Source of the DNA: an uncultured beta proteobacterium
Lineage (GTDB): Bacteria > Pseudomonadota > Gammaproteobacteria > Burkholderiales > Burkholderiaceae_C
Direction of reading: 5' to 3'
Assembly (NCBI GenBank): GCA_903828235.1
Contig: CAIKLM010000155.1
Span: 23,610 to 87,609, forward strand
Length of the DNA: 64,000 bases
Shown: one piece after another, positions 1-64,000 of the stretch
Layout: the number at the start of each line of letters is the position of its first letter
Numbering within the stretch: position 1 is the first letter of the stretch
Made by a program: the position numbers and the translations under genes
The notes under the pieces: generated by a model
What the model was told of the DNA's origin: nothing
What the model saw: only the letters and a program-made list of their open reading frames with translations
Databases searched by the model: none

Positions 1-2
1 TG

Positions 3-1355
3 GCCGCGCTGCGCCGCGAGGCCGTCGAGCAGAAGAAGCCCTTCGACTACGACCGCCCCATCCCGGGCCTGCAGGTGCTGGACCGCCACACCCTGCGCTT
101 CGTGCTCGACGCCGGGCGGCCGCGCTTCCCGCAGTGGCTGGCCAGCGCCTCCACCGCCACGGTGGCGCGCGAGGTCATCGAGGCCCACGGCGAGCTGAGC
201 ATGCAGCACCCCGTGGGCACGGGCCCGTTCCGGCTGGTGGAGTGGCGGCGCTCCTCGCGCATCGTGCTCGAGCGCAACCCGCATTACCGCAGCGTGCTGT
301 ACGACGCCGAGCCGGCGGCCGACGACCTGGAGGGCCAGGCCATCCTGGCGCGCTTGAGGGGCCGGCGCTTGCCCATGGTGGACCGAGTCGAGATCGACAT
401 CATCGACGAGAAGCAGCCGATGTGGCTGGCCTTCCTGAACGGCGACCACGACTGGGTCGAGCTGCCGGACGGCTTCCTGCCGGTGGCCCTGCCCGGCGGC
501 CGGCTGGCCCCGCACCTGCGCCGCCGCGGCATCCGAGCCGATTCCGCCGTGCTGCCCAGCACCTACTACACGATGTTCAACATGGAGCATCCGCTGGTGG
601 GCGGCTACACGCCCGAGCGCGTGGCGCTGCGCCGCGCCATCGCGCTGGCCATCGACGTGCCGCGCGAGGTGGAGCTGCTGCGGCACGGCTCGGCCGTGGT
701 GGCGCAGTCGCCGGTGGCCGTGCACCTGAGCGGCTACGACCCCGGCTGGAAGAGCGAGATGAGCGACTACAGCCCCGCCAAGGCGCGCGCGCTGCTCGAG
801 CTGTTCGGCTGGCGCGACCGCGACGGCGACGGCTGGCGCGAGACCCCCGAGGGCCAGCCGCTGGTGCTGGAGATGGCCACGCAGCCGGCGCAGGAGATGC
901 GCCGCTACGACGAGCTGATGAGGCGCGACATGACGGCCATCGGCCTGCGCATCCGCTTCCAGACAGCGCAGTGGCCCGAGCACTACAAGGCCGCGCGCGC
1001 CGGCAAGCTCATGCTCTGGAGCGTGAGCGGCCGCGCCAGCGCGCCCGACGGCATCGAGGGCCTGCTGCGCTACGAGGGCAAGGCCGCGGGCGGCATCAAC
1101 CTCTCGCGCTTCGACCTGCCCGAGATGAACGCCACGCTGGCGCGGCTGCAGGCCCTGCCCGACGGCCCCGAGCGCGAGGCGCTGTTCGACCACGCCAAGC
1201 GCCTGACCGTGGCCTGGATGCCCTACAAGCTGCGCACGCACCTCGCGGCCACGGCACTGCTGCAGCCCTGGCTGGTGGGCTACCGCCGGCCGCTGTTCTG
1301 GAACAACTGGTTCGAGTCGGTGGACATCGAGCCGCAACGCAGGACGGACACCTGA
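3..1355 (+). CDS. ABC transporter substrate-binding protein, family 5 (peptide/oligopeptide type), 5' truncated by window edge
   Basis: Open frame continues upstream to the window start; translation has SBP_bac_5-like content (TGPFRLVEW, YSPAKARALLELFGW). Confidence 0.85.
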   Translation, partial: AALRREAVEQKKPFDYDRPIPGLQVLDRHTLRFVLDAGRPRFPQWLASASTATVAREVIEAHGELSMQHPVGTGPFRLVEWRRSSRIVLERNPHYRSVLYDAEPAADDLEGQAILARLRGRRLPMVDRVEIDIIDEKQPMWLAFLNGDHDWVELPDGFLPVALPGGRLAPHLRRRGIRADSAVLPSTYYTMFNMEHPLVGGYTPERVALRRAIALAIDVPREVELLRHGSAVVAQSPVAVHLSGYDPGWKSEMSDYSPAKARALLELFGWRDRDGDGWRETPEGQPLVLEMATQPAQEMRRYDELMRRDMTAIGLRIRFQTAQWPEHYKAARAGKLMLWSVSGRASAPDGIEGLLRYEGKAAGGINLSRFDLPEMNATLARLQALPDGPEREALFDHAKRLTVAWMPYKLRTHLAATALLQPWLVGYRRPLFWNNWFESVDIEPQRRTDT

Positions 1356-2287
1356 TGACACGAGCCCTGCTGCGCCCGGCGCGCCTGAGGGAGGGCGACA
1401 CGCTGGGCTTCGTCAACCCCAGCGGCGCGCTGCACGAGGACGAGGCCTACGAGCGCGCCCACGCCGCGCTGCGCGGGCTGGGCCTGCGCACGCGCGAGGC
1501 GCCCAACCTGCGGGCCCGCTACGGCCACATGGCCGGCACGCCGCGGCAGCGCGCCGACGACCTGCACGCGATGTTCAGCGACCCCGGCATCGCCGGCATC
1601 CTGGCCGTCACGGGCGGCAGCGGCGCCAACCGCGTGCTGCCGCTGCTGGACATGGGGCTGCTCGCGCGACACCCCAAGTTCCTGGGCGGCTTCTCCGACC
1701 TCACGGCGCTGATCACGGCGGTGCACGGCGCCACCGGCCTGGTCACCTTCCACAGCCCGCTGGCGCGCTCGGACTGGAACGCGTTCTCGGTGGAGCACTT
1801 CCGCGCCGTGGCCATGGCCGGCGAGGCGCCGCTGCTGCGCAACCCGGCCGACCTGCCGCCGCGCCCGCTGCGCGGTGGCGTGGCGCGCGGGCCGCTGCAG
1901 GGCGGCAACCTGGCGGTGCTCACGTCGCTGGCCGGCACGCCGCACTTCCCCGACCTGACTGGCGCGATCCTGTTCCTGGAGGACGTCAACGAGTACCTGT
2001 ACCGCGTCGACCGCATGGTCACCACGCTGGCGCTGGGCGGGCACCTGGCCCGGGTGGCCGGCGTGGTGCTGGGCGGCTTCACCAGCTGCAAGCCCAGCGA
2101 GGGCAGCTACGGCACGCTGACGCTCGACGAGATCCTGGCCGACCACCTGGGCGACCTGGGCGTGCCGGTGCTGCGCAACGCGGCCTTCGGCCACATCGGC
2201 CCGAAGTGGACGCTGCCGCTGGGCGTGCCGGCGGAGCTGGACGCCGACGCGGGCACGCTGCGGCTGCTGGAGGCGGCGGTCGTCTAG
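1355..2287 (+). CDS. LD-carboxypeptidase / peptidase S66 family
   Basis: ATG overlaps upstream TGA; LREGDTLGFVNPSGAL, AVTGGSGANRVLPLLD, GGFSDLTALITAVHGATGLVTFHSP, FLEDVNEYLYRVDRM typical of S66. Confidence 0.88.
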   Translation: MTRALLRPARLREGDTLGFVNPSGALHEDEAYERAHAALRGLGLRTREAPNLRARYGHMAGTPRQRADDLHAMFSDPGIAGILAVTGGSGANRVLPLLDMGLLARHPKFLGGFSDLTALITAVHGATGLVTFHSPLARSDWNAFSVEHFRAVAMAGEAPLLRNPADLPPRPLRGGVARGPLQGGNLAVLTSLAGTPHFPDLTGAILFLEDVNEYLYRVDRMVTTLALGGHLARVAGVVLGGFTSCKPSEGSYGTLTLDEILADHLGDLGVPVLRNAAFGHIGPKWTLPLGVPAELDADAGTLRLLEAAVV

Positions 2288-2420
2288 CCAGCGGGAACGG
2301 CCCGACGGTTTGGAGCCCATGGGCATTGTTCGGCGACCGCTTCGCCGCTGCGTGAACTCATGTGGCCGGCTCTTTGCGGTCCGTCATCCTTCGGCTAGCT
2401 CGCGCTCTATGCACCGCGCG

Positions 2421-2663
2421 GCAAAGGGCTGTGCGGGCGGGGGCTGCGGCGTGAATCGAAGCGGTCGGCCCTGCGGGCCGACTGCCCTGCGCTGCTCGCG
2501 TTCATGGCCCGCCGCAAAACTCGCTACGCGGCCTTCGGCCGCTGCGCTCGAGCAGTTGCGGCGAGTTAGTCGTTGAGGCGCGCTGCGCGCGCGGCCATGA
2601 ACCCTGCGCTGCTCGGCGCTTCGATCAACTCACGCCGCAGCCCCCGCCCGCACAGCCCTTTGC
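2421..2663. repeat. Large imperfect palindrome (about 243 bp) in intergenic space
   Basis: gcaaagggctgtgcgggcgggggctgcggcgtgaatcgaagc (2421-2462) is inverted at 2618-2663 (gcttcgatcaactcacgccgcagcccccgcccgcacagccctttgc); central gcggccttcggccgc at 2528-2542. Confidence 0.85.
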
Positions 2664-2886
2664 AGAGACGGGGTTGGCGCCCGACCCGAACGCCATGGTG
2701 GCGGATGAGCGGCAAGGGGCACCGCCTGCCGCGACGCGTAGCCCATCGAGCACGAGCGAGCCGGAAGCCCAACGACCGACAAGAGCGGCAAAGCGCCTTT
2801 CGAGCCGTTACCCAAGAGCTGACGGCCGGCCGGGGCTGCCCTCGGAGGAGACTGCAACGTCCATCCAGCCCCGGCGTTGCCTGCCT

Positions 2887-3261
2887 TCAGCTGCTGCCTT
2901 CCACCACCTCGGCCGCGGCACGGAAGGCGTCCACCGCCGCCGGGAAGCCGCAGTAGACGCTGGCGTGCAGGAAGACCTCCTGCAACTCCGCCGGGGTGAC
3001 GCCGTTGTTCAGCGCGCCGCGCACGTGGATCTTCAGCTCGTGCGTGCGCCCCAGCGCCACCAGCATCGACACCGTGACGAGGCTGCGGGTGCGCAGGTCG
3101 ATGCCCGGCCGCTGCCAGGTGTTGCCCCAGGCGTGGCGCGTCACCAGTTCCTGCAGCGGCGCCGTGAAGGGCGTGGCCTTCGCGAGCGCGGCGTCGACGT
3201 AGGCGTCGCCGAGGACGGCGCGGCGCGTGGCCAGGCCGGCGGGGTCGAGGTCGGGTTGCAT
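2887..3261 (-). CDS. Carboxymuconolactone decarboxylase family protein (PcaC-like)
   Basis: RRAVLGDAYVDAALA..HAWGNTWQRPGIDLRTRSLVTVSMLVALGRTHELKIHVRGALNNGVT resembles 4-carboxymuconolactone decarboxylase. Confidence 0.9.
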   Translation of the reverse strand: MQPDLDPAGLATRRAVLGDAYVDAALAKATPFTAPLQELVTRHAWGNTWQRPGIDLRTRSLVTVSMLVALGRTHELKIHVRGALNNGVTPAELQEVFLHASVYCGFPAAVDAFRAAAEVVEGSS

Positions 3262-3316
3262 GGGGCTCCTTCGGGCTTGGGGTGGGCGCCCGGCGCCGGC
3301 TCGGCGCGCCCGGGGA

Positions 3317-3739
3317 TCAGCTGCCGGTCCCCGAGCGTGCCGCCCGATCGGCCGGGTGGTTCACGCCGTCGTTCACCGGCACCTCGGGCAGGTCGAAGGG
3401 GTTGACCCCTTCCAGGCAACCCACGTTGTAGCCGTACTGGTCGGGGAACGAGCGCCGCTGGTGGTGGGTGTAGATGCCGCACACGGCGCAGAAGTAGTGC
3501 CGCGCCACGCGGGTGTTGAACTGGTACAGGCGCAACTGCTCCTGGCCCTGGACGATGCGGATGCCGTCGAGCGGCACCGAGGCGACGATGGCGCCGCGGC
3601 GCCGGCACATCGAGCAGTCGCAGCGGCGCGGGTTGACGATGCCGTCAGGCAACTCGAGCTCGAGCACCACCGCGCCGCAGTGGCAGCTCAGCCGGTGCCG
3701 CGGCTGGATCGGGGTGGGCCCCACCTGTTTGATCGACAT
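3317..3739 (-). CDS. GFA (CENP-V/glutathione-dependent formaldehyde-activating) family protein
   Basis: SCHCGAVVLELELP, CDCSMCRRRGAI, HYFCAVCGIYTHH zinc-binding Cys motifs. Confidence 0.9.
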   Translation of the reverse strand: MSIKQVGPTPIQPRHRLSCHCGAVVLELELPDGIVNPRRCDCSMCRRRGAIVASVPLDGIRIVQGQEQLRLYQFNTRVARHYFCAVCGIYTHHQRRSFPDQYGYNVGCLEGVNPFDLPEVPVNDGVNHPADRAARSGTGS

Positions 3740-3747
3740 GCGCCAGC

Positions 3748-5760
3748 CTACTCGATATCCAGCGGTGGGCGCCAGTGCTCCGGCGGCACCGGCCGCCAGC
3801 GCCCCAGCACGATGCCCGCGGCCAGCGCCGCCAGCGCCGTGGCGCCCACCACCGCCAGCGGCAGCGCCAGCTCGCCCTCGAAGGCGCCGAACAGCGCCAC
3901 GCGGAAGGCGCGCAGCACCCAGGTCAGCGGCAGGTAGGGGTGCACGGCCTGGAAGGCGGCGTCGCTCAGCTCGATGGGCAGCAGCGCGCCGGCGGCAGAG
4001 ACCTGCACCACCAGCAGCAGCACGGCCAGCACGCGGCCCAGGTCGCCGAAGACGCGGATCAGCGCAAACACCAGCGCCAGGAACATCAGCGAGCTCAGCG
4101 CCAGCACGGCGGTGAAGCGGACCGGCTCGGGGATGGGCACGTGCAGCACCTGCTCCAGCATCACCATCATCAGCGCCGCCTGCAGCAGCACCGCCAGCGC
4201 CGGCAGCGCCAGCTTGCCCAGCGCCAGCCAGGCGCGCGGAGTTCCCGCCAGCGACTCCGGCAGCCGCTGCCAGTGCACGAGGAAGGCCGCCATCACCGCC
4301 CCCACCCACAGCGCCAGGGGCACGAAGTTGGGCGTCAGGGCCACGCCGTGGGTGGCCACCGGCGCCTCCACCTCCAGCAGCGGCAGCACCGAGGCCGCCA
4401 GGCCCTGCGCGCTGCCGCCGGGCGCGTCCACCGATTGCGGCAGCTGGGCGCGCAGCAGCGACAGCCCGGCCTGCAGCCGCGCCGCGCCGTCGGTGAGCCG
4501 GCCCAGGCCCTGGCCCAGGGTCTGCGCGCCGGCCTGCCACGGCCGCAGGCCGGCTTCCAGCGCCTCGTGGCCGCGCTCGAGCTCGCGGGCACCGTCGGCA
4601 AAGCTCTCCAGCCGGGCGTCCTCGGGCAGCCGTGCCGTCAGCGCCGCCACGGCGGTGCCGGCGCGCAGCGTGGCCTCGGCCAGCGTGGCCACGCCCTCGT
4701 CCAGCCGCTGCGCGCCCTGCAGCAGCCGGGAGCTGGCGTCGCCGGCCTGGGCCACGCCGCGGCCGAGCTCGCGCGCGCCGTCCTCCAACTGCCCTGCGCC
4801 CTCGGCCAGCGGGCCGCCGAACAGCGGCAGCTCCTCGGCGCCGGCCTTCAGCCGCGTGATGCCCTCCAGCAGCCGGCCCGAGCCTTCGGTCAGCTGCTCC
4901 AGGCCGCCGCCCAGCGCGCGCTGGCCGTCGACGAGCTGCCGCGCGCCGCCGCGCAGCGCCGCCAGCTCGGCCTCGGGCGGCCGGCGGGCGTCGATGGCGC
5001 GCAGCGCCGTGCCCGTCTGGCGCATGCCGGTGCTCAGCTGCTGCGCGCCGTCGGCCAGCTGCTGCGAGCCGACGCGCAGCCGCTGCGCCGCCTCGCCCAC
5101 CCGCGTGCCGCTGCCGGCCAGCGCGGCGCCGCCGTCGCGCGCCTGTGCCAGGCCCTGCAGCAGCTCGCCGGCGCCGGCATCGAGTTCGGCGAGTCCGCCG
5201 CGCAGGCTGTCCAGGCTCTGGCGGCTGCCGGCGGCGCTGCTGAGCACGAGGTCCCATCGCGTCACCGCCAGCCGGTTGTTGATGCGCTGTGCCACCTCGG
5301 GCGCGAAGCGGCGCGCGAAGCCGGCGCTGGCGTAGTGGTTGCCCTCGGAGGTGTAGATGCGCAGCTGCGCGGCGCCGGCGCGCTCGCCCGGCACCGCCTG
5401 GCGGCTGAAGTCGGCCGGGATCTCCAGCACGAAGGCCAGGGTGCCGCGGCGCACGTCGCGCCGCGCCGCCGCCGCGTCGTCGTAGCGGCGCCAGGCGAAC
5501 TGGGCCTGGCGCTCGATCGCCTCGGCAACCTCGGCGCCCAGGTTCAGCTCGCGGCCGCGGTAGCTGGCGCCGGCGTCCAGGTTCACCAGCGCCGCCGGCA
5601 GCGAGCCGGTGTGCGAGGCCGGGTCCCAGACGCTGGCCAGGTAGATGTAGGCGTACAGCGCCGGCACGAAGACCACGCCCGCGAAGGCCAGCGCCAGCCG
5701 GCGGTGGCGGCGCAGCAGCGCCCACTCGGCGGCGAGGACCTGGCGGAAGGCATCGAACAT
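3748..5760 (-). CDS. YhgE/Pip domain (ABC-2-type) membrane protein
   Basis: N-terminal TM with VPALYAYIYLASVWDP; long coiled region; C-terminal multi-TM block. Confidence 0.82.
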   Translation of the reverse strand: MFDAFRQVLAAEWALLRRHRRLALAFAGVVFVPALYAYIYLASVWDPASHTGSLPAALVNLDAGASYRGRELNLGAEVAEAIERQAQFAWRRYDDAAAARRDVRRGTLAFVLEIPADFSRQAVPGERAGAAQLRIYTSEGNHYASAGFARRFAPEVAQRINNRLAVTRWDLVLSSAAGSRQSLDSLRGGLAELDAGAGELLQGLAQARDGGAALAGSGTRVGEAAQRLRVGSQQLADGAQQLSTGMRQTGTALRAIDARRPPEAELAALRGGARQLVDGQRALGGGLEQLTEGSGRLLEGITRLKAGAEELPLFGGPLAEGAGQLEDGARELGRGVAQAGDASSRLLQGAQRLDEGVATLAEATLRAGTAVAALTARLPEDARLESFADGARELERGHEALEAGLRPWQAGAQTLGQGLGRLTDGAARLQAGLSLLRAQLPQSVDAPGGSAQGLAASVLPLLEVEAPVATHGVALTPNFVPLALWVGAVMAAFLVHWQRLPESLAGTPRAWLALGKLALPALAVLLQAALMMVMLEQVLHVPIPEPVRFTAVLALSSLMFLALVFALIRVFGDLGRVLAVLLLVVQVSAAGALLPIELSDAAFQAVHPYLPLTWVLRAFRVALFGAFEGELALPLAVVGATALAALAAGIVLGRWRPVPPEHWRPPLDIE

Positions 5761-6000
5761 GGGCAGGGGCGAGGACTCCGGCGGATGATGACCGGACGAA
5801 GCGTGGGGCCATTGTGCGCGCTGGCGCCGCCGCGTCGCGGCGCCACGCCCGAGGCCTGGATCAGCCGTCGCGCCGGCCTGGGCTTCTCGAAGGAACCGGC
5901 CAAGTCGGGCTTGGGGATGGCCCGGCTGCTGGCGATGCCGCCAGCCGCATTGACCGGCGCCGGGCGCACTGCCAGCATCACCGGCTGGAGACCCCGTCCA

Positions 6001-6743
6001 TGACCGAGAAGCCCGTCGCGATGCACACCTCGATGGCCGAGTTCGTCGACCCGAAGGTCAAGACGATCCCGACCACCGATGCCATCCTGAAGGACATCCT
6101 GCCCTTCTTCCCGAAGACGGCCCGGGTCGTCTCGGGCTGGCTGTCGATGGACGACCTGTACTGGAAGATCAACTTCCACTGGGACTACCTGTTGGAGACC
6201 ATCGAGCACTGCGAGACCCTGGCGTTGGACGAGCAGCCGCTGCGCCGGCTGGTGACGATCCGCAAGTCGCTGCTGGGCAGCGCGCCGAACCCGGCGCGCG
6301 GGTACCGCCAGTCGCCGATCGGCCTGCCCAAGGACCAGTCGTCGCACGAGAGCGTCCTGAACCGCCACGGCGTCGTCAAGCGCGCCAAGGCCGACTTCGC
6401 CGCAGTGGTGAAGACCAGCACCATCCACGAGCTGAGCCCGCGCGACAAGAAGCGGATCGCGCTCGCATACGCGCCGGTCGCCCGGCCGGCGCAGGGCAAG
6501 CACTCGACGGGTTACGCGCTGGACATCAAGGGCGACAACCTCGAAATCAAGCGCATCGCCAGGTCGCTGGGCGCCAGCCTGGTCTTCGACGAGGTCAGCC
6601 ACGTGCACTGCGAGTGGAAGAACGGCGTCGACACCACCGCCTCTGGCGGCGACGACCGAGCCGCCGCGGCGGAACGGGCCTCCCGGCAGGCCATCGACAG
6701 CAAGGTCGGCCCGATGCGCCACTGCCTGCTGCGCACGGCCTGA
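6001..6743 (+). CDS. Hypothetical protein with possible M15-like metallopeptidase C-terminus
   Basis: HSTGYALDI (HxxGxAxD) followed by SHVHCEW; N-terminal part not recognised. Confidence 0.5.
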
Positions 6744-6767
6744 GCCCTGGCCGGCCGGCCCGGCCCG

Positions 6768-7778
6768 CTAGCGGTCGATCCAGGCCGGCGTCGTCGCAGC
6801 CTCGCCGAGCGGGATCACGGGGCCGTGCGGCAGCTGCACCAAATGGGCCGGGCCCGGCGGCGCTGCCGGCGACACCAGCAGCCGCGCCCCCTTCGGCTGC
6901 AGGTGCAGCGCTTCATCAGCCGGCGCGACCGCCACCGAGACCGGGCCCGCACCGTCGGCGGGCACGAAGAGGAAGGGGCCGGTCGGGTGCCACGTCTCGC
7001 CGAGGCCGACCCCGAACAACAGCCAGCCGCCGGGCACTGCGACGCGACGCCACTCCTCCGCCTGCCCAGAATGCGCACCCAGCCTGCCCAACAGGTCTGC
7101 GGGCGCCACGTCGTCGCACAGCGTGGACTCGCAGGACGCGGCGTTGGCGACGGTGCGCGCCGAGCGGCCGCGTTCGTGCCGCAAGTCGTCGAACACGGCG
7201 GCGCCGGCACCGCCCCACGCGGTGGCCCTGCGTTCCACGGCTTGCCAGCGGCCGTCGGCGTGTCGCCACAGCACCGCCCAGACCGGTTTCGCGTCGGGGG
7301 GGTCCGCCTTCATCGCCCGCCGCTCGGCGGCGGTCGGCTCGCGCATCTCCAGCACGTGAAGCAGGCCGCTGGCGCGGTCCAGCCAGGCAGCGTGCAAGGC
7401 ACCCGTGAGCGGGGGTCGCTCGGCAAGCAGCTGCGGCGGCGCCGGCGCGCGCCAGCTCTGCTGCCACAGGCGCGCGCCATCGCGGTAGACGAAGCGGCCC
7501 GCCGTATCGTCGATGGCCAGCAACTCGCTGTCGCGGCCGCTGCGGCCCAGCGGCCGCGATGCGCCGTCGGCCTGCACCAGCAGCCAGGCGGTGGCGTCGG
7601 CCTCCACGTGGGCCAGCAGCACGGCGGGCGCGCTGCCGGCCGCCGCCGGGGGGGTGGCCACGGCCGCCACGGCCGGCGGTTCGGCGGGGCGCGAGCAGGC
7701 GGCGACCAGCAGCATCGCCAGCACGCCTGCCAAGTCCCACGGCCAAGGCCAGCGGCGGGGCGGCGCGTGGCGAGTCAT
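6768..7778 (-). CDS. Hypothetical lipoprotein
   Basis: Signal peptide with lipobox: LAGVLAMLLVAACSRPAEPP. Confidence 0.65.
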   Translation of the reverse strand: MTRHAPPRRWPWPWDLAGVLAMLLVAACSRPAEPPAVAAVATPPAAAGSAPAVLLAHVEADATAWLLVQADGASRPLGRSGRDSELLAIDDTAGRFVYRDGARLWQQSWRAPAPPQLLAERPPLTGALHAAWLDRASGLLHVLEMREPTAAERRAMKADPPDAKPVWAVLWRHADGRWQAVERRATAWGGAGAAVFDDLRHERGRSARTVANAASCESTLCDDVAPADLLGRLGAHSGQAEEWRRVAVPGGWLLFGVGLGETWHPTGPFLFVPADGAGPVSVAVAPADEALHLQPKGARLLVSPAAPPGPAHLVQLPHGPVIPLGEAATTPAWIDR

Positions 7779-7875
7779 CAGGGCGCCCACGCGTTCAGAG
7801 CCGGAAGTGCCTGGCGCCAGGCGGTGTCCATCGGGTCGGTCTTTCGGCATCCATGCTGGATTGTTGCGCCGGTCG

Positions 7876-8976
7876 CTACGGCTCTGTCACCAACCCGAGA
7901 AACGCCTCCAGGCTGCGCACCTCGTGCGCCAGCGCCCCCTTGAAGGCCGCGTCGCGCGGCGGCCGGCCGCTCACGTAGCCCGGCTCCAGGCGCAGCCGGC
8001 CCTCGGCCACGTGGGCGTTGGCCCAGCCGATGACCCGGCCGCGCCACAGCATCGGCAGCGCGTAGTAGCCGCGCTGCCGCTTCGGCGCGGGCGTGTACGC
8101 CTCGAAGCGGTAGGCCCAGCCCCACAGGCGCTCGAAGCGGGCTCGGTCCCACACGACGGGGTCGAAGGGCGCCAGCAGGCGCAGCGTGTCGTCGTCGTCC
8201 ACCGCGGCGTGGCGGCGGCTGGCGGGGTTCTCGCCGGCCGGCCAGAACCAGGGCGTGCCGCCCACCGTGGCGCTGGGCAACCGTGCCCGGGTGCGGGCCA
8301 GCAGCGCGTTCATGTGCGGCGTCCACTGCGGCGCGCCGTAGCGGATGCGCCGGACCAGCATCGACAGCGTCGCCGCCGGCAGCGGCGCGTACAGGCCCAC
8401 CACCACGTCGGCCAGGCGGTCCAGCGCAGCGGCCACGTCGGCCACCGGCTCGTGCGCGGGCCGCGCGGCGTACAGGCGCACGCCGCCCTCGCGCGCGGCC
8501 GTGCGCACCAGGCCGCGGTAGTGCATGCCGTCGAGCAGCTGCGTGCTGGCGCGGCTGGAGCCGCCGAACCAGTTGCGGCTGCGGCCGTGGTCGAAGGCGG
8601 CGTCCACCTCGCGCGGGTGCACGACGCCGCGCTCGCGCACGAAGTCCAGCACGGCGTGGGCCTGGGCCCAGCGCGCCTTCGTCCACACGGTTTGCGGCGT
8701 GCGCGGGTGCATCAACGCGGCCAGCTCGCGCGGCAGGAAGCCGTAGTTGACGAAGAAGTCCTCCTCCAGCGGCAGCCGGGCGTAGCGCGCCTCGAGGTCG
8801 CCCGCGCGGTAGCCGCCGACGCGGTGGCGCAGCGTCAGGTCTTGCGCGCGCGCCGGCGCGCGGATGGGGTCGGCCTGCACGAAGCCCAGCCGCGCCAGCG
8901 CCTGCGGCAGCGAGCGCGCCTTGAACAGGCTGCGCGCCACCGCGTGGCGGCGCAGGTCGTCGAGCGTGATCGCCAC
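7876..8976 (-). CDS. Winged-helix DNA-binding domain protein, YcaQ/AlkZ-like (HTH_42)
   Basis: RLGFVQADPIRAPARAQDLTLRHRV, YAPLPAATLSMLVRR, LLAPFDPVVWDRARFERLWGWAYRFEAYTPAPKRQRGYYALPMLW. Confidence 0.88.
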   Translation of the reverse strand: MAITLDDLRRHAVARSLFKARSLPQALARLGFVQADPIRAPARAQDLTLRHRVGGYRAGDLEARYARLPLEEDFFVNYGFLPRELAALMHPRTPQTVWTKARWAQAHAVLDFVRERGVVHPREVDAAFDHGRSRNWFGGSSRASTQLLDGMHYRGLVRTAAREGGVRLYAARPAHEPVADVAAALDRLADVVVGLYAPLPAATLSMLVRRIRYGAPQWTPHMNALLARTRARLPSATVGGTPWFWPAGENPASRRHAAVDDDDTLRLLAPFDPVVWDRARFERLWGWAYRFEAYTPAPKRQRGYYALPMLWRGRVIGWANAHVAEGRLRLEPGYVSGRPPRDAAFKGALAHEVRSLEAFLGLVTEP

Positions 8977-8993
8977 GCGCGCAGGGCCCCGCG

Positions 8994-10082
8994 TCAGTCG
9001 AAGCGCTGCGTCACGTCGCCGCCGCCCCAGGGCCGGCCTTCGACGTCGGCCACCTCGGCGCTCCAGCGCACCTGCGCGTGCGCGCCATTGACCAGCACCA
9101 TCTGCGGCGGCACGTGGCCGATGTCGACGTCGGCCAGCACCGGGCAGGGCAGGGTGCCGAAGGTCTGGCGCAGCGCGTCGTCGTGCTGCAGCTCGTGCGC
9201 GCCGGCCGGCTCGGGCGCGGCGCTGCGCCCCAGCAGCACCCCGGCCAGGCCGTCGAGCCAGCCGGCCCAGCGCAGCCGGTGGAAGGCGCGCACCACGTCG
9301 CCGGGGCTGCCCTCGGCGTTCTCCAGGTACAGGATCACGCCCTCGGTGCGGTGGCGCTCGATGAAGGCGGCGCCGTCGGCATGCACGCTGCCGGCCACGT
9401 GCACCAGGGTGTCCAGGCAGCCGCCGAACAGCCGGCCGTCGAAGGCCTCGCGCGCGCGGCCGTGCAGCGAGCGCCAGCGCGTGGGCTCGGTGAGCGCGTA
9501 GGTGCCGGAAGGCACGGTGGCGAAGTCGCTCCAGCCCTTCTGCCAGGCCCGGCTCTGGCGCTGGCGCAGCGCGTGGCCGGCCGGCAGCTGCAGGCCCTTG
9601 AGCGCCGCGCGCGTGAGCGGGTCGTCCTGGCCCGGCACCAGGTCCATCAGGCAGGGCCCGTGGGCGGTGGCCCAGCCCAGGCGCAGCGTCAGCGCCAGCA
9701 TCCAGGTGCTGGTGTCGCTGTAGCCCAGCACCCACTTGGGCCGCGCGCGTGCCAGCGCACCCCAGTCGAGCCGGTCGAGCAACTCCACCGCCCGCTCGCC
9801 GCCCCAGGGCGGGATGACGGCGTCGACGTCGTCGCGCATCAGCGCACGCTCCAGCTCGTCGGCCCGCTCATCGGCCGGGGCGCTGGCGCCCTGGCGCTCG
9901 TCGCGCAGGCACCGGCCCTCCTCGACTTCGAACCCGCGCGAGCGCAGGTCGGCCAGGCAGAGGTCCAGCCGCGCGTGCAGCCCCGGCTGCACGCCGGAGC
10001 TCGGCGCGGTCACGACGATGCGGCTGCCGGGCGCCAGCGGGCGGGGATAGCGGATCGGTCCGTGGTACGGCAAGGCGGACAT
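8994..10082 (-). CDS. Peptidase S66 family, MccF/LD-carboxypeptidase-like
   Basis: LAPGSRIVVTAPSSGV, VIPPWGGERAVELLDRLDW, WVLGYSDTSTWMLAL, LENAEGSPGDVVRAFHRL. Confidence 0.88.
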   Translation of the reverse strand: MSALPYHGPIRYPRPLAPGSRIVVTAPSSGVQPGLHARLDLCLADLRSRGFEVEEGRCLRDERQGASAPADERADELERALMRDDVDAVIPPWGGERAVELLDRLDWGALARARPKWVLGYSDTSTWMLALTLRLGWATAHGPCLMDLVPGQDDPLTRAALKGLQLPAGHALRQRQSRAWQKGWSDFATVPSGTYALTEPTRWRSLHGRAREAFDGRLFGGCLDTLVHVAGSVHADGAAFIERHRTEGVILYLENAEGSPGDVVRAFHRLRWAGWLDGLAGVLLGRSAAPEPAGAHELQHDDALRQTFGTLPCPVLADVDIGHVPPQMVLVNGAHAQVRWSAEVADVEGRPWGGGDVTQRFD

Positions 10083-10147
10083 GGCCGGCGATGATGCCCC
10101 GTTGTGGGGCGCCGGCGATGCGGGGTCGCCCTGAGTGTGCGGCCGCC

Positions 10148-11716
10148 TCAGCCCACGGCCGTCGCGGCCAGGCGGAACCGCCTGACCTGCGCCAGCAGCT
10201 CCTGCGCCTGCTGGTTCAGGCTGGCCGCGGCGGCGGCCGACTCCTCCACCAGGGCCGAGTTCTGCTGCGTCATCTGGTCCATCTGCTGCACCGCCGCGCC
10301 CACCTGCGTGATGCCGGTGGTCTGCTCGGTGGTGGCGTGGCGGATCTCGCCCATCAGCGAGCGCATGCGCTCGATGGCCTGCACGATCTCGCCCATCGTC
10401 GTGCCGGCCTGTTCCACCAGCGCCGTGCCCTCGTCCACCTGCTCGACGCTGTTGCCGATGAGCTGCTTGATCTCGCGCGCCGCGGCGGCCGAGCGCTGCG
10501 CCAGCGTGCGCACCTCGGCGGCCACCACCGCAAAGCCGCGGCCGGCGTCGCCGGCGCGCGCCGCCTCGACCGCAGCGTTCAGGGCCAGGATGTTGGTCTG
10601 GAACGCGATGCCGTCGATGGTGCCGATGATGTCGGCGATGCGCTGGCTGCCGGCGTCGATCTGCCGCATCGTCGCCACCACGCGCGCCATGACCTCGCCG
10701 CCGCGGCCGGCCACCGCGCCCGCACCCTGGGCGAACTCGGCCGCCTGCACCGTGGTCTGCGTGTTGGCCTGCACCGTGTGCGTGAGCTGCTGCATGGTCG
10801 CGGCGGTCTGCTGCAGGTTGCTGGCCTGCTGCTCGGTGCGCGCCGACAGGTCGCCGTTGCCGGCCGCGATCTGCTGCGCCGCGCCGGCCACGCCCGAGGC
10901 GCTGGCCTGCACGGCCGTCACCATCTCGCACATGCTGTCGTGCATGCGCTGCATGGCCTCGACGAGCTGCCCGACCTCGTCCTGGCCCTGCAGTTCGGCG
11001 GTCCGCTCCACGCGCAGCGTCAGGTCGCCGCCGGCCATGCGCAGCGCGCAGTCGCGCACGTAGGCGATGGGCCGCACCAACGAGCGCGTGAGCAGCACGC
11101 CCAGCACCGCGGCCAGCAGCAGCGAGGCCGCCGCCACGCCGGCCATCCAGGCCAGACCCCGGCCGAACACGGCCTGGGCCGAGTCGCTGGCGGCGTCGAC
11201 GCGCGCCTTGAGTTGGGCCATGTTGGCGGCCAGCGCCGCCTGCCAGCGGTTGGTGGCCGGGATGGACTCGGCCAGCAGCAGGGCCACGGCCTGCCGGTCG
11301 TCGTCGGCCTGGGCCAGTTCCAGAACGCGGTCGTTCACGCGGCGGGCCTGCTGCGCGGCGGCCTCGATGTCGGCGCGCAGCCGGCGCGCCTGCTCGCTCG
11401 GGGGGTGGCCCTGCAGCGCGCGCCAGGCCTCGTCGTAGGCCTGGCGGGCGGCCTGGATCTTGGCCACCTCGGCTGCACGCGCGGGGCCGTCGTCGAGCAG
11501 GATGACGGTCCGCATCACGCGGGCGACGGTGTGGGTCTGCTCCGACAGCGCCACCGTCAGCGCGTAGCGCTCGACGGCATCGTCGCTGGCCCGCACCTCG
11601 GCCTTGAGCGACTTCAGCGCGAAGGTGCCGGTGGCGGCGCCCAGCACGAGCAGCAGGCACAGGCCGCCGAGCACCGCGGCAAGGCGGCGGCCGATCGGGA
11701 AGTGGGACAAACGCAT
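10148..11716 (-). CDS. Methyl-accepting chemotaxis protein
   Basis: 4HB-like N-terminus, HAMP, signalling hairpin [51 protein letters not shown]. Confidence 0.96.
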
Positions 11717-11922
11717 GGGCACCCTTCGGGCAGAGGTTTTACTGCGGTGCATATCGGACGGAGCAGTCGCGAAATGAACCGTCGGTCGTATTTGGCTGAT
11801 ATGGGAGCAGGGTCTTGCGGGTGCGGTGGCGGCACGGGTGTGGCTTTCTGCCGGGAGAACCGGGCCGCCGCGGGGGCTTGGCAGCGGCGGCCGCCTCTGC
11901 CGCCCATGTTGAAATGCCTTTC

Positions 11923-14829
11923 ATGACACCTCAGGAGTTCGTCGCCAAGTGGCGGCCCGGCACGCCCTCGCACGGCCTGAGCGAGCGCGCCGGGGCGCAG
12001 CCGCACTTCATCGACCTGTGCCGCGCGCTGGGCGTGCCCGAGCCTGGCGAGCCCGAGCGCTACTGCTTCGAGCGCGGCGTCACCAAGACGGGCAGCGCCG
12101 CCGCGCGCACGGACGGCTTTGCCGACGTGTGGCTGAAGGGCCACTTCGCCTGGGAGTACAAGCGCCCCGGCCGCAGCCTGGGGGAAGCGCTCAAGCAATT
12201 GATGATGTACGCGCTGCCGCTGGAAAGCCCGCCGCTGCTGGTGGTGTGCGACCGCGTCAGCCTGGAGGTGCACACGCACTTCACCGGCACGCCCAGCGAG
12301 CGCCACGTGTTCGACCTGGCCCAGCTGGCCGACCCCGCCATGCAGCAGCGCCTGCGCACGCTGTGGACGGCGCCCGAGGCCTGGCGGCCGAAGCTCAGCA
12401 ACCGCGAGATCACCGAGCAGGCCGCGCGCACCTTTGCGGCCACCGCCGAGCGGCTGCGCGCCGCCGGCATACCGGCCGAGGTGGTGAGCCACTTTCTTAC
12501 GCAGTGCGTGTTCTGCTTCTTTGCCGAGGACGTGGGCCTGCTGCCCGAGCGCCTGTTCGAGCGGCTGATGCACGCGCGCGTGAGCGCCGCGCAGACGGCG
12601 GCGCAGCTGGCCACGCTGCTGGCCACCATGCGCGACGGCGGCCTGTTCGGCGTGGCCGCCGTGCCCTGGTTCAACGGCGGCCTGTTCGCCGACGTGAACG
12701 TGCCGCCGCTGGCCGAGGCCGACATCGCCGCGCTGCGCACCGCCAGCACGCTGGACTGGAGCGCCATCGACCCCAGCATCTTCGGCACGCTGTTCGAGCG
12801 CGGGCTGGACCCGGCCAAGCGCGCGCAGCTGGGCGCGCACTACACCGACCCGGCCACCATCGCGCGGCTGGTGGAGCCGGTGGTGACGCGGCCGCTGCTG
12901 GCCGAATGGGCCGTGGCGCGCGGCGGCGTGGCCGCGGCGCTCGCCAAAAGCAAGAAGCACGGCGACAAGGCCTGGCAGCAGGCGCAGGCCGCGTTCGCGG
13001 GCTTCCTGGAGCGGCTGCGCTGGTACAAGGTGCTCGACCCCGCCTGCGGCAGCGGCAACTTCCTGTACCTGGCGCTGAAGGCGCTGAAGGACGTGGAGCA
13101 CCAGGTCAACCTCGAGGCCGAGGCCCTGGGCCTGGAGCGGCAGATCGACGGCACCGGCCCGCACAACGTGCTGGGCATCGAGCTGAACGAATACGCAGCC
13201 GAGCTGGCGCGCGTGACGGTGTGGATCGGCGAGCTGCAGTGGCGCGTGCAGCGCGGCTACCCCTTCAAGCTGGACCCGGTGCTGGAGCCGCTGGATCACA
13301 TCGAGTGTCGGGATGCGGTGCTGGCGGGTGATGGCCAGCCGGCGCACTGGCCCAGCGCCGATGCCGTGGTGGGCAACCCGCCCTTCGTGGGCGACAAGAA
13401 GATGCGCGCCGAGCTGGGCGACGCCTACACCGAGGCGCTGCGCGCGGCCTACAAGGGGCGGGTGCCGGGCGGGGCGGACCTGGTGTGCTACTGGTTCGAG
13501 CAGGCGCGGCGGGCTATTGAACAGGGGCGGCTGCAGCGCGCGGGGCTGGTGGCGACGAACTCCATCCGCGGCGGCAGGAACCGCGAGGTGCTGGATGCCA
13601 TCGTGAAGCAGACGCGCATCTTCGAGGCCTGGAGCGACGAGGCCTGGGTGAATGACGGGGCGGCGGTGCGGGTGTCGTTGGTGGCGTTTGGGGAGTCGTT
13701 GCAGCCTCAGACGCTAAATGGCAGCCGCGTTCCCGCGATCAACAGTGATCTCACGTCGCAAGCCGCTGACCTGACCTCTGCGACACGGCTATCCGAGAAC
13801 CGGGGCGGGTGCTACTACACGACAGTGAAGGCAGGTAGCTTCGATGTAGCCGGTGATGTGGCTCGTGCTTGGCTGTCTCAGCCGAATCCACATCAGCGAC
13901 CGAACAGCGACGTTGTCAGGCCCTGGATGAACGCGATGGACTTGACCCGCCGCAGCGCCGACAAGTGGGTCGTTGACTTCGGTTGCGAGATGGGGCTCGA
14001 CGATTCGACGCTCTATGAGGTGCCTTTCTCGCACGTACTTGAACACGTCAAGCCGGAACGCGATCAGACCCGACGGGACAAGTACCGCAACATTTGGTGG
14101 CAGTTCGCTGAGCCGATTCCAGGACTGCGACGCGCGCTCAAGGGTGTGGACCGTTTCATCGCGACGCCTGCTGTCGCAAAGCATCGGGTATTCGCTTGGG
14201 TTTCTTCCGCCGTAGTGCCGGACCACGCTCTGATGGCAATCGCCCGCGCCGACGACACCACCTTCGGCGTCCTGCACAGCCGCCTGCACGAACTCTGGTC
14301 GCTGCGCATGTGCACCTGGATGGGCAAGGGCAACGACCCCCGCTACACCCCCACCACCTGCTTCGAGACCTTCCCCTTCCCCGCCGGCCTCACCCCCGCC
14401 GACACCGCCCACCAGCGCACCGAGCCGCTCGCCAGCGGCGCCCTCATCCCGGCCGAGCTGCCGCCCGCCGTGCGCGCCCACGCCGAGGCCATCGCCCAGG
14501 CCGCCCACCGCCTGGTGGCCCTGCGCGAGGCCTGGCTCAACCCGCCGGAGTGGACCGTGCGCGTGCCCGAGGTCGTGCCGCTGGGCCTGGCCACCAGCCC
14601 CTACCCCGAGCGCATCGTCGCCCGCCCCGGCTTCGAGGCCGAACTGGCCAAGCGCACGCTCACCAACCTGTACAACCAGCGCCCCACCTGGCTGGCCCAG
14701 GCCCACGAGGCGCTGGACGCCGCCGTGGCCCCCGCCTACGGCTGGGCCGACTGGGCGCCCGCGATGCCCGACGACGAGATCCTGCGCCGGCTGCTGGCGC
14801 TCAACCGCGAGCGGGCCGGGGCTGGATAA
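11923..14829 (+). CDS. MmeI-like (type IIL/IIG) single-chain restriction-modification protein / DNA methyltransferase
   Basis: N-terminal PD-(D/E)XK-like DGFADVWLKGHFAWEYK; VLDPACGSGNFLYLALKALKDVE; VVGNPPFVGDKKM; MmeI-like TRD (WVNDGAAVRVSLVAFG ... GKGNDPRYTPTTCFETFPFP). Confidence 0.92.
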   Translation: MTPQEFVAKWRPGTPSHGLSERAGAQPHFIDLCRALGVPEPGEPERYCFERGVTKTGSAAARTDGFADVWLKGHFAWEYKRPGRSLGEALKQLMMYALPLESPPLLVVCDRVSLEVHTHFTGTPSERHVFDLAQLADPAMQQRLRTLWTAPEAWRPKLSNREITEQAARTFAATAERLRAAGIPAEVVSHFLTQCVFCFFAEDVGLLPERLFERLMHARVSAAQTAAQLATLLATMRDGGLFGVAAVPWFNGGLFADVNVPPLAEADIAALRTASTLDWSAIDPSIFGTLFERGLDPAKRAQLGAHYTDPATIARLVEPVVTRPLLAEWAVARGGVAAALAKSKKHGDKAWQQAQAAFAGFLERLRWYKVLDPACGSGNFLYLALKALKDVEHQVNLEAEALGLERQIDGTGPHNVLGIELNEYAAELARVTVWIGELQWRVQRGYPFKLDPVLEPLDHIECRDAVLAGDGQPAHWPSADAVVGNPPFVGDKKMRAELGDAYTEALRAAYKGRVPGGADLVCYWFEQARRAIEQGRLQRAGLVATNSIRGGRNREVLDAIVKQTRIFEAWSDEAWVNDGAAVRVSLVAFGESLQPQTLNGSRVPAINSDLTSQAADLTSATRLSENRGGCYYTTVKAGSFDVAGDVARAWLSQPNPHQRPNSDVVRPWMNAMDLTRRSADKWVVDFGCEMGLDDSTLYEVPFSHVLEHVKPERDQTRRDKYRNIWWQFAEPIPGLRRALKGVDRFIATPAVAKHRVFAWVSSAVVPDHALMAIARADDTTFGVLHSRLHELWSLRMCTWMGKGNDPRYTPTTCFETFPFPAGLTPADTAHQRTEPLASGALIPAELPPAVRAHAEAIAQAAHRLVALREAWLNPPEWTVRVPEVVPLGLATSPYPERIVARPGFEAELAKRTLTNLYNQRPTWLAQAHEALDAAVAPAYGWADWAPAMPDDEILRRLLALNRERAGAG

Positions 14830-14836
14830 TCCCGCC

Positions 14837-15181
14837 ATGGACGCGCCCGCACTGCCCCGCTGTCTGCTCGAGCACCTCGGCGACATCGAGCGCCTGTGCC
14901 AAGCCTACGGCGTGGCGCGGCTCGAGGTCTTCGGTTCCGCTGCCGACGGCCGTTTCGACCCCGCGCGCAGCGACGTCGATCTCATCGTCGATCTCGCCCC
15001 TGAAACCACGCGCGGCCTGGCCGAACGCTTTTTCGGCCTTTCTGACGCGCTCGAATCCGTGCTGGGCCGCAAGGTCGACCTGCTCACCGACGCGTCCATC
15101 CGCAACCCCTACCTGCGGCGCTCGGTGGACGCGAGCCGGCGCGAGATCTATGTCCACTCGCCTGCTGAAGCATCTGGCTGA
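14837..15181 (+). CDS. mntA: MntA-like nucleotidyltransferase (MNT) antitoxin
   Basis: VARLEVFGSAADGRFDPARSDVDLIVDL (GSx11DxD type); starts 7 nt after RM stop. Confidence 0.88.
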   Translation: MDAPALPRCLLEHLGDIERLCQAYGVARLEVFGSAADGRFDPARSDVDLIVDLAPETTRGLAERFFGLSDALESVLGRKVDLLTDASIRNPYLRRSVDASRREIYVHSPAEASG

Positions 15182-15497
15182 CGCCGAGGCGGCAGCGGGG
15201 CTGGCGCTGGAGTTCATCGGCGGACTCGAACTCGCCGAGTACCGCGCGTCGGCCCTGGTCCGCTCGGCCGTGGAACGGCAGGTGGAGGTCGTGGGCGAGG
15301 CCTTTCGCCGGGCGCTAAACGAGGACGAGGCCCTGCGCGAACGCCTGCCCGAGGCAGCCTTGGCCGTGGCCATCCGGAACCGCATCGCCCACGGCTACGA
15401 CTCCATCGACGACGCCATCGTCCACGAGACCGTGAGCCAGCGCTTCGTGGGCTTGCGCGACGCGTTGCGCCGGGAGATGGCCGCGCGCGGCGGCTGA
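15150..15497 (+). CDS. hepT: HepT-like HEPN (DUF86) toxin
   Basis: RNRIAHGYDSID carries RNxxxH HEPN motif; overlaps the mntA 3' end by 32 nt. Confidence 0.9.
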   Translation: MSTRLLKHLADAEAAAGLALEFIGGLELAEYRASALVRSAVERQVEVVGEAFRRALNEDEALRERLPEAALAVAIRNRIAHGYDSIDDAIVHETVSQRFVGLRDALRREMAARGG

Positions 15498-15515
15498 ACC
15501 TTTGCTGGGGTTGCC

Positions 15516-16115
15516 GTGAAGACACTGGTTCCTTCTCGGCCGCTGGACGCTGCGGAGTTCCTGGCCTGGGACGCGACGCAGACCATCCGCCATGAGTTCT
15601 TGGGCGGCGAGGTGTGGCCGAGGCAGGGCTCGCATGAGCGCCACGTGATGGCAGCCGGCAACATCGCCATCGCGCTGCGCCGGCACTTGGCCGGCACCCC
15701 CTGCCGCACCTTCATCACCGACATGAAGCTTCGCGTCGAGGCCGTCGACGCGTTTCTCTACCCCGACGTGATGGTGACCTGCAGCGCGCGCGATGCGGGC
15801 GATCCGTTGGTCAAGCGCGAGCCGGTGCTGCTGGTGGAGGTGCTGTCACCCGCCACGGCCGCCTTCGACCGCGGCGACAAGTTCGCGGCGTACCGCAGCC
15901 TGGATTCGCTGCGCGAGGTGCTGCTCGTGGACCCCGACCTGCGGCGCTGCGACCTGTTCAGGCGACAAGCCGTGGACGGCGGCGAGGCCTGGGTGCTGCA
16001 CCCGAGCGCGCCGGGCGAGGGGGTCGAGCTGGTGTCGGTAGGGCTGGCGGTGACAGCTGATGCGCTGTGGGCGGAGGTGCCTGCGTTGGTTTCGCCTCGG
16101 TCGTCGGGCGTCTGA
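15516..16115 (+). CDS. Uma2 family (DUF820) endonuclease-like protein
   Basis: RHEFLGGEVW, FLYPDVMVTC, PVLLVEVLSPATAAFDRGDKFAAYRSLDSLREVLLVDPD. Confidence 0.9.
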   Translation: MKTLVPSRPLDAAEFLAWDATQTIRHEFLGGEVWPRQGSHERHVMAAGNIAIALRRHLAGTPCRTFITDMKLRVEAVDAFLYPDVMVTCSARDAGDPLVKREPVLLVEVLSPATAAFDRGDKFAAYRSLDSLREVLLVDPDLRRCDLFRRQAVDGGEAWVLHPSAPGEGVELVSVGLAVTADALWAEVPALVSPRSSGV

Positions 16116-16122
16116 AAGCAAC

Positions 16123-16146
16123 GACGGGCGACTCCCGTCGCCCGTC
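16123..16146 (+). terminator. Perfect 10-bp stem hairpin downstream of the Uma2 gene
   Basis: gacgggcgac-tccc-gtcgcccgtc, 8 nt after the CDS; no clear U-tract. Confidence 0.45.
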
Positions 16147-16199
16147 AAGTCGGCCGCTTCGCGGTGAATTGCGTTGGCTACGGCCGGGCCGGGGGCCCT

Positions 16200-16220
16200 T
16201 AACTTTGCTGCGCAAAGTTA
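16200..16220. terminator. Perfect hairpin between convergent Uma2 gene and metK
   Basis: taactttgc-tgc-gcaaagtta, 9-bp stem and 3-nt loop. Confidence 0.45.
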
Positions 16221-16261
16221 GCCTGCGCCGAAGAACCGCCAAGCTCGCTTCGCTCGGGGCC

Positions 16262-17443
16262 TTACAGGCCCGCAGCCGCGCGCAGCGCGGCCGCCTTGTC
16301 GGTTCTTTCCCAGCTGAACTCCGGCTCCTCGCGGCCGAAGTGCCCGTAGGCCGCGGTCTTCTCGTAGATCGGGCGCAGCAGGTCCAGCATCTGGATGATG
16401 CCCTTGGGCCGCAGGTCGAAGTGCTCCTGCACCAGCGCGGCGATCTTGTCGTCGGCGATCTTGCCCGTGCCCTCGGTGTAGATGGTCACGTTCATGGGCT
16501 TGGCCACGCCAATGGCGTAGGCCACCTGCACCTGGCACTGCTTGGCCAGGCCCGCGGCCACCACGTTCTTGGCCACGTAGCGCGCGGCGTAGGCGGCCGA
16601 GCGGTCCACCTTGGACGGGTCCTTGCCGCTGAAGGCGCCGCCGCCGTGCGGGCAGGCGCCGCCGTAGGTGTCGACGATGATCTTGCGGCCCGTCAGGCCG
16701 CAGTCACCCTGCGGGCCGCCGATGACGAAGCGGCCCGTGGGGTTGACGAGGTAGCGCGTGTTCTGCAGCCACGCCTGGGGCAGCACCGGCTTGATGATCT
16801 CCTCGATCACGGCCTCGTAGAAGCTGGCCTTCAGCCGCGTGGCCGTCTCGCTCTGGTCGGGGCTGTGCTGGGTGGAGAGCACCACGGTGTCGATGCTGTG
16901 CGGCTTGCCGTCGACGTAGCGCATCGTCACCTGGCTCTTGGCGTCGGGGCGCAGGAAGGGCAGCTTGCCGTTCTTGCGCAGCTCGGCCTGGCGCTCCACC
17001 AGCCGGTGCGCGTAGTAGATGGGCGCCGGCATCAGCTCGGGCGTCTCGTCGCAGGCGTAGCCGAACATCAGGCCCTGGTCGCCGGCGCCGGTGTTCAGGT
17101 GGTCGTCCGACGCGTGGTCCACGCCCTGCGCGATGTCGTTGCTCTGCTTGTCGTAGCAGACCATCACCGCGCAGCCCTTGTAGTCGATGCCGTACTCGGT
17201 GTTGTCGTAGCCGATGCGCTTGATGGTGTCGCGCGCCACCTGGATGTAGTCGACGTGCGCGTTGGTGGTGATCTCGCCGGCCAGCACCACGAGGCCGGTG
17301 TTGGTCAGCGTCTCGGCGGCCACGCGGCTGCGCGGGTCCTGCTTGAAGATGGCGTCGAGGATGGCGTCCGAGATCTGGTCGGCCACCTTGTCGGGGTGGC
17401 CCTCGGAGACGCTTTCAGAGGTGAAGAGGAAGTCGTTCGCCAC
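16262..17443 (-). CDS. metK: S-adenosylmethionine synthase
   Basis: [70 protein letters not shown]. Confidence 0.98.
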
Positions 17444-17658
17444 GGTGGGGCTCCTGGAGTGAGTGGTTTGCTGAACCTGCGTCGTCGCTGTTCAGAGACC
17501 TTCCGGAACCTGCGGCGAACGCTTTAGCGGCTTTGGTTGGCAGGCCCGGCGCCGTGGCGCCCGGTGTGCCCTGCGCGGCCTCGGTATCCTTCGGCCCCGC
17601 TGATCGCCCCGCAAGTTGTCCTTTAACTCGGCGATCGCGCGATGATATCGAAGACCCC

Positions 17659-18558
17659 GTGCCGCACACCCTCCTCGCCTGGCTCGCCCGCCGCCACCTG
17701 CGGCATTTGCACGTGACCGGTGCCGCACTGGGCTGGGTGGCCTACCTGGGCTCGGGGGTGTACCGGCGGCGGCTGCGGGCCAATGCGGCGCGCGCCGGCG
17801 TGGTCGCCGCCGACCGCCGGCGCTCGGTGGCCGAGGCCGGCAAGATGGTGATGGAACTGCCGCGCCTGTGGCTGCGCCCGCACGACGAGCCCATCGCCGA
17901 CCCGCTGGCCTGGCACGGGGCCGAACTGATCGACGCCGCGCTCGCGCGCGGCCGCGGGCTGATGCTGCTGACCGCGCACCTGGGCAGCTTCGAGGTGGCG
18001 GCGCAGGCCTACGCCGAGCGCTGGGGCGCGCAGCAGCCCATGACGGCCCTGTACCGCCCAGCCCGCCAGCCGTGGCTGCGCGGGGTGATGGAGCGCTCGC
18101 GCCACCGCCCGGGCCTGCTGACGGCGCCGGCCAGCCTGGCCGGCGTGCGCCAGCTGATGCGCGCGCTCAAGGGTGGCCAGGTGGTGGGCATGCTGCCCGA
18201 CCAGGTGCCGCCCGAGGGCCTTGGCGTGTGGGCGCCGTTCTTCGGCGAGCCCGCGTACACGATGACCCTGGCGGCACGCCTTGCGGCGCAGACGGGCTGC
18301 GAGCTGCTGCTGATCACGGTGCAGCGGCGCGCACGGGGCGGCGGCTACGACATCCACGTGGCGCCGCTGCCCGAGCCGCTGCCGCCGCCGGCGCCGCCGG
18401 CGCCGGGCCCGGGCCCCGCCGCCGAGGCCGCCTGGACGCTGGCCGCCGCCACCGTGCTGAACCGCGCGATGGAGTGGCAGATCGGGCGTCTGCCCAGCCA
18501 GTACCTGTGGGGCTACCACCGCTTCAAGCAGCCGCGCCGGCTGGAGGCCGGGGCGTGA
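17659..18558 (+). CDS. Lysophospholipid acyltransferase family (LpxL/HtrB-like)
   Basis: LLTAHLGSFEVAAQAYAERW, MLPDQVPPEGLGVWAPFFGEPAYTMTLAARLA. Confidence 0.92.
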   Translation: MPHTLLAWLARRHLRHLHVTGAALGWVAYLGSGVYRRRLRANAARAGVVAADRRRSVAEAGKMVMELPRLWLRPHDEPIADPLAWHGAELIDAALARGRGLMLLTAHLGSFEVAAQAYAERWGAQQPMTALYRPARQPWLRGVMERSRHRPGLLTAPASLAGVRQLMRALKGGQVVGMLPDQVPPEGLGVWAPFFGEPAYTMTLAARLAAQTGCELLLITVQRRARGGGYDIHVAPLPEPLPPPAPPAPGPGPAAEAAWTLAAATVLNRAMEWQIGRLPSQYLWGYHRFKQPRRLEAGA

Positions 18559-19442
18559 TCGAGAACGCGCTCGCGCGCGCCGTGCTGGCGCTGGTCTGGC
18601 TGCTCAGCGCCCTGCCCATGGCGCTGCAGGCGCGCATCGGCCGCGGCGTGGGCCGGCTGATGCACGCGCTGGCCCGCGAGCGCCGCCGCGTGGCGGCCAC
18701 CAACCTGGCGCTGTGCCTGCCCGAGCTGGACGCCGCGGCACGCGACGCGCTGGTGCGCGAGCACTTCGCGCTGGCCGGCCGCAGCCTGCTGGAGCGCGGC
18801 CTGCTGTGGCACGCCTCGGCAGAGCGCCTGAAGCGGCTGGTGCACGTGGAAGGCGACGTGGGCTTCGCCGAGCGCCACCCGGGCCCGGTGATGTGGCTGG
18901 TGCCGCACTTCCTGGCGCTGGAGGTGGCCGGTGCGGCCACGCAGCTGTTCCAGCGGCGCGTGGTGGTCGACGTGTACACGCCGCAGAGCGTGGCCGCCTT
19001 CGACGCCGCGCTGCTGAAGGGCCGCGGCCGCTTCGGCCGCGCCGAGTTCCTGCGGCGCGAGGACGGCGCGCGCGCCATCGTGCGCGCCATCCGCGGCGGG
19101 CGGGTGTTCTTCAACGCGCCCGACATGGACTTCGGCCTGCGCGACGCCGCCTTCGTGCCCTTCTTCGGCCAGCCGGCGGCCACGCTGCTGGCGCCCAGCC
19201 GGCTGGCGCGCAGCCTGGGCATGGCGGTGCAGCCCATCGTGGCCGAGATCCTGCCCGGCGGCCAGGGCTACCGCGTGATCTTCGGCGAGCCCTGGACCGA
19301 CTGGCCCACCGACGATCCGCAGGCCGACGCCGCGCGCATGAACGCCTTCATCGAGGGCCAGATCCGCCAGCGCCCGGCCCAGTACCTGTGGCTGCACAAG
19401 CGTTTCAAGGCGCGGCCGCCGGGGGCGCCGCCGGTGTACTGA
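18555..19442 (+). CDS. Lysophospholipid acyltransferase family (LpxL/LpxP-like), second copy
   Basis: GTG start overlaps upstream stop; VFFNAPDMDFGLRDAAFVPFFGQPAATLLAPSRLA, QYLWLHKRFKARPPG. Confidence 0.92.
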   Translation: MIENALARAVLALVWLLSALPMALQARIGRGVGRLMHALARERRRVAATNLALCLPELDAAARDALVREHFALAGRSLLERGLLWHASAERLKRLVHVEGDVGFAERHPGPVMWLVPHFLALEVAGAATQLFQRRVVVDVYTPQSVAAFDAALLKGRGRFGRAEFLRREDGARAIVRAIRGGRVFFNAPDMDFGLRDAAFVPFFGQPAATLLAPSRLARSLGMAVQPIVAEILPGGQGYRVIFGEPWTDWPTDDPQADAARMNAFIEGQIRQRPAQYLWLHKRFKARPPGAPPVY

Positions 19443-19496
19443 ACCTCACGCTCGGCCGCAGGACACCCCGCCCCGAGCGGGATAATCCCGCCCACC

Positions 19497-20360
19497 ATGG
19501 CGACGCAGCAGCTGGCCTTCACCAAGATGCACGGCGCGGGCAACGACTTCGTCGTGCTCGACGCCACGCGCGCCCCGCTGGCGCTGTCGCCCCAGCAGTT
19601 GCGCCACCTGGGCGACCGCCGCTTCGGCGTCGGCGCCGACCAGATCCTGGCCGTGGAGGCCAGCAGCACGCCGGGCGTGGACTTCCGCTACCGCATCTTC
19701 AACGGCGCCACCGGCGCCGAGGTGGAGCACTGCGGCAACGGCGCGCGCTGCTTCATGCGCTACGTGCACGAGCGCGGCCTGACGCAGGCGCGCCGCGTGA
19801 AGGTGGCCACCGTCAACCGCGTGCTCGAGCTGGTGCTCGAGGACGACGGCCGCGTCACGGTCGACATGGGCCGGCCGATGTTCGCGCACGCGGAAGTGCC
19901 CTTCGACGCCCTCGGGCTGCAGGCGCAGCCCGAGGGTGGCTTCGAGCGCTGGCCGCTGGAGGGCGCCGAGCCCTGGCGCTGGGCGGTGCTGTCGATGGGC
20001 AACCCGCACGCGGTCACGCGCGTCGACGACGTGGACAGCGCGCCCGTGGCCACGCTGGGGCCGCTGGTGGAGCGGCACCCGCGCTTCCCGGCCGGGGTGA
20101 ACGTGGGCTTCCTGCAGGTGCTGTCGGGCGCCGAGGTGCGGCTGCGCGTGCACGAGCGCGACGCCGGCGAGACGCTGGCCTGCGGCACCGGCGCCTGCGC
20201 CGCCGTGGTGGCGGGCGTGCGCCTGGGCTGGCTGTCCGGCGACGTCGAGGTGCACACCCGGGGCGGCCGCCTGCGCATCCGCTGGGGCGGCGGCGCGGAC
20301 GACGCCGTGCGCATGACCGGCCCCGCCGAGACCGTCTACCAAGGAGAGATCGCACTGTGA
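19497..20360 (+). CDS. dapF: Diaminopimelate epimerase
   Basis: [48 protein letters not shown]. Confidence 0.98.
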
Positions 20361-21058
20361 GTTCCACCAGCGGCCCCCTCGCCGGCATCACCGAGGCCGA
20401 CATCGCCCACTACCTGGCCAACAACCCGGCCTTCTTCGAGCGCCACGCCGAGTTGCTGGCCAGCATCACGCTGACCAGCCCGCACGGCCAGCGCGCCGTG
20501 TCGCTGCAGGAGCGGCAGATGGAAATGCTGCGCGAGCGCATCAAGGGCCTGGAGCTGCGCATCGTGGACATGATCCGCCACGGCCAGGAGAACCTGGCCA
20601 TCGCCGACCGCATCCACCGCACCACGCGCCGCCTGCTGCTGACCACCGACGCCGCGCTGCTGCCGGTGCGCCTGGTAGAGACGCTCAAGCACGAGTTCCT
20701 CATCCCGCAGGCCGGCATCCGGCTGTGGGGCGTGGCCGCCGAGCACGCCGCCGAGCCCTGGGCGCAGGAGGCCAGCGACGACGTGCGCACCTTCGCGGCC
20801 AGCCTGACGCTGCCCTTCTGCGGCGCCAATGGCGGCTTCGAGGCCGCGCGCTGGCTGGGCGAGGGCCCCGTGGCCTCGCTGGCCATGCTGCCGCTGCGCC
20901 AGGGCCATGGCGACAAGGAAAGCTGCTTCGGCCTGCTGGTGCTGGGCTCACCCGACCCCACGCGCTACGCGGCCGACATGGGCACCGACTTCCTCGCGCG
21001 CATCGCCGAGGTGGCCAGCGCGGCGCTGTCGCGGCTGCGCGCGCCGGCCGCGGCCTGA
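20357..21058 (+). CDS. DUF484 family protein
   Basis: [51 protein letters not shown]. Confidence 0.93.
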
Positions 21059-21074
21059 CGCCCGCCTGCGGCCC

Positions 21075-22028
21075 ATGGCCACGCCGGCATCGCCCGCGCT
21101 GCAGGCCTTCCTGCAGCACCTGGCGGTGGAGCGCCGGCTGGCCGAGCGTACGCGCGCCATGTACGCCGAGGCGCTGGTGCGGCTGGAGCGCTTCGCGGCC
21201 GAGGCCGGCGTGGCGCTGGAAGCCGCCGGCCCGCACCACCTGCGCAGCTTCATGGTGCAGCTGCGCAGCCTGGGGCTTGCGCCGCGCAGCATCGCCATCG
21301 CGTTGGCGGCCTGGCGCGGCCTGTACCGCTGGTGGGGCCGGCAGGGCGTGGTGGCCGCCAACCCGGTGGACGGCCTGCGCCCGCCCAAGGCCCCCAAGCC
21401 GCTGCCCAAGGCGCTGAGCGTGCAGCAGGCGGTGGCGCTGGCCGCGCACCCGGGCGTGGCCGGCTCGGGCCCGCTGGCCGCCGCGCTGGCCGCGCGCGAC
21501 CACGCCATCGGCGAGCTGCTCTACGGCGCCGGCCTGCGCATCGGCGAGCTGCTGGGCCTGGACGTGCAGGGCGGCCCCACGGCCGCCGGCTGGGTGGACC
21601 TGGCGGACGGCGATGGCGCCACCGCGCACGTGCTGGGCAAGGGCGCCAAGCGCCGCAGCGTGCCGGTGGGCGGCCCCGCGCTGGCGGCGCTGCGGGCGTG
21701 GCTGCAGCACCGGCCGGCGCTGGCCGCGGCGGGCGAGCCGGCGCTGTTCGTCAGCCGGCGCGGCGTGCGGCTGAGCCCGAACCAGCTGCGCCTGCGCCTG
21801 GCTGCCCAGGCGCAGCAGGCCGGCCTGCCCACCAAGGTGCACCCGCACATGCTGCGCCACAGCTACGCCAGCCACCTGCTGCAGAGCAGCGGCGACCTGC
21901 GCGCCGTGCAGGAGCTGCTGGGCCACGCCAGCATCGGCACGACGCAGGTCTACACCAAGCTCGACTTCCAGCACCTGGCGCAGGTGTACGACGCGGCCCA
22001 CCCGCGCGCCAAGGCGAAGAAGGGCTGA
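21075..22028 (+). CDS. xerC: Tyrosine recombinase XerC
   Basis: ELLYGAGLRIGELLGLD, HPHMLRHSYASHLLQSSGDLRAVQELLGHASIGTTQVYTKLDFQHLAQVYDAAHPRA; downstream of dapF-DUF484. Confidence 0.95.
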   Translation: MATPASPALQAFLQHLAVERRLAERTRAMYAEALVRLERFAAEAGVALEAAGPHHLRSFMVQLRSLGLAPRSIAIALAAWRGLYRWWGRQGVVAANPVDGLRPPKAPKPLPKALSVQQAVALAAHPGVAGSGPLAAALAARDHAIGELLYGAGLRIGELLGLDVQGGPTAAGWVDLADGDGATAHVLGKGAKRRSVPVGGPALAALRAWLQHRPALAAAGEPALFVSRRGVRLSPNQLRLRLAAQAQQAGLPTKVHPHMLRHSYASHLLQSSGDLRAVQELLGHASIGTTQVYTKLDFQHLAQVYDAAHPRAKAKKG

Positions 22029-22940
22029 TCAGGCCGCCGCGTCGCGCAGCCGCTCGCGCATCAGCGCCCGCAGCGTCTGCAGCCCCGGCGGCTCGGTGCG
22101 GCGGCGCAGCGTGACGAGGCCAAAGCGCGCCGTGGCCTTCAGCTCCGGCGCCACGCGCAGCTCGGCCAGGTCGGGCGCGGCGGCGCGGATGGCCAGCAGC
22201 ACGGCGTCGCTGCGGCGCGCCACCTCCACCAGGCTGGGCAGCTCGTCGCAGCGCAGCGTGACGAGCACGTCGGGGTGGGCCTGCGGGCCGTAGCGCTCGA
22301 CCAGCACGCGCGCCACCTCGTCCGACAGCGGCGTGCTGGCCACCGGGTACTGGCGCAGCAGGGCCAGGTCGGCCGGCGCGCGGCGACGCGCCAGCGGGTG
22401 GCCGCGCCGCACCAGGAAGGCGCCGCGCATCTCGTGCAGCTCGCGCGTGTCGAGGTCGGGTGCGGGGCGCAGCGAGCGTGCGTCCACCACCAGCGCGTCG
22501 AGCGTGCGCTCGCGCAGCGCCTGCACCAGCTGCTCGGTGGCGGCGCGAGCCACCTGCAGCTGCAGCCGCGGGTGCTGCAGCGCGCACTGCAGCAGCAGCG
22601 GCGTCATCAGCATCGAGCCCGGGCCCGAGCCCAGGCCCACGTGCAGCGTGCCCTCGTCGCCACTGCCGCCGCCGGGGGCCGGAGCCAGCCGGCGCGCGCG
22701 CTCGCGCAGGTCGTCGGCGGCCAGCACCAGCTCGCCGGCGCGCTCGGCCATTTCGCGGCCGAAGGGCGTCAGCTCGCTGCGGCGGCCGACGCGGTCGAAC
22801 AGGCGCTGCCCGAGCTCGGACTCGAGCGCGCCGATGCTGCGGCTGAGCGCGGGCTGCGTGATGAACAGCGCCGCCGCCGAGCGGCTGAACGAGCCCGTGC
22901 GGGCCAGCGACAGCAGGTGGCGCAGTTGGACCAGCGTCAT
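22029..22940 (-). CDS. LysR family transcriptional regulator
   Basis: MTLVQLRHLLSLARTGSFSRSAAALFITQPALSRSIGALESELGQRLFDR. Confidence 0.95.
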   Translation of the reverse strand: MTLVQLRHLLSLARTGSFSRSAAALFITQPALSRSIGALESELGQRLFDRVGRRSELTPFGREMAERAGELVLAADDLRERARRLAPAPGGGSGDEGTLHVGLGSGPGSMLMTPLLLQCALQHPRLQLQVARAATEQLVQALRERTLDALVVDARSLRPAPDLDTRELHEMRGAFLVRRGHPLARRRAPADLALLRQYPVASTPLSDEVARVLVERYGPQAHPDVLVTLRCDELPSLVEVARRSDAVLLAIRAAAPDLAELRVAPELKATARFGLVTLRRRTEPPGLQTLRALMRERLRDAAA

Positions 22941-22968
22941 CGGGCGCTCTCCTCATTGATGAGTTGAG

Positions 22969-22994
22969 TGCATCGTAAATCAAAGAACAATGCA
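22969..22994. promoter_or_regulatory. Inverted repeat TGCAT-N16-ATGCA in LysR/Bug divergent intergenic region
   Basis: tgcatcgtaaatcaaagaacaatgca between divergent genes. Confidence 0.3.
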
Positions 22995-23081
22995 TTGGAC
23001 GTTCAGGCCCGGCTGCCCAACGATGCGATCCGCAGACCCTGCAACCGCCGCCTCGGCGCCACCCCAACCGGAGTTCCTGTC

Positions 23082-24068
23082 ATGTCGCTGCCTCGAAGCA
23101 TCCGCCGTTTGTGTGCCCTGGCCGGCCTGCTGGCCGTCAGCACCACGGCCCTCGCCCAAGCCTGGCCCACCAAGCCGGTGAACCTGATGGTTCCCTACCC
23201 CGCGGGCGGGCCGTCCGACGCGATCGCCCGCATCATGAACACGCCGCTGGGCAAGGAACTGGGCCAGCAGGTGCTGGTCGAGAACCTCGGCGGCGTGGCC
23301 GGCGCGCTGGGTGCGCAGAAGGTGCTGTCGGCGCCGGCCGACGGCCAGTACATCTTCCAGGGCTCGCCCAACGAGGTGATCCTGTCGCCGCTGGCCAATG
23401 CCGCCGTCAAGCTCAAGGCCGAAGACTTCCGCCTGGTGCACCCGGTGGCCGACGCGGTGATGGTGTTCGTCACCCGCAAGGACCTCGGCGTCAACAGCGT
23501 CGACGAGCTGATCGCGCTGGCGCGCAAGTCGGCCGACCGGCCGCTGACCTACGGCAGCGTGGGCATCGGCTCGCTGTACCACCTGATCCTGGAGCAGGCG
23601 CAGGCGCAGACCTGCATCAAGCTGGCGCACGTGCCCTACAAGGGCAACGCGCCGCTGCTGCAGGACATCGCCGGCGGCCAGGTGGACTTCGCCGTGCTGG
23701 TGTACAGCGCCGGCATGGGTGCGCTGGCCGAGCAGGGCCGGCTGCGCGTGATCGGCCAGCTCGGCGCGCAGCGCTCGGAGCTGCTGAAGAACGTGCCCAC
23801 GGCCAGCGAGGGCCGCGAGCTGAAGAACTTCGCGTTCAAGATCTGGACCGGCTTCATGGTGCCCCGCAACACCCCCGAGCCCGTGGTGCAGCGCCTGCAC
23901 GCCGCGATCGGCAAGGCGCTGCAGGACCCCGGCGTGCGCTCGCAGCTGGCCGCGCAGACGCAAGCCGCCGCCGCGCCGATGAGCCTGGCAGAGTCGGCCC
24001 GCTTCTTCGAGGCCGAGACGGCGCGCTACCGCGGCATCGCGCGGCAGATCAACCTGCAGCCGCAGTAA
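23082..24068 (+). CDS. Bug/TctC-type tripartite tricarboxylate transporter substrate-binding protein
   Basis: WPTKPVNLMVPYPAGGPSDAIARIMNTPLGKELGQQVLVENLGGVAG. Confidence 0.95.
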   Translation: MSLPRSIRRLCALAGLLAVSTTALAQAWPTKPVNLMVPYPAGGPSDAIARIMNTPLGKELGQQVLVENLGGVAGALGAQKVLSAPADGQYIFQGSPNEVILSPLANAAVKLKAEDFRLVHPVADAVMVFVTRKDLGVNSVDELIALARKSADRPLTYGSVGIGSLYHLILEQAQAQTCIKLAHVPYKGNAPLLQDIAGGQVDFAVLVYSAGMGALAEQGRLRVIGQLGAQRSELLKNVPTASEGRELKNFAFKIWTGFMVPRNTPEPVVQRLHAAIGKALQDPGVRSQLAAQTQAAAAPMSLAESARFFEAETARYRGIARQINLQPQ

Positions 24069-24099
24069 GCCCTCCGCCCCCCTCCCCGGAGCCCGCCCC

Positions 24100-25284
24100 G
24101 TGACCTACCTGCTCGATGCCCTGCACGCCCGGGTCGGCGAGTTCGTGGCGCTGCGGCGCGACATCCACCGCCACCCCGAGCTGGCTTTCGAGGAGCACCG
24201 CACCGCGGCGCTCGTGGCCGACAAGCTCGAGGGCTGGGGCTACGCCGTCACACGCGGCGTGGGCGGCACCGGGGTGGTGGGCACGCTGGTGCGCGGGCAG
24301 GGCGTGCGCCGCCTGGGGCTGCGTGCCGACATGGACGCACTGCCCATCCACGAGGCCAGCGGCCGCGAGTGGGCCAGCCAGCGCCCGGGCCTGATGCACG
24401 CCTGCGGCCACGACGGCCACACCGCGATGCTGCTGGCCGCTGCGCGTCGCCTGGCCGAGGACGGCGGCTTCGACGGCACGCTGCACCTGATCTTCCAGCC
24501 GGCCGAGGAAGGCGGCGGCGGCGCGCTGCGCATGATGGCCGACGGGCTGTTCGAGCGCTTCCCCTGCGACGCCGTGTTCGCCATGCACAACATGCCCGGC
24601 GTGCCGCAGGGCCACCTGGTGCTGCGCGACGGCGCGGCCATGGCCTCGTCGGACTACGCCACCATCACGCTCACCGGCACCGGCGGCCACGGCGCCATGC
24701 CGCAGCACGCGGCCGACCCCATCGTGGCTGCGGCCAGCCTGGTGATGGCGCTGCAGACCGTGGTGTCGCGCAACGTCGACCCGCTGCAGGCCGCGGTGGT
24801 GACGGTGGGCGCGCTGCACGCGGGGCAGGCCAACAACGTGATCCCGGCCACCGCGACGCTGGAGCTGAGCGTGCGCGCCCTGGACCGCGGCGTGCGCGCG
24901 CTGCTTGAGCAGCGCATCCGCGCGCTGGCCGAGGCGCAGGCGGCGAGCTTCGGCGTGCGCGCCGAGGTGGCCTGGCGGCCGGGCTACGCGGTGCTCGTCA
25001 ACAGCACCGCCGAGACCGAGTTCGCGCGCGCCGTGGCGCTGGAGCTGCTGGGCGCGGAACGCGTGACGCTGCAGGGCCCGCCGCTGACCGGCAGCGAGGA
25101 CTTCGCCTTCATGCTCGAGCAGCGGCCGGGCTCGTACCTGCTCATCGGCAACGGCGACGGCCCGGGCTCGTGCATGGTGCACAACCCCGGATTCGACTTC
25201 AACGACGACAACATCGCCGTCGGCAGCGCCTTCTGGGTGCGGCTGGCGCAACGCTTCCTGAACCCCACGGGAGAACTGGCATGA
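24100..25284 (+). CDS. M20 family amidohydrolase (hippurate hydrolase-like)
   Basis: LRRDIHRHPELAFEEHRTA, LMHACGHDGHTAMLLAAARRLAED, IFQPAEEGGGGALRMMADGLFE. Confidence 0.95.
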   Translation: MTYLLDALHARVGEFVALRRDIHRHPELAFEEHRTAALVADKLEGWGYAVTRGVGGTGVVGTLVRGQGVRRLGLRADMDALPIHEASGREWASQRPGLMHACGHDGHTAMLLAAARRLAEDGGFDGTLHLIFQPAEEGGGGALRMMADGLFERFPCDAVFAMHNMPGVPQGHLVLRDGAAMASSDYATITLTGTGGHGAMPQHAADPIVAAASLVMALQTVVSRNVDPLQAAVVTVGALHAGQANNVIPATATLELSVRALDRGVRALLEQRIRALAEAQAASFGVRAEVAWRPGYAVLVNSTAETEFARAVALELLGAERVTLQGPPLTGSEDFAFMLEQRPGSYLLIGNGDGPGSCMVHNPGFDFNDDNIAVGSAFWVRLAQRFLNPTGELA

Positions 25285-26582
25285 ACGTGATCATCCTCGG
25301 CGCCGGCCTGCTCGGCGTCACCTCGGCCTACTACCTGCGCCAGCTGGGCCACGACGTCACCGTGGTCGACCGCCAGGCCACGCCCGCGGCCGAGACCAGC
25401 TTCGCCAACGGCGGCCAGATCTCGGTGAGCCACGCCGAGCCCTGGGCCAACCCGGGCGCGCCGCTGAAGCTGCTGCAGTGGCTGGGGCGCGAAGACGCTC
25501 CGCTGCTGTTCCGCCTGCGCGCCGACATGCGGCAGTGGCTGTGGGGCCTGCAGTTCCTGCGCGAGTGCACGCCGGGCCGCACGCGCCACAACATCGAGCA
25601 GATCGTGCGCCTGGGCACCTACAGCCGCAGCATGCTGCAGGCGCTGCGCGCCGAGCGCGGCCTGGCCTACGACCAGCGCACGCAGGGCATCCTGCACTTC
25701 TACACGAACCCCAAGGAGTTCGCGGCCGCCGAGGCCCCCGCGGCGCAGATGCGCGCGCTGGGCTGCGACCGCCGCGTGATCAGCGCCGACGAGGCCGTGG
25801 CGCTGGAGCCGGCGCTGCGCCACATCCGCCCGCAGCTGGCTGGTGCCACCTACACGGCCGAGGACGAATCGGGGGACGCCAACCGCTTCGCCCGCGAGCT
25901 GGTGCAGCGCTGCATCGACGACGGCGTCGTCTTCCGCATGAGCCACACGGTGACGGCGCTGCGCACGGCCGGCGGCGCCATCGACCACGTCGAGGCCACC
26001 GACAGCGAGGGCCGCTTCCAGCGCCTGCGCGCCGACGCCTACGTGCTGGCCATGGGCAGCCTGAGCCCGATGCTGGCGGCGCCGCTGGGCATCAGGCTGC
26101 CCATCTACCCGGCCAAGGGCTACTCGGTGACCATGCCGGTGAAGGACGAGGCGCTGGCGCACCAGGTGTCGCTGACCGACGACGAGTACAAGCTGGTGTT
26201 CTCGCGCCTGGGCAACCGGCTGCGCATCGCCGGCACGGCCGAGCTCAACGGCTACGACCGCGACTTGAACCGCGTGCGCTGCGAGGCCATCGTCAAGCGC
26301 GTGGAGCAGCTGTTCCCCGGCGCGGGCGACACCGAGCAGGCGCAGTTCTGGACCGGCCTGCGCCCGGCCACGCCGAGCAACGTGCCCATCATCGGCCGCT
26401 CGAAGCTGCCCAACCTGTTCCTGAACACTGGCCACGGCACGCTGGGCTGGACGCACGCCTGCGGCTCGGGCAAGAGCATCGCGCGCATCGTCAGCGGCCT
26501 GGTGCCCGAGGTGGACTTCGCGTTCACGGGGCTGCAGGCCGCGCGCCGCGGCACGCGGGCGGGCGCGGCACAGCCGGCCTGA
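25281..26582 (+). CDS. dadA: D-amino acid dehydrogenase
   Basis: MNVIILGAGLLGVTSAYYLRQLGHDVTVVDRQATPAAETSFANGGQISVSHAEPWANP; GTLGWTHACGSGKSIARIVSG. Confidence 0.94.
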   Translation: MNVIILGAGLLGVTSAYYLRQLGHDVTVVDRQATPAAETSFANGGQISVSHAEPWANPGAPLKLLQWLGREDAPLLFRLRADMRQWLWGLQFLRECTPGRTRHNIEQIVRLGTYSRSMLQALRAERGLAYDQRTQGILHFYTNPKEFAAAEAPAAQMRALGCDRRVISADEAVALEPALRHIRPQLAGATYTAEDESGDANRFARELVQRCIDDGVVFRMSHTVTALRTAGGAIDHVEATDSEGRFQRLRADAYVLAMGSLSPMLAAPLGIRLPIYPAKGYSVTMPVKDEALAHQVSLTDDEYKLVFSRLGNRLRIAGTAELNGYDRDLNRVRCEAIVKRVEQLFPGAGDTEQAQFWTGLRPATPSNVPIIGRSKLPNLFLNTGHGTLGWTHACGSGKSIARIVSGLVPEVDFAFTGLQAARRGTRAGAAQPA

Positions 26583-26625
26583 GGCCCCGGGGCGGCGGCC
26601 GGGGTCGCGCGGCCGAGGCCTCGCG

Positions 26626-27576
26626 GTGGACAATGCCGCGGTGCCCGCAGGACGCCTTGCCCCGCCAACGCCGCAGTTCCTGGCGCACGCAGGCCGCTGC
26701 GCACGGCGTGCGCTGCTGGCGGTCGCTCTGGTCCTGCCGACGTCGCCGTGGGCGAACGGGCCCGCGCCCGTGCCCGAGCGCGTGGAGTTGCCCAGCCTGG
26801 ACCGCAGCGGCGGCGAGCCGGTGCGGCTGCCCGGCTTCTGGTTCGCGGCGGCCGCGTCCGGCGAGGGCTCGGCGCGGCCTGCGCTGGTGCTGCTGCACGG
26901 CTGCGGCGGGCCGTATGCAGCGCGCGGGCAGCGGCTCTCGGAGCGCATGCTGGAGTACGCCGCCTGGCTCAACGCGCTTGGCGTGCACGCGCTGGTGATC
27001 GATTCGCTCTCGCCGCGCGGCGAGAGCGAGCTGTGCACGCAGCGCCTGGCCGAGCGCCGCGTCACGCAGGTGCACCGCCGGCGCGATGCGCTCGGCGCCC
27101 TGCAGTGGCTGGCCCGGCAGCCGGGCGTGGATGCGCAGCGCCTGGGCCTGCTGGGCTGGTCGCACGGCGGCAGCACGGTGCTGGCGGCGACCAACCTCAA
27201 CCACCCGGAGGTGCGGCGCCTGACTCTGCGGCCGGCCCTGGCCGTGGCCTTCTACCCCGGCTGCGGAGCCGAGCTGCGCGCCGGCTACCTGGCCGCCGCG
27301 CCGCTGCTGCTGCAGGTTGGCGAGGACGACGACTGGACCCCGCCCGAGCCCTGCCGGCAACTGGCCGCGCAGGCCAGCGGCGCGGCGGTGGTCTTCCACG
27401 CCTACCCCGGCGCGGTGCACGGCTTCGACGGCACCGCTGCCGGGACCGTGCTGCGCGAAGTGCCCAATGGCGTGCGCCCCGGCCAGGGCGTGCGCTTCGG
27501 CGGCCAGCCCGAGGCGCGCGCGCAGTCGCGCGAGCGATTGCACGCCTTCCTGCGCGCGCAGGCGGACGTGCGGTAG
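26626..27576 (+). CDS. Dienelactone hydrolase-like alpha/beta hydrolase, exported
   Basis: LVLLHGCGGPYAARGQRLSERM, LGLLGWSHGGSTVLAA, HAYPGAVHGFD; N-terminal signal. Confidence 0.85.
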   Translation: MDNAAVPAGRLAPPTPQFLAHAGRCARRALLAVALVLPTSPWANGPAPVPERVELPSLDRSGGEPVRLPGFWFAAAASGEGSARPALVLLHGCGGPYAARGQRLSERMLEYAAWLNALGVHALVIDSLSPRGESELCTQRLAERRVTQVHRRRDALGALQWLARQPGVDAQRLGLLGWSHGGSTVLAATNLNHPEVRRLTLRPALAVAFYPGCGAELRAGYLAAAPLLLQVGEDDDWTPPEPCRQLAAQASGAAVVFHAYPGAVHGFDGTAAGTVLREVPNGVRPGQGVRFGGQPEARAQSRERLHAFLRAQADVR

Positions 27577-27602
27577 TCGCCGCCAAGGCGCCGCGGGGCG
27601 CC

Positions 27603-28775
27603 TCAGGCCGCCTGCAGGCCGACCTGGACCTGGTTGCGGCCGTCGCGCTTGGCGCGGTACAGCGCGTCGTCGGCGCGGGCCAGGGCGGCGTCGAGCGGCT
27701 CGCCGGGGCCGGCCATGGCCACGCCGATGCTGACGGTGAGCCCGGTGTGGAGCCCGGGTATCGCCCGCCACCGGGCCTGTTCCACGGCCAGGCGCAGCCG
27801 CTCGGCCACCGCCCGCGCCGTGGGCAGCCCGTCGACGGGCACGATGGCCACGAACTCCTCGCCGCCGTAGCGCGCCAGCGGCGCGTCGGGCCGCAATTGC
27901 GCCTGCAACGTGGCCGCCGCCAGGCGCAGCGCCTCATTGCCACAGGCGTGGCCGGAGCGGTCGTTGACGGCCTTGAAGTGGTCGATGTCCAGGATCAGCA
28001 CGGCCACGGAGCCGCCGCGCCCGAGCTCGGCCGCCACCAGGGCAGGCGCCGTCTCGCGCAGTGCACGCCGCGTCAGCACGCCGGTGAGCTCGTCGGTGCT
28101 GGCCCGGCGATGCAGCCGCTGCTGCAGCATCGCGTTGACCAGGCCCAGCATCAAGGTGGAGAAGACGATGGGCAGCACGCCGTAGGTGGCCGCCACCGCC
28201 GGCAGCACCGCCTCGGGCAGGTACAGCTGGTCGATGCGGGGCGGGCCGTCGTAGGCGATCGTGTAGGCCAGCCGCAGCCAGCTCGAAGACACCACCAGCA
28301 GCAGCACGAGCCCGAACACGCGCTCGGTGGCGTTGCGCGGGCTGGCGACGAAGCCCCGGCTCTGCCAGGTGGCCCAGGTGGTGCACAGCGCCAGCATGGC
28401 GGCGTAGGCCCGGCCCAGCACCATCGCCCCGGCTTCCTGGGCGAGCAGCAGGCCCAGCACCAGGCCTGCGACGAGCGCTCCCAGCACGCCGGCCGAGGGG
28501 TCGCGGCCCTGCATCAGGCCCAGCCCGTGCGCCAGCAGCACGATGCCGCACAGCGTGCCGAAGGTCATCGTGAGCTGCAACGTCGGGTGTCCGATGACCG
28601 GGCCCAGGCCAGCCGGCACCATCCCGAGGCCGAAGGTCACCAGGGCCGCTGCGCACCAGCCCAGCGCGCCGCGCAGCCGCTCCTCGTCGGGGCGGGCCAG
28701 CCGCAGCATGGCGGCCCCGGCCAGCGCCGAGACGCCGGAGATCAGGTAGGCCGTCAGGACATCGACGTGCAGCAT
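27603..28775 (-). CDS. GGDEF domain diguanylate cyclase with N-terminal TM region
   Basis: STDELTGVLTRRALRE, ILDIDHFKAVND, RYGGEEFVAIVP. Confidence 0.95.
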   Translation of the reverse strand: MLHVDVLTAYLISGVSALAGAAMLRLARPDEERLRGALGWCAAALVTFGLGMVPAGLGPVIGHPTLQLTMTFGTLCGIVLLAHGLGLMQGRDPSAGVLGALVAGLVLGLLLAQEAGAMVLGRAYAAMLALCTTWATWQSRGFVASPRNATERVFGLVLLLVVSSSWLRLAYTIAYDGPPRIDQLYLPEAVLPAVAATYGVLPIVFSTLMLGLVNAMLQQRLHRRASTDELTGVLTRRALRETAPALVAAELGRGGSVAVLILDIDHFKAVNDRSGHACGNEALRLAAATLQAQLRPDAPLARYGGEEFVAIVPVDGLPTARAVAERLRLAVEQARWRAIPGLHTGLTVSIGVAMAGPGEPLDAALARADDALYRAKRDGRNQVQVGLQAA

Positions 28776-28980
28776 GCCGTCGGCCGGGTGGGCTCCAGGG
28801 GCTCCATCTGCAGGCCTTCGGCGGCGGCGCGCAGGACTTGAGGCCTGCCGGCACCCGGGTGCGCGCAGCGGCGGCGGCGGCTGCAAGAATGCGCAGCCTC
28901 ACGTACCGAGGGAACTCCAGGATGACACCCGCCCCGCTCGCCGGCAGCGCAGGCCGCAGCGGCCGCACCTCTGCGGCGCC

Positions 28981-30180
28981 GTGAAGAGCATTCGCCTGCA
29001 CGAGGGCCGCGAGCGCAGCCTGCTCAAGCGCCACCCCTGGGTGTTCGACGGCGCCGTGGCGCGCGGCCGCGCCGACCCCGGCGAGACCGTGCGCGTGGAG
29101 GCCGCCGACGGCCGCTTCCTGGCCTGGGGCGCGTTCAGCCCGGCCAGCCGCATCCGCGTGCGCTGCTGGAGCTTCGACGAGGCCGAGCGCATCGATGCGG
29201 CGCTGTTCGCGCGGCGCATCGGCCGCGCCGTGGCGCTGCGCCAGCGCCTGGGCGTGGCCAGCACCGGCGTGCGCCTGGTGCACGGCGAGGCCGACGGCCT
29301 GCCCGGGCTGGTGGTGGACCGTTATGGCGAGGGGCCGGGCGATGCCCTGCTCGTGGCCCAGTTCGGCAGTGCCGGTGTCGAGCGCTGGAAGCCGGCCATC
29401 GCCGACGCGCTGCTGCAGGCCACCGGCGGCACGCGCCTGTACGAGCGCAGCGACGCCAGCGTGCGCGAGCTCGAGGGCCTGCCCGCCGTCACCGGCTGGC
29501 TGCGTGGCGGCGGCGACACCGCGGCCACCATCACCGAGCACGGCTGGCGGCTGACGCTGGACGTGGCCGAGGGCCACAAGACCGGCTTCTACCTCGACCA
29601 GCGCGACAACCGCGGCCTGCTGGCGCGCTGGGTTCGCCACTTCGGCGTCGGCCGCGTGCTCAACGCCTACTGCTACACCGGCGGCTTCACGGTGGCGGCG
29701 CTGGCCGGCGGCGCGCGCGAGGTGCTCAGCGTCGACAGCTCCGGCCCCGCGCTGGCGCGCGTGCAGCAGCACGTGCGGCTCAACGGCTTCGACGAGTCGG
29801 CCAGCCGCGTGGCCGAGGCCGACGTGCCGGCGCTGCTGAAGCGGGCGCTGCACGACGGCGAGCGCTTCGACGCCATCGTGCTGGACCCGCCCAAGTTCGC
29901 GCCCACCGCCGCGCACGCCGAGCGTGCGGCGCGGGCCTACAAGCACATCAACCTGCTGGCCCTGCAGTTGCTGGCGCCGGGCGGGCTGCTGCTCACCTTC
30001 AGCTGCAGCGGTGGCGTCGGCGCCGACCTGTTCCACAAGATCGTGGCCGGCGCGGCGCTGGACGCTGGGGTCGACGGCGCCATCCTGCAGCGCCTGGAGG
30101 GTGCGCCCGACCACCCGACGACGATGACCTTCCCCGAGGGCGAGTACCTCAAGGGCCTGGCGATACTGAAGTCGTCCTGA
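28981..30180 (+). CDS. Class I SAM-dependent 23S rRNA methyltransferase (RlmI-like)
   Basis: KRHPWVFDGAVARG, GHKTGFYLDQRDNRGL, VLNAYCYTGGFTVAALAGGAREVLSVDSS, DAIVLDPPKFAP. Confidence 0.93.
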   Translation: MKSIRLHEGRERSLLKRHPWVFDGAVARGRADPGETVRVEAADGRFLAWGAFSPASRIRVRCWSFDEAERIDAALFARRIGRAVALRQRLGVASTGVRLVHGEADGLPGLVVDRYGEGPGDALLVAQFGSAGVERWKPAIADALLQATGGTRLYERSDASVRELEGLPAVTGWLRGGGDTAATITEHGWRLTLDVAEGHKTGFYLDQRDNRGLLARWVRHFGVGRVLNAYCYTGGFTVAALAGGAREVLSVDSSGPALARVQQHVRLNGFDESASRVAEADVPALLKRALHDGERFDAIVLDPPKFAPTAAHAERAARAYKHINLLALQLLAPGGLLLTFSCSGGVGADLFHKIVAGAALDAGVDGAILQRLEGAPDHPTTMTFPEGEYLKGLAILKSS

Positions 30181-30187
30181 TCCGCGC

Positions 30188-31144
30188 TCAGGCCGGTGCT
30201 GAAGTCGGCCTCAGCCGCTCGCGCAGCGCCTGCTCGAGCTGGTTCCACACGTAGCGCATCGACGCCGACCGGCGCAGCTCGTCGTGCGCGCACAGCCACA
30301 CCTCCTGCACCTGGCCGAAGCGGTCGGCCAGCACGCGCCGCAGGCCGGGCCGCGTGGCGGCCACGTCCACCAGGTAGGCGGCGACGCCCATGCCGGCCTC
30401 GACGGCGGCCTGGCGCGCCAGGATCGAGTCGGACCGCAGCCGGAAGCGGATGGGCCGGGCCGGCGGCTCTCCGCGCACCATGGGCGCCAGCGGCGTGGCC
30501 TCGCGGTCGAAGCCGGCCACGAAGGCACCCTCGGGGATCTCGAAGCCCGTTGGCTCGCCGTGGCGCTGCAGCAGCGACTCGTGCGCGTACAGGCCCAGCT
30601 CGGTGTTGCCCACGTGCACCGCGATCAGGCCTTCCTGCTCGGGCCTGAAGAACCGCACCGCGATGTCGGCTTCGCGGCGCAGCAGGTTCTCGGCGCGGTT
30701 GGACACCGACAGCTCGATCTCCAGCTCGGGCTGCTCGGCCAGCATGCGCGCCACCAGCGGCGCCAACACCTGCGTGGCGTACACCTCCGAGGCGGCGATG
30801 CGCACCGTGCCCACCAGGGCGTGCCGCGCCCCGGCGAACAGGCGCTCGGCCTCGCGCGCCGAGGCCTTCATGGCCGAGACGGCGGCATGCAGCGCGTGCG
30901 CGCGCTCGGTGGGCTTGAGCCGGCCGGGCTGGCGCACGAACAGCGCCTCGCCCAGCGCGCGCTCGAGCTCGCGCAGGTGGCGGCCGACGCTGGGCTGCGT
31001 GGTGGCCAGCCGGCGCGCCGCCTCGGTGAGCGTGCCGGCCTCGTAGACGGCGATGAACGAGCGCAGCAGGTTCCAGTCGCTCAGTTGCGGGCCGGCCGGC
31101 GGGGCCGCGCGAACGGGGTCTGCAGGACGTGGGCGCTCGGGCAT
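30188..31144 (-). CDS. LysR family transcriptional regulator
   Basis: LRSFIAVYEAGTLTEAARRLATTQPSVGRHLRELERALGEALFVRQ. Confidence 0.94.
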   Translation of the reverse strand: MPERPRPADPVRAAPPAGPQLSDWNLLRSFIAVYEAGTLTEAARRLATTQPSVGRHLRELERALGEALFVRQPGRLKPTERAHALHAAVSAMKASAREAERLFAGARHALVGTVRIAASEVYATQVLAPLVARMLAEQPELEIELSVSNRAENLLRREADIAVRFFRPEQEGLIAVHVGNTELGLYAHESLLQRHGEPTGFEIPEGAFVAGFDREATPLAPMVRGEPPARPIRFRLRSDSILARQAAVEAGMGVAAYLVDVAATRPGLRRVLADRFGQVQEVWLCAHDELRRSASMRYVWNQLEQALRERLRPTSAPA

Positions 31145-31164
31145 CGGTTCAGTATCGCGCGCGT

Positions 31165-32361
31165 TCAGGTGCGCAGCATCGTGGCCAGTTCACGGCGCGG
31201 CGAGGGCCCGGCGGGTGCGACGGAGTAGCCCACGCGCGCCAGCATCTGCACGGTGCCCTGGGCCGGGTCCACCCCCAGCGCGCGGTGCACGGCGGCGTAG
31301 GGCCCGCGCATGACGTCGAACTCCTGCAGCGCCTGCGACACGGGGTGCATGTCCACGCCCGCCGCCGTGGCCAGCAGGTGCTGCCGCACGTAGGCGCGCC
31401 CGGCATCGACCTGCTGTGCGCGCGCGTTGCCCGTGCTGGCCAGCCACAGGAAGCCGCTGCCGGTCTCGTACGGCGTCCAGTGGTCCATCACGCGCTGCAG
31501 GCTGCTCTGGCCGCGCTGCGGCACCTGCATCGGGTCGAACAGGCCGGTGGCGTGCAGCATGCGGATCATCGGGCTCGACATGCTGATGCCGTCGCGGTGC
31601 TGGGCGATGGCGTCGGGGCCGATGCGCATCAGGCGCGCCGACTCCAGCCAGGTGGCCGGCGTGATGGCCTCGATCTCGTACGCCTCGCGTGCGATGCGGC
31701 GCAGCGCCGCCAAGGGCTCGGCCGCGGTCACCGTGCCGGCCTGCAGGCCGTGGCGGCGCGCCGCCTCGACCCAGGCCGACGCGAGCGCCGCGGGCAGCGG
31801 GCGGCCCTCGGCGTAGGCGGTCTTGGCGGTGTGGCGTCGGGCGATGGCGGCGTACAGCGGGTCGCGCGGGGCCGAGCCGGCCGGCCCCATCGTGAGCGTG
31901 GCCACCACGGTGCCGGCCGGCAGGCTGCGCGCGGCGGGCGCGCCCTGCGGGAAGAGCGTCACCGTCACCGCGTGCCCGCGCTCGGCCGCGGCGATCACGG
32001 CCAGCTCGATGAACGCGCCGCAGCCGATCAGGATCTGGCGGCCGAAGGGGTCGGTCTCGGGGAGCAGCCGCTCGCCGTCGCACACCAGCTGGATGCGGCC
32101 GGGCTCGCGCAGGTCGGCGATCCAGGGCTGGCGGTTGTGCGGGTTGGGCGCCAGCAGCGCATGCGCCAGCATGAAGCGGCGCAGCTCGGATTCGGCCGTG
32201 GCCGTGCGCCAGGGCTGCACGGCGGCCTCGGGCAGGCCGCTGGCGCAGCCGGTGGAGCCCAGGCCGGCGGCCAGGACGGCGCCGCCGCCGACCAGCCGGA
32301 TGAAGGCGCGGCGCGGCGGAAGCGAGGGGATGTTGCCCGCAGGAGGGAGGCGGTTGTTCAT
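31165..32361 (-). CDS. Acg-family FMN-binding oxidoreductase (nitroreductase-like), Tat-type signal
   Basis: RRAFIRLVGGGAVLAAGLGSTGC; ALLAPNPHNRQPWIADL; DPFGRQILIGCGAFIELAVIAA. Confidence 0.85.
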   Translation of the reverse strand: MNNRLPPAGNIPSLPPRRAFIRLVGGGAVLAAGLGSTGCASGLPEAAVQPWRTATAESELRRFMLAHALLAPNPHNRQPWIADLREPGRIQLVCDGERLLPETDPFGRQILIGCGAFIELAVIAAAERGHAVTVTLFPQGAPAARSLPAGTVVATLTMGPAGSAPRDPLYAAIARRHTAKTAYAEGRPLPAALASAWVEAARRHGLQAGTVTAAEPLAALRRIAREAYEIEAITPATWLESARLMRIGPDAIAQHRDGISMSSPMIRMLHATGLFDPMQVPQRGQSSLQRVMDHWTPYETGSGFLWLASTGNARAQQVDAGRAYVRQHLLATAAGVDMHPVSQALQEFDVMRGPYAAVHRALGVDPAQGTVQMLARVGYSVAPAGPSPRRELATMLRT

Positions 32362-32497
32362 GGCGGCGGCTGTCGGGTTGGTGAAACGAGCCGCCATGCT
32401 CGCTGGACGGCAACCGCCTGACCAGCCGCGCGCCGGCATGGCAGCCATGCAAGCCTGCATGGCCGGCACGCGCGGGGCGGCTGGTCCGCCGCGCCGT

Positions 32498-34288
<1,791 letters not shown>

Positions 34289-34407
34289 GGGTGGGTCCTC
34301 CTGTTTGTGTTTGGGGTCAGGGTTCACCCTTGGGATGCTCCGCCCGCGTGCCCCTGTCCGGAAGAGGGGTTTCCCATGGGGCCCGGGCGAGGCGCTGTCT
34401 CCGCCGT

Positions 34408-34917
34408 TCAGGCGCGTGGCAGCTTCAGCCGCGGGTCGAACTTGGCCCGCTTGACGGCGAAGTAGGCCTTCACGTTGCGCACGTTGGCGTCCTGCGTGAA
34501 CAGGCGCTGGGCCAGCGCCTGGTAGCCCGGCATGTCGGCGCAGTGCACCACGAGCACGAAGTCCGGGCCGGGCGAGACGCGCCACAGCTGCTGCACCTCG
34601 TCGTCGTCGGCGATGCGCTGCTCGAAGGCGTCGAGGTGCTCGGCGCCCTGGCGGTCGAGCGTGATCTCCACCAGGGCCGTCAGGCCGTGGCCGATGCGGT
34701 CGGGGTTCAGCAGCGCCACCTGCCGCGCGATGACGCCCGCGTCCGTCAGCCGGCGCACGCGGCGAAGCGCCGTGGCCGGGCTGGTGTGCGCCGCCTCGGC
34801 CAGGGCGTGGTTGGTGAGCGAGGCGTCGGATTGCAGAAGTTCAAGCAGGCGCCGATCGGTGTCATCCAGAAGAATGGCAGAAGATTTCAAGACAAGTCCA
34901 TTGACGATCGAAAACAT
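34408..34917 (-). CDS. Lrp/AsnC family transcriptional regulator
   Basis: [47 protein letters not shown]. Confidence 0.95.
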
Positions 34918-35024
34918 TGCATCTTCTCACGCTTGCAACTTTCAACCAAGAAGTTGCTCCTGATGAATCCATCGTTCACCCGGGCCCGCCTAGCATCGCC
35001 ACCCTCGAACCCCTGGAGGCAGCC

Positions 35025-36896
<1,872 letters not shown>

Positions 36897-36916
36897 GCTT
36901 CTTCAGGCTAGACGGT

Positions 36917-36976
36917 TGTGACTCCGACAAATAAAGTCCGTCGGGGATGAATAAAGTCCGTCGGGAGAATGTCACA
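36917..36976. mobile_element. Tn7-like transposon end at attTn7 (downstream of glmS)
   Basis: TGTGACTCCGACAAATAAAGTCCGTCGGGGATGAATAAAGTCCGTCGGGAGAATGTCACA: terminal TGT, two 16-bp AATAAAGTCCGTCGGG repeats (36930-36945, 36950-36965), 20 bp after the glmS stop. Confidence 0.6.
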
Positions 36977-37199
36977 TGATGGAATCGGCGGGCTCTGGTT
37001 GGCGTGCCCTCAGATTTCCTGGCGACTGGATTCAGGCGCTTCCTTGGATCGGCCAGCGATTCGAGATGAGATTGCTACTGGGGTGATCGGCGGTGCTGCG
37101 CCTGAGAGACCTTACGGATCCCCGTTATGACCGTCGCCTGGATGCCGCGAATGCGGGTTTCTATCGAGGCCAAGCAGGCGACTCACCTTTCAACAGAAC

Positions 37200-37618
37200 T
37201 CAGAATCCACCGGGCGACATCACGTCACTGAACGACCGCGCCACCAAGTAACGCGCCGGGTTGTCGCCGACAGCCAGGGCCTTGAAGTGCGCCTTGCCGC
37301 ACTCGATCTTGGCGCTCTCCTTGTTGCGCAGGTCGTCGGTGAACAGGCTGCTCTTGGTCTCGACCACGAAGTACAGGCGCCGGGTGCCGTCCTTGTTCAC
37401 CAGCACGGCCCAGTCGGGGTTGTAGTTGCCCAGCGGGGTGGGCACCTTGAACCAGCCGGGCAGCTTGGCGTAAAGCACCACGTCGTCGTCCTTCTCCAGG
37501 GCGTCGGCGAAGTCGCGCTCGGTGGCCGAGTCGTAGACCACGTGCTTCGAGGCATACAGCGGAGGGGGATCGGCATCGCAGCGGTCGCGGCCATTCAGCC
37601 CGGCGTTGGCAACTCACG
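37200..37618 (-). pseudogene. C-terminal remnant of type III restriction endonuclease subunit R (Res)
   Basis: PPPLYASKHVVYDSATERDFADALEKDDDVVLYAKLPGWFKVPTPLGNYNPDWAVLV..LYFVVETKSS..ESAKIECGKAHFKAL; no helicase portion present. Confidence 0.8.
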
Positions 37619-37934
37619 CTGACGGCGTCCATGCTGTCGCTGGGTCTGGCAACGGCGTGCACCCTGAAGGTCAGCTGCGCGAGGTCCAGCGGCCGCAGGT
37701 AATCGCCATGCTCTAGCCGCGCTTGTCTGGCAGATCGCGGAGGCGCAACCTCTCCGCCGACTCCATGCACTCAACTGCCGCCTGCAACCACGGCAACAGC
37801 ACCGATTTGGGTCGACTTGCCCTGACGTAGCGCGAACATTTCATTCGCCGAAGAGCGCCATGGCAATGGTTCTGCTGGGAAGCGACCGGGAAGCGCTGTC
37901 TATGCGTGGCTGGCACGGCGTTTGCTCATCACGA

Positions 37935-37948
37935 CCTGTCATAACAGG
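37935..37948. promoter_or_regulatory. Candidate GntR/HutC-type operator CCTGT-CATA-ACAGG
   Basis: Palindrome immediately upstream of the first GntR gene; TGTNATAACA core shared with 49784-49795. Confidence 0.55.
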
Positions 37949-37958
37949 CTGCAGATCC

Positions 37959-38729
37959 ATGAATGCTGTTCGCAAGACGCCATCCCAGGACACCGTACAG
38001 AACAAGGTGGTTGCGATGTCGTCGGTACCCATGCACACGCAGATCCGGGAAATCATCCGCCGGCGTGTGCTGGATGGCACCTATGCACCGCACAGCCAGA
38101 TGCCCTCGGAGAGCCAGATGATGGAGGCCTTCGCTGTGAGCCGCATCACCGTGCGGCAGGCACTGGGTGACCTGCAGAAGGAAGGTCTGATCTTCAAGGT
38201 ACCCGGCAAGGGCAGCTTCGTCGCCAAGCCGAAAGCCTTCCAGAATCTCTCGCGACTGCAGGGCTTCGGCGAGGCCATGTCGTCATCTGGCTACGAAACG
38301 TTCTCCCAGGTGCTCAGCATGCGCAGGGTGGCCGCCACGGACATCGTGGCCCGTCGCCTGATGCTCAAGCCGGCCGCGCCGGTCTTCGAAATCCAGCGCC
38401 TGCGTTTCCTGAACCGGGAGCCGATCTCGGTGGACCTGAGCTACTTCCGCCCCGAACTGGGCAAGCGCCTGGCGCAAGAAGACCTGCCGACGCGCGACAT
38501 CTTCCTGATCCTCGAAAACGACTACGGCCTGGCATTGACCCATGCCGACGTGCAGATCGAGGCGATCTCAGCCGACGAAGACCTGGCGCGTCATCTGCGC
38601 ATCGAAGAGGGCTCGCCTCTGCTGCGCATCGAGCGTCTGACCTATGCCAACGAGCAGCCTGTCGACTTCGAATTCCTCTACTACCGCGGCGATGCATTTC
38701 AGTACCGCCTGCGCATCGACCGCACCTAG
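37959..38729 (+). CDS. GntR family regulator with UTRA domain (HutC subfamily), copy 1
   Basis: PMHTQIREIIRRRVLDGTYAPHSQMPSESQMMEAFAVSRITVRQALGDLQKEGLIFKVPGKGSFVAKP. Confidence 0.95.
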   Translation: MNAVRKTPSQDTVQNKVVAMSSVPMHTQIREIIRRRVLDGTYAPHSQMPSESQMMEAFAVSRITVRQALGDLQKEGLIFKVPGKGSFVAKPKAFQNLSRLQGFGEAMSSSGYETFSQVLSMRRVAATDIVARRLMLKPAAPVFEIQRLRFLNREPISVDLSYFRPELGKRLAQEDLPTRDIFLILENDYGLALTHADVQIEAISADEDLARHLRIEEGSPLLRIERLTYANEQPVDFEFLYYRGDAFQYRLRIDRT

Positions 38730-38739
38730 GAGCCACAGC

Positions 38740-40470
38740 ATGAACACCATCTACATGGACTTCGACCTGGTCGTCATCGGCGGAGGCACCGGCGGCCCCA
38801 TGGCTGCCGTGAAAGCCAAAGAGGCCAACAAGAATTTGCGCGTCCTGCTCATCGACAAGGCCAACGTCAAGCGCAGCGGCGCGATCAGCATGGGCATGGA
38901 CGGCCTGAACAACGCCGTCATCCCGGGCCACGCCACACCAGAACAGTACGTCAAGGAGATCACCGTCGCCAATGACGGCATCGTCGACCAGGAAGCGGTG
39001 ATGGCCTACGCCAGCGGCAGCTTCGACATGATCCAGGAACTGGACCGCTGGGGCGTCAAGTTCGAGAAGGACGAGACCGGGGACTACAGCGTGCGAAAGG
39101 TGCACCACTTGGGCGCCTATGTGTTGCCCATGCCGGAGGGGCATCACATGAAGAAGATTCTCTACCGCCAGCTCAAGCGTGCGCGGGTGGAGATCACCAA
39201 CCGCGTCGTCGTCACGCGCGTGCTGACGGGCCCCAGCGGAGAGGTGTCTGCCGTGATGGGCTTCGATTGCCGTACCGCGGAACTGGTCGTGATCCGTACC
39301 AAGGCGGCAGTGATCAGCACGGGCGCAGCGGGGCGCCTCGGCCTACCCGCCTCGGGCTACCTGATGGGCACCTACGAAAACCCCACCAACTGCGGCGACG
39401 GCCACGCCATGGCCTTCCATGCCGGTGCCGACCTGGCCAACCTGGAGTGCTTCCAGATCAACCCATTGATCAAGGACTACAACGGCCCAGCCTGCGCCTA
39501 CGTCACGGGCCCGTTGGGGGGATACACGGCCAACTCCAAAGGGGACCGCTTCATCGAGTGCGATTACTGGAGCGGCCAAATGATGCAGGAGTTCTACAAC
39601 GAACTGCTCAGCGGCAACGGCCCGGTCTTCCTGAAGCTCGACCATCTGGCTGAAGAGACCATCCAGGAGATCGAGACCATCCTGCACAGCAACGAGCGCC
39701 CGAGCCGCGGCCGCTTTCATGAAGGCCGCGGCACCAACTACCGCAAGCAGATGATCGAGATGCACATCTCCGAGATCGGTTTCTGCAGCGGCCATAGCGC
39801 CTCAGGCATTCACGTCAACGCTCGCGGCGAGACGTCCGTCAAGGGCCTGTACGCGGCGGGTGACTGCGCCAGCGTGCCCCACAACTACATGTTGGGTGCC
39901 TTTGTCTACGGCAAGCTGTGTGGCGAGAACGCCGCAGCATATTGCGCCGAGGTCGGCCAGACGGCCCACGACGACGAGGCCGAAGCCGCAGAAGCGGCAC
40001 GCATCCTGGCCCCGCTGCAGCGCAGCGGCGGGCTCACGCCGTACCAGATCGAATACAAGACGCGCCGGCTGGTCAATGACTACCTGCAACCGCCCAAGAT
40101 CACCAGCAAGTACCTGATCGGGCTGCGGCGCTTCGCCGAGATCCGCGAAGACCTGCAGGCGATGTCGGCAGCTGATCCGCATGAGCTGATGCGCGCCATG
40201 GAAGCGCACTCCATCCTTGATTGCGCCGAGATGGCGGCGCGCGCTTCGCTGTTCCGCACCGAGAGCCGCTGGGGCCTGTACCACCACTTCGTGGACCACC
40301 CCGAGCGCGACGACGCCAACTGGTTCTGCCACTCGCTGCTGAGCCGTGACGAAACCGGCCAGATGGCGCTGCGCAAGAAGGCCATTGAGCCCTACATCGT
40401 GCCCGTCGACGACGAAGAGCGTACCGCTTACCAGCGGCTGCGCGTGGCGCCGTCGGCCGAAGCCGCCTGA
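38740..40470 (+). CDS. FAD-binding oxidoreductase, fumarate reductase / adenylylsulfate reductase alpha (AprA)-like
   Basis: FDLVVIGGGTGGPMAAVKAKEANKNLRVLLIDKANVKRSGAISMGMDGLNNAVIPG; GLYAAGDCASVPHNYMLGAFVYGKLCGENAA. Confidence 0.9.
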   Translation: MNTIYMDFDLVVIGGGTGGPMAAVKAKEANKNLRVLLIDKANVKRSGAISMGMDGLNNAVIPGHATPEQYVKEITVANDGIVDQEAVMAYASGSFDMIQELDRWGVKFEKDETGDYSVRKVHHLGAYVLPMPEGHHMKKILYRQLKRARVEITNRVVVTRVLTGPSGEVSAVMGFDCRTAELVVIRTKAAVISTGAAGRLGLPASGYLMGTYENPTNCGDGHAMAFHAGADLANLECFQINPLIKDYNGPACAYVTGPLGGYTANSKGDRFIECDYWSGQMMQEFYNELLSGNGPVFLKLDHLAEETIQEIETILHSNERPSRGRFHEGRGTNYRKQMIEMHISEIGFCSGHSASGIHVNARGETSVKGLYAAGDCASVPHNYMLGAFVYGKLCGENAAAYCAEVGQTAHDDEAEAAEAARILAPLQRSGGLTPYQIEYKTRRLVNDYLQPPKITSKYLIGLRRFAEIREDLQAMSAADPHELMRAMEAHSILDCAEMAARASLFRTESRWGLYHHFVDHPERDDANWFCHSLLSRDETGQMALRKKAIEPYIVPVDDEERTAYQRLRVAPSAEAA

Positions 40471-40514
40471 CTGTCAGCACCGGCCGCTGTTCACCCCCAA
40501 TTCTGGAGAAGCCC

Positions 40515-40748
40515 ATGCCACTCGCCACCACCTTGACCCAGGTACCCGTGCGCGTTGACGCCGACAAGTGCATTGCCGACAAGGGTTGCACCGTCTGCGT
40601 TGATGTCTGCCCGCTGGACGTGCTGGCCATCGACCTGACCAGCAAGAAGGCCTACATGAAGTTCGACGAATGCTGGTACTGCATGCCCTGCGAACAGGAC
40701 TGCCCCACCGGCGCCGTGTCGGTGGACATTCCCTACCTGCTGCGCTGA
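40515..40748 (+). CDS. 2x[4Fe-4S] ferredoxin, AprB-like small subunit
   Basis: DKCIADKGCTVCVDVCPLDVLAID..DECWYCMPCEQDCPTGAVSVD. Confidence 0.92.
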   Translation: MPLATTLTQVPVRVDADKCIADKGCTVCVDVCPLDVLAIDLTSKKAYMKFDECWYCMPCEQDCPTGAVSVDIPYLLR

Positions 40749-40759
40749 CGGGGCCCGCC

Positions 40760-41728
40760 ATGACTGCGCCTTCTGCAATGGCCCTGCGTTTGGCCGACCC
40801 TGACGCCACCGTGCGGCGTTTGGCTGTGATGGACCTGCCCTACAGCGACGAGGACGACACCGTTCCCTTGTTGCTGCCCTGTCTGGCCGACAGCGACGCT
40901 CTGGTGCGCATCGAAGCCATCAAGGCCCTCGAGGGCATCGAAGAGCCCGAGGTGGTCAAGGCGCTGGCTCCCATGTTGTTGGATGCCGATACCGAGGTTC
41001 GCAAGGCCGCCGGCACGGTGTTGGCTGAACTGAAGGAGACTGCGTCGGCCGCGCCACTGCTGCCCCTGCTAACGGGCCAACCGCCCGCGGTGCGCGCGCT
41101 GGCCCTGCATGCGGTGCGGGCACTACGCGCCCCTGCGGCCTTTGACCCAGCCCTGCAGTCGCTGCGCGACCCCGATGCCAGCGTGCGCCGTGAGGCCGTT
41201 GGCGTGCTGGGCTACTTGAAAGACCCGGCGGCCATCGGCGAGTTGGCCGAAGTGGCGGCCAACGACCCCGAAGCCGAGGTGCGCCGCATCGCCGTTGGCG
41301 CGCTGGGCTACGCCAGCAGCGTCAGCGTCCTCCCAGCGCTGACGCGGGCGCTGGCCGACGGCGCCTGGATGGTGCGCGAAGAAGCCGCGCAGACCATCGG
41401 CAAGCTGCGCTTGTCACTGGCCATTGCCGACCTGGTTCGCGCCATGCAGGACGACTACTGGCAGGTGCGCGTGAAGGCCGCGCGCAGCCTGGGCCTGCTG
41501 AAGGCCGAGGCCGGCTTGCCCAGCCTGGTGGACTCGCTCACGCACACCATCAGCAACCTGCGCAAGGAAGCCGTGATCGCGTTGGGCGAAATCGGCGACA
41601 CGCGCGCCATCGCACCGCTGGAAGCCGCGCTCGGCGACGGCGATCCGGATGTGCGCAAGCTCGCACGCCTGGCGCTCACGGCCATCGGCCTGGCGCAGAA
41701 GGCCCGGCAACCGGGAGGCGCCGCATGA
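40760..41728 (+). CDS. HEAT-repeat domain protein
   Basis: Repeated units such as [92 protein letters not shown]. Confidence 0.92.
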
Positions 41729-42057
41729 CCTTCGTCGTCACCGAAGCCTGCATCCGCTGCAAGTACACCGACTGCGTCAGTGTCTGCCCGGTGGACTGCT
41801 TCCACGAGGGCCCCAACTTTCTGGTCATCGACCCCGAGGAATGCATCGACTGTGCCGTCTGCGTGCCCGAGTGTCCGGTAAGTGCCATCGTGGCAGATAC
41901 CGACGTGCCCGCCGACCAGCAGGCCTTCATCGAGATCAATTCGCGCTATGCCGCCACCTGGCCCGTCATCAGCCAGGCGGGCACGCCGCTGCCAGACGCC
42001 GAGCAGTGGGCTGACGCCAAAGGAAAGCTGCAGTACCTGTTGGAGGTGCACACCTAG
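41725..42057 (+). CDS. fdxA: Ferredoxin, FdxA-type 7Fe
   Basis: [55 protein letters not shown]. Confidence 0.92.
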
Positions 42058-42202
42058 CCAGCCTACCTGACCCCCAGCATTACAGCCTAGACAGCGGCGT
42101 TGACCGACGCCGCGCAGACCACCTCAGGTGGCACCCGTCCTGGCCCTGATGGAGACGAACACATTTCCCGCCTGCCCAGCCCATCGCACGGAGAACCTGT
42201 TC

Positions 42203-43627
42203 ATGAACCACACCATCTTGAGCCACAGCGCCGCCCTGATGCTGACCGTCGCCCTGACACTGCCCGCCTGGGCACGCCAGGAGGTAGTCATCGGTATTGG
42301 CACCCAGAACACCACCACCAACACCGTGACCGGTGGTGTGGTGCTGAAAGAGCTGAAGCTGATCGAGAAGCACCTGCCCAAGACAGGCAAGTACAAGGAC
42401 ATCAACTTCAAGCTGGATTGGCAGAACTTCACCAGCGGACCGCCCATCACCAACGGCATGATGGCCAAGAAGCTGCACATCGGCATGATGGGTGATTACC
42501 CGCTGCTGGTGAACGGCGCCACGGGTCAAAGCCAGCCCGGCAACGAAACGCAGCTGGTGGCCATCATTGCCTACAACGCCTTCGGCTCGGGCAACGGCCT
42601 GGTGGTCCACAAGGACTCGCCCTACTTCGAGCTGGCAGACCTGAAGGGCAAGAACGTTTCGGTGCCCTTCGGCTCAGCAGCGCACGGCATGCTGCTGCAG
42701 GCGATGCAGTCACGTGGATGGCCTGAGAACTTCTGGAACCTGTCCAGCCAGAGCCCTGAAGTGGGTACCACCAACCTGCAGGAAAAGAAGATCGACGGGC
42801 ACGCCAACTTCGTGCCCTTTGCCGACCTTCTGCCCTACCGCGGCTTCGCCCGCAAGATCTTCGACGGCGCAGAAACCAAGGTGCCCACCTTCCACGGCGT
42901 CGTGGTGCGCAAGGATTTCGCGACCGAGTACCCCGAGGTGGTGGTGGCCTACATCCGGGCGCTGATGGAAGCCAACGCCTGGGTGCGCAGCAACCCCACC
43001 GCCGCCGCCGCCAAGATCGAGGAGTGGACCAAGATCGAGAAGGAGGTGGCCTACCTCTACCTGGGCCCGGGCGGCATCCACACGCTGGACCCCAGCATCA
43101 AGCCGCGTTGGCTGGACACCATCAAGATCGGCCATGAGGTGCTGACCCGGCTGAACCGTGTCAAGCCCCTGGACATCAACGCCTGGGTCAACGAGACCTT
43201 TGTGCGCCAAGCGTTTGCCGCCGTGAAGCAAGACTACGACGCCCAGAAGCAGACGCTCGCCAACTACGACATCACAGGCACCGACCCGCTGTGCAAGACC
43301 GCTGTCACCCGGCCCAAAGAGGCCGGCGAGGTCTGGGCCGAGGGCGTTGCCATCCAGCCGCACGCCTCGACGCTGTGCACACTGGCAGCCATCGGCAAGC
43401 TGCAGGCGTCCGGAAAGAAGTTGCGCGTGGCCTATGTGTACGACAAGGCCCTGGGCATCAAGGTGTTTGCCGACAAGGCGTTTTATGCAGCGAACGCGGC
43501 CGACCCCAAGAAGCCAGTCATCGTGCCATTTCTGTTGAAGAAGGACGCCGAGGCACACGCAACCAGCATCGGCGGCAAGCTGGTGGGCTACGCCGAGGCC
43601 GTGGCCCTGGCGACAGTGCCTTTCTGA
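42203..43627 (+). CDS. ABC transporter substrate-binding protein (NMT1/SsuA-like) with C-terminal NosL-like extension
   Basis: Signal peptide; SBP core (GMMGDYPLLVNGATGQ, DLKGKNVSVPFGSAAHGMLLQAM); C-term KLRVAYVYDKALGIKVFADKAFYAANA..VPFLLKKDAEAHATSIGGKLVGYAEAVA. Confidence 0.8.
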   Translation: MNHTILSHSAALMLTVALTLPAWARQEVVIGIGTQNTTTNTVTGGVVLKELKLIEKHLPKTGKYKDINFKLDWQNFTSGPPITNGMMAKKLHIGMMGDYPLLVNGATGQSQPGNETQLVAIIAYNAFGSGNGLVVHKDSPYFELADLKGKNVSVPFGSAAHGMLLQAMQSRGWPENFWNLSSQSPEVGTTNLQEKKIDGHANFVPFADLLPYRGFARKIFDGAETKVPTFHGVVVRKDFATEYPEVVVAYIRALMEANAWVRSNPTAAAAKIEEWTKIEKEVAYLYLGPGGIHTLDPSIKPRWLDTIKIGHEVLTRLNRVKPLDINAWVNETFVRQAFAAVKQDYDAQKQTLANYDITGTDPLCKTAVTRPKEAGEVWAEGVAIQPHASTLCTLAAIGKLQASGKKLRVAYVYDKALGIKVFADKAFYAANAADPKKPVIVPFLLKKDAEAHATSIGGKLVGYAEAVALATVPF

Positions 43628-43645
43628 CCCGACGGGTAGGCTTCC

Positions 43646-44650
43646 ATGAGCACCTCGCCCTTGCGCCCCTTGTCGGTTGACGCGAGTGCGGCCGACCCTG
43701 TGCCGGCGCCTTCGGCGGCTGACGCTTCGGATCTGCCGCATGCACCAAAGGCAGCGGCTGTCATCGCCTTGGCGCCGGTGCAGGCTGCGGAGACGGCAGC
43801 ACGGCCTGGCATCGCGCATCAGGGCGCGACCAGGGCGCGCGGGGCACAGCTGCGCGCGTGGCTGATGCAGCATGGGGTTGGCAGCCTGCTGGGCGCCTGC
43901 TCCTTGCTGGCCATGGTGCTGTTCTGGCACCTGGCTACGACCTACCGCTGGGACTTCTACATCCGCTTCACCAACCTGCCCACGCCGATGGAAGTGGCGA
44001 CACAGTTGGGCAAGGCGATGGACAACACCAAGTTCATCACCAACGTGGGCATGAGCCTGCGGCGCATCGCCATCGGCTTTGCAGTGGCCACGGTGCTGGG
44101 GGTCGGCTTGGGCCTGCTCATCGGCCGGTACCGTTTGCTGCGCCAGCTCATGTTTCCAGCCATCGAGGCGCTGCGCCCGATTCCTGCCATTGCCTGGGTG
44201 CCCATCTCCATCATGCTGTGGCCCGACAACGAGGTGAGCATTATCTTCATCACCTTCATCGGTGCGTTCTTCCCAATCCTGCTGAACACCGTGTCAGGGG
44301 TGCAGGCGGTGGATGCGGTGCTGCTGCGAGCCGGCCAGTGCCTCGGTGCCCGTGAACCGCAGCTGATGTCGCAAGTGGTGCTGCCCGGCGCTGCGCCGCA
44401 GGTGTTCACCGGCCTGGCGGTGGGCATGGGTGTGGCCTGGGTGTCGCTGATCGCTGCCGAGATGATCTCCGGCCAGTTCGGCGTGGGCTACTTCACCTGG
44501 GAGGCCTACTCCCTGATCTCTTACGCCGACATCGTGCTGGGCATGATCACCATCGGCGTGCTGGGCCTGGGTTGCAGCTGGCTGATCCGGGCAGCCGGCC
44601 GCTGGTGCATGCCCTGGCTCGTCTACAGCAAACCTGGAGGCCAACCATGA
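43646..44650 (+). CDS. ABC transporter permease (SsuC/TauC-like)
   Basis: LRRIAIGFAVATVLGVGLGLLIGRYRLLRQLMFPAIEALRPIPAIAWVPISIMLW. Confidence 0.94.
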   Translation: MSTSPLRPLSVDASAADPVPAPSAADASDLPHAPKAAAVIALAPVQAAETAARPGIAHQGATRARGAQLRAWLMQHGVGSLLGACSLLAMVLFWHLATTYRWDFYIRFTNLPTPMEVATQLGKAMDNTKFITNVGMSLRRIAIGFAVATVLGVGLGLLIGRYRLLRQLMFPAIEALRPIPAIAWVPISIMLWPDNEVSIIFITFIGAFFPILLNTVSGVQAVDAVLLRAGQCLGAREPQLMSQVVLPGAAPQVFTGLAVGMGVAWVSLIAAEMISGQFGVGYFTWEAYSLISYADIVLGMITIGVLGLGCSWLIRAAGRWCMPWLVYSKPGGQP

Positions 44651-45552
44651 ACAGCGCCTTGAAATCGCCGGCGCATGCCAGCGACCTCAACAGCAAACCC
44701 GCCCATCGCGGAGAGATTGAGCTGAAGAACCTGTCGATGTCTTTCGGACAGGGTGCCAGCCAAGTGGTGGCTGTCAAGGGCGTGAACCTCACCGTCGCAC
44801 CGGGCGAGTTCGTCTCGATCATCGGCCCCTCGGGTTGCGGCAAGAGCACGCTGTTGAACGTGGTGGCCGGGTTCACGCCGCCCACCGAAGGTCAGGCCTT
44901 GCTGGACGGCGTGCCCATCACCGGGCCCGGGCCCGGACGCGGCGTCGTGTTCCAGCAGTACTCGCTGTTCCCGTGGATGAGCGTGCGCAAGAACGTCGAG
45001 TTCGGGCTCAAGATGCAGGGCGTGGCGGCCAACAAGCGCGAAACCACGGCGCGCACGCTGCTCGGCCTGGCGGGCCTGCTGGCCTTTGAAAACCACTACC
45101 CCGACCAGCTCTCAGGTGGCATGAAGCAGCGCGTGGGCATCGTGCGTGCGTTAGCCACCAGCCCGCAGGTGATGCTGATGGATGAGCCCTTCGGCGCGCT
45201 GGACGCCCAGACCCGCGTGGTGATGCAGCAGATCCTGACCAACATGTGGCAGAAGTTTCGCCTGTCGGTGCTGTTCATCACCCACGACATCGAAGAAGCC
45301 ATCTTCCTGAGCGACCGCGTGTTCGTGATGACCGCCCGCCCCGGTCGCATCAAGGCCGAGTTGCCCATCCCGCTGCCGCGCCCGCGCACCGCCGAGATGA
45401 TGTCCTCGGTCGAGTTCATCCAGATCCTGCACAAGCTGCGCAACCTGATCCGCGAGGAGAGCCTGGCGGCCATGGGCCATGAGCTGGACGCTGGCGGGCT
45501 GGAGGGTTTTGCGACCGAGGTCGGCCCCTCTGGTGTGCAGCAGCTGGTGTAG
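44647..45552 (+). CDS. ABC transporter ATP-binding protein (SsuB/TauB-like)
   Basis: IIGPSGCGKSTLLNVVAGF (Walker A), LSGGMKQRVGIVRALATSPQVMLMDEPFGALDAQTR. Confidence 0.97.
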   Translation: MNSALKSPAHASDLNSKPAHRGEIELKNLSMSFGQGASQVVAVKGVNLTVAPGEFVSIIGPSGCGKSTLLNVVAGFTPPTEGQALLDGVPITGPGPGRGVVFQQYSLFPWMSVRKNVEFGLKMQGVAANKRETTARTLLGLAGLLAFENHYPDQLSGGMKQRVGIVRALATSPQVMLMDEPFGALDAQTRVVMQQILTNMWQKFRLSVLFITHDIEEAIFLSDRVFVMTARPGRIKAELPIPLPRPRTAEMMSSVEFIQILHKLRNLIREESLAAMGHELDAGGLEGFATEVGPSGVQQLV

Positions 45553-45627
45553 CCCGTGACTGACTTGTGCAGCCCCCGCACTTCGATTTCCGACCCGCTT
45601 CAACCCCAGATCTTGAAGGAGACCCAA

Positions 45628-46611
45628 ATGCTGACGTTCCAACGACGACTGTTGTCAGCCGTCATTTGCCTTACCGCTTTGGGTCTGTGCCCAACCGTCA
45701 TGGCGCAAGAGAAGCTCACTCTGGCACAGAACCAATCACCGATTTCCGGCGTGGCCATCGTGGCCAAGCAGAAGAAGTTCTTCGAGAAACATGGCCTGGA
45801 CGTGACGGTGGCCAACTTCACCACCGGCAAGCAGTGCCTGGACACCGTGGTGGGTGGTGGCGCCGACATTGCGACCACTGCCGAGGCGCCAACGACGGCC
45901 GCCGCCATGTCTGGCCAGAAGATCGCCTTCCTGGCACGCATCAACCACTCGGACCTGAAGACGCTCACGGCCGCCTCCGCGGGCATCAAGTCGGCCCAGG
46001 ACCTGAAAGGCAAGCGCCTGGCTTACACCGCCGGCACCGGTGGCGAGGTCTACAGCCTGGCGCTGCTGAAGAAGGCTGGCCTTGGCAAAGACGATGTGCA
46101 ACTGATCAACCTGCGACCGCAGGACATGGTGAACGCGATGGCCAGCGGCAGCATCGACGCCTACAACACGTGGGAGCCGCATATCACCAACGGCAAGAAG
46201 ACGCTGGGCGCAAAGGTGGCTGAGATCGACACCCGCGGCGTGTATGCCGAGACCTTCAACATCGTGGTGATGCAGGACCTGCTGACCAAGCGCAGGCCGG
46301 CTGTCCAGTCTTTCCTGAGAGCACTGATCGAGGCTGAGGAGTGGATCAAGGCCAACCGCGAAGAGAGCATCGGCATCATTGCCGACTTCGTGGCCATGAA
46401 GCGCGAGGACTTGGCTGCGGTGTATGACAACTTCGTCTACGACGTGGTCCTGGATGACCGAACCTTGAATGTGCTGAACCAGCACGCCGCATGGCGGCTG
46501 TCCAGCGGCAACGCGCCCACTGGCGCCACGATGCCTGACTTCCGGAAGGTGATCGTTGCCGAGCCGCTCAAGAGCATTGCGCCGACGCGCGTGAAGCTGG
46601 CCGGTCTGTGA
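45628..46611 (+). CDS. ABC transporter substrate-binding protein (NMT1/THI5-like)
   Basis: VAKQKKFFEKHGLDVTVANFTTGKQCLDTVVGGGADIATTAEAPTTAAAMSGQKIAFLA. Confidence 0.93.
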   Translation: MLTFQRRLLSAVICLTALGLCPTVMAQEKLTLAQNQSPISGVAIVAKQKKFFEKHGLDVTVANFTTGKQCLDTVVGGGADIATTAEAPTTAAAMSGQKIAFLARINHSDLKTLTAASAGIKSAQDLKGKRLAYTAGTGGEVYSLALLKKAGLGKDDVQLINLRPQDMVNAMASGSIDAYNTWEPHITNGKKTLGAKVAEIDTRGVYAETFNIVVMQDLLTKRRPAVQSFLRALIEAEEWIKANREESIGIIADFVAMKREDLAAVYDNFVYDVVLDDRTLNVLNQHAAWRLSSGNAPTGATMPDFRKVIVAEPLKSIAPTRVKLAGL

Positions 46612-47384
46612 GTTCGACGATGGCTTCGGCGAAGCCCGACGCACCACGTCTGGCGGCTTGGCTTTCGCTGCCGCTCTTCTTCATGGTGTGGCAGCTGGTG
46701 TCGATGTCGGGCTGGGTCAATGCCAGCCTCTTTCCACCGCCGACCGCGGTGCTGAAGGCCCTGTGGACCTGGCTCACCGACGGCCCATTGCTGCGCGACC
46801 TGGGCATGAGCGTGTCGCGCATCGTCATCGGCTTCATGGCCGGTGCCCTGGTGGGCATCGCCACCGGTGTGCTGACGGGCTCCACACCCTTGGCGGCCGG
46901 GTTGCTGGCACCGGTGTTCCAGTTGCTGCGGCCGATTCCGCCCATCGCCTTTGTTCCTTTGGTGATCCTGTGGTTCGGACTGTCTGAGTGGGGCAAGTGG
47001 TTTCTGGTGTTCTGGGGCGTGTTCTTCACGGTCTGGGTGTCCACACACCTGGGCATCCAGCGGGTCGACCCGATCTGGCTGCGGGCCTCGCAATGCCTGG
47101 GTGCACCGCGCCGGGCGCAGTTGCTTCAGGTGATGCTGCCGGCGGCGCTGCCCACGGTACTGGTCGGGTTGCGCACGGCCGTGGGTGTCTCGTTCTACAC
47201 GCTGGTGGCAGCGGAGCTGGCAGGCACCTTCTCGGGTGTGGCTTACCGCATCGAGATTGCTCACCAGAACATGCAGACGGCCCAGATGATGGGCGGGCTG
47301 CTGGTGCTTGGCGCCTTGTCTTCGCTGGCCGACCGGGGCTTTGCCTGGCTGTCGCGCCGGTGGGTGTGGTGGCAAGGCTCTTGA
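46608..47384 (+). CDS. ABC transporter permease (SsuC/TauC-like), second
   Basis: VSRIVIGFMAGALVGIATGVLTGSTPLAAGLLAPVFQLLRPIPPIAFVPLVILWFGLSEWGK. Confidence 0.94.
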   Translation: MSSTMASAKPDAPRLAAWLSLPLFFMVWQLVSMSGWVNASLFPPPTAVLKALWTWLTDGPLLRDLGMSVSRIVIGFMAGALVGIATGVLTGSTPLAAGLLAPVFQLLRPIPPIAFVPLVILWFGLSEWGKWFLVFWGVFFTVWVSTHLGIQRVDPIWLRASQCLGAPRRAQLLQVMLPAALPTVLVGLRTAVGVSFYTLVAAELAGTFSGVAYRIEIAHQNMQTAQMMGGLLVLGALSSLADRGFAWLSRRWVWWQGS

Positions 47385-47439
47385 GCCTGTAGGCCATGGT
47401 CTGTCAACAAGCACTCGAGCAACTGGGTCTGCCATCGCC

Positions 47440-47781
47440 ATGAGTCCCGCCATCCCCACGGCCATCACCGACCACCGCGCCAGTGGGGTGCTGGAAATTG
47501 CCTGGTCCGACGGCACGCTTAGCCGCCTGGGCCACGGCCTGCTGCGCGAAAGCTGCCGTTGCGCCACCTGCGAGCAGCAACGGCGGCACGGCGCCGGCGT
47601 GCCGCCTTCAGACACCACCCTGCGCGTCGTGTGCATCGAGCCGGTGGGCGAGCAGGCCCTGACCCTTGGCTTCAGCGATGGCCATGACCGCGGCATCTAC
47701 CCCTTTGTCTACCTGCGCCAACTGGGCGCGTCTTGCAGCCAACCTACACCATGTCCCACTCCGGCCTCGAACGTGTATTGA
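47440..47781 (+). CDS. DUF971 (GBBH-like N-terminal) domain protein
   Basis: LEIAWSDGTLSRLGHGLLRESCRCATCEQQRRHG..VEPVGEQALTLGFSDGHDRGIYPFVYLRQL. Confidence 0.88.
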   Translation: MSPAIPTAITDHRASGVLEIAWSDGTLSRLGHGLLRESCRCATCEQQRRHGAGVPPSDTTLRVVCIEPVGEQALTLGFSDGHDRGIYPFVYLRQLGASCSQPTPCPTPASNVY

Positions 47782-48527
47782 ACGTTCATCATTGGAATGA
47801 CACGCTGTTCAGCTTTCGCACCACCCGCGACCCTGCACTGCGCTTTCGCAACGGGCACTTCGTGATGCTGGGCTTACCCGTCGAGGGCAAGCCATTGCTG
47901 CGCGCGTACAGCGTGGCCAGCGCCAACCATGACGAACACCTCGAGTTCCTGAGCATCAAGGTACCCAACGGCCCGCTGACCTCGCGTCTGCAGCACCTGC
48001 AGCCGGGCGATGAGCTCATCGTCGGGCGCAAGCCCGTAGGCAGCCTGGTGGTGGACGACTTGCGCCCGGGGCGGCATCTGTACCTGCTGTCCACGGGTAC
48101 CGGGCTGGCGCCGTTCATGAGCATCATCCAGGACCCCGAAACCTACGAGCGCTTCGAGAAGGTGGTGTTGATCCACGGCGTGCGCCTGGTCAGCGAGCTG
48201 GCCTACGCCGAATTCATCGAAAACGGCTTGCCGAAGCACGAGTTCCTGGGCGAACTGGTGCGCGACAAGCTGATCTACTACCCCACGGTCACGCGCGAAG
48301 CCTTCCGCCACCAGGGCCGCTTGACCGAGGTGATTGCTTCCGGCCGCCTGTCTGAAGACATCGGCCTGCCGCCACTCGACCCCGCTCACGACCGCGCCAT
48401 GATCTGCGGCAGCCCGGCCATGCTGGCCGACAGCTGCAGCCTGCTCGACGCGCGCGGCTTCCAGATCAGCCCACGCCAGGGCGAGCTGGGGGACTACGTC
48501 ATCGAACGCGCCTTCGTCGAGAAGTAG
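47751..48527 (+). CDS. fpr: Ferredoxin--NADP reductase (Fpr-like)
   Basis: LRFRNGHFVMLGLPVEGKPLLRAYSVASANHDEHLEFLSIKVPNGPLTSRLQHLQPGDEL; LSTGTGLAPFMSIIQDPETYERF. Confidence 0.94.
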   Translation: MSHSGLERVLNVHHWNDTLFSFRTTRDPALRFRNGHFVMLGLPVEGKPLLRAYSVASANHDEHLEFLSIKVPNGPLTSRLQHLQPGDELIVGRKPVGSLVVDDLRPGRHLYLLSTGTGLAPFMSIIQDPETYERFEKVVLIHGVRLVSELAYAEFIENGLPKHEFLGELVRDKLIYYPTVTREAFRHQGRLTEVIASGRLSEDIGLPPLDPAHDRAMICGSPAMLADSCSLLDARGFQISPRQGELGDYVIERAFVEK

Positions 48528-48536
48528 CCGACTGCC

Positions 48537-49643
48537 ATGACCGCCGGGGACACGCAGGCGCCCGAACCGCCAGTGCAAGAGCGGCTTGAAAGGCCCCAGG
48601 TGTTGGCGCCAGGCGGGCCGCGCAGGCTGGCTGCCCGTTGGCTAGCTTGGCTGGCTGCACGCTGGCCCGGGCTGCTGCTGTGCGCGGTCATCGCCATGGC
48701 CGCCAGCCTCATCTCGCGCTTGCACGGTGGCCCGCAGCTGATGTATGCCTTGCTGCTGGGCGTGGCTTTCCACTTCCTCTATGCCGACCAGCGCATCCGA
48801 CCCGGGGTTGAACTGGCCACAGGCTTGGTCTTGCGACTGGGGGTGGCCTTGCTGGGCGCACGCATCACTTTGGATCAGATCGCCGCGTTGGGTTGGGGCA
48901 CCGCAGGGGCGGTGATGGCCTGCGTGCTGAGCACCGTGCTTGTGGGCGTCGGTCTGGCCCGCCGGCTCGGGCTGAGCCCAGCGCAGGGCTTCTTGTCCGG
49001 CGGGGCCACCGCCATTTGCGGTGCGTCTGCCGCATTGGCCATCGCAGCTGTGCTGCCGCGGGGTCGCGAGCAGGACCGGTTCACGCTTTTGGTGGTGGTG
49101 GCGGTCACCGCGCTTTCCACCGTTGCGATGCTCGTCTACCCGCTGATCGCGCACGCCTTGCAGTTGTCGCCCGCGCAGGCAGGTCTGTTTCTAGGCGGCT
49201 CGATCCACGATGTAGCGCAGGTGGTGGCTGCGGGCTACCTGTTGGGCTCCGAAACCGGCGACACGGCCACCCTGGTGAAGCTGTTCCGTGTGGCCTTGCT
49301 CGCGCTGGTGGTGGTGGCTGCGGCTACCGCCTTCCGCCCTGCTTTAGAAGACCACGGCTCCGATGCAAGACCAGGACTGCTGAAGCTGGTGCCCTGGTTC
49401 CTGTGGCTGTTCATGCTGTTGGTGCTGCTGCAGTCGGTACACGCCCTGCCGCCTGCGGCGCTGCCCGTGGTCAGCGAGGTCTCGCGCGACTGCCTGGTGG
49501 TGGCCATCGCCGCGCTGGGCATCAAGACATCTTTCCAGGCCTTGTTCCAGACCGGCTGGCGGCCGTTCGTTCTGCTGCTCGTCGAAACCCTCTGGCTGGC
49601 TGTGGCCTTGCTGGTGGCGGTGCTGATCGGGCTGCCGCGCTAA
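48537..49643 (+). CDS. YeiH family putative sulfate exporter
   Basis: GVELATGLVLRLGVALLGARITLDQI, LSGGATAICGASAALAIAAVLP, GGSIHDVAQVVAAGYLLG. Confidence 0.93.
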   Translation: MTAGDTQAPEPPVQERLERPQVLAPGGPRRLAARWLAWLAARWPGLLLCAVIAMAASLISRLHGGPQLMYALLLGVAFHFLYADQRIRPGVELATGLVLRLGVALLGARITLDQIAALGWGTAGAVMACVLSTVLVGVGLARRLGLSPAQGFLSGGATAICGASAALAIAAVLPRGREQDRFTLLVVVAVTALSTVAMLVYPLIAHALQLSPAQAGLFLGGSIHDVAQVVAAGYLLGSETGDTATLVKLFRVALLALVVVAAATAFRPALEDHGSDARPGLLKLVPWFLWLFMLLVLLQSVHALPPAALPVVSEVSRDCLVVAIAALGIKTSFQALFQTGWRPFVLLLVETLWLAVALLVAVLIGLPR

Positions 49644-49783
49644 GCACGTCCAAGGTGCGCTTGCACCTGTTAGGCGCTGGCCGCCACGTGAGCTGGTGCA
49701 CCAGACAGCGCAGCACCCCGAGAAAGCCCCTCAGAAGACGCCGCTGGGCGCGTCTTGGCACTGGCACGAAATTGGCTAGTCAC

Positions 49784-49795
49784 TTGTTATAACAA
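49784..49795. promoter_or_regulatory. Candidate GntR/HutC-type operator TTGTTATAACAA
   Basis: Perfect palindrome 37 bp upstream of the SBP ATG; TGTNATAACA core shared with 37935-37948. Confidence 0.55.
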
Positions 49796-49832
49796 CTTGA
49801 ACGCCATCCCAAAAACTCAACCCGAGGTTCAC

Positions 49833-50846
49833 ATGAGCAAACGTCTGTTCAGCTTCATCTTCTCGGTCTTGTGCATGCTGGCTTCAGCCGGCGTCCAGGC
49901 CCAGGGCAAACCACTGCGTATTGGCTTCCAAACCGGCGACATCAACGTGCTGTTGATGTACGCCAGCCAGACGGGCCAATTCGCCAAGCAGGGCATCGAA
50001 CTCAAGATGACACCCTTTCCTGCAGGTCCGGCCATGCTGCCGGCCCTGGCCGCAGGCGAAATTGACTTCGCGTGGATGGGTGAATTCCCGGCTGTCACCG
50101 GTTACTCCAACGGCATGCCCATCGAGATCCTGATGATGGAGCGCTTGGACTTCACCAACGTCCGCCTGGTGGTGAACCCGGCCTCCGGCATCCAGAAGCT
50201 GGCCGACCTGAAGGGCAAGAAGGTGGCCGTGTCCGTCGGCTCGACCAGCCACAACCACCTGCTCAAGGCCTTGGCGCCAGCCGGCCTGAAGCAGGAGGAC
50301 GTGACGATGGTCAACCTCTCGCCGGCCAACATGCCCCCAGCCTATGTGGCGGGCCAGGTGGATGCGGCGCTGACATGGGAGCCCAACGTGGGCTTGATGG
50401 AGAAGGCCGGAGCGCGCCCGATCGCCAGCACCCAGAGCCTGGGCATGATCACCGGCGGCATCTGGGTCGCGCGCCAGGCCTTCACCAAGGACAACCCCGA
50501 GACCGTCCAGGCCTTCCTGAAGGTTTGGCGAGACGCGCAGAAGGCCTATGCCAGCAACCCTGGCGATGTGCGCCAACACGAGGCCAAGCGGGTCGGCCAG
50601 ACCGCACAGGAGTTCGATGCCCTCATCGCCCGACAGACCGCCAGCCACCCGAGCTTCGAGCAACTGCTCACGGCCGATTTCATGGGCCCACCGGGCAAGG
50701 AGCTCGACTCCCGCCTGATGAAGCACCTGCAGGGCATCGGTGCCTTCCTGGTGTCTGAAAAGCGCATCAGCGCAGCCCCATCTGACTGGACGCGGCTGTT
50801 CAACACCCGGCCGCTTCAGGAGTTCCTGCGCGCTGAGAAGAAGTAA
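49833..50846 (+). CDS. ABC transporter substrate-binding protein (SsuA/TauA-like)
   Basis: LRIGFQTGDINVLLMYASQTGQFAKQGIELKMTPFPAGPAMLPALAAGEIDFAWMGEFPAVTGYSNGMP. Confidence 0.93.
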   Translation: MSKRLFSFIFSVLCMLASAGVQAQGKPLRIGFQTGDINVLLMYASQTGQFAKQGIELKMTPFPAGPAMLPALAAGEIDFAWMGEFPAVTGYSNGMPIEILMMERLDFTNVRLVVNPASGIQKLADLKGKKVAVSVGSTSHNHLLKALAPAGLKQEDVTMVNLSPANMPPAYVAGQVDAALTWEPNVGLMEKAGARPIASTQSLGMITGGIWVARQAFTKDNPETVQAFLKVWRDAQKAYASNPGDVRQHEAKRVGQTAQEFDALIARQTASHPSFEQLLTADFMGPPGKELDSRLMKHLQGIGAFLVSEKRISAAPSDWTRLFNTRPLQEFLRAEKK

Positions 50847-50884
50847 AGCACAGGGCCGACCTTTCACCACCGACAGACACCACC

Positions 50885-52186
50885 ATGAGCACCGCAGAAT
50901 TCCCGAACTTGACGCCCCTGCAACGCCAGATCGTGCAGAGCATCCGCCATGAAGATTGGCTGGCGCTGACTCAGGAACTGGTCGTCACCGGCCAGCCGGA
51001 TTCGGAGAACCCGCTGGACCCGGACATGCCCTCCGGCTCCGAAGAGAAGATCGCACTGCTGGTGGCCGACAAGCTGCGGCAACTCGGTCTGGACGTCAGC
51101 TTGCATGCCAAGCAACCGGGTCGGCCGAACGTCATCGGCACGTGGAATGGGGCGCAGCCAGGGCCCACGTTGATCTTGAACGACCACCTGGATGTCTACC
51201 CCGCGGGTGATCCAACGGGCTGGACCGCCACTGGAGGCAACCCCTATGCACCCACCGTCACCGGCGACCGGCTCTATGCCCGAGGCACCTCCGACACGCG
51301 GGGCAACCTGGCCTGCACCCTGCTGGCCGTGAAGGCCTTGCGCGATGCCGGCGTCGAACTGCACGGCACGCTCAAGTGCATCTACACGGTCGACGAAGAG
51401 AAGCATGGCCCCAACGGCGCCATCTACCTGCTGGAAGAACTGGGCATCACCGCCGACTACGAGATCACGGCCGAGCCCAGTGGTTGGACACGCGCATCGG
51501 GTGAGTGGGGCATCGGCATTGCCGTGGCTCACTCGGGCAATTGCCTGATCGAGTTGCGCACCGAAGGCACCAAGTCACACCTGTGGCGGCCGGATACCGG
51601 CGTGAACGCCATCAGCAAGATGGCCACGTTGATCGGCGCGCTCGAGAAGCTCCCGCTAACCCATCCGAAGCCTGAGCTCTATGGAGGAACGCAGCCGATG
51701 GTGTGCTTCACCCGGCTGCGCGCGGGGGTCCCGCGAGAGATGCAGTTCACACCCGCGGAATGCACCGCCATTGCCGCGGTGGTGGGTCTCGTCCCCGGCA
51801 TGACGATGGACTCCATCCTGCAAGACGTACAACGCGAGATCGATCGGCTGGCCGCAGCCGATCCCACGCTGGTCGCCAGCGTGCGACAGGTGCCCAACTC
51901 CTTGTTCGTTCCCGCAACCTTGGAGGTACCCACAACGCAGGAGCCCGTGGCATCCTTGACCCAGGCCTACCGTCAGGTCCTGGGCGAGGCGCCGGCGTAC
52001 TACCGCAAGAACGCCTACTGCGACACCATCCGCTTCTCGCATGCCGGCATTCCGTCGGTGACTTTCGGGCCCGGCGAAGACGGGTGGCCGCCCACCAACG
52101 AGTACATCCACACGCCCAAGGCGGTGCCGGCCGCCCAGGTCATGGCGTTGGCAATGCTGCGGCTTCTGGGTGCCGAAGATGCCTGA
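50885..52186 (+). CDS. M20 family metallohydrolase (ArgE/DapE type)
   Basis: PTLILNDHLDVYPAGDPTGW, LYARGTSDTRGNLACTLLAVKALRDAGVELHGTLKCIYTVDEEKHGPNGA. Confidence 0.93.
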   Translation: MSTAEFPNLTPLQRQIVQSIRHEDWLALTQELVVTGQPDSENPLDPDMPSGSEEKIALLVADKLRQLGLDVSLHAKQPGRPNVIGTWNGAQPGPTLILNDHLDVYPAGDPTGWTATGGNPYAPTVTGDRLYARGTSDTRGNLACTLLAVKALRDAGVELHGTLKCIYTVDEEKHGPNGAIYLLEELGITADYEITAEPSGWTRASGEWGIGIAVAHSGNCLIELRTEGTKSHLWRPDTGVNAISKMATLIGALEKLPLTHPKPELYGGTQPMVCFTRLRAGVPREMQFTPAECTAIAAVVGLVPGMTMDSILQDVQREIDRLAAADPTLVASVRQVPNSLFVPATLEVPTTQEPVASLTQAYRQVLGEAPAYYRKNAYCDTIRFSHAGIPSVTFGPGEDGWPPTNEYIHTPKAVPAAQVMALAMLRLLGAEDA

Positions 52187-53018
52187 TGCCGAACTGGAGA
52201 GCGCCCGCCGACAGCCCGACTTCGACGCTGCGATTCCCGGGTGTACCGAAACGCCGCGCGAGGTGCTGAGGTTCGACCGGGTCGGCCTCTCGTACGACAG
52301 TCGCCCGGTCCTGCAGGACCTGTCGTTCTCGGTGAAGGCGGGCGAGACGGTCGCTCTGTTGGGGCCCTCGGGCTGCGGCAAGACCACGTTGTTGAACATC
52401 GTGGCCGGCTTCCTCAAGCCCAGCGCGGGCGTGGCCTTGTGCAACCAGCGTGAGATTGCCGGTCCGGGACCGGACCGTGGGGTGGTGTTCCAATCCTATG
52501 CACTCTTCGACTGGATGACGGTCGAGGACAACATCGCCTTCAGCCTGCGCTGTGCCGGGCGTCCAAGGGCTGAGCAGCAGGACGTTGCCCGCCGCATGGC
52601 TGCATTGGTCGGGCTGGCAGGCTTCGAGAAGTCGTACCCATACCAGCTCTCTGGCGGCATGCGTCAGCGCTGCGGGCTGGCGCGCGTGCTGGCCGCCGGC
52701 CCCAGCGTGATGCTGATGGACGAACCATTTGCCGCCGTGGACGTGCAAACCCGCGAGACTTTGCAGGAAGAGATCCTGCGCATTCAGGCCACAACCGGTT
52801 GCACCATTCTCTTTGTCACCCACAGCATCGACGAGGCCGTGTTCTTGGGCAGCCGGATCTTTCTGATGTTGAAGGGCCGCCTCGGGGCCTTTGACGAATT
52901 CGCGGTGAACCTGCCGCTGCCCCGTGAGCAGAGCGACAACCGCCTGCACGCCGAGTTTCTATCTGTTCGTGAACGTGTTTACCGTGCCATGCGTCATGCG
53001 CCCGGCAAAGAACACTGA
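52179..53018 (+). CDS. ABC transporter ATP-binding protein
   Basis: LLGPSGCGKTTLLNIVAGFLKPSAG, LSGGMRQRCGLARVLAAGPSVMLMDEPFAAVDVQTR. Confidence 0.97.
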   Translation: MPDAELESARRQPDFDAAIPGCTETPREVLRFDRVGLSYDSRPVLQDLSFSVKAGETVALLGPSGCGKTTLLNIVAGFLKPSAGVALCNQREIAGPGPDRGVVFQSYALFDWMTVEDNIAFSLRCAGRPRAEQQDVARRMAALVGLAGFEKSYPYQLSGGMRQRCGLARVLAAGPSVMLMDEPFAAVDVQTRETLQEEILRIQATTGCTILFVTHSIDEAVFLGSRIFLMLKGRLGAFDEFAVNLPLPREQSDNRLHAEFLSVRERVYRAMRHAPGKEH

Positions 53019-53026
53019 GGCCTTTG

Positions 53027-53842
53027 ATGAGCTCCACCTCCAGCCCGGTCCCGGGCAATTCCACTGAGCGACGCGAACGCCTTGCCTACCTCGTCCTGGC
53101 GGCTCTATCGCCGTTGTTCCTGCTGGGGGTGTGGGTGCTGGCCACGCAGCAGGGTTGGGTGCGCAGTGTCTTGCTCCCCAGCCCGGCTGACGTGTTCACC
53201 ACGCTGCAGGAGATGGTCACGCAGGGCTATGGCGGCATTGGCCTGGCAACGCACATTGGTGCCAGCCTGATGCGCGTAGGCACGGCCTTTGTGGCTGGAT
53301 CGCTGCTGGGCATCACCATCGGCATGTTGCGTGGACGCGTGGCGCCCATCGATGCCCTCTGGCTGGTGCCGTCCGAACTCTTGCGCCCGATTCCGCCGCT
53401 GGGCTTGATTCCCTTGTTCATCCTCTGGTTCGGCATCGGCGAGATGTCCAAGATTCTGCTGATCTTTCTGTCGGTGTTCCTGATCATGATGATCAATGCC
53501 CAGGCCGGCGCCCGCAGTTGCGGACAAGACGCATTGCGTGCAGCGCAGACGTTGGGCGCCAATCGGATCCAGATCTTCCGACATGTCGTGCTGCCATCGG
53601 CGTTGCCACAGATCGTGACCGGCCTGCGGGTGGCGCTGGGCACCGCGCTGTCGATCCTGGTGGCATCGGAACTGCTAGGAGGCGACCGCGGGCTTGGCTT
53701 CATCGTGCTCGATGCGAGCAATTTCTTCCGCACTGCGCATGTGTTTGCAGGCATCGCGATCATCGGCGCGATCGGGCTGATCAGCGACAGGTCCCTTGCC
53801 ACCCTTGGGCGGCGGTGGGTTCACTGGGAGGGCAAGCGTTGA
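53027..53842 (+). CDS. ABC transporter permease
   Basis: LMRVGTAFVAGSLLGITIGMLRGRVAPIDALWLVPSELLRPIPPLGLIPLFILWFGIGEMSK. Confidence 0.94.
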   Translation: MSSTSSPVPGNSTERRERLAYLVLAALSPLFLLGVWVLATQQGWVRSVLLPSPADVFTTLQEMVTQGYGGIGLATHIGASLMRVGTAFVAGSLLGITIGMLRGRVAPIDALWLVPSELLRPIPPLGLIPLFILWFGIGEMSKILLIFLSVFLIMMINAQAGARSCGQDALRAAQTLGANRIQIFRHVVLPSALPQIVTGLRVALGTALSILVASELLGGDRGLGFIVLDASNFFRTAHVFAGIAIIGAIGLISDRSLATLGRRWVHWEGKR

Positions 53843-54618
53843 GCGCGCAGCCTCGGCTGAAGCCCGCCCGGCGCATGGTCGGTGCAGCCGCCTTGCCGTT
53901 TCACGCTCAAGTGCGGGAATCGCTGCGTGCCCGCATCCTGGACGGCAGCTGGCTGCCCGACCAGCAGTTGCCTTCGGAGCACGAGATGACGGCGCTGTTC
54001 GCCGTCAGCCGCATCACTGTCCGACAGGCCTTGCAAGACCTGCAGAACGAGGGGCTGATCTACCGCCTTCACGGCAAAGGCACGTTCGTCTCGCGCCCGC
54101 ACGCCACGCAGGACCTGGTGCGACTGCAAAGCTTTGGCGAGGCCATGCGGCCGTTGGGCTATCAGACCTTCAACAAACTGGTCAGCGTGCGCGATATCGC
54201 GCCTCCCGCCGCCGTGGCAGAGCGCATGGGCACCAAACGGGGCAGCCAAGTTTGCGAGATCACCCGGGTGCGATTCCTGAACAAGGAGCCGGTGTCACTG
54301 GACATCAGCTACTTCGCATTGCCGATAGGACGCCGGCTGGCATCGCATGACCTGACTGGCCGCGATCTCTTCGTCATCCTCGAGCAGGACCTCGGGCTGC
54401 GGCTCGGCCACGCTGAAATGGTCATCGGCTCACAGCTCGCCGAGGAAGGCCAAGCTCGTCTGTTGGGTCTGCAACCAGGGGCAGCGCTGCTGCATGTCGC
54501 CCGCCTCACCTGTGACGACAAGGGCCACCCTTTGGTCTGCGAGCACCTGTTCCATCGAGGCGACTCGTATCACTACCGCCTCCGCGTGGATCGCAACGTG
54601 CCCCCCGGGGCAGCTTGA
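53839..54618 (+). CDS. GntR family regulator with UTRA domain, copy 2 (start uncertain: TTG 53839 or ATG 53875)
   Basis: PFHAQVRESLRARILDGSWLPDQQLPSEHEMTALFAVSRITVRQALQDLQNEGLIYRLHGKGTFVSRP. Confidence 0.93.
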   Translation: MSAQPRLKPARRMVGAAALPFHAQVRESLRARILDGSWLPDQQLPSEHEMTALFAVSRITVRQALQDLQNEGLIYRLHGKGTFVSRPHATQDLVRLQSFGEAMRPLGYQTFNKLVSVRDIAPPAAVAERMGTKRGSQVCEITRVRFLNKEPVSLDISYFALPIGRRLASHDLTGRDLFVILEQDLGLRLGHAEMVIGSQLAEEGQARLLGLQPGAALLHVARLTCDDKGHPLVCEHLFHRGDSYHYRLRVDRNVPPGAA

Positions 54619-54650
54619 GAAAGAGGGCATACGGGTCACAATCGGCGGTC

Positions 54651-55376
54651 ATGTCGGCCAGAGCCACGACCCGGAAACAGAGCGGCGCCCAGTTTCAACA
54701 GGCCACGCTGCTGGCCGCCGAAGCCGCAAACGCTGCGCTTCCGCCCAATCTGCTCGCTCGCCTGAGTGATCCCGCGCGGCAGGCCGTCCTGGCGCTCGGC
54801 CGTCGCCGCGACTATGCCGCCGGTGATCTGCTTTTCCGGCAGGGCGATCATCACGACGGCGTCTTTCTCATCGATGAAGGACTGGTGCGATCCTGCTACC
54901 TGTCCGAAGACGGCCGCGAGCTGACGTTGGGCTACTGGACGGCCGGGCACTATGTGGGTGCGCCACAGATGTTCGGCGGCGGTCGCCACGCGTGGACGTC
55001 GGCGGCGGAGTCGGCGACCCGCTGCCTGTGGCTGCCGGGCCCGCAGCTGCGCACCCTGGCGTTGGAATGGCCTGAACTGGCGCTGGCGCTGATCGACGCA
55101 CTGGTGCACAAGTCGCAGTGCTACTGTGCACTGCTGCAGCTGCTGGCAACACAGTCGATGCGCACACGTCTGGCGAGACTGCTGACCATGCTGGCTGCGC
55201 GTGAGGTCGGCTCATGCACCCAGCTCAGCCACGGTCAGATGGCCAGCATGATCGGCTCGACGCGCCAGTGGGTCTCGCAGACCCTGGCACGCTTCGCTGA
55301 GGAAGGCTTGATCGTCAAGGAATCCGATGGCGGGATCCGCGTGACCCAGCCGCAACGGCTGGCCCAACTGCGTTGA
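54651..55376 (+). CDS. Crp/Fnr family transcriptional regulator
   Basis: cNMP-like fold (YAAGDLLFRQGDHHDGVFLIDEGLVRSCYLSEDGRELTLGYWTAGHYVG) and HTH (LSHGQMASMIGSTRQWVSQTLARFAEEGLIV). Confidence 0.92.
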   Translation: MSARATTRKQSGAQFQQATLLAAEAANAALPPNLLARLSDPARQAVLALGRRRDYAAGDLLFRQGDHHDGVFLIDEGLVRSCYLSEDGRELTLGYWTAGHYVGAPQMFGGGRHAWTSAAESATRCLWLPGPQLRTLALEWPELALALIDALVHKSQCYCALLQLLATQSMRTRLARLLTMLAAREVGSCTQLSHGQMASMIGSTRQWVSQTLARFAEEGLIVKESDGGIRVTQPQRLAQLR

Positions 55377-55483
55377 AGGCGCGCGTCGGGCGCGAGCTGC
55401 AATTAGTTGCTGGTCCGGGGAAAGCCGAGCCGAGACACTTCTTCTAGGCGGGCGTTTTCCCGTGGCAACGAAGAGGCTTTCCC

Positions 55484-56473
55484 ATGCTGGCTCCGCGCCG
55501 ATCGATTTCAAGGCGTCTTTGGTGTCTCGCAGCCATGACGCTCGCTTGGCCGGGCGCGATGGCTTGGGCTCAGGACTATCCGACTCGACCCATCACGCTG
55601 GTGGTGCCTTACCCACCCGGAAGCGCCACGGACATCCTGGCGCGCTTGCTGGCGCCCAAGCTGTCGGAGTCCACCAAGCAGAACGTGATCGTCGAGAACA
55701 GGGGCGGTGCGTCCACCAATCTGGGCACGGAGCACGTTGCACGCGCAGCGCCTGACGGCTACACCATCCTGATCCAGGCCCCCAACATCGCCACCAACGA
55801 GTTTGCGTTCAAGAGCCTGCGTTGGAAGCGTGACGACTTCGCACCGGTGAGCCTGCTGGTGCGCTGGTCCAACGTCCTGCTGGCCGGCCCGTCGGCCCCG
55901 GTGCGGGACTTCAAGCAACTGGCCGCGGCCAGCAAGGCCAACCCGGCCGCGTACAACTACGGCTCGCCGGGCGTGGGCTCGCTGTCTCACTTGGCCATCG
56001 AGATCCTCAAACAACGCGGGCACATCACCATCGAACACGTGTCCTTCACCGGGCCGGGGCCGATGATGACCAGCCTGCTCGGCGGGCACATCCAGTACGG
56101 TGCAACCAACCCAGCCAACTTCATCTCTCACTTGCGCGAAGGCAAGCACAAGCTGACACCCTTGGCCGTGCTGGGCTCGCAGCGCGAAGCTGCGCTGCCT
56201 GATGTACCGACGCTTGCAGAGCTGGGCATAACTGGCGTCGAGTCCTATGGGTGGCTTGGCGCTCTGGTGCCGGCGCGCACGCCTCCGTCGGTCGTTGCCC
56301 GGTTGAATGCCGAGTTCCTGAAGGCCTTGAGGTCGCCCGACGTGCAGGAGCGGTTGAAGGCCAGCTACCTCGAGCCCCTGGGCGGCACGCCCGAGGACTT
56401 CGGCCGCTTCATCGAGTCCGAACACAAGAAGTGGGGCGACGCCGCCCGGGCTGCCGGCATCCAGCCGGAATGA
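55484..56473 (+). CDS. Bug/TctC-type substrate-binding protein
   Basis: DYPTRPITLVVPYPPGSATDILARLLAPKLSESTKQNVIVENRGGAST. Confidence 0.94.
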   Translation: MLAPRRSISRRLWCLAAMTLAWPGAMAWAQDYPTRPITLVVPYPPGSATDILARLLAPKLSESTKQNVIVENRGGASTNLGTEHVARAAPDGYTILIQAPNIATNEFAFKSLRWKRDDFAPVSLLVRWSNVLLAGPSAPVRDFKQLAAASKANPAAYNYGSPGVGSLSHLAIEILKQRGHITIEHVSFTGPGPMMTSLLGGHIQYGATNPANFISHLREGKHKLTPLAVLGSQREAALPDVPTLAELGITGVESYGWLGALVPARTPPSVVARLNAEFLKALRSPDVQERLKASYLEPLGGTPEDFGRFIESEHKKWGDAARAAGIQPE

Positions 56474-56476
56474 AAC

Positions 56477-57877
56477 ATGACTGACGAACCAAGACTCACG
56501 ACCCTGTCCCTTCGCCCCACCGCGTTGACCGCGGCCTACCGACGTGGCGACATCGACCCTGTCGATGTGGTCGAGGAGGTGCTGCGCCGCATGGCTGCGC
56601 GCGGCAACGATCGGGTCTGGGTTCAGACCGTCGAGCCGGCCCTTCTCCGCGCGCAAGCCGTGGCCCTGCGTGACCGGCGTGCCGACATCGACAACCTGCC
56701 CCTGTACGGATTGCCTTTCGGTGTGAAGGACAACGTGGACGTGGCTGGCATGCCCACCACATGCGGCTGTGCAGGCTTCGGCCGGTACCCGAGTTCGTCT
56801 GCCACGGCGGTACAACTTGCCCTGGACGCCGGCGCGCTATTCGTGGGCAAGCAGACACTGGATCAGTTCGCCACCGGCCTGAACGGCACGCGGGCGGTAG
56901 GTGGCCATTGCTTGAACGTGTTCGACCCGAGCGTCATCCCGGGCGGCTCGAGTTCCGGTTCGGGCGTGGCCGTCGCCGCAGGGCTGGTCAGCTTTTCCCT
57001 AGGTTCGGACACAGGCGGGTCGGGCCGTGTGCCGGCAGCCATGAACAACATCGTCGGCTTGCGGCCCACGATGGGTCTCGTCAGCAGCCGGGGTCTGGTC
57101 TACAACAACCCACAGTTCGATTGCATACCGGTGTTCGCTCACGGCGTTGAAGACGCCTATCAGGTGCTGGAGGTCATTGCTGCCGTTGATGGGCTCGACC
57201 CCCTCAGCCGCACGGACGCCGACCAGATCGCGCTCGACGCGCCGCCAGTGAAGCACTTTCGCTTCGCCATTCCGGATCGGCTTGCATGGTTCGGCGACAT
57301 CCAGTCGCCAGAGTGCTTTGCACAAGCCGTGCAAAGACTGCAGTCCATGGGCGGCGAGTTGTGCGAGATCGACTTCTCCACCTTCATCGAAGCGGGTTCG
57401 CTCATCTTCGACAGTGCCTTCGTCGCTGAGCGTGCCGCCAGCTACGGTGAGGTGCTGGATCGGCTGCCCGAGGCTCTCGTGCCTCCCGTTGCAAGCATCC
57501 TGCGGCGTGCGCGCGACTACACCGCCATCGATGCATTCAGAGCGCAGTACCGCCTACGCGAACTGCGGCATCAGCTAGCCAAGCAGCTGGCTGGACTCGA
57601 TGTGGTCGTGACGCCCACAGTCGCACGCCCCTTCCGGGTTGAAGAGCTGCTGGCGTCGCCGATCGAGCGAAACGCCGAAGTCGGGTACTACACCTATGGC
57701 GTCGGACCATTGGACTTGTGCGCCTTGGCCCTGCCCGCGGCCCTGCGGCCGGATGGGCTGCCCTTCGGCATCTCTCTGGTCGGTCGTGCCGGCGCCGACG
57801 GATGGCTGCGTTCGCTGGGCGGGCGTTTCGAGGCCGCCACCGCTGTCCCGCCCGGCGCGCCGGGAACTGGCGCATGA
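56477..57877 (+). CDS. Amidase, allophanate hydrolase (AtzF)-like
   Basis: LPFGVKDNVDVAGMPTTCGC, VIPGGSSSGSGVAVAAGLVSFSLGSDTGGSGRVPAAMNNIVGLRPTMGLVSSRGLV. Confidence 0.9.
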   Translation: MTDEPRLTTLSLRPTALTAAYRRGDIDPVDVVEEVLRRMAARGNDRVWVQTVEPALLRAQAVALRDRRADIDNLPLYGLPFGVKDNVDVAGMPTTCGCAGFGRYPSSSATAVQLALDAGALFVGKQTLDQFATGLNGTRAVGGHCLNVFDPSVIPGGSSSGSGVAVAAGLVSFSLGSDTGGSGRVPAAMNNIVGLRPTMGLVSSRGLVYNNPQFDCIPVFAHGVEDAYQVLEVIAAVDGLDPLSRTDADQIALDAPPVKHFRFAIPDRLAWFGDIQSPECFAQAVQRLQSMGGELCEIDFSTFIEAGSLIFDSAFVAERAASYGEVLDRLPEALVPPVASILRRARDYTAIDAFRAQYRLRELRHQLAKQLAGLDVVVTPTVARPFRVEELLASPIERNAEVGYYTYGVGPLDLCALALPAALRPDGLPFGISLVGRAGADGWLRSLGGRFEAATAVPPGAPGTGA

Positions 57878-58425
57878 CCCCCAGTCCGCGCAAGGTCGTG
57901 CTCGTCAAAGAGACCGTGCTGGCGGAAGCCGGTTCGCCAGCGGTCCGCACCGTGACGCGGGCCGCCGTCGCTCTGGTGATCGCCAACCCCATGTCGGGCC
58001 GGTTCATGCGCGACCTCTCGGCGTTGATCGATCTCAGTCCGCTGCTGGCCGAACGCTGGCTGCCCCAGGCGGTGGCCCAGCTCGACGGCCCGGTGGTGGC
58101 CTATGGCAAGGCCGCCATCGTCGGCGTGCACGGCGACATCGAACACGCTGCGGCCGTGCTGCATCCCAAGCTGGGCAAGGCCATGCGGCTGGCCGTTGGT
58201 GGTGGCGAGGCCATCATCCCTTCGACGGCCAAAGTGGCCAGCGCGGGTGCGCGCATCGACGTGCCGCTGGGCCACAAGGACAACGTCTGGAGCTTCAACG
58301 AGCTCGACACCCTGACCCTGGGCGTGGAGGACGCGCCACGGCCCGACGAGATTCTGGTGGTTATGGCCGTCAGCGACGGTGGCCGGCCCGACCCGCGCGT
58401 CGGTGCTGGGCGCTTGGCCGTCTGA
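57874..58425 (+). CDS. AA_synth (PF06684/DUF1185-type) family protein, function unknown
   Basis: IANPMSGRFMRDLSALIDLSPLLAE, YGKAAIVGVHGDIEHAAAVLHPKLGKAMRLAVGGGEAIIPSTAKV..IDVPLGHKDNVWS, VSDGGRPDPRVG. Confidence 0.8.
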   Translation: MTPSPRKVVLVKETVLAEAGSPAVRTVTRAAVALVIANPMSGRFMRDLSALIDLSPLLAERWLPQAVAQLDGPVVAYGKAAIVGVHGDIEHAAAVLHPKLGKAMRLAVGGGEAIIPSTAKVASAGARIDVPLGHKDNVWSFNELDTLTLGVEDAPRPDEILVVMAVSDGGRPDPRVGAGRLAV

Positions 58426-58465
58426 GCTTGCGGTCATCGCCTTCCAGCGGCAGGAGCCCAAAGAC

Positions 58466-59899
58466 ATGAGCAGACAAACCTACATCGAGAATGGCACCGT
58501 CATCGCCTGGCAGGGTGGCCATCACGTGGTGCTGCAGGATGCTCTGGTCGTCTTCTCGGACAACACGATCGAGTACGTCGGTCCCGAAGACGGCCGACCG
58601 CGCGACGAGGGCAGCGCCCGCGTCGACGCCCGCGGTCGTCTTGTGATTCCGGGGCTCGTCAACACGCACCTGCATGCCACCGACACACTCTTCACCAAGG
58701 GCTATCTTGAAGAGGCGAGCAACCTCAGCGGTGAAGCCCGCGAGACCAACTACGGCACGCTGTACAAGATGCTGCCCGCGGTGCGCCATGCGATTGACCC
58801 GGATGCCCAGGTGCTGGCTGCGGAATGCGCCTTCGCCGAGCTGGCTCGCACCGGCTCCACCACCGTCGTGGAACTGGGCTACGACTACGAGGTGGGCGGC
58901 GACGGGGACATCGCCATCACCGCCAGCGTGGCGGAGCGCGCCATGCAGGTCGGACTGCGCTGCTATTCGGCACCGCGCTTCAGGGCGATGCACTACGGCC
59001 ATGCGCCTGGCGGACAGGTCTGGTACGAGACCTACCGCGAGAACGGACGCACGCGTTTTCGCGACTGCGTCGACTTCTGCACGGGATGGAACGGCCGCTT
59101 CGACGACCGGCTGCGCACCATGCTCGCACCGGGTCAGATCGACACTTGCGATCCAGAACTGCTGCGCGAGACCCGCCGCGTGGCCAATGCGAACCACCTG
59201 CCGATCCAGGTGCATGCAGGGCAGTCGCCCAACGAATTCGCGCGCTTGCGCAGCGAGTACGGCATGACCACCGTCGAGTACCTGCAGCATACGGGGCTGC
59301 TGGGCCCGGACTGCATGATCGGTCATGGGCAAATCATGACGGCCGATGGCAATCTGGGGTCCCTGGGCGCCCATGAAGTGGCTGCGCTGCGCGATTCGCA
59401 GACCACGGTCGTTCACCTTCCGTGGGTGAAGGCACGCCGCGGCGGCGTCATCAACTCCATCCACAAGTACCGTCAGATGGGGGTGCGCCAGTCACTGGGC
59501 ACGGATACGTTCCCGCTGGACATGTTCAACGACATGCGCATGGCAGCTACCGTCTGCCGCATCGTCGAACATGCAGTGGACGTGGCGTCCTCGCATGAGG
59601 TCTTCACGATGGCCACAACAGGCGGCGCCGACGGCCTGGGCCGGCCAGATCTGGGCCGCCTGGCCGCAGGCTGCAAGGCCGACATCGTGCTCGTTCGCAC
59701 CGACACCTTCAAGGCCTCGCCCGTCTACGACCCCTTCAAGTTTCTCGTGCTGTCCGCGAATGGCGATGACGTAGATCGGGTCATCATCGACGGGCGCACC
59801 GTGGTGCAGGACGGCGTGGTCTTGAACGTGGACATGCCTTCTGCCGTGAGCAGGCTGAACGAGGCGGCATTGCGGGTTCGCAGCCGGATCGTGGTGTGA
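58466..59899 (+). CDS. Amidohydrolase, TRZ/ATZ-type, copy 1
   Basis: DARGRLVIPGLVNTHLHATDTLFTKGYLEE, IQVHAGQSPNEFARL, GTDTFPLDMFNDMRMAA, GADGLGRPDLGRLAAGCKADIVLV. Confidence 0.92.
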   Translation: MSRQTYIENGTVIAWQGGHHVVLQDALVVFSDNTIEYVGPEDGRPRDEGSARVDARGRLVIPGLVNTHLHATDTLFTKGYLEEASNLSGEARETNYGTLYKMLPAVRHAIDPDAQVLAAECAFAELARTGSTTVVELGYDYEVGGDGDIAITASVAERAMQVGLRCYSAPRFRAMHYGHAPGGQVWYETYRENGRTRFRDCVDFCTGWNGRFDDRLRTMLAPGQIDTCDPELLRETRRVANANHLPIQVHAGQSPNEFARLRSEYGMTTVEYLQHTGLLGPDCMIGHGQIMTADGNLGSLGAHEVAALRDSQTTVVHLPWVKARRGGVINSIHKYRQMGVRQSLGTDTFPLDMFNDMRMAATVCRIVEHAVDVASSHEVFTMATTGGADGLGRPDLGRLAAGCKADIVLVRTDTFKASPVYDPFKFLVLSANGDDVDRVIIDGRTVVQDGVVLNVDMPSAVSRLNEAALRVRSRIVV

Positions 59900-61344
59900 G
59901 CGCCCAGCCCATGCGCACGCTGTTGCGGGGCGGCGGGGTCATCGCCTTCGACGGCACACAACATGTGCACATTCGGCGCGGCGATGTCGTGTTCTGCGGT
60001 GACCGGATTGAATACGCCGGCCCCGCGTGGACAGAGCGGGCGGACGCGCCTGTGCACCAGATCATCGACACCAGCGGCAAGTTGGTGCTGCCGGGTTTCG
60101 TGAACGCGCACCTGCACGTTACCGACACGGCGTTCACGCGCGGCTGGCTGGACGACTATGGAGCGTCTGCGACCACCGGCGCTGCAAGTAACGTGACTGC
60201 CCTGTATCGACTGCTGCCTGCCATTCGCGCCGCTGCAATGGCTGAAGACCAGCTGGCTGCAGCAGAGTGCGCCTTCTCGGAACTTCTGCTGTCGGGATCG
60301 ACCACCGTCGTGGAACTCGGCTTCGATGCAGAGATGGGGGACCAGGGCGACATGGCGACACCTCGCGCGGTGGGTGACATCGCCGGGCGGCTGGGCCTGC
60401 GCTGCTACCTGGCGCCTCGTTACCGCAGCCGCTATTGGAAGCTGGGTGCCGACGGCGCCCCCGCCTACTTCGCCTATGACGGTGACGGACTGCCCCGCAT
60501 GCGCACCTGCATAGAGCTTCTCGGCGACATCGAAGCCAGCCACGAAGGCCGTCTGCGCGCAATGCTGGCCCCGGGCCAGGTCGACACCTGCGAGCCCGAA
60601 CTGCTGCGCGCCACCCGAAAAGTGGCAGACGACACTGGCTACCCGATCCAACTGCACGCCGGTCAGTCCCCTTCTGAGTTCCGGCGAATCCGGCAGCAGC
60701 ATGGCTGCACGACTCTGGACTATCTGGACCGGGTGGGCCTGCTGGGTCGGGACCTGGTGCTGGGCCACAGCATGTTCTTCAGCGAGTCTGGCGATGTGGA
60801 CGACTGCCATGCGGCCGAACTCGCACGACTCCGCGACAGCGGTACCCATCTGTGCCACCTCCCATGGGTGAAGGCGCGGCAGGGCACGGCGATGCGGTCC
60901 TTCGCCAAGTACCGACGCCACGGCATTCCGGTCTGCCTGGGAACGGACACCTACCCCTTCGACATGTTCAACGAGATGCGCATGGCGGCAACCCTGTGCC
61001 GAGTGGCCGAGGGCTCCCCGCAAGCGGTCAGTGCGGCGGAGATCTTCCATGCAGCCACCGTGGGCGGGGCGCAGGCCCTGCAGCGCCCTGACCTCGGCCG
61101 CCTAGCTGCTGGCTGCCAGGCGGACATCGTTCTGGTGGACGTGATGAAACCCCATGCCGTGCCCCTGCGTGACGGCATACAGCACCTTGTGCTGAGTGCA
61201 TGTGCGGCCGATGTGGATACGGTCTTCGTCGCTGGCCGCCCGGTCGTCGAGCAACGGACGTTGGTATACGGCGATCTGGCAGATGCCGTTGCACGGCTGG
61301 CCGAGGCCGGTGACCGGGTGGACGCCAGGGTCCAGCTGGAGTGA
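59896..61344 (+). CDS. Amidohydrolase, TRZ/ATZ-type, copy 2 (tandem paralogue)
   Basis: KLVLPGFVNAHLHVTDTAFTRGWLDD, IQLHAGQSPSEFRRI, GTDTYPFDMFNEMRMAA, GAQALQRPDLGRLAAGCQADIVLV; GTG overlaps upstream TGA. Confidence 0.92.
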   Translation: MSAQPMRTLLRGGGVIAFDGTQHVHIRRGDVVFCGDRIEYAGPAWTERADAPVHQIIDTSGKLVLPGFVNAHLHVTDTAFTRGWLDDYGASATTGAASNVTALYRLLPAIRAAAMAEDQLAAAECAFSELLLSGSTTVVELGFDAEMGDQGDMATPRAVGDIAGRLGLRCYLAPRYRSRYWKLGADGAPAYFAYDGDGLPRMRTCIELLGDIEASHEGRLRAMLAPGQVDTCEPELLRATRKVADDTGYPIQLHAGQSPSEFRRIRQQHGCTTLDYLDRVGLLGRDLVLGHSMFFSESGDVDDCHAAELARLRDSGTHLCHLPWVKARQGTAMRSFAKYRRHGIPVCLGTDTYPFDMFNEMRMAATLCRVAEGSPQAVSAAEIFHAATVGGAQALQRPDLGRLAAGCQADIVLVDVMKPHAVPLRDGIQHLVLSACAADVDTVFVAGRPVVEQRTLVYGDLADAVARLAEAGDRVDARVQLE

Positions 61345-61378
61345 CTTCACCCTGTCGGCCTCTGCGGCGGCCTGGCCT

Positions 61379-62122
61379 GTGAGTACCGTCGAAGTGCTGG
61401 CAAGTCTGGCCATTCTGGCGGGAGCTGCCTTTGCACAGGGCGTCTTCGGCCTGGGTTTCGCCATGATCGCTACGCCGTTGCTGGCCCTGTTCCTGGACTA
61501 CCGCGCTGCGGTTCTCCTCGCGGCGGTCCCGCTGTTGGTCCTGGCCGGCAACTGGCTGGTCGTCAATCGTCATGACCTGCGCCACTCCGGTGTTTCGTGG
61601 CAGTTGTTGCCCGGCATCGTCGTCGGTGCAGTGACAGGCGTGTGGGTACATGTGGCGCTGTCCGAACGCCTGTCGCTGCTCTTGCTGGCTGCGCTGCTGG
61701 CCTTCAGCATCGCGTTGCCTTGGGGCCTGCAGCGCTTCAGGACCGACGTGTCGATGGCTGCGCGTCGGACTGCGCCTCTGTTCGGCGCGCTCGCGGGCAT
61801 CACGGAGTCGGCCTTGAACGTGGGAGCGCCCTTCATGGTGATGTTCGGGGAGTTGGCGCGCCTGACGCGACGGCAACAACTCATCGCACTCAACCTGGGT
61901 TTCTTCTTCGGCAAGGCCGTTCAGGTGAGCCTGCTGTCGGCGTCTGCCTGGCCGGTGTCTCCCCTGCCCCTGGCGCTGGGAGTGATGATCAGCTTGCTGT
62001 TCTATCGGATCGGGGACCGGCTTGCAGGCCACTACCCGGAGGAGACATTCAGGCGTCTGCTGGCGAAGTTCATCGGTTTGATGGTTCTCTCCCTCATCGC
62101 TCGCGCTGCGACCAGCTCGTAG
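61379..62122 (+). CDS. TauE/SafE-family sulfite exporter-like membrane protein
   Basis: LASLAILAGAAFAQGVFGLGFAMIATPLLALFLDYRAAVLLAAVPLLVLAGNWL. Confidence 0.88.
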   Translation: MSTVEVLASLAILAGAAFAQGVFGLGFAMIATPLLALFLDYRAAVLLAAVPLLVLAGNWLVVNRHDLRHSGVSWQLLPGIVVGAVTGVWVHVALSERLSLLLLAALLAFSIALPWGLQRFRTDVSMAARRTAPLFGALAGITESALNVGAPFMVMFGELARLTRRQQLIALNLGFFFGKAVQVSLLSASAWPVSPLPLALGVMISLLFYRIGDRLAGHYPEETFRRLLAKFIGLMVLSLIARAATSS

Positions 62123-62781
62123 CTGTCCTCGGCTGGCCATTGCTGTCAGATGGTTTACCCACTGGCAAGGTCAAGCCGCGTCGAAAGCCGTCTTGCGAGA
62201 TGCAGCAGACATACGCTCACGGACCTTACCAAGGTCAGGTTTCAGCGCCCGCCGCCAATCGTATGCAAGTCCTGATCGACCAAGACCAGTCTGGGTCTGA
62301 AGTTCGATGAGCTTCGGCTTTGTACGCTTTGCTGTCGCTCGTCCCTTTGCGTCCAACGACAGCAACTGGCCGAGAGTGTGAGTACGCGGCCGCGACAGGA
62401 AGCCGCCTGTCAGCGTTGGGGTTGCGGCCTGCCACGTTCGATGCCGCGCGGCGTGGACCCTGCCGGGTTACTCATCCATCACTGCGGCGCGCGATGCAAT
62501 TGGCCTCCGGCACGGCCCTGGCCGGGACGGCACCACCTACTTGGCGCTGTCTGCGCTGGAGTTCATGCCGCGGCTGGCTCTGATGGTGCCGCGGCCGCGG
62601 CTGCACCTCATCAGTTCTCACGCCGCGCCGTGACAAAGACCCCGGCAATCTTCCTTGACTCAGATCAACAGTTGTAGATTCGATTTCGCCCGAGGCGATT
62701 GCTTCGACTCCCTGGTCGGCGAATACTGAACGCAGTTCATCGTGTCGTCCACACATCCGCTGGATGGGAAAGGGAATCGCC

Positions 62782-63423
62782 ATGCGTCCTTTCAATGCTC
62801 ACCCATCTGCAATCTGTGTCGCGCTCGGCCTCTTGCTGTTGACGCCTATCGCTGCGCACTCCCAGTCGTCGTTCATCTCGTACCTGGAGCCTGCCAATCC
62901 GTCGGCACCCGTGGTGCTGGAGACGAACCTCTCCTCTCCTTTCATGCTCAGCCGCAACAGGCCTGACGTGCTCTGGCCGCTGGATGACGCGATCATCGAG
63001 GGCTATTACGGCGACCTGCGGAATGTCGATGCCCTCCCGATCGGCGTTTTCATCGCCGGCCTGTATGCGCCCGGTACCGGGCAGACCGTATTCAGCAGCT
63101 TCGTGATGGTGTCGGCCCAGACCTTTGGCCTGTACACCCAGTTCGTCCAGTCCGGCCTCTGGACGCAGGACAAATCTGTCAGCGATGTCCGCGCCCAGTT
63201 TTGCGACACCGTGGCCACTTGCACCTTCCGTGGTGGACTGGTTGCCGACGGCAGCGTTCAGAACCTGGCCAGCGTGCTCTTCCCAGGCAACTCAACGTTC
63301 GACGTCTTTGTTCAAGCTGCCGTGGTGCCGGAACCGCAGAGCTACGCCCTGATGCTGGGAGGTCTGGGACTGCTGGGCGCGCTCAAGCACTGCCGTTGTC
63401 GCGAGCTGCGGGCCAGGGCTTGA
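62782..63423 (+). CDS. PEP-CTERM sorting-domain protein
   Basis: Signal peptide; C-terminal VVPEPQSYALMLGGLGLLGALKHCRCRELRARA (PEP, TM, basic tail). Confidence 0.9.
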   Translation: MRPFNAHPSAICVALGLLLLTPIAAHSQSSFISYLEPANPSAPVVLETNLSSPFMLSRNRPDVLWPLDDAIIEGYYGDLRNVDALPIGVFIAGLYAPGTGQTVFSSFVMVSAQTFGLYTQFVQSGLWTQDKSVSDVRAQFCDTVATCTFRGGLVADGSVQNLASVLFPGNSTFDVFVQAAVVPEPQSYALMLGGLGLLGALKHCRCRELRARA

Positions 63424-63725
63424 GCCTATACGTCGCGGAACCGCTGAACTGGCCTTGCTGGCGTCCTGCGCCGACGCGGAACGCGCCCTCTCGCGATCAG
63501 ATGGTCGACAGCAAGAGCCAACCGGTGGGTACACGCTTGCTTGCGCTGACATCCCGACGCCCACGTCCAGGCCAGTGTGTCTTGAGCGCCGACTGCGTGA
63601 TCATGGCCAAGTGTGATGTCTGTAAGCTGCCTACGGCCAGCGGTAGGAACTGGCCGACTTGAGCCAACGAGCGGTCCAGACTCGTCGCCGGAAACCTGCC
63701 CTTCGCAGGTGCGCTGAGGCGAGAT

Positions 63726-63860
63726 TGTTGGCGCCGACTGAAATTTGACCCACTTACGAGGATCGTGCCGACCGAAATCTGACCCAGGTGTTCAACCTAC
63801 CCTGCCCGACTTATCCACAGCGGAGCGGGGTGTGAGGAGTGATCACCATGGCCATGATTG
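63726..63860. mobile_element. IS21-like terminal region (remnant)
   Basis: TGTTGGCGCCGACTGAAATTTGACCCA with two 20-bp repeats gccgac[t/c]gaaat[t/c]tgaccca at 63733-63752 and 63767-63786 (18/20 identical). Confidence 0.6.
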
Positions 63861-63923
63861 TGACCTTGCCCCCGAAAAACGTAGTTCTTGGCTGATGATG
63901 GAATCAAAGACAGGAGCTACGAG

Positions 63924-64000
63924 ATGAGCAACAAGCAGGTGCGTGGTCAATACACGCAGGAGTTCAAGCTGGAGGCCGTCAGGCTGGTCAAGACGGGGCA
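63924..64000 (+). CDS. IS3-family transposase OrfA, truncated by window edge
   Basis: MSNKQVRGQYTQEFKLEAVRLVKTG, typical OrfA N-terminus. Confidence 0.82.
   Translation, partial: MSNKQVRGQYTQEFKLEAVRLVKTG

Follow-up and report, generated by a model that had tools for sequence, protein, structure and literature searches.

The window analysed here, a stretch of 64,000 nucleotides from an uncultured beta proteobacterium, contains at 37.9-45.6 kb a set of co-directional genes, which are tightly packed except for a gap of 145 bp 5' of the gene for a substrate-binding protein (SBP) carrying a C-terminal NosL-like domain (SBP-NosL). The genes follow each other in the order GntR/UTRA regulator, flavoprotein, 77-aa ferredoxin, HEAT protein, FdxA, SBP-NosL, permease and ATPase (Table 1). 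No sigma-70 promoter-like site was found, and terminator-like sites were no commoner than expected by chance. Further downstream, the region 45628-56470 contains a second SBP with a permease (45628-47384), a third SBP at 49833, an M20 peptidase at 50885, an ATPase and permease pair at 52170-53839 as well as GntR and Crp regulators and a TctC receptor. With these further sulfonate-type transport genes, the region looks like an uptake island for sulfur compounds or organic anions. On the other side of the cluster, a short ORF on the minus strand (37200-37541) matches the RE_endonuc endonuclease domain (PF19778, 3.6e-35) and probably encodes only part of a restriction enzyme.

Table 1. Features of the SBP-NosL locus in window coordinates. 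Fractions refer to the 58 loci with full flanks among the best 80 of at least 566 relatives.
Feature	Position	Strand	Remarks
GntR/UTRA regulator, head of cluster	37860..38729	+	start codon uncertain
FAD flavoprotein	38740..40470	+	PRK08275; usual annotation fumarate reductase
Two-cluster ferredoxin, 77 aa	40515..40748	+	AprB/PAPS-reductase-beta-like
HEAT-repeat protein	40760..41728	+	matches C-terminal part of flavoprotein-HEAT fusion PRK13800
Ferredoxin FdxA	41725..42057	+	NF045490, above cut-off
SBP-NosL fusion	42203..43627	+	474 aa, ATG to stop, ORF real and complete
SBP-NosL layout (residues)			signal peptide ~1-25; SsuA/TauA-type binding domain ~26-345; NosL-fold domain ~352-474
NosL-fold C-terminal domain	43256..43624	+	conserved C364 and C392 (this clade), W378/S389/D414/K420/F443 (nearly all members)
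ABC permease (SsuC/TauC/NtrB-like)	43646..44650	+	18 bp 3' of SBP gene
ABC ATPase	44647..45552	+	best models SaoA/TauB/NtrD, all below cut-off; 4 bp overlap with permease gene
GBBH-like_N/DUF971 protein	47440..47781	+	in module at 40/58 loci
Ferredoxin-NADP reductase-like protein	47751..48527	+	in 25/58 loci
YeiH-type (PF03601) membrane protein	48537..49643	+	in 11/58 loci

The translated N-terminus of SBP-NosL shows a plausible Sec-type signal peptide ending in ...LTLPAWA, in which no trace of a lipobox cysteine, and thus of a NosL-like lipoprotein anchor, was found. NMT1-type domains were matched at residues 62-270 by Pfam. Against TIGR01728, the NCBIfam model of the SsuA superfamily, the SBP part scored 115.8 bits (E=2.2e-33), which is below the cut-off of 163.5. 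Among solved structures, TauA and SsuA matched the full-length model (pLDDT 93.1) best, with E=7e-21 over approximately 300-350 aligned columns, and the pTM of 0.89 suggests a fixed arrangement of the domains. By its fold, SBP-NosL is a periplasmic binding protein of the TauA/SsuA type, which may bind a sulfonate. It shares with these proteins the type of permease and ATPase, but differs from them by an identity of only about 20%, by scores under the curated cut-offs and by the additional NosL-fold domain of 120 residues. Receptor and transporter genes are below every substrate-specific cut-off. This also holds for the selenocysteine-assisted organometallic (SAO) system, which likewise has a sulfonate-type ABC transporter and provides with SaoA the best model for the ATPase: the scores were 263.8 bits for SaoA (cut-off 360), 142 for SaoP (295) and 19.6 for SaoX (300), and neither a match to the SaoL-type lyase nor a selenoprotein was found among the window neighbours scanned. 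A kinship to the organometal lyases MerB and SaoL, considered because of the SaoA match, was rejected, because NosL was all that the fold and profile searches yielded and the scores stayed below cut-off.

A C-terminal NosL-like domain had been proposed in the preliminary description of the locus, made from the sequence alone. Since the single protein reaches only 15.2 bits (E=0.027-0.028) against the Pfam NosL model with its gathering cut-off of 24 bits, this claim needed evidence on the level of the family. A Pfam scan of the single sequence alone would have led to its rejection; the family profiles were decisive. Homologues were drawn from the same family, class and phylum, from GTDB contigs and from plasmids, and the C-termini of 49 SBP-NosL proteins (set A2) were compared with 30 genuine NosL proteins (set A3). 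Pfam NosL was matched by all 49 C-termini of the aligned set A2 (best 4.9e-10) and by 18 of 18 sequences of the cysteine-less subfamilies described below (best 2.4e-8). Individual relatives scored above the cut-off (L009 with 26.0 bits, G224/L143 with 26.3 bits), and G224:C9, a protein above cut-off in a class-wide search for the NosL family, was recognised in a later search as a homologue of SBP-NosL. With hhalign, set A2 aligned to the 30 true NosL proteins over 104 columns with a probability of 98.0% (E=1.9e-13), and the cysteine-less set with 98.7% (E=4.2e-16). The family profile matched four PDB chains at E values up to 10, all of them NosL (2hpu, 3.1e-4). AlphaFold2 modelled the NosL-fold domain from A2 with a pLDDT of 95.4, and a Foldseek search with this model returned five NosL chains ahead of noise (best 7og7, E=6e-5, TM 0.68). 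Profile-profile comparison, Pfam matches of the family and fold search thus agree on a NosL-like domain fused to a periplasmic ABC binding protein, and the outcome named beforehand as speaking against the proposal, an ordinary SBP lobe in the predicted structure, did not occur. Residues ~352-474 are a genuine NosL fold. That they are an ordinary SBP extension resembling NosL by chance, as the score of the single protein below the Pfam cut-off might indicate, is refuted by the family matches, the hhalign result and the fold search, and has a negligible probability.

NosL (PF05573), the copper chaperone of nitrous oxide reductase, carries a CXM motif and a second conserved Met, and has no universal His (PMC6530538). 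In our NosL comparison set, both Met columns are invariant (30/30). No Met was found at the CXM position in any of 121 SBP-NosL proteins, and only seven of the 121 have a Met anywhere in 429-443, the region of the second one. C364 was aligned by hhalign to the cysteine of the CXM motif, and C392 stands where NosL has the Asp/Glu of its STRD/STRE stretch. Both cysteines are present in 100 of the 121 proteins and both are missing in the remaining 21, whereas one alone never occurs. As presence and absence correspond to a single change on the tree of the receptor part, this all-or-none pattern is weak evidence of a coupling between the two residues. The 21 cysteine-less members, among them the cyanobacterial ones, have kept the NosL-fold domain, and those with a neighbourhood that was read mostly retain the operon. 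In 56 of the 100 cysteine-bearing members, C364 and C392 are the only cysteines of the protein; for a periplasmic protein this points to a disulfide bond or, alternatively, to a metal site formed by the two Cys. The five further residues conserved in nearly all members (Table 1) include no typical soft-metal ligand. We conclude from these sequences that the SBP-NosL family has lost the canonical copper function of NosL. A different metal site may exist in the main clade, and the conservation of C364 at the position of the NosL cysteine could be the remnant of a metal site or could reflect an altered one. SBP-NosL thus resembles NosL in its fold, its overall domain, its periplasmic location and the position of C364, but differs from it by the fusion to an ABC receptor, the lack of both invariant Met residues and of the lipobox, the additional C392 and its location in an operon of the sulfur type that lacks nos genes. 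In agreement with the preliminary description, which had noted no nosZ nearby, the neighbours read in the window do not include any nos gene. A stand-alone NosL was not found in the genome itself, and a genome-wide search for nosZ was empty, with a control that also failed to register.

The fusion had initially been regarded as unusual, and a search for further SBP-NosL fusions and their neighbourhoods had been suggested. This search revealed the opposite: the fusion is widespread, with hundreds of homologues in Proteobacteria and on cyanobacterial plasmids that carry SBP-NosL in a shared and conserved operon. At least 566 relatives were confirmed in GTDB contigs, and no relative was found in viral contigs. 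Gene contexts were read for the best 80 of these at least 566 relatives, which are the closest relatives and not a random sample; 58 of these loci had full flanks. Within this set, the permease is present in 58/58 loci, flavoprotein, small ferredoxin and HEAT protein are present together in 44/58, and in the other 14/58 a sulfatase is found instead of this reductase set, with no locus having both or neither. The reductase set was also present in 19 of 20 further genomes chosen for diversity, and cyanobacterial plasmids bear it as well. On two of these plasmids (L148, L151), genes for a Mrp/NBP35 Fe-S carrier and a long LysR-type regulator lie beside the flavoprotein set. The tree requires three changes between reductase and sulfatase contexts. 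Two placements on the tree deserve mention. SBP-NosL of L135 (Frankia sp. RB7) is nested in a Bradyrhizobium-like clade, which suggests that the assembly is contaminated or wrongly labelled, or that the gene was transferred very recently. The MAG loci L081 and L082, which carry the name Bordetella parapertussis, cluster with other Burkholderiales MAGs.

The sulfatases contain the formylglycine motif CTPTR. In most of them, only a few residues precede the conserved core in the ORF, so that an export signal is missing and the sulfatase is probably cytoplasmic. Genes for a formylglycine-generating enzyme (FGE) and a SulP transporter adjoin the sulfatase gene in the annotated Paraburkholderia case and in the Bradyrhizobium loci inspected. 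FGE is encoded at 12705-13709 of L122 and at 14608-15480 of L146, and was seen in the cluster only where it contains the sulfatase. A combination of importer and sulfatase is also known from AtsRBC of Pseudomonas, a sulfate-ester ABC importer adjoining an arylsulfatase. That a probably cytoplasmic sulfatase takes the place of the reductase next to this importer speaks for an organosulfur cargo, in the simplest case a sulfate ester.

This context also bears on the suggestion of the preliminary description that the NosL-like domain hints at metal-linked substrate capture or maturation. In this reading, C364 and C392 would be ligands of Cu(I) or of a different soft metal, and the receptor would import a metal complex or pass a metal to a periplasmic partner. 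The alignment of C364 with the NosL cysteine and the retention of both cysteines in 100/121 members are consistent with such a working metal site, as are the best score of the ATPase against SaoA of a proposed organometal system and the fact that FGE, the maturase of the minority context, is a copper(I)-dependent enzyme. Nevertheless, we consider this reading unlikely: both Met residues invariant in NosL are missing from the family, 21/121 members lack both cysteines yet keep the domain and, where the neighbourhood was read, mostly the operon too, the near-universal residues are not typical soft-metal ligands, the main operon contains no copper enzyme and its context points to sulfur acquisition, and the SaoA score is below its cut-off, while the neighbours examined include no gene of the SaoL type.

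The nearest solved relative of the flavoprotein is the alpha subunit of PAPS reductase from Methanothermococcus (1.5e-58), followed by AprA (1.3e-36) and then by fumarate reductase (2.5e-26). The small ferredoxin matches AprB with 6e-9 and the PAPS reductase beta subunit with 2.1e-5, but polyferredoxins score better. In Methanothermococcus thermolithotrophicus, the alpha subunit of PAPS reductase is an FAD protein of the fumarate reductase family and the beta subunit a two-cluster ferredoxin, and catalysis via an FAD-sulfite adduct has been proposed (PMC10322725). The operon presented here resembles this enzyme and AprAB in having adjacent genes for an alpha-like FAD protein and a two-cluster ferredoxin. 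It differs from them by a beta subunit much shorter than AprB and by its ties to an ABC importer and a HEAT protein.

Alternatively, SBP-NosL could belong to an ordinary importer of the sulfonate/nitrate type, with the flavoprotein cluster as a fumarate-reductase-like system that is a mere neighbour. Annotation pipelines do name the flavoprotein as a fumarate or succinate subunit, and it scores 1059 bits against the PRK08275 model. This explanation appears improbable, and slightly more so than a working metal site, in view of the association of these genes in 44/58 of the closest loci, in 19/20 diverse genomes and on cyanobacterial plasmids, the closer relationship of the flavoprotein to PAPS and APS reductases than to fumarate reductase, and the sulfatase occupying the place of the flavoprotein elsewhere.

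We therefore favour, with a probability of roughly 0.6, that the operon encodes an importer for an organosulfur compound, either a sulfate ester or a sulfonate, that this cargo is desulfurised by reduction or by hydrolysis, and that the receptor carries a repurposed, non-copper NosL-fold domain. Fold and fusion of this domain, its loss of the NosL Met residues, the operon and the exchange of the enzymes are observed; substrate and chemistry we infer from them. As the receptor in the periplasm, SBP-NosL would serve a sulfonate-type ABC importer, with a sulfate ester or a related sulfo compound as the most likely cargo. Inside the cell, the APS/PAPS-reductase-like flavoprotein together with the small ferredoxin would release the sulfur of the cargo as sulfite for assimilation, with electrons reaching this enzyme through FdxA and the ferredoxin-NADP reductase. 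In some lineages, the formylglycine sulfatase takes the place of the reductase-like enzyme. In the main clade, C364 and C392 may be joined by a structural disulfide under the oxidising conditions of the periplasm. The NosL-fold domain would be a fixed accessory packed on the receptor, and its role, be it ligand recognition, docking to the permease or stabilisation, is the least certain part of this proposal. More tentatively, the importer with its NosL-fold receptor may be part of an unrecognised but widespread pathway in which an APS-reductase-like flavoenzyme would receive sulfate esters or sulfonates, cleave them reductively to sulfite without ATP activation and be interchangeable with a hydrolytic sulfatase.

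In the literature searched, which leaves out most subscription journals, no paper on the SBP-NosL module was found. Each part is of a known kind; their combination, how widely it is conserved and the exchange of the enzymes are described in none of these papers. The two-domain architecture may already be listed in Pfam, as some members exceed its cut-off. A copper-delivery fold appears to have been reused inside a nutrient receptor without its copper ligands, and this receptor marks an operon that is common in soil and water bacteria and apparently undescribed. Should the imported organosulfur compound be the substrate of the APS-reductase-like enzyme, the operon would represent an unrecognised bacterial route to the sulfur of soil organic matter, and a new name would be needed for genes that are now labelled as fumarate reductase. 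A direct and testable clue to the substrate comes from the exchange with a sulfatase.
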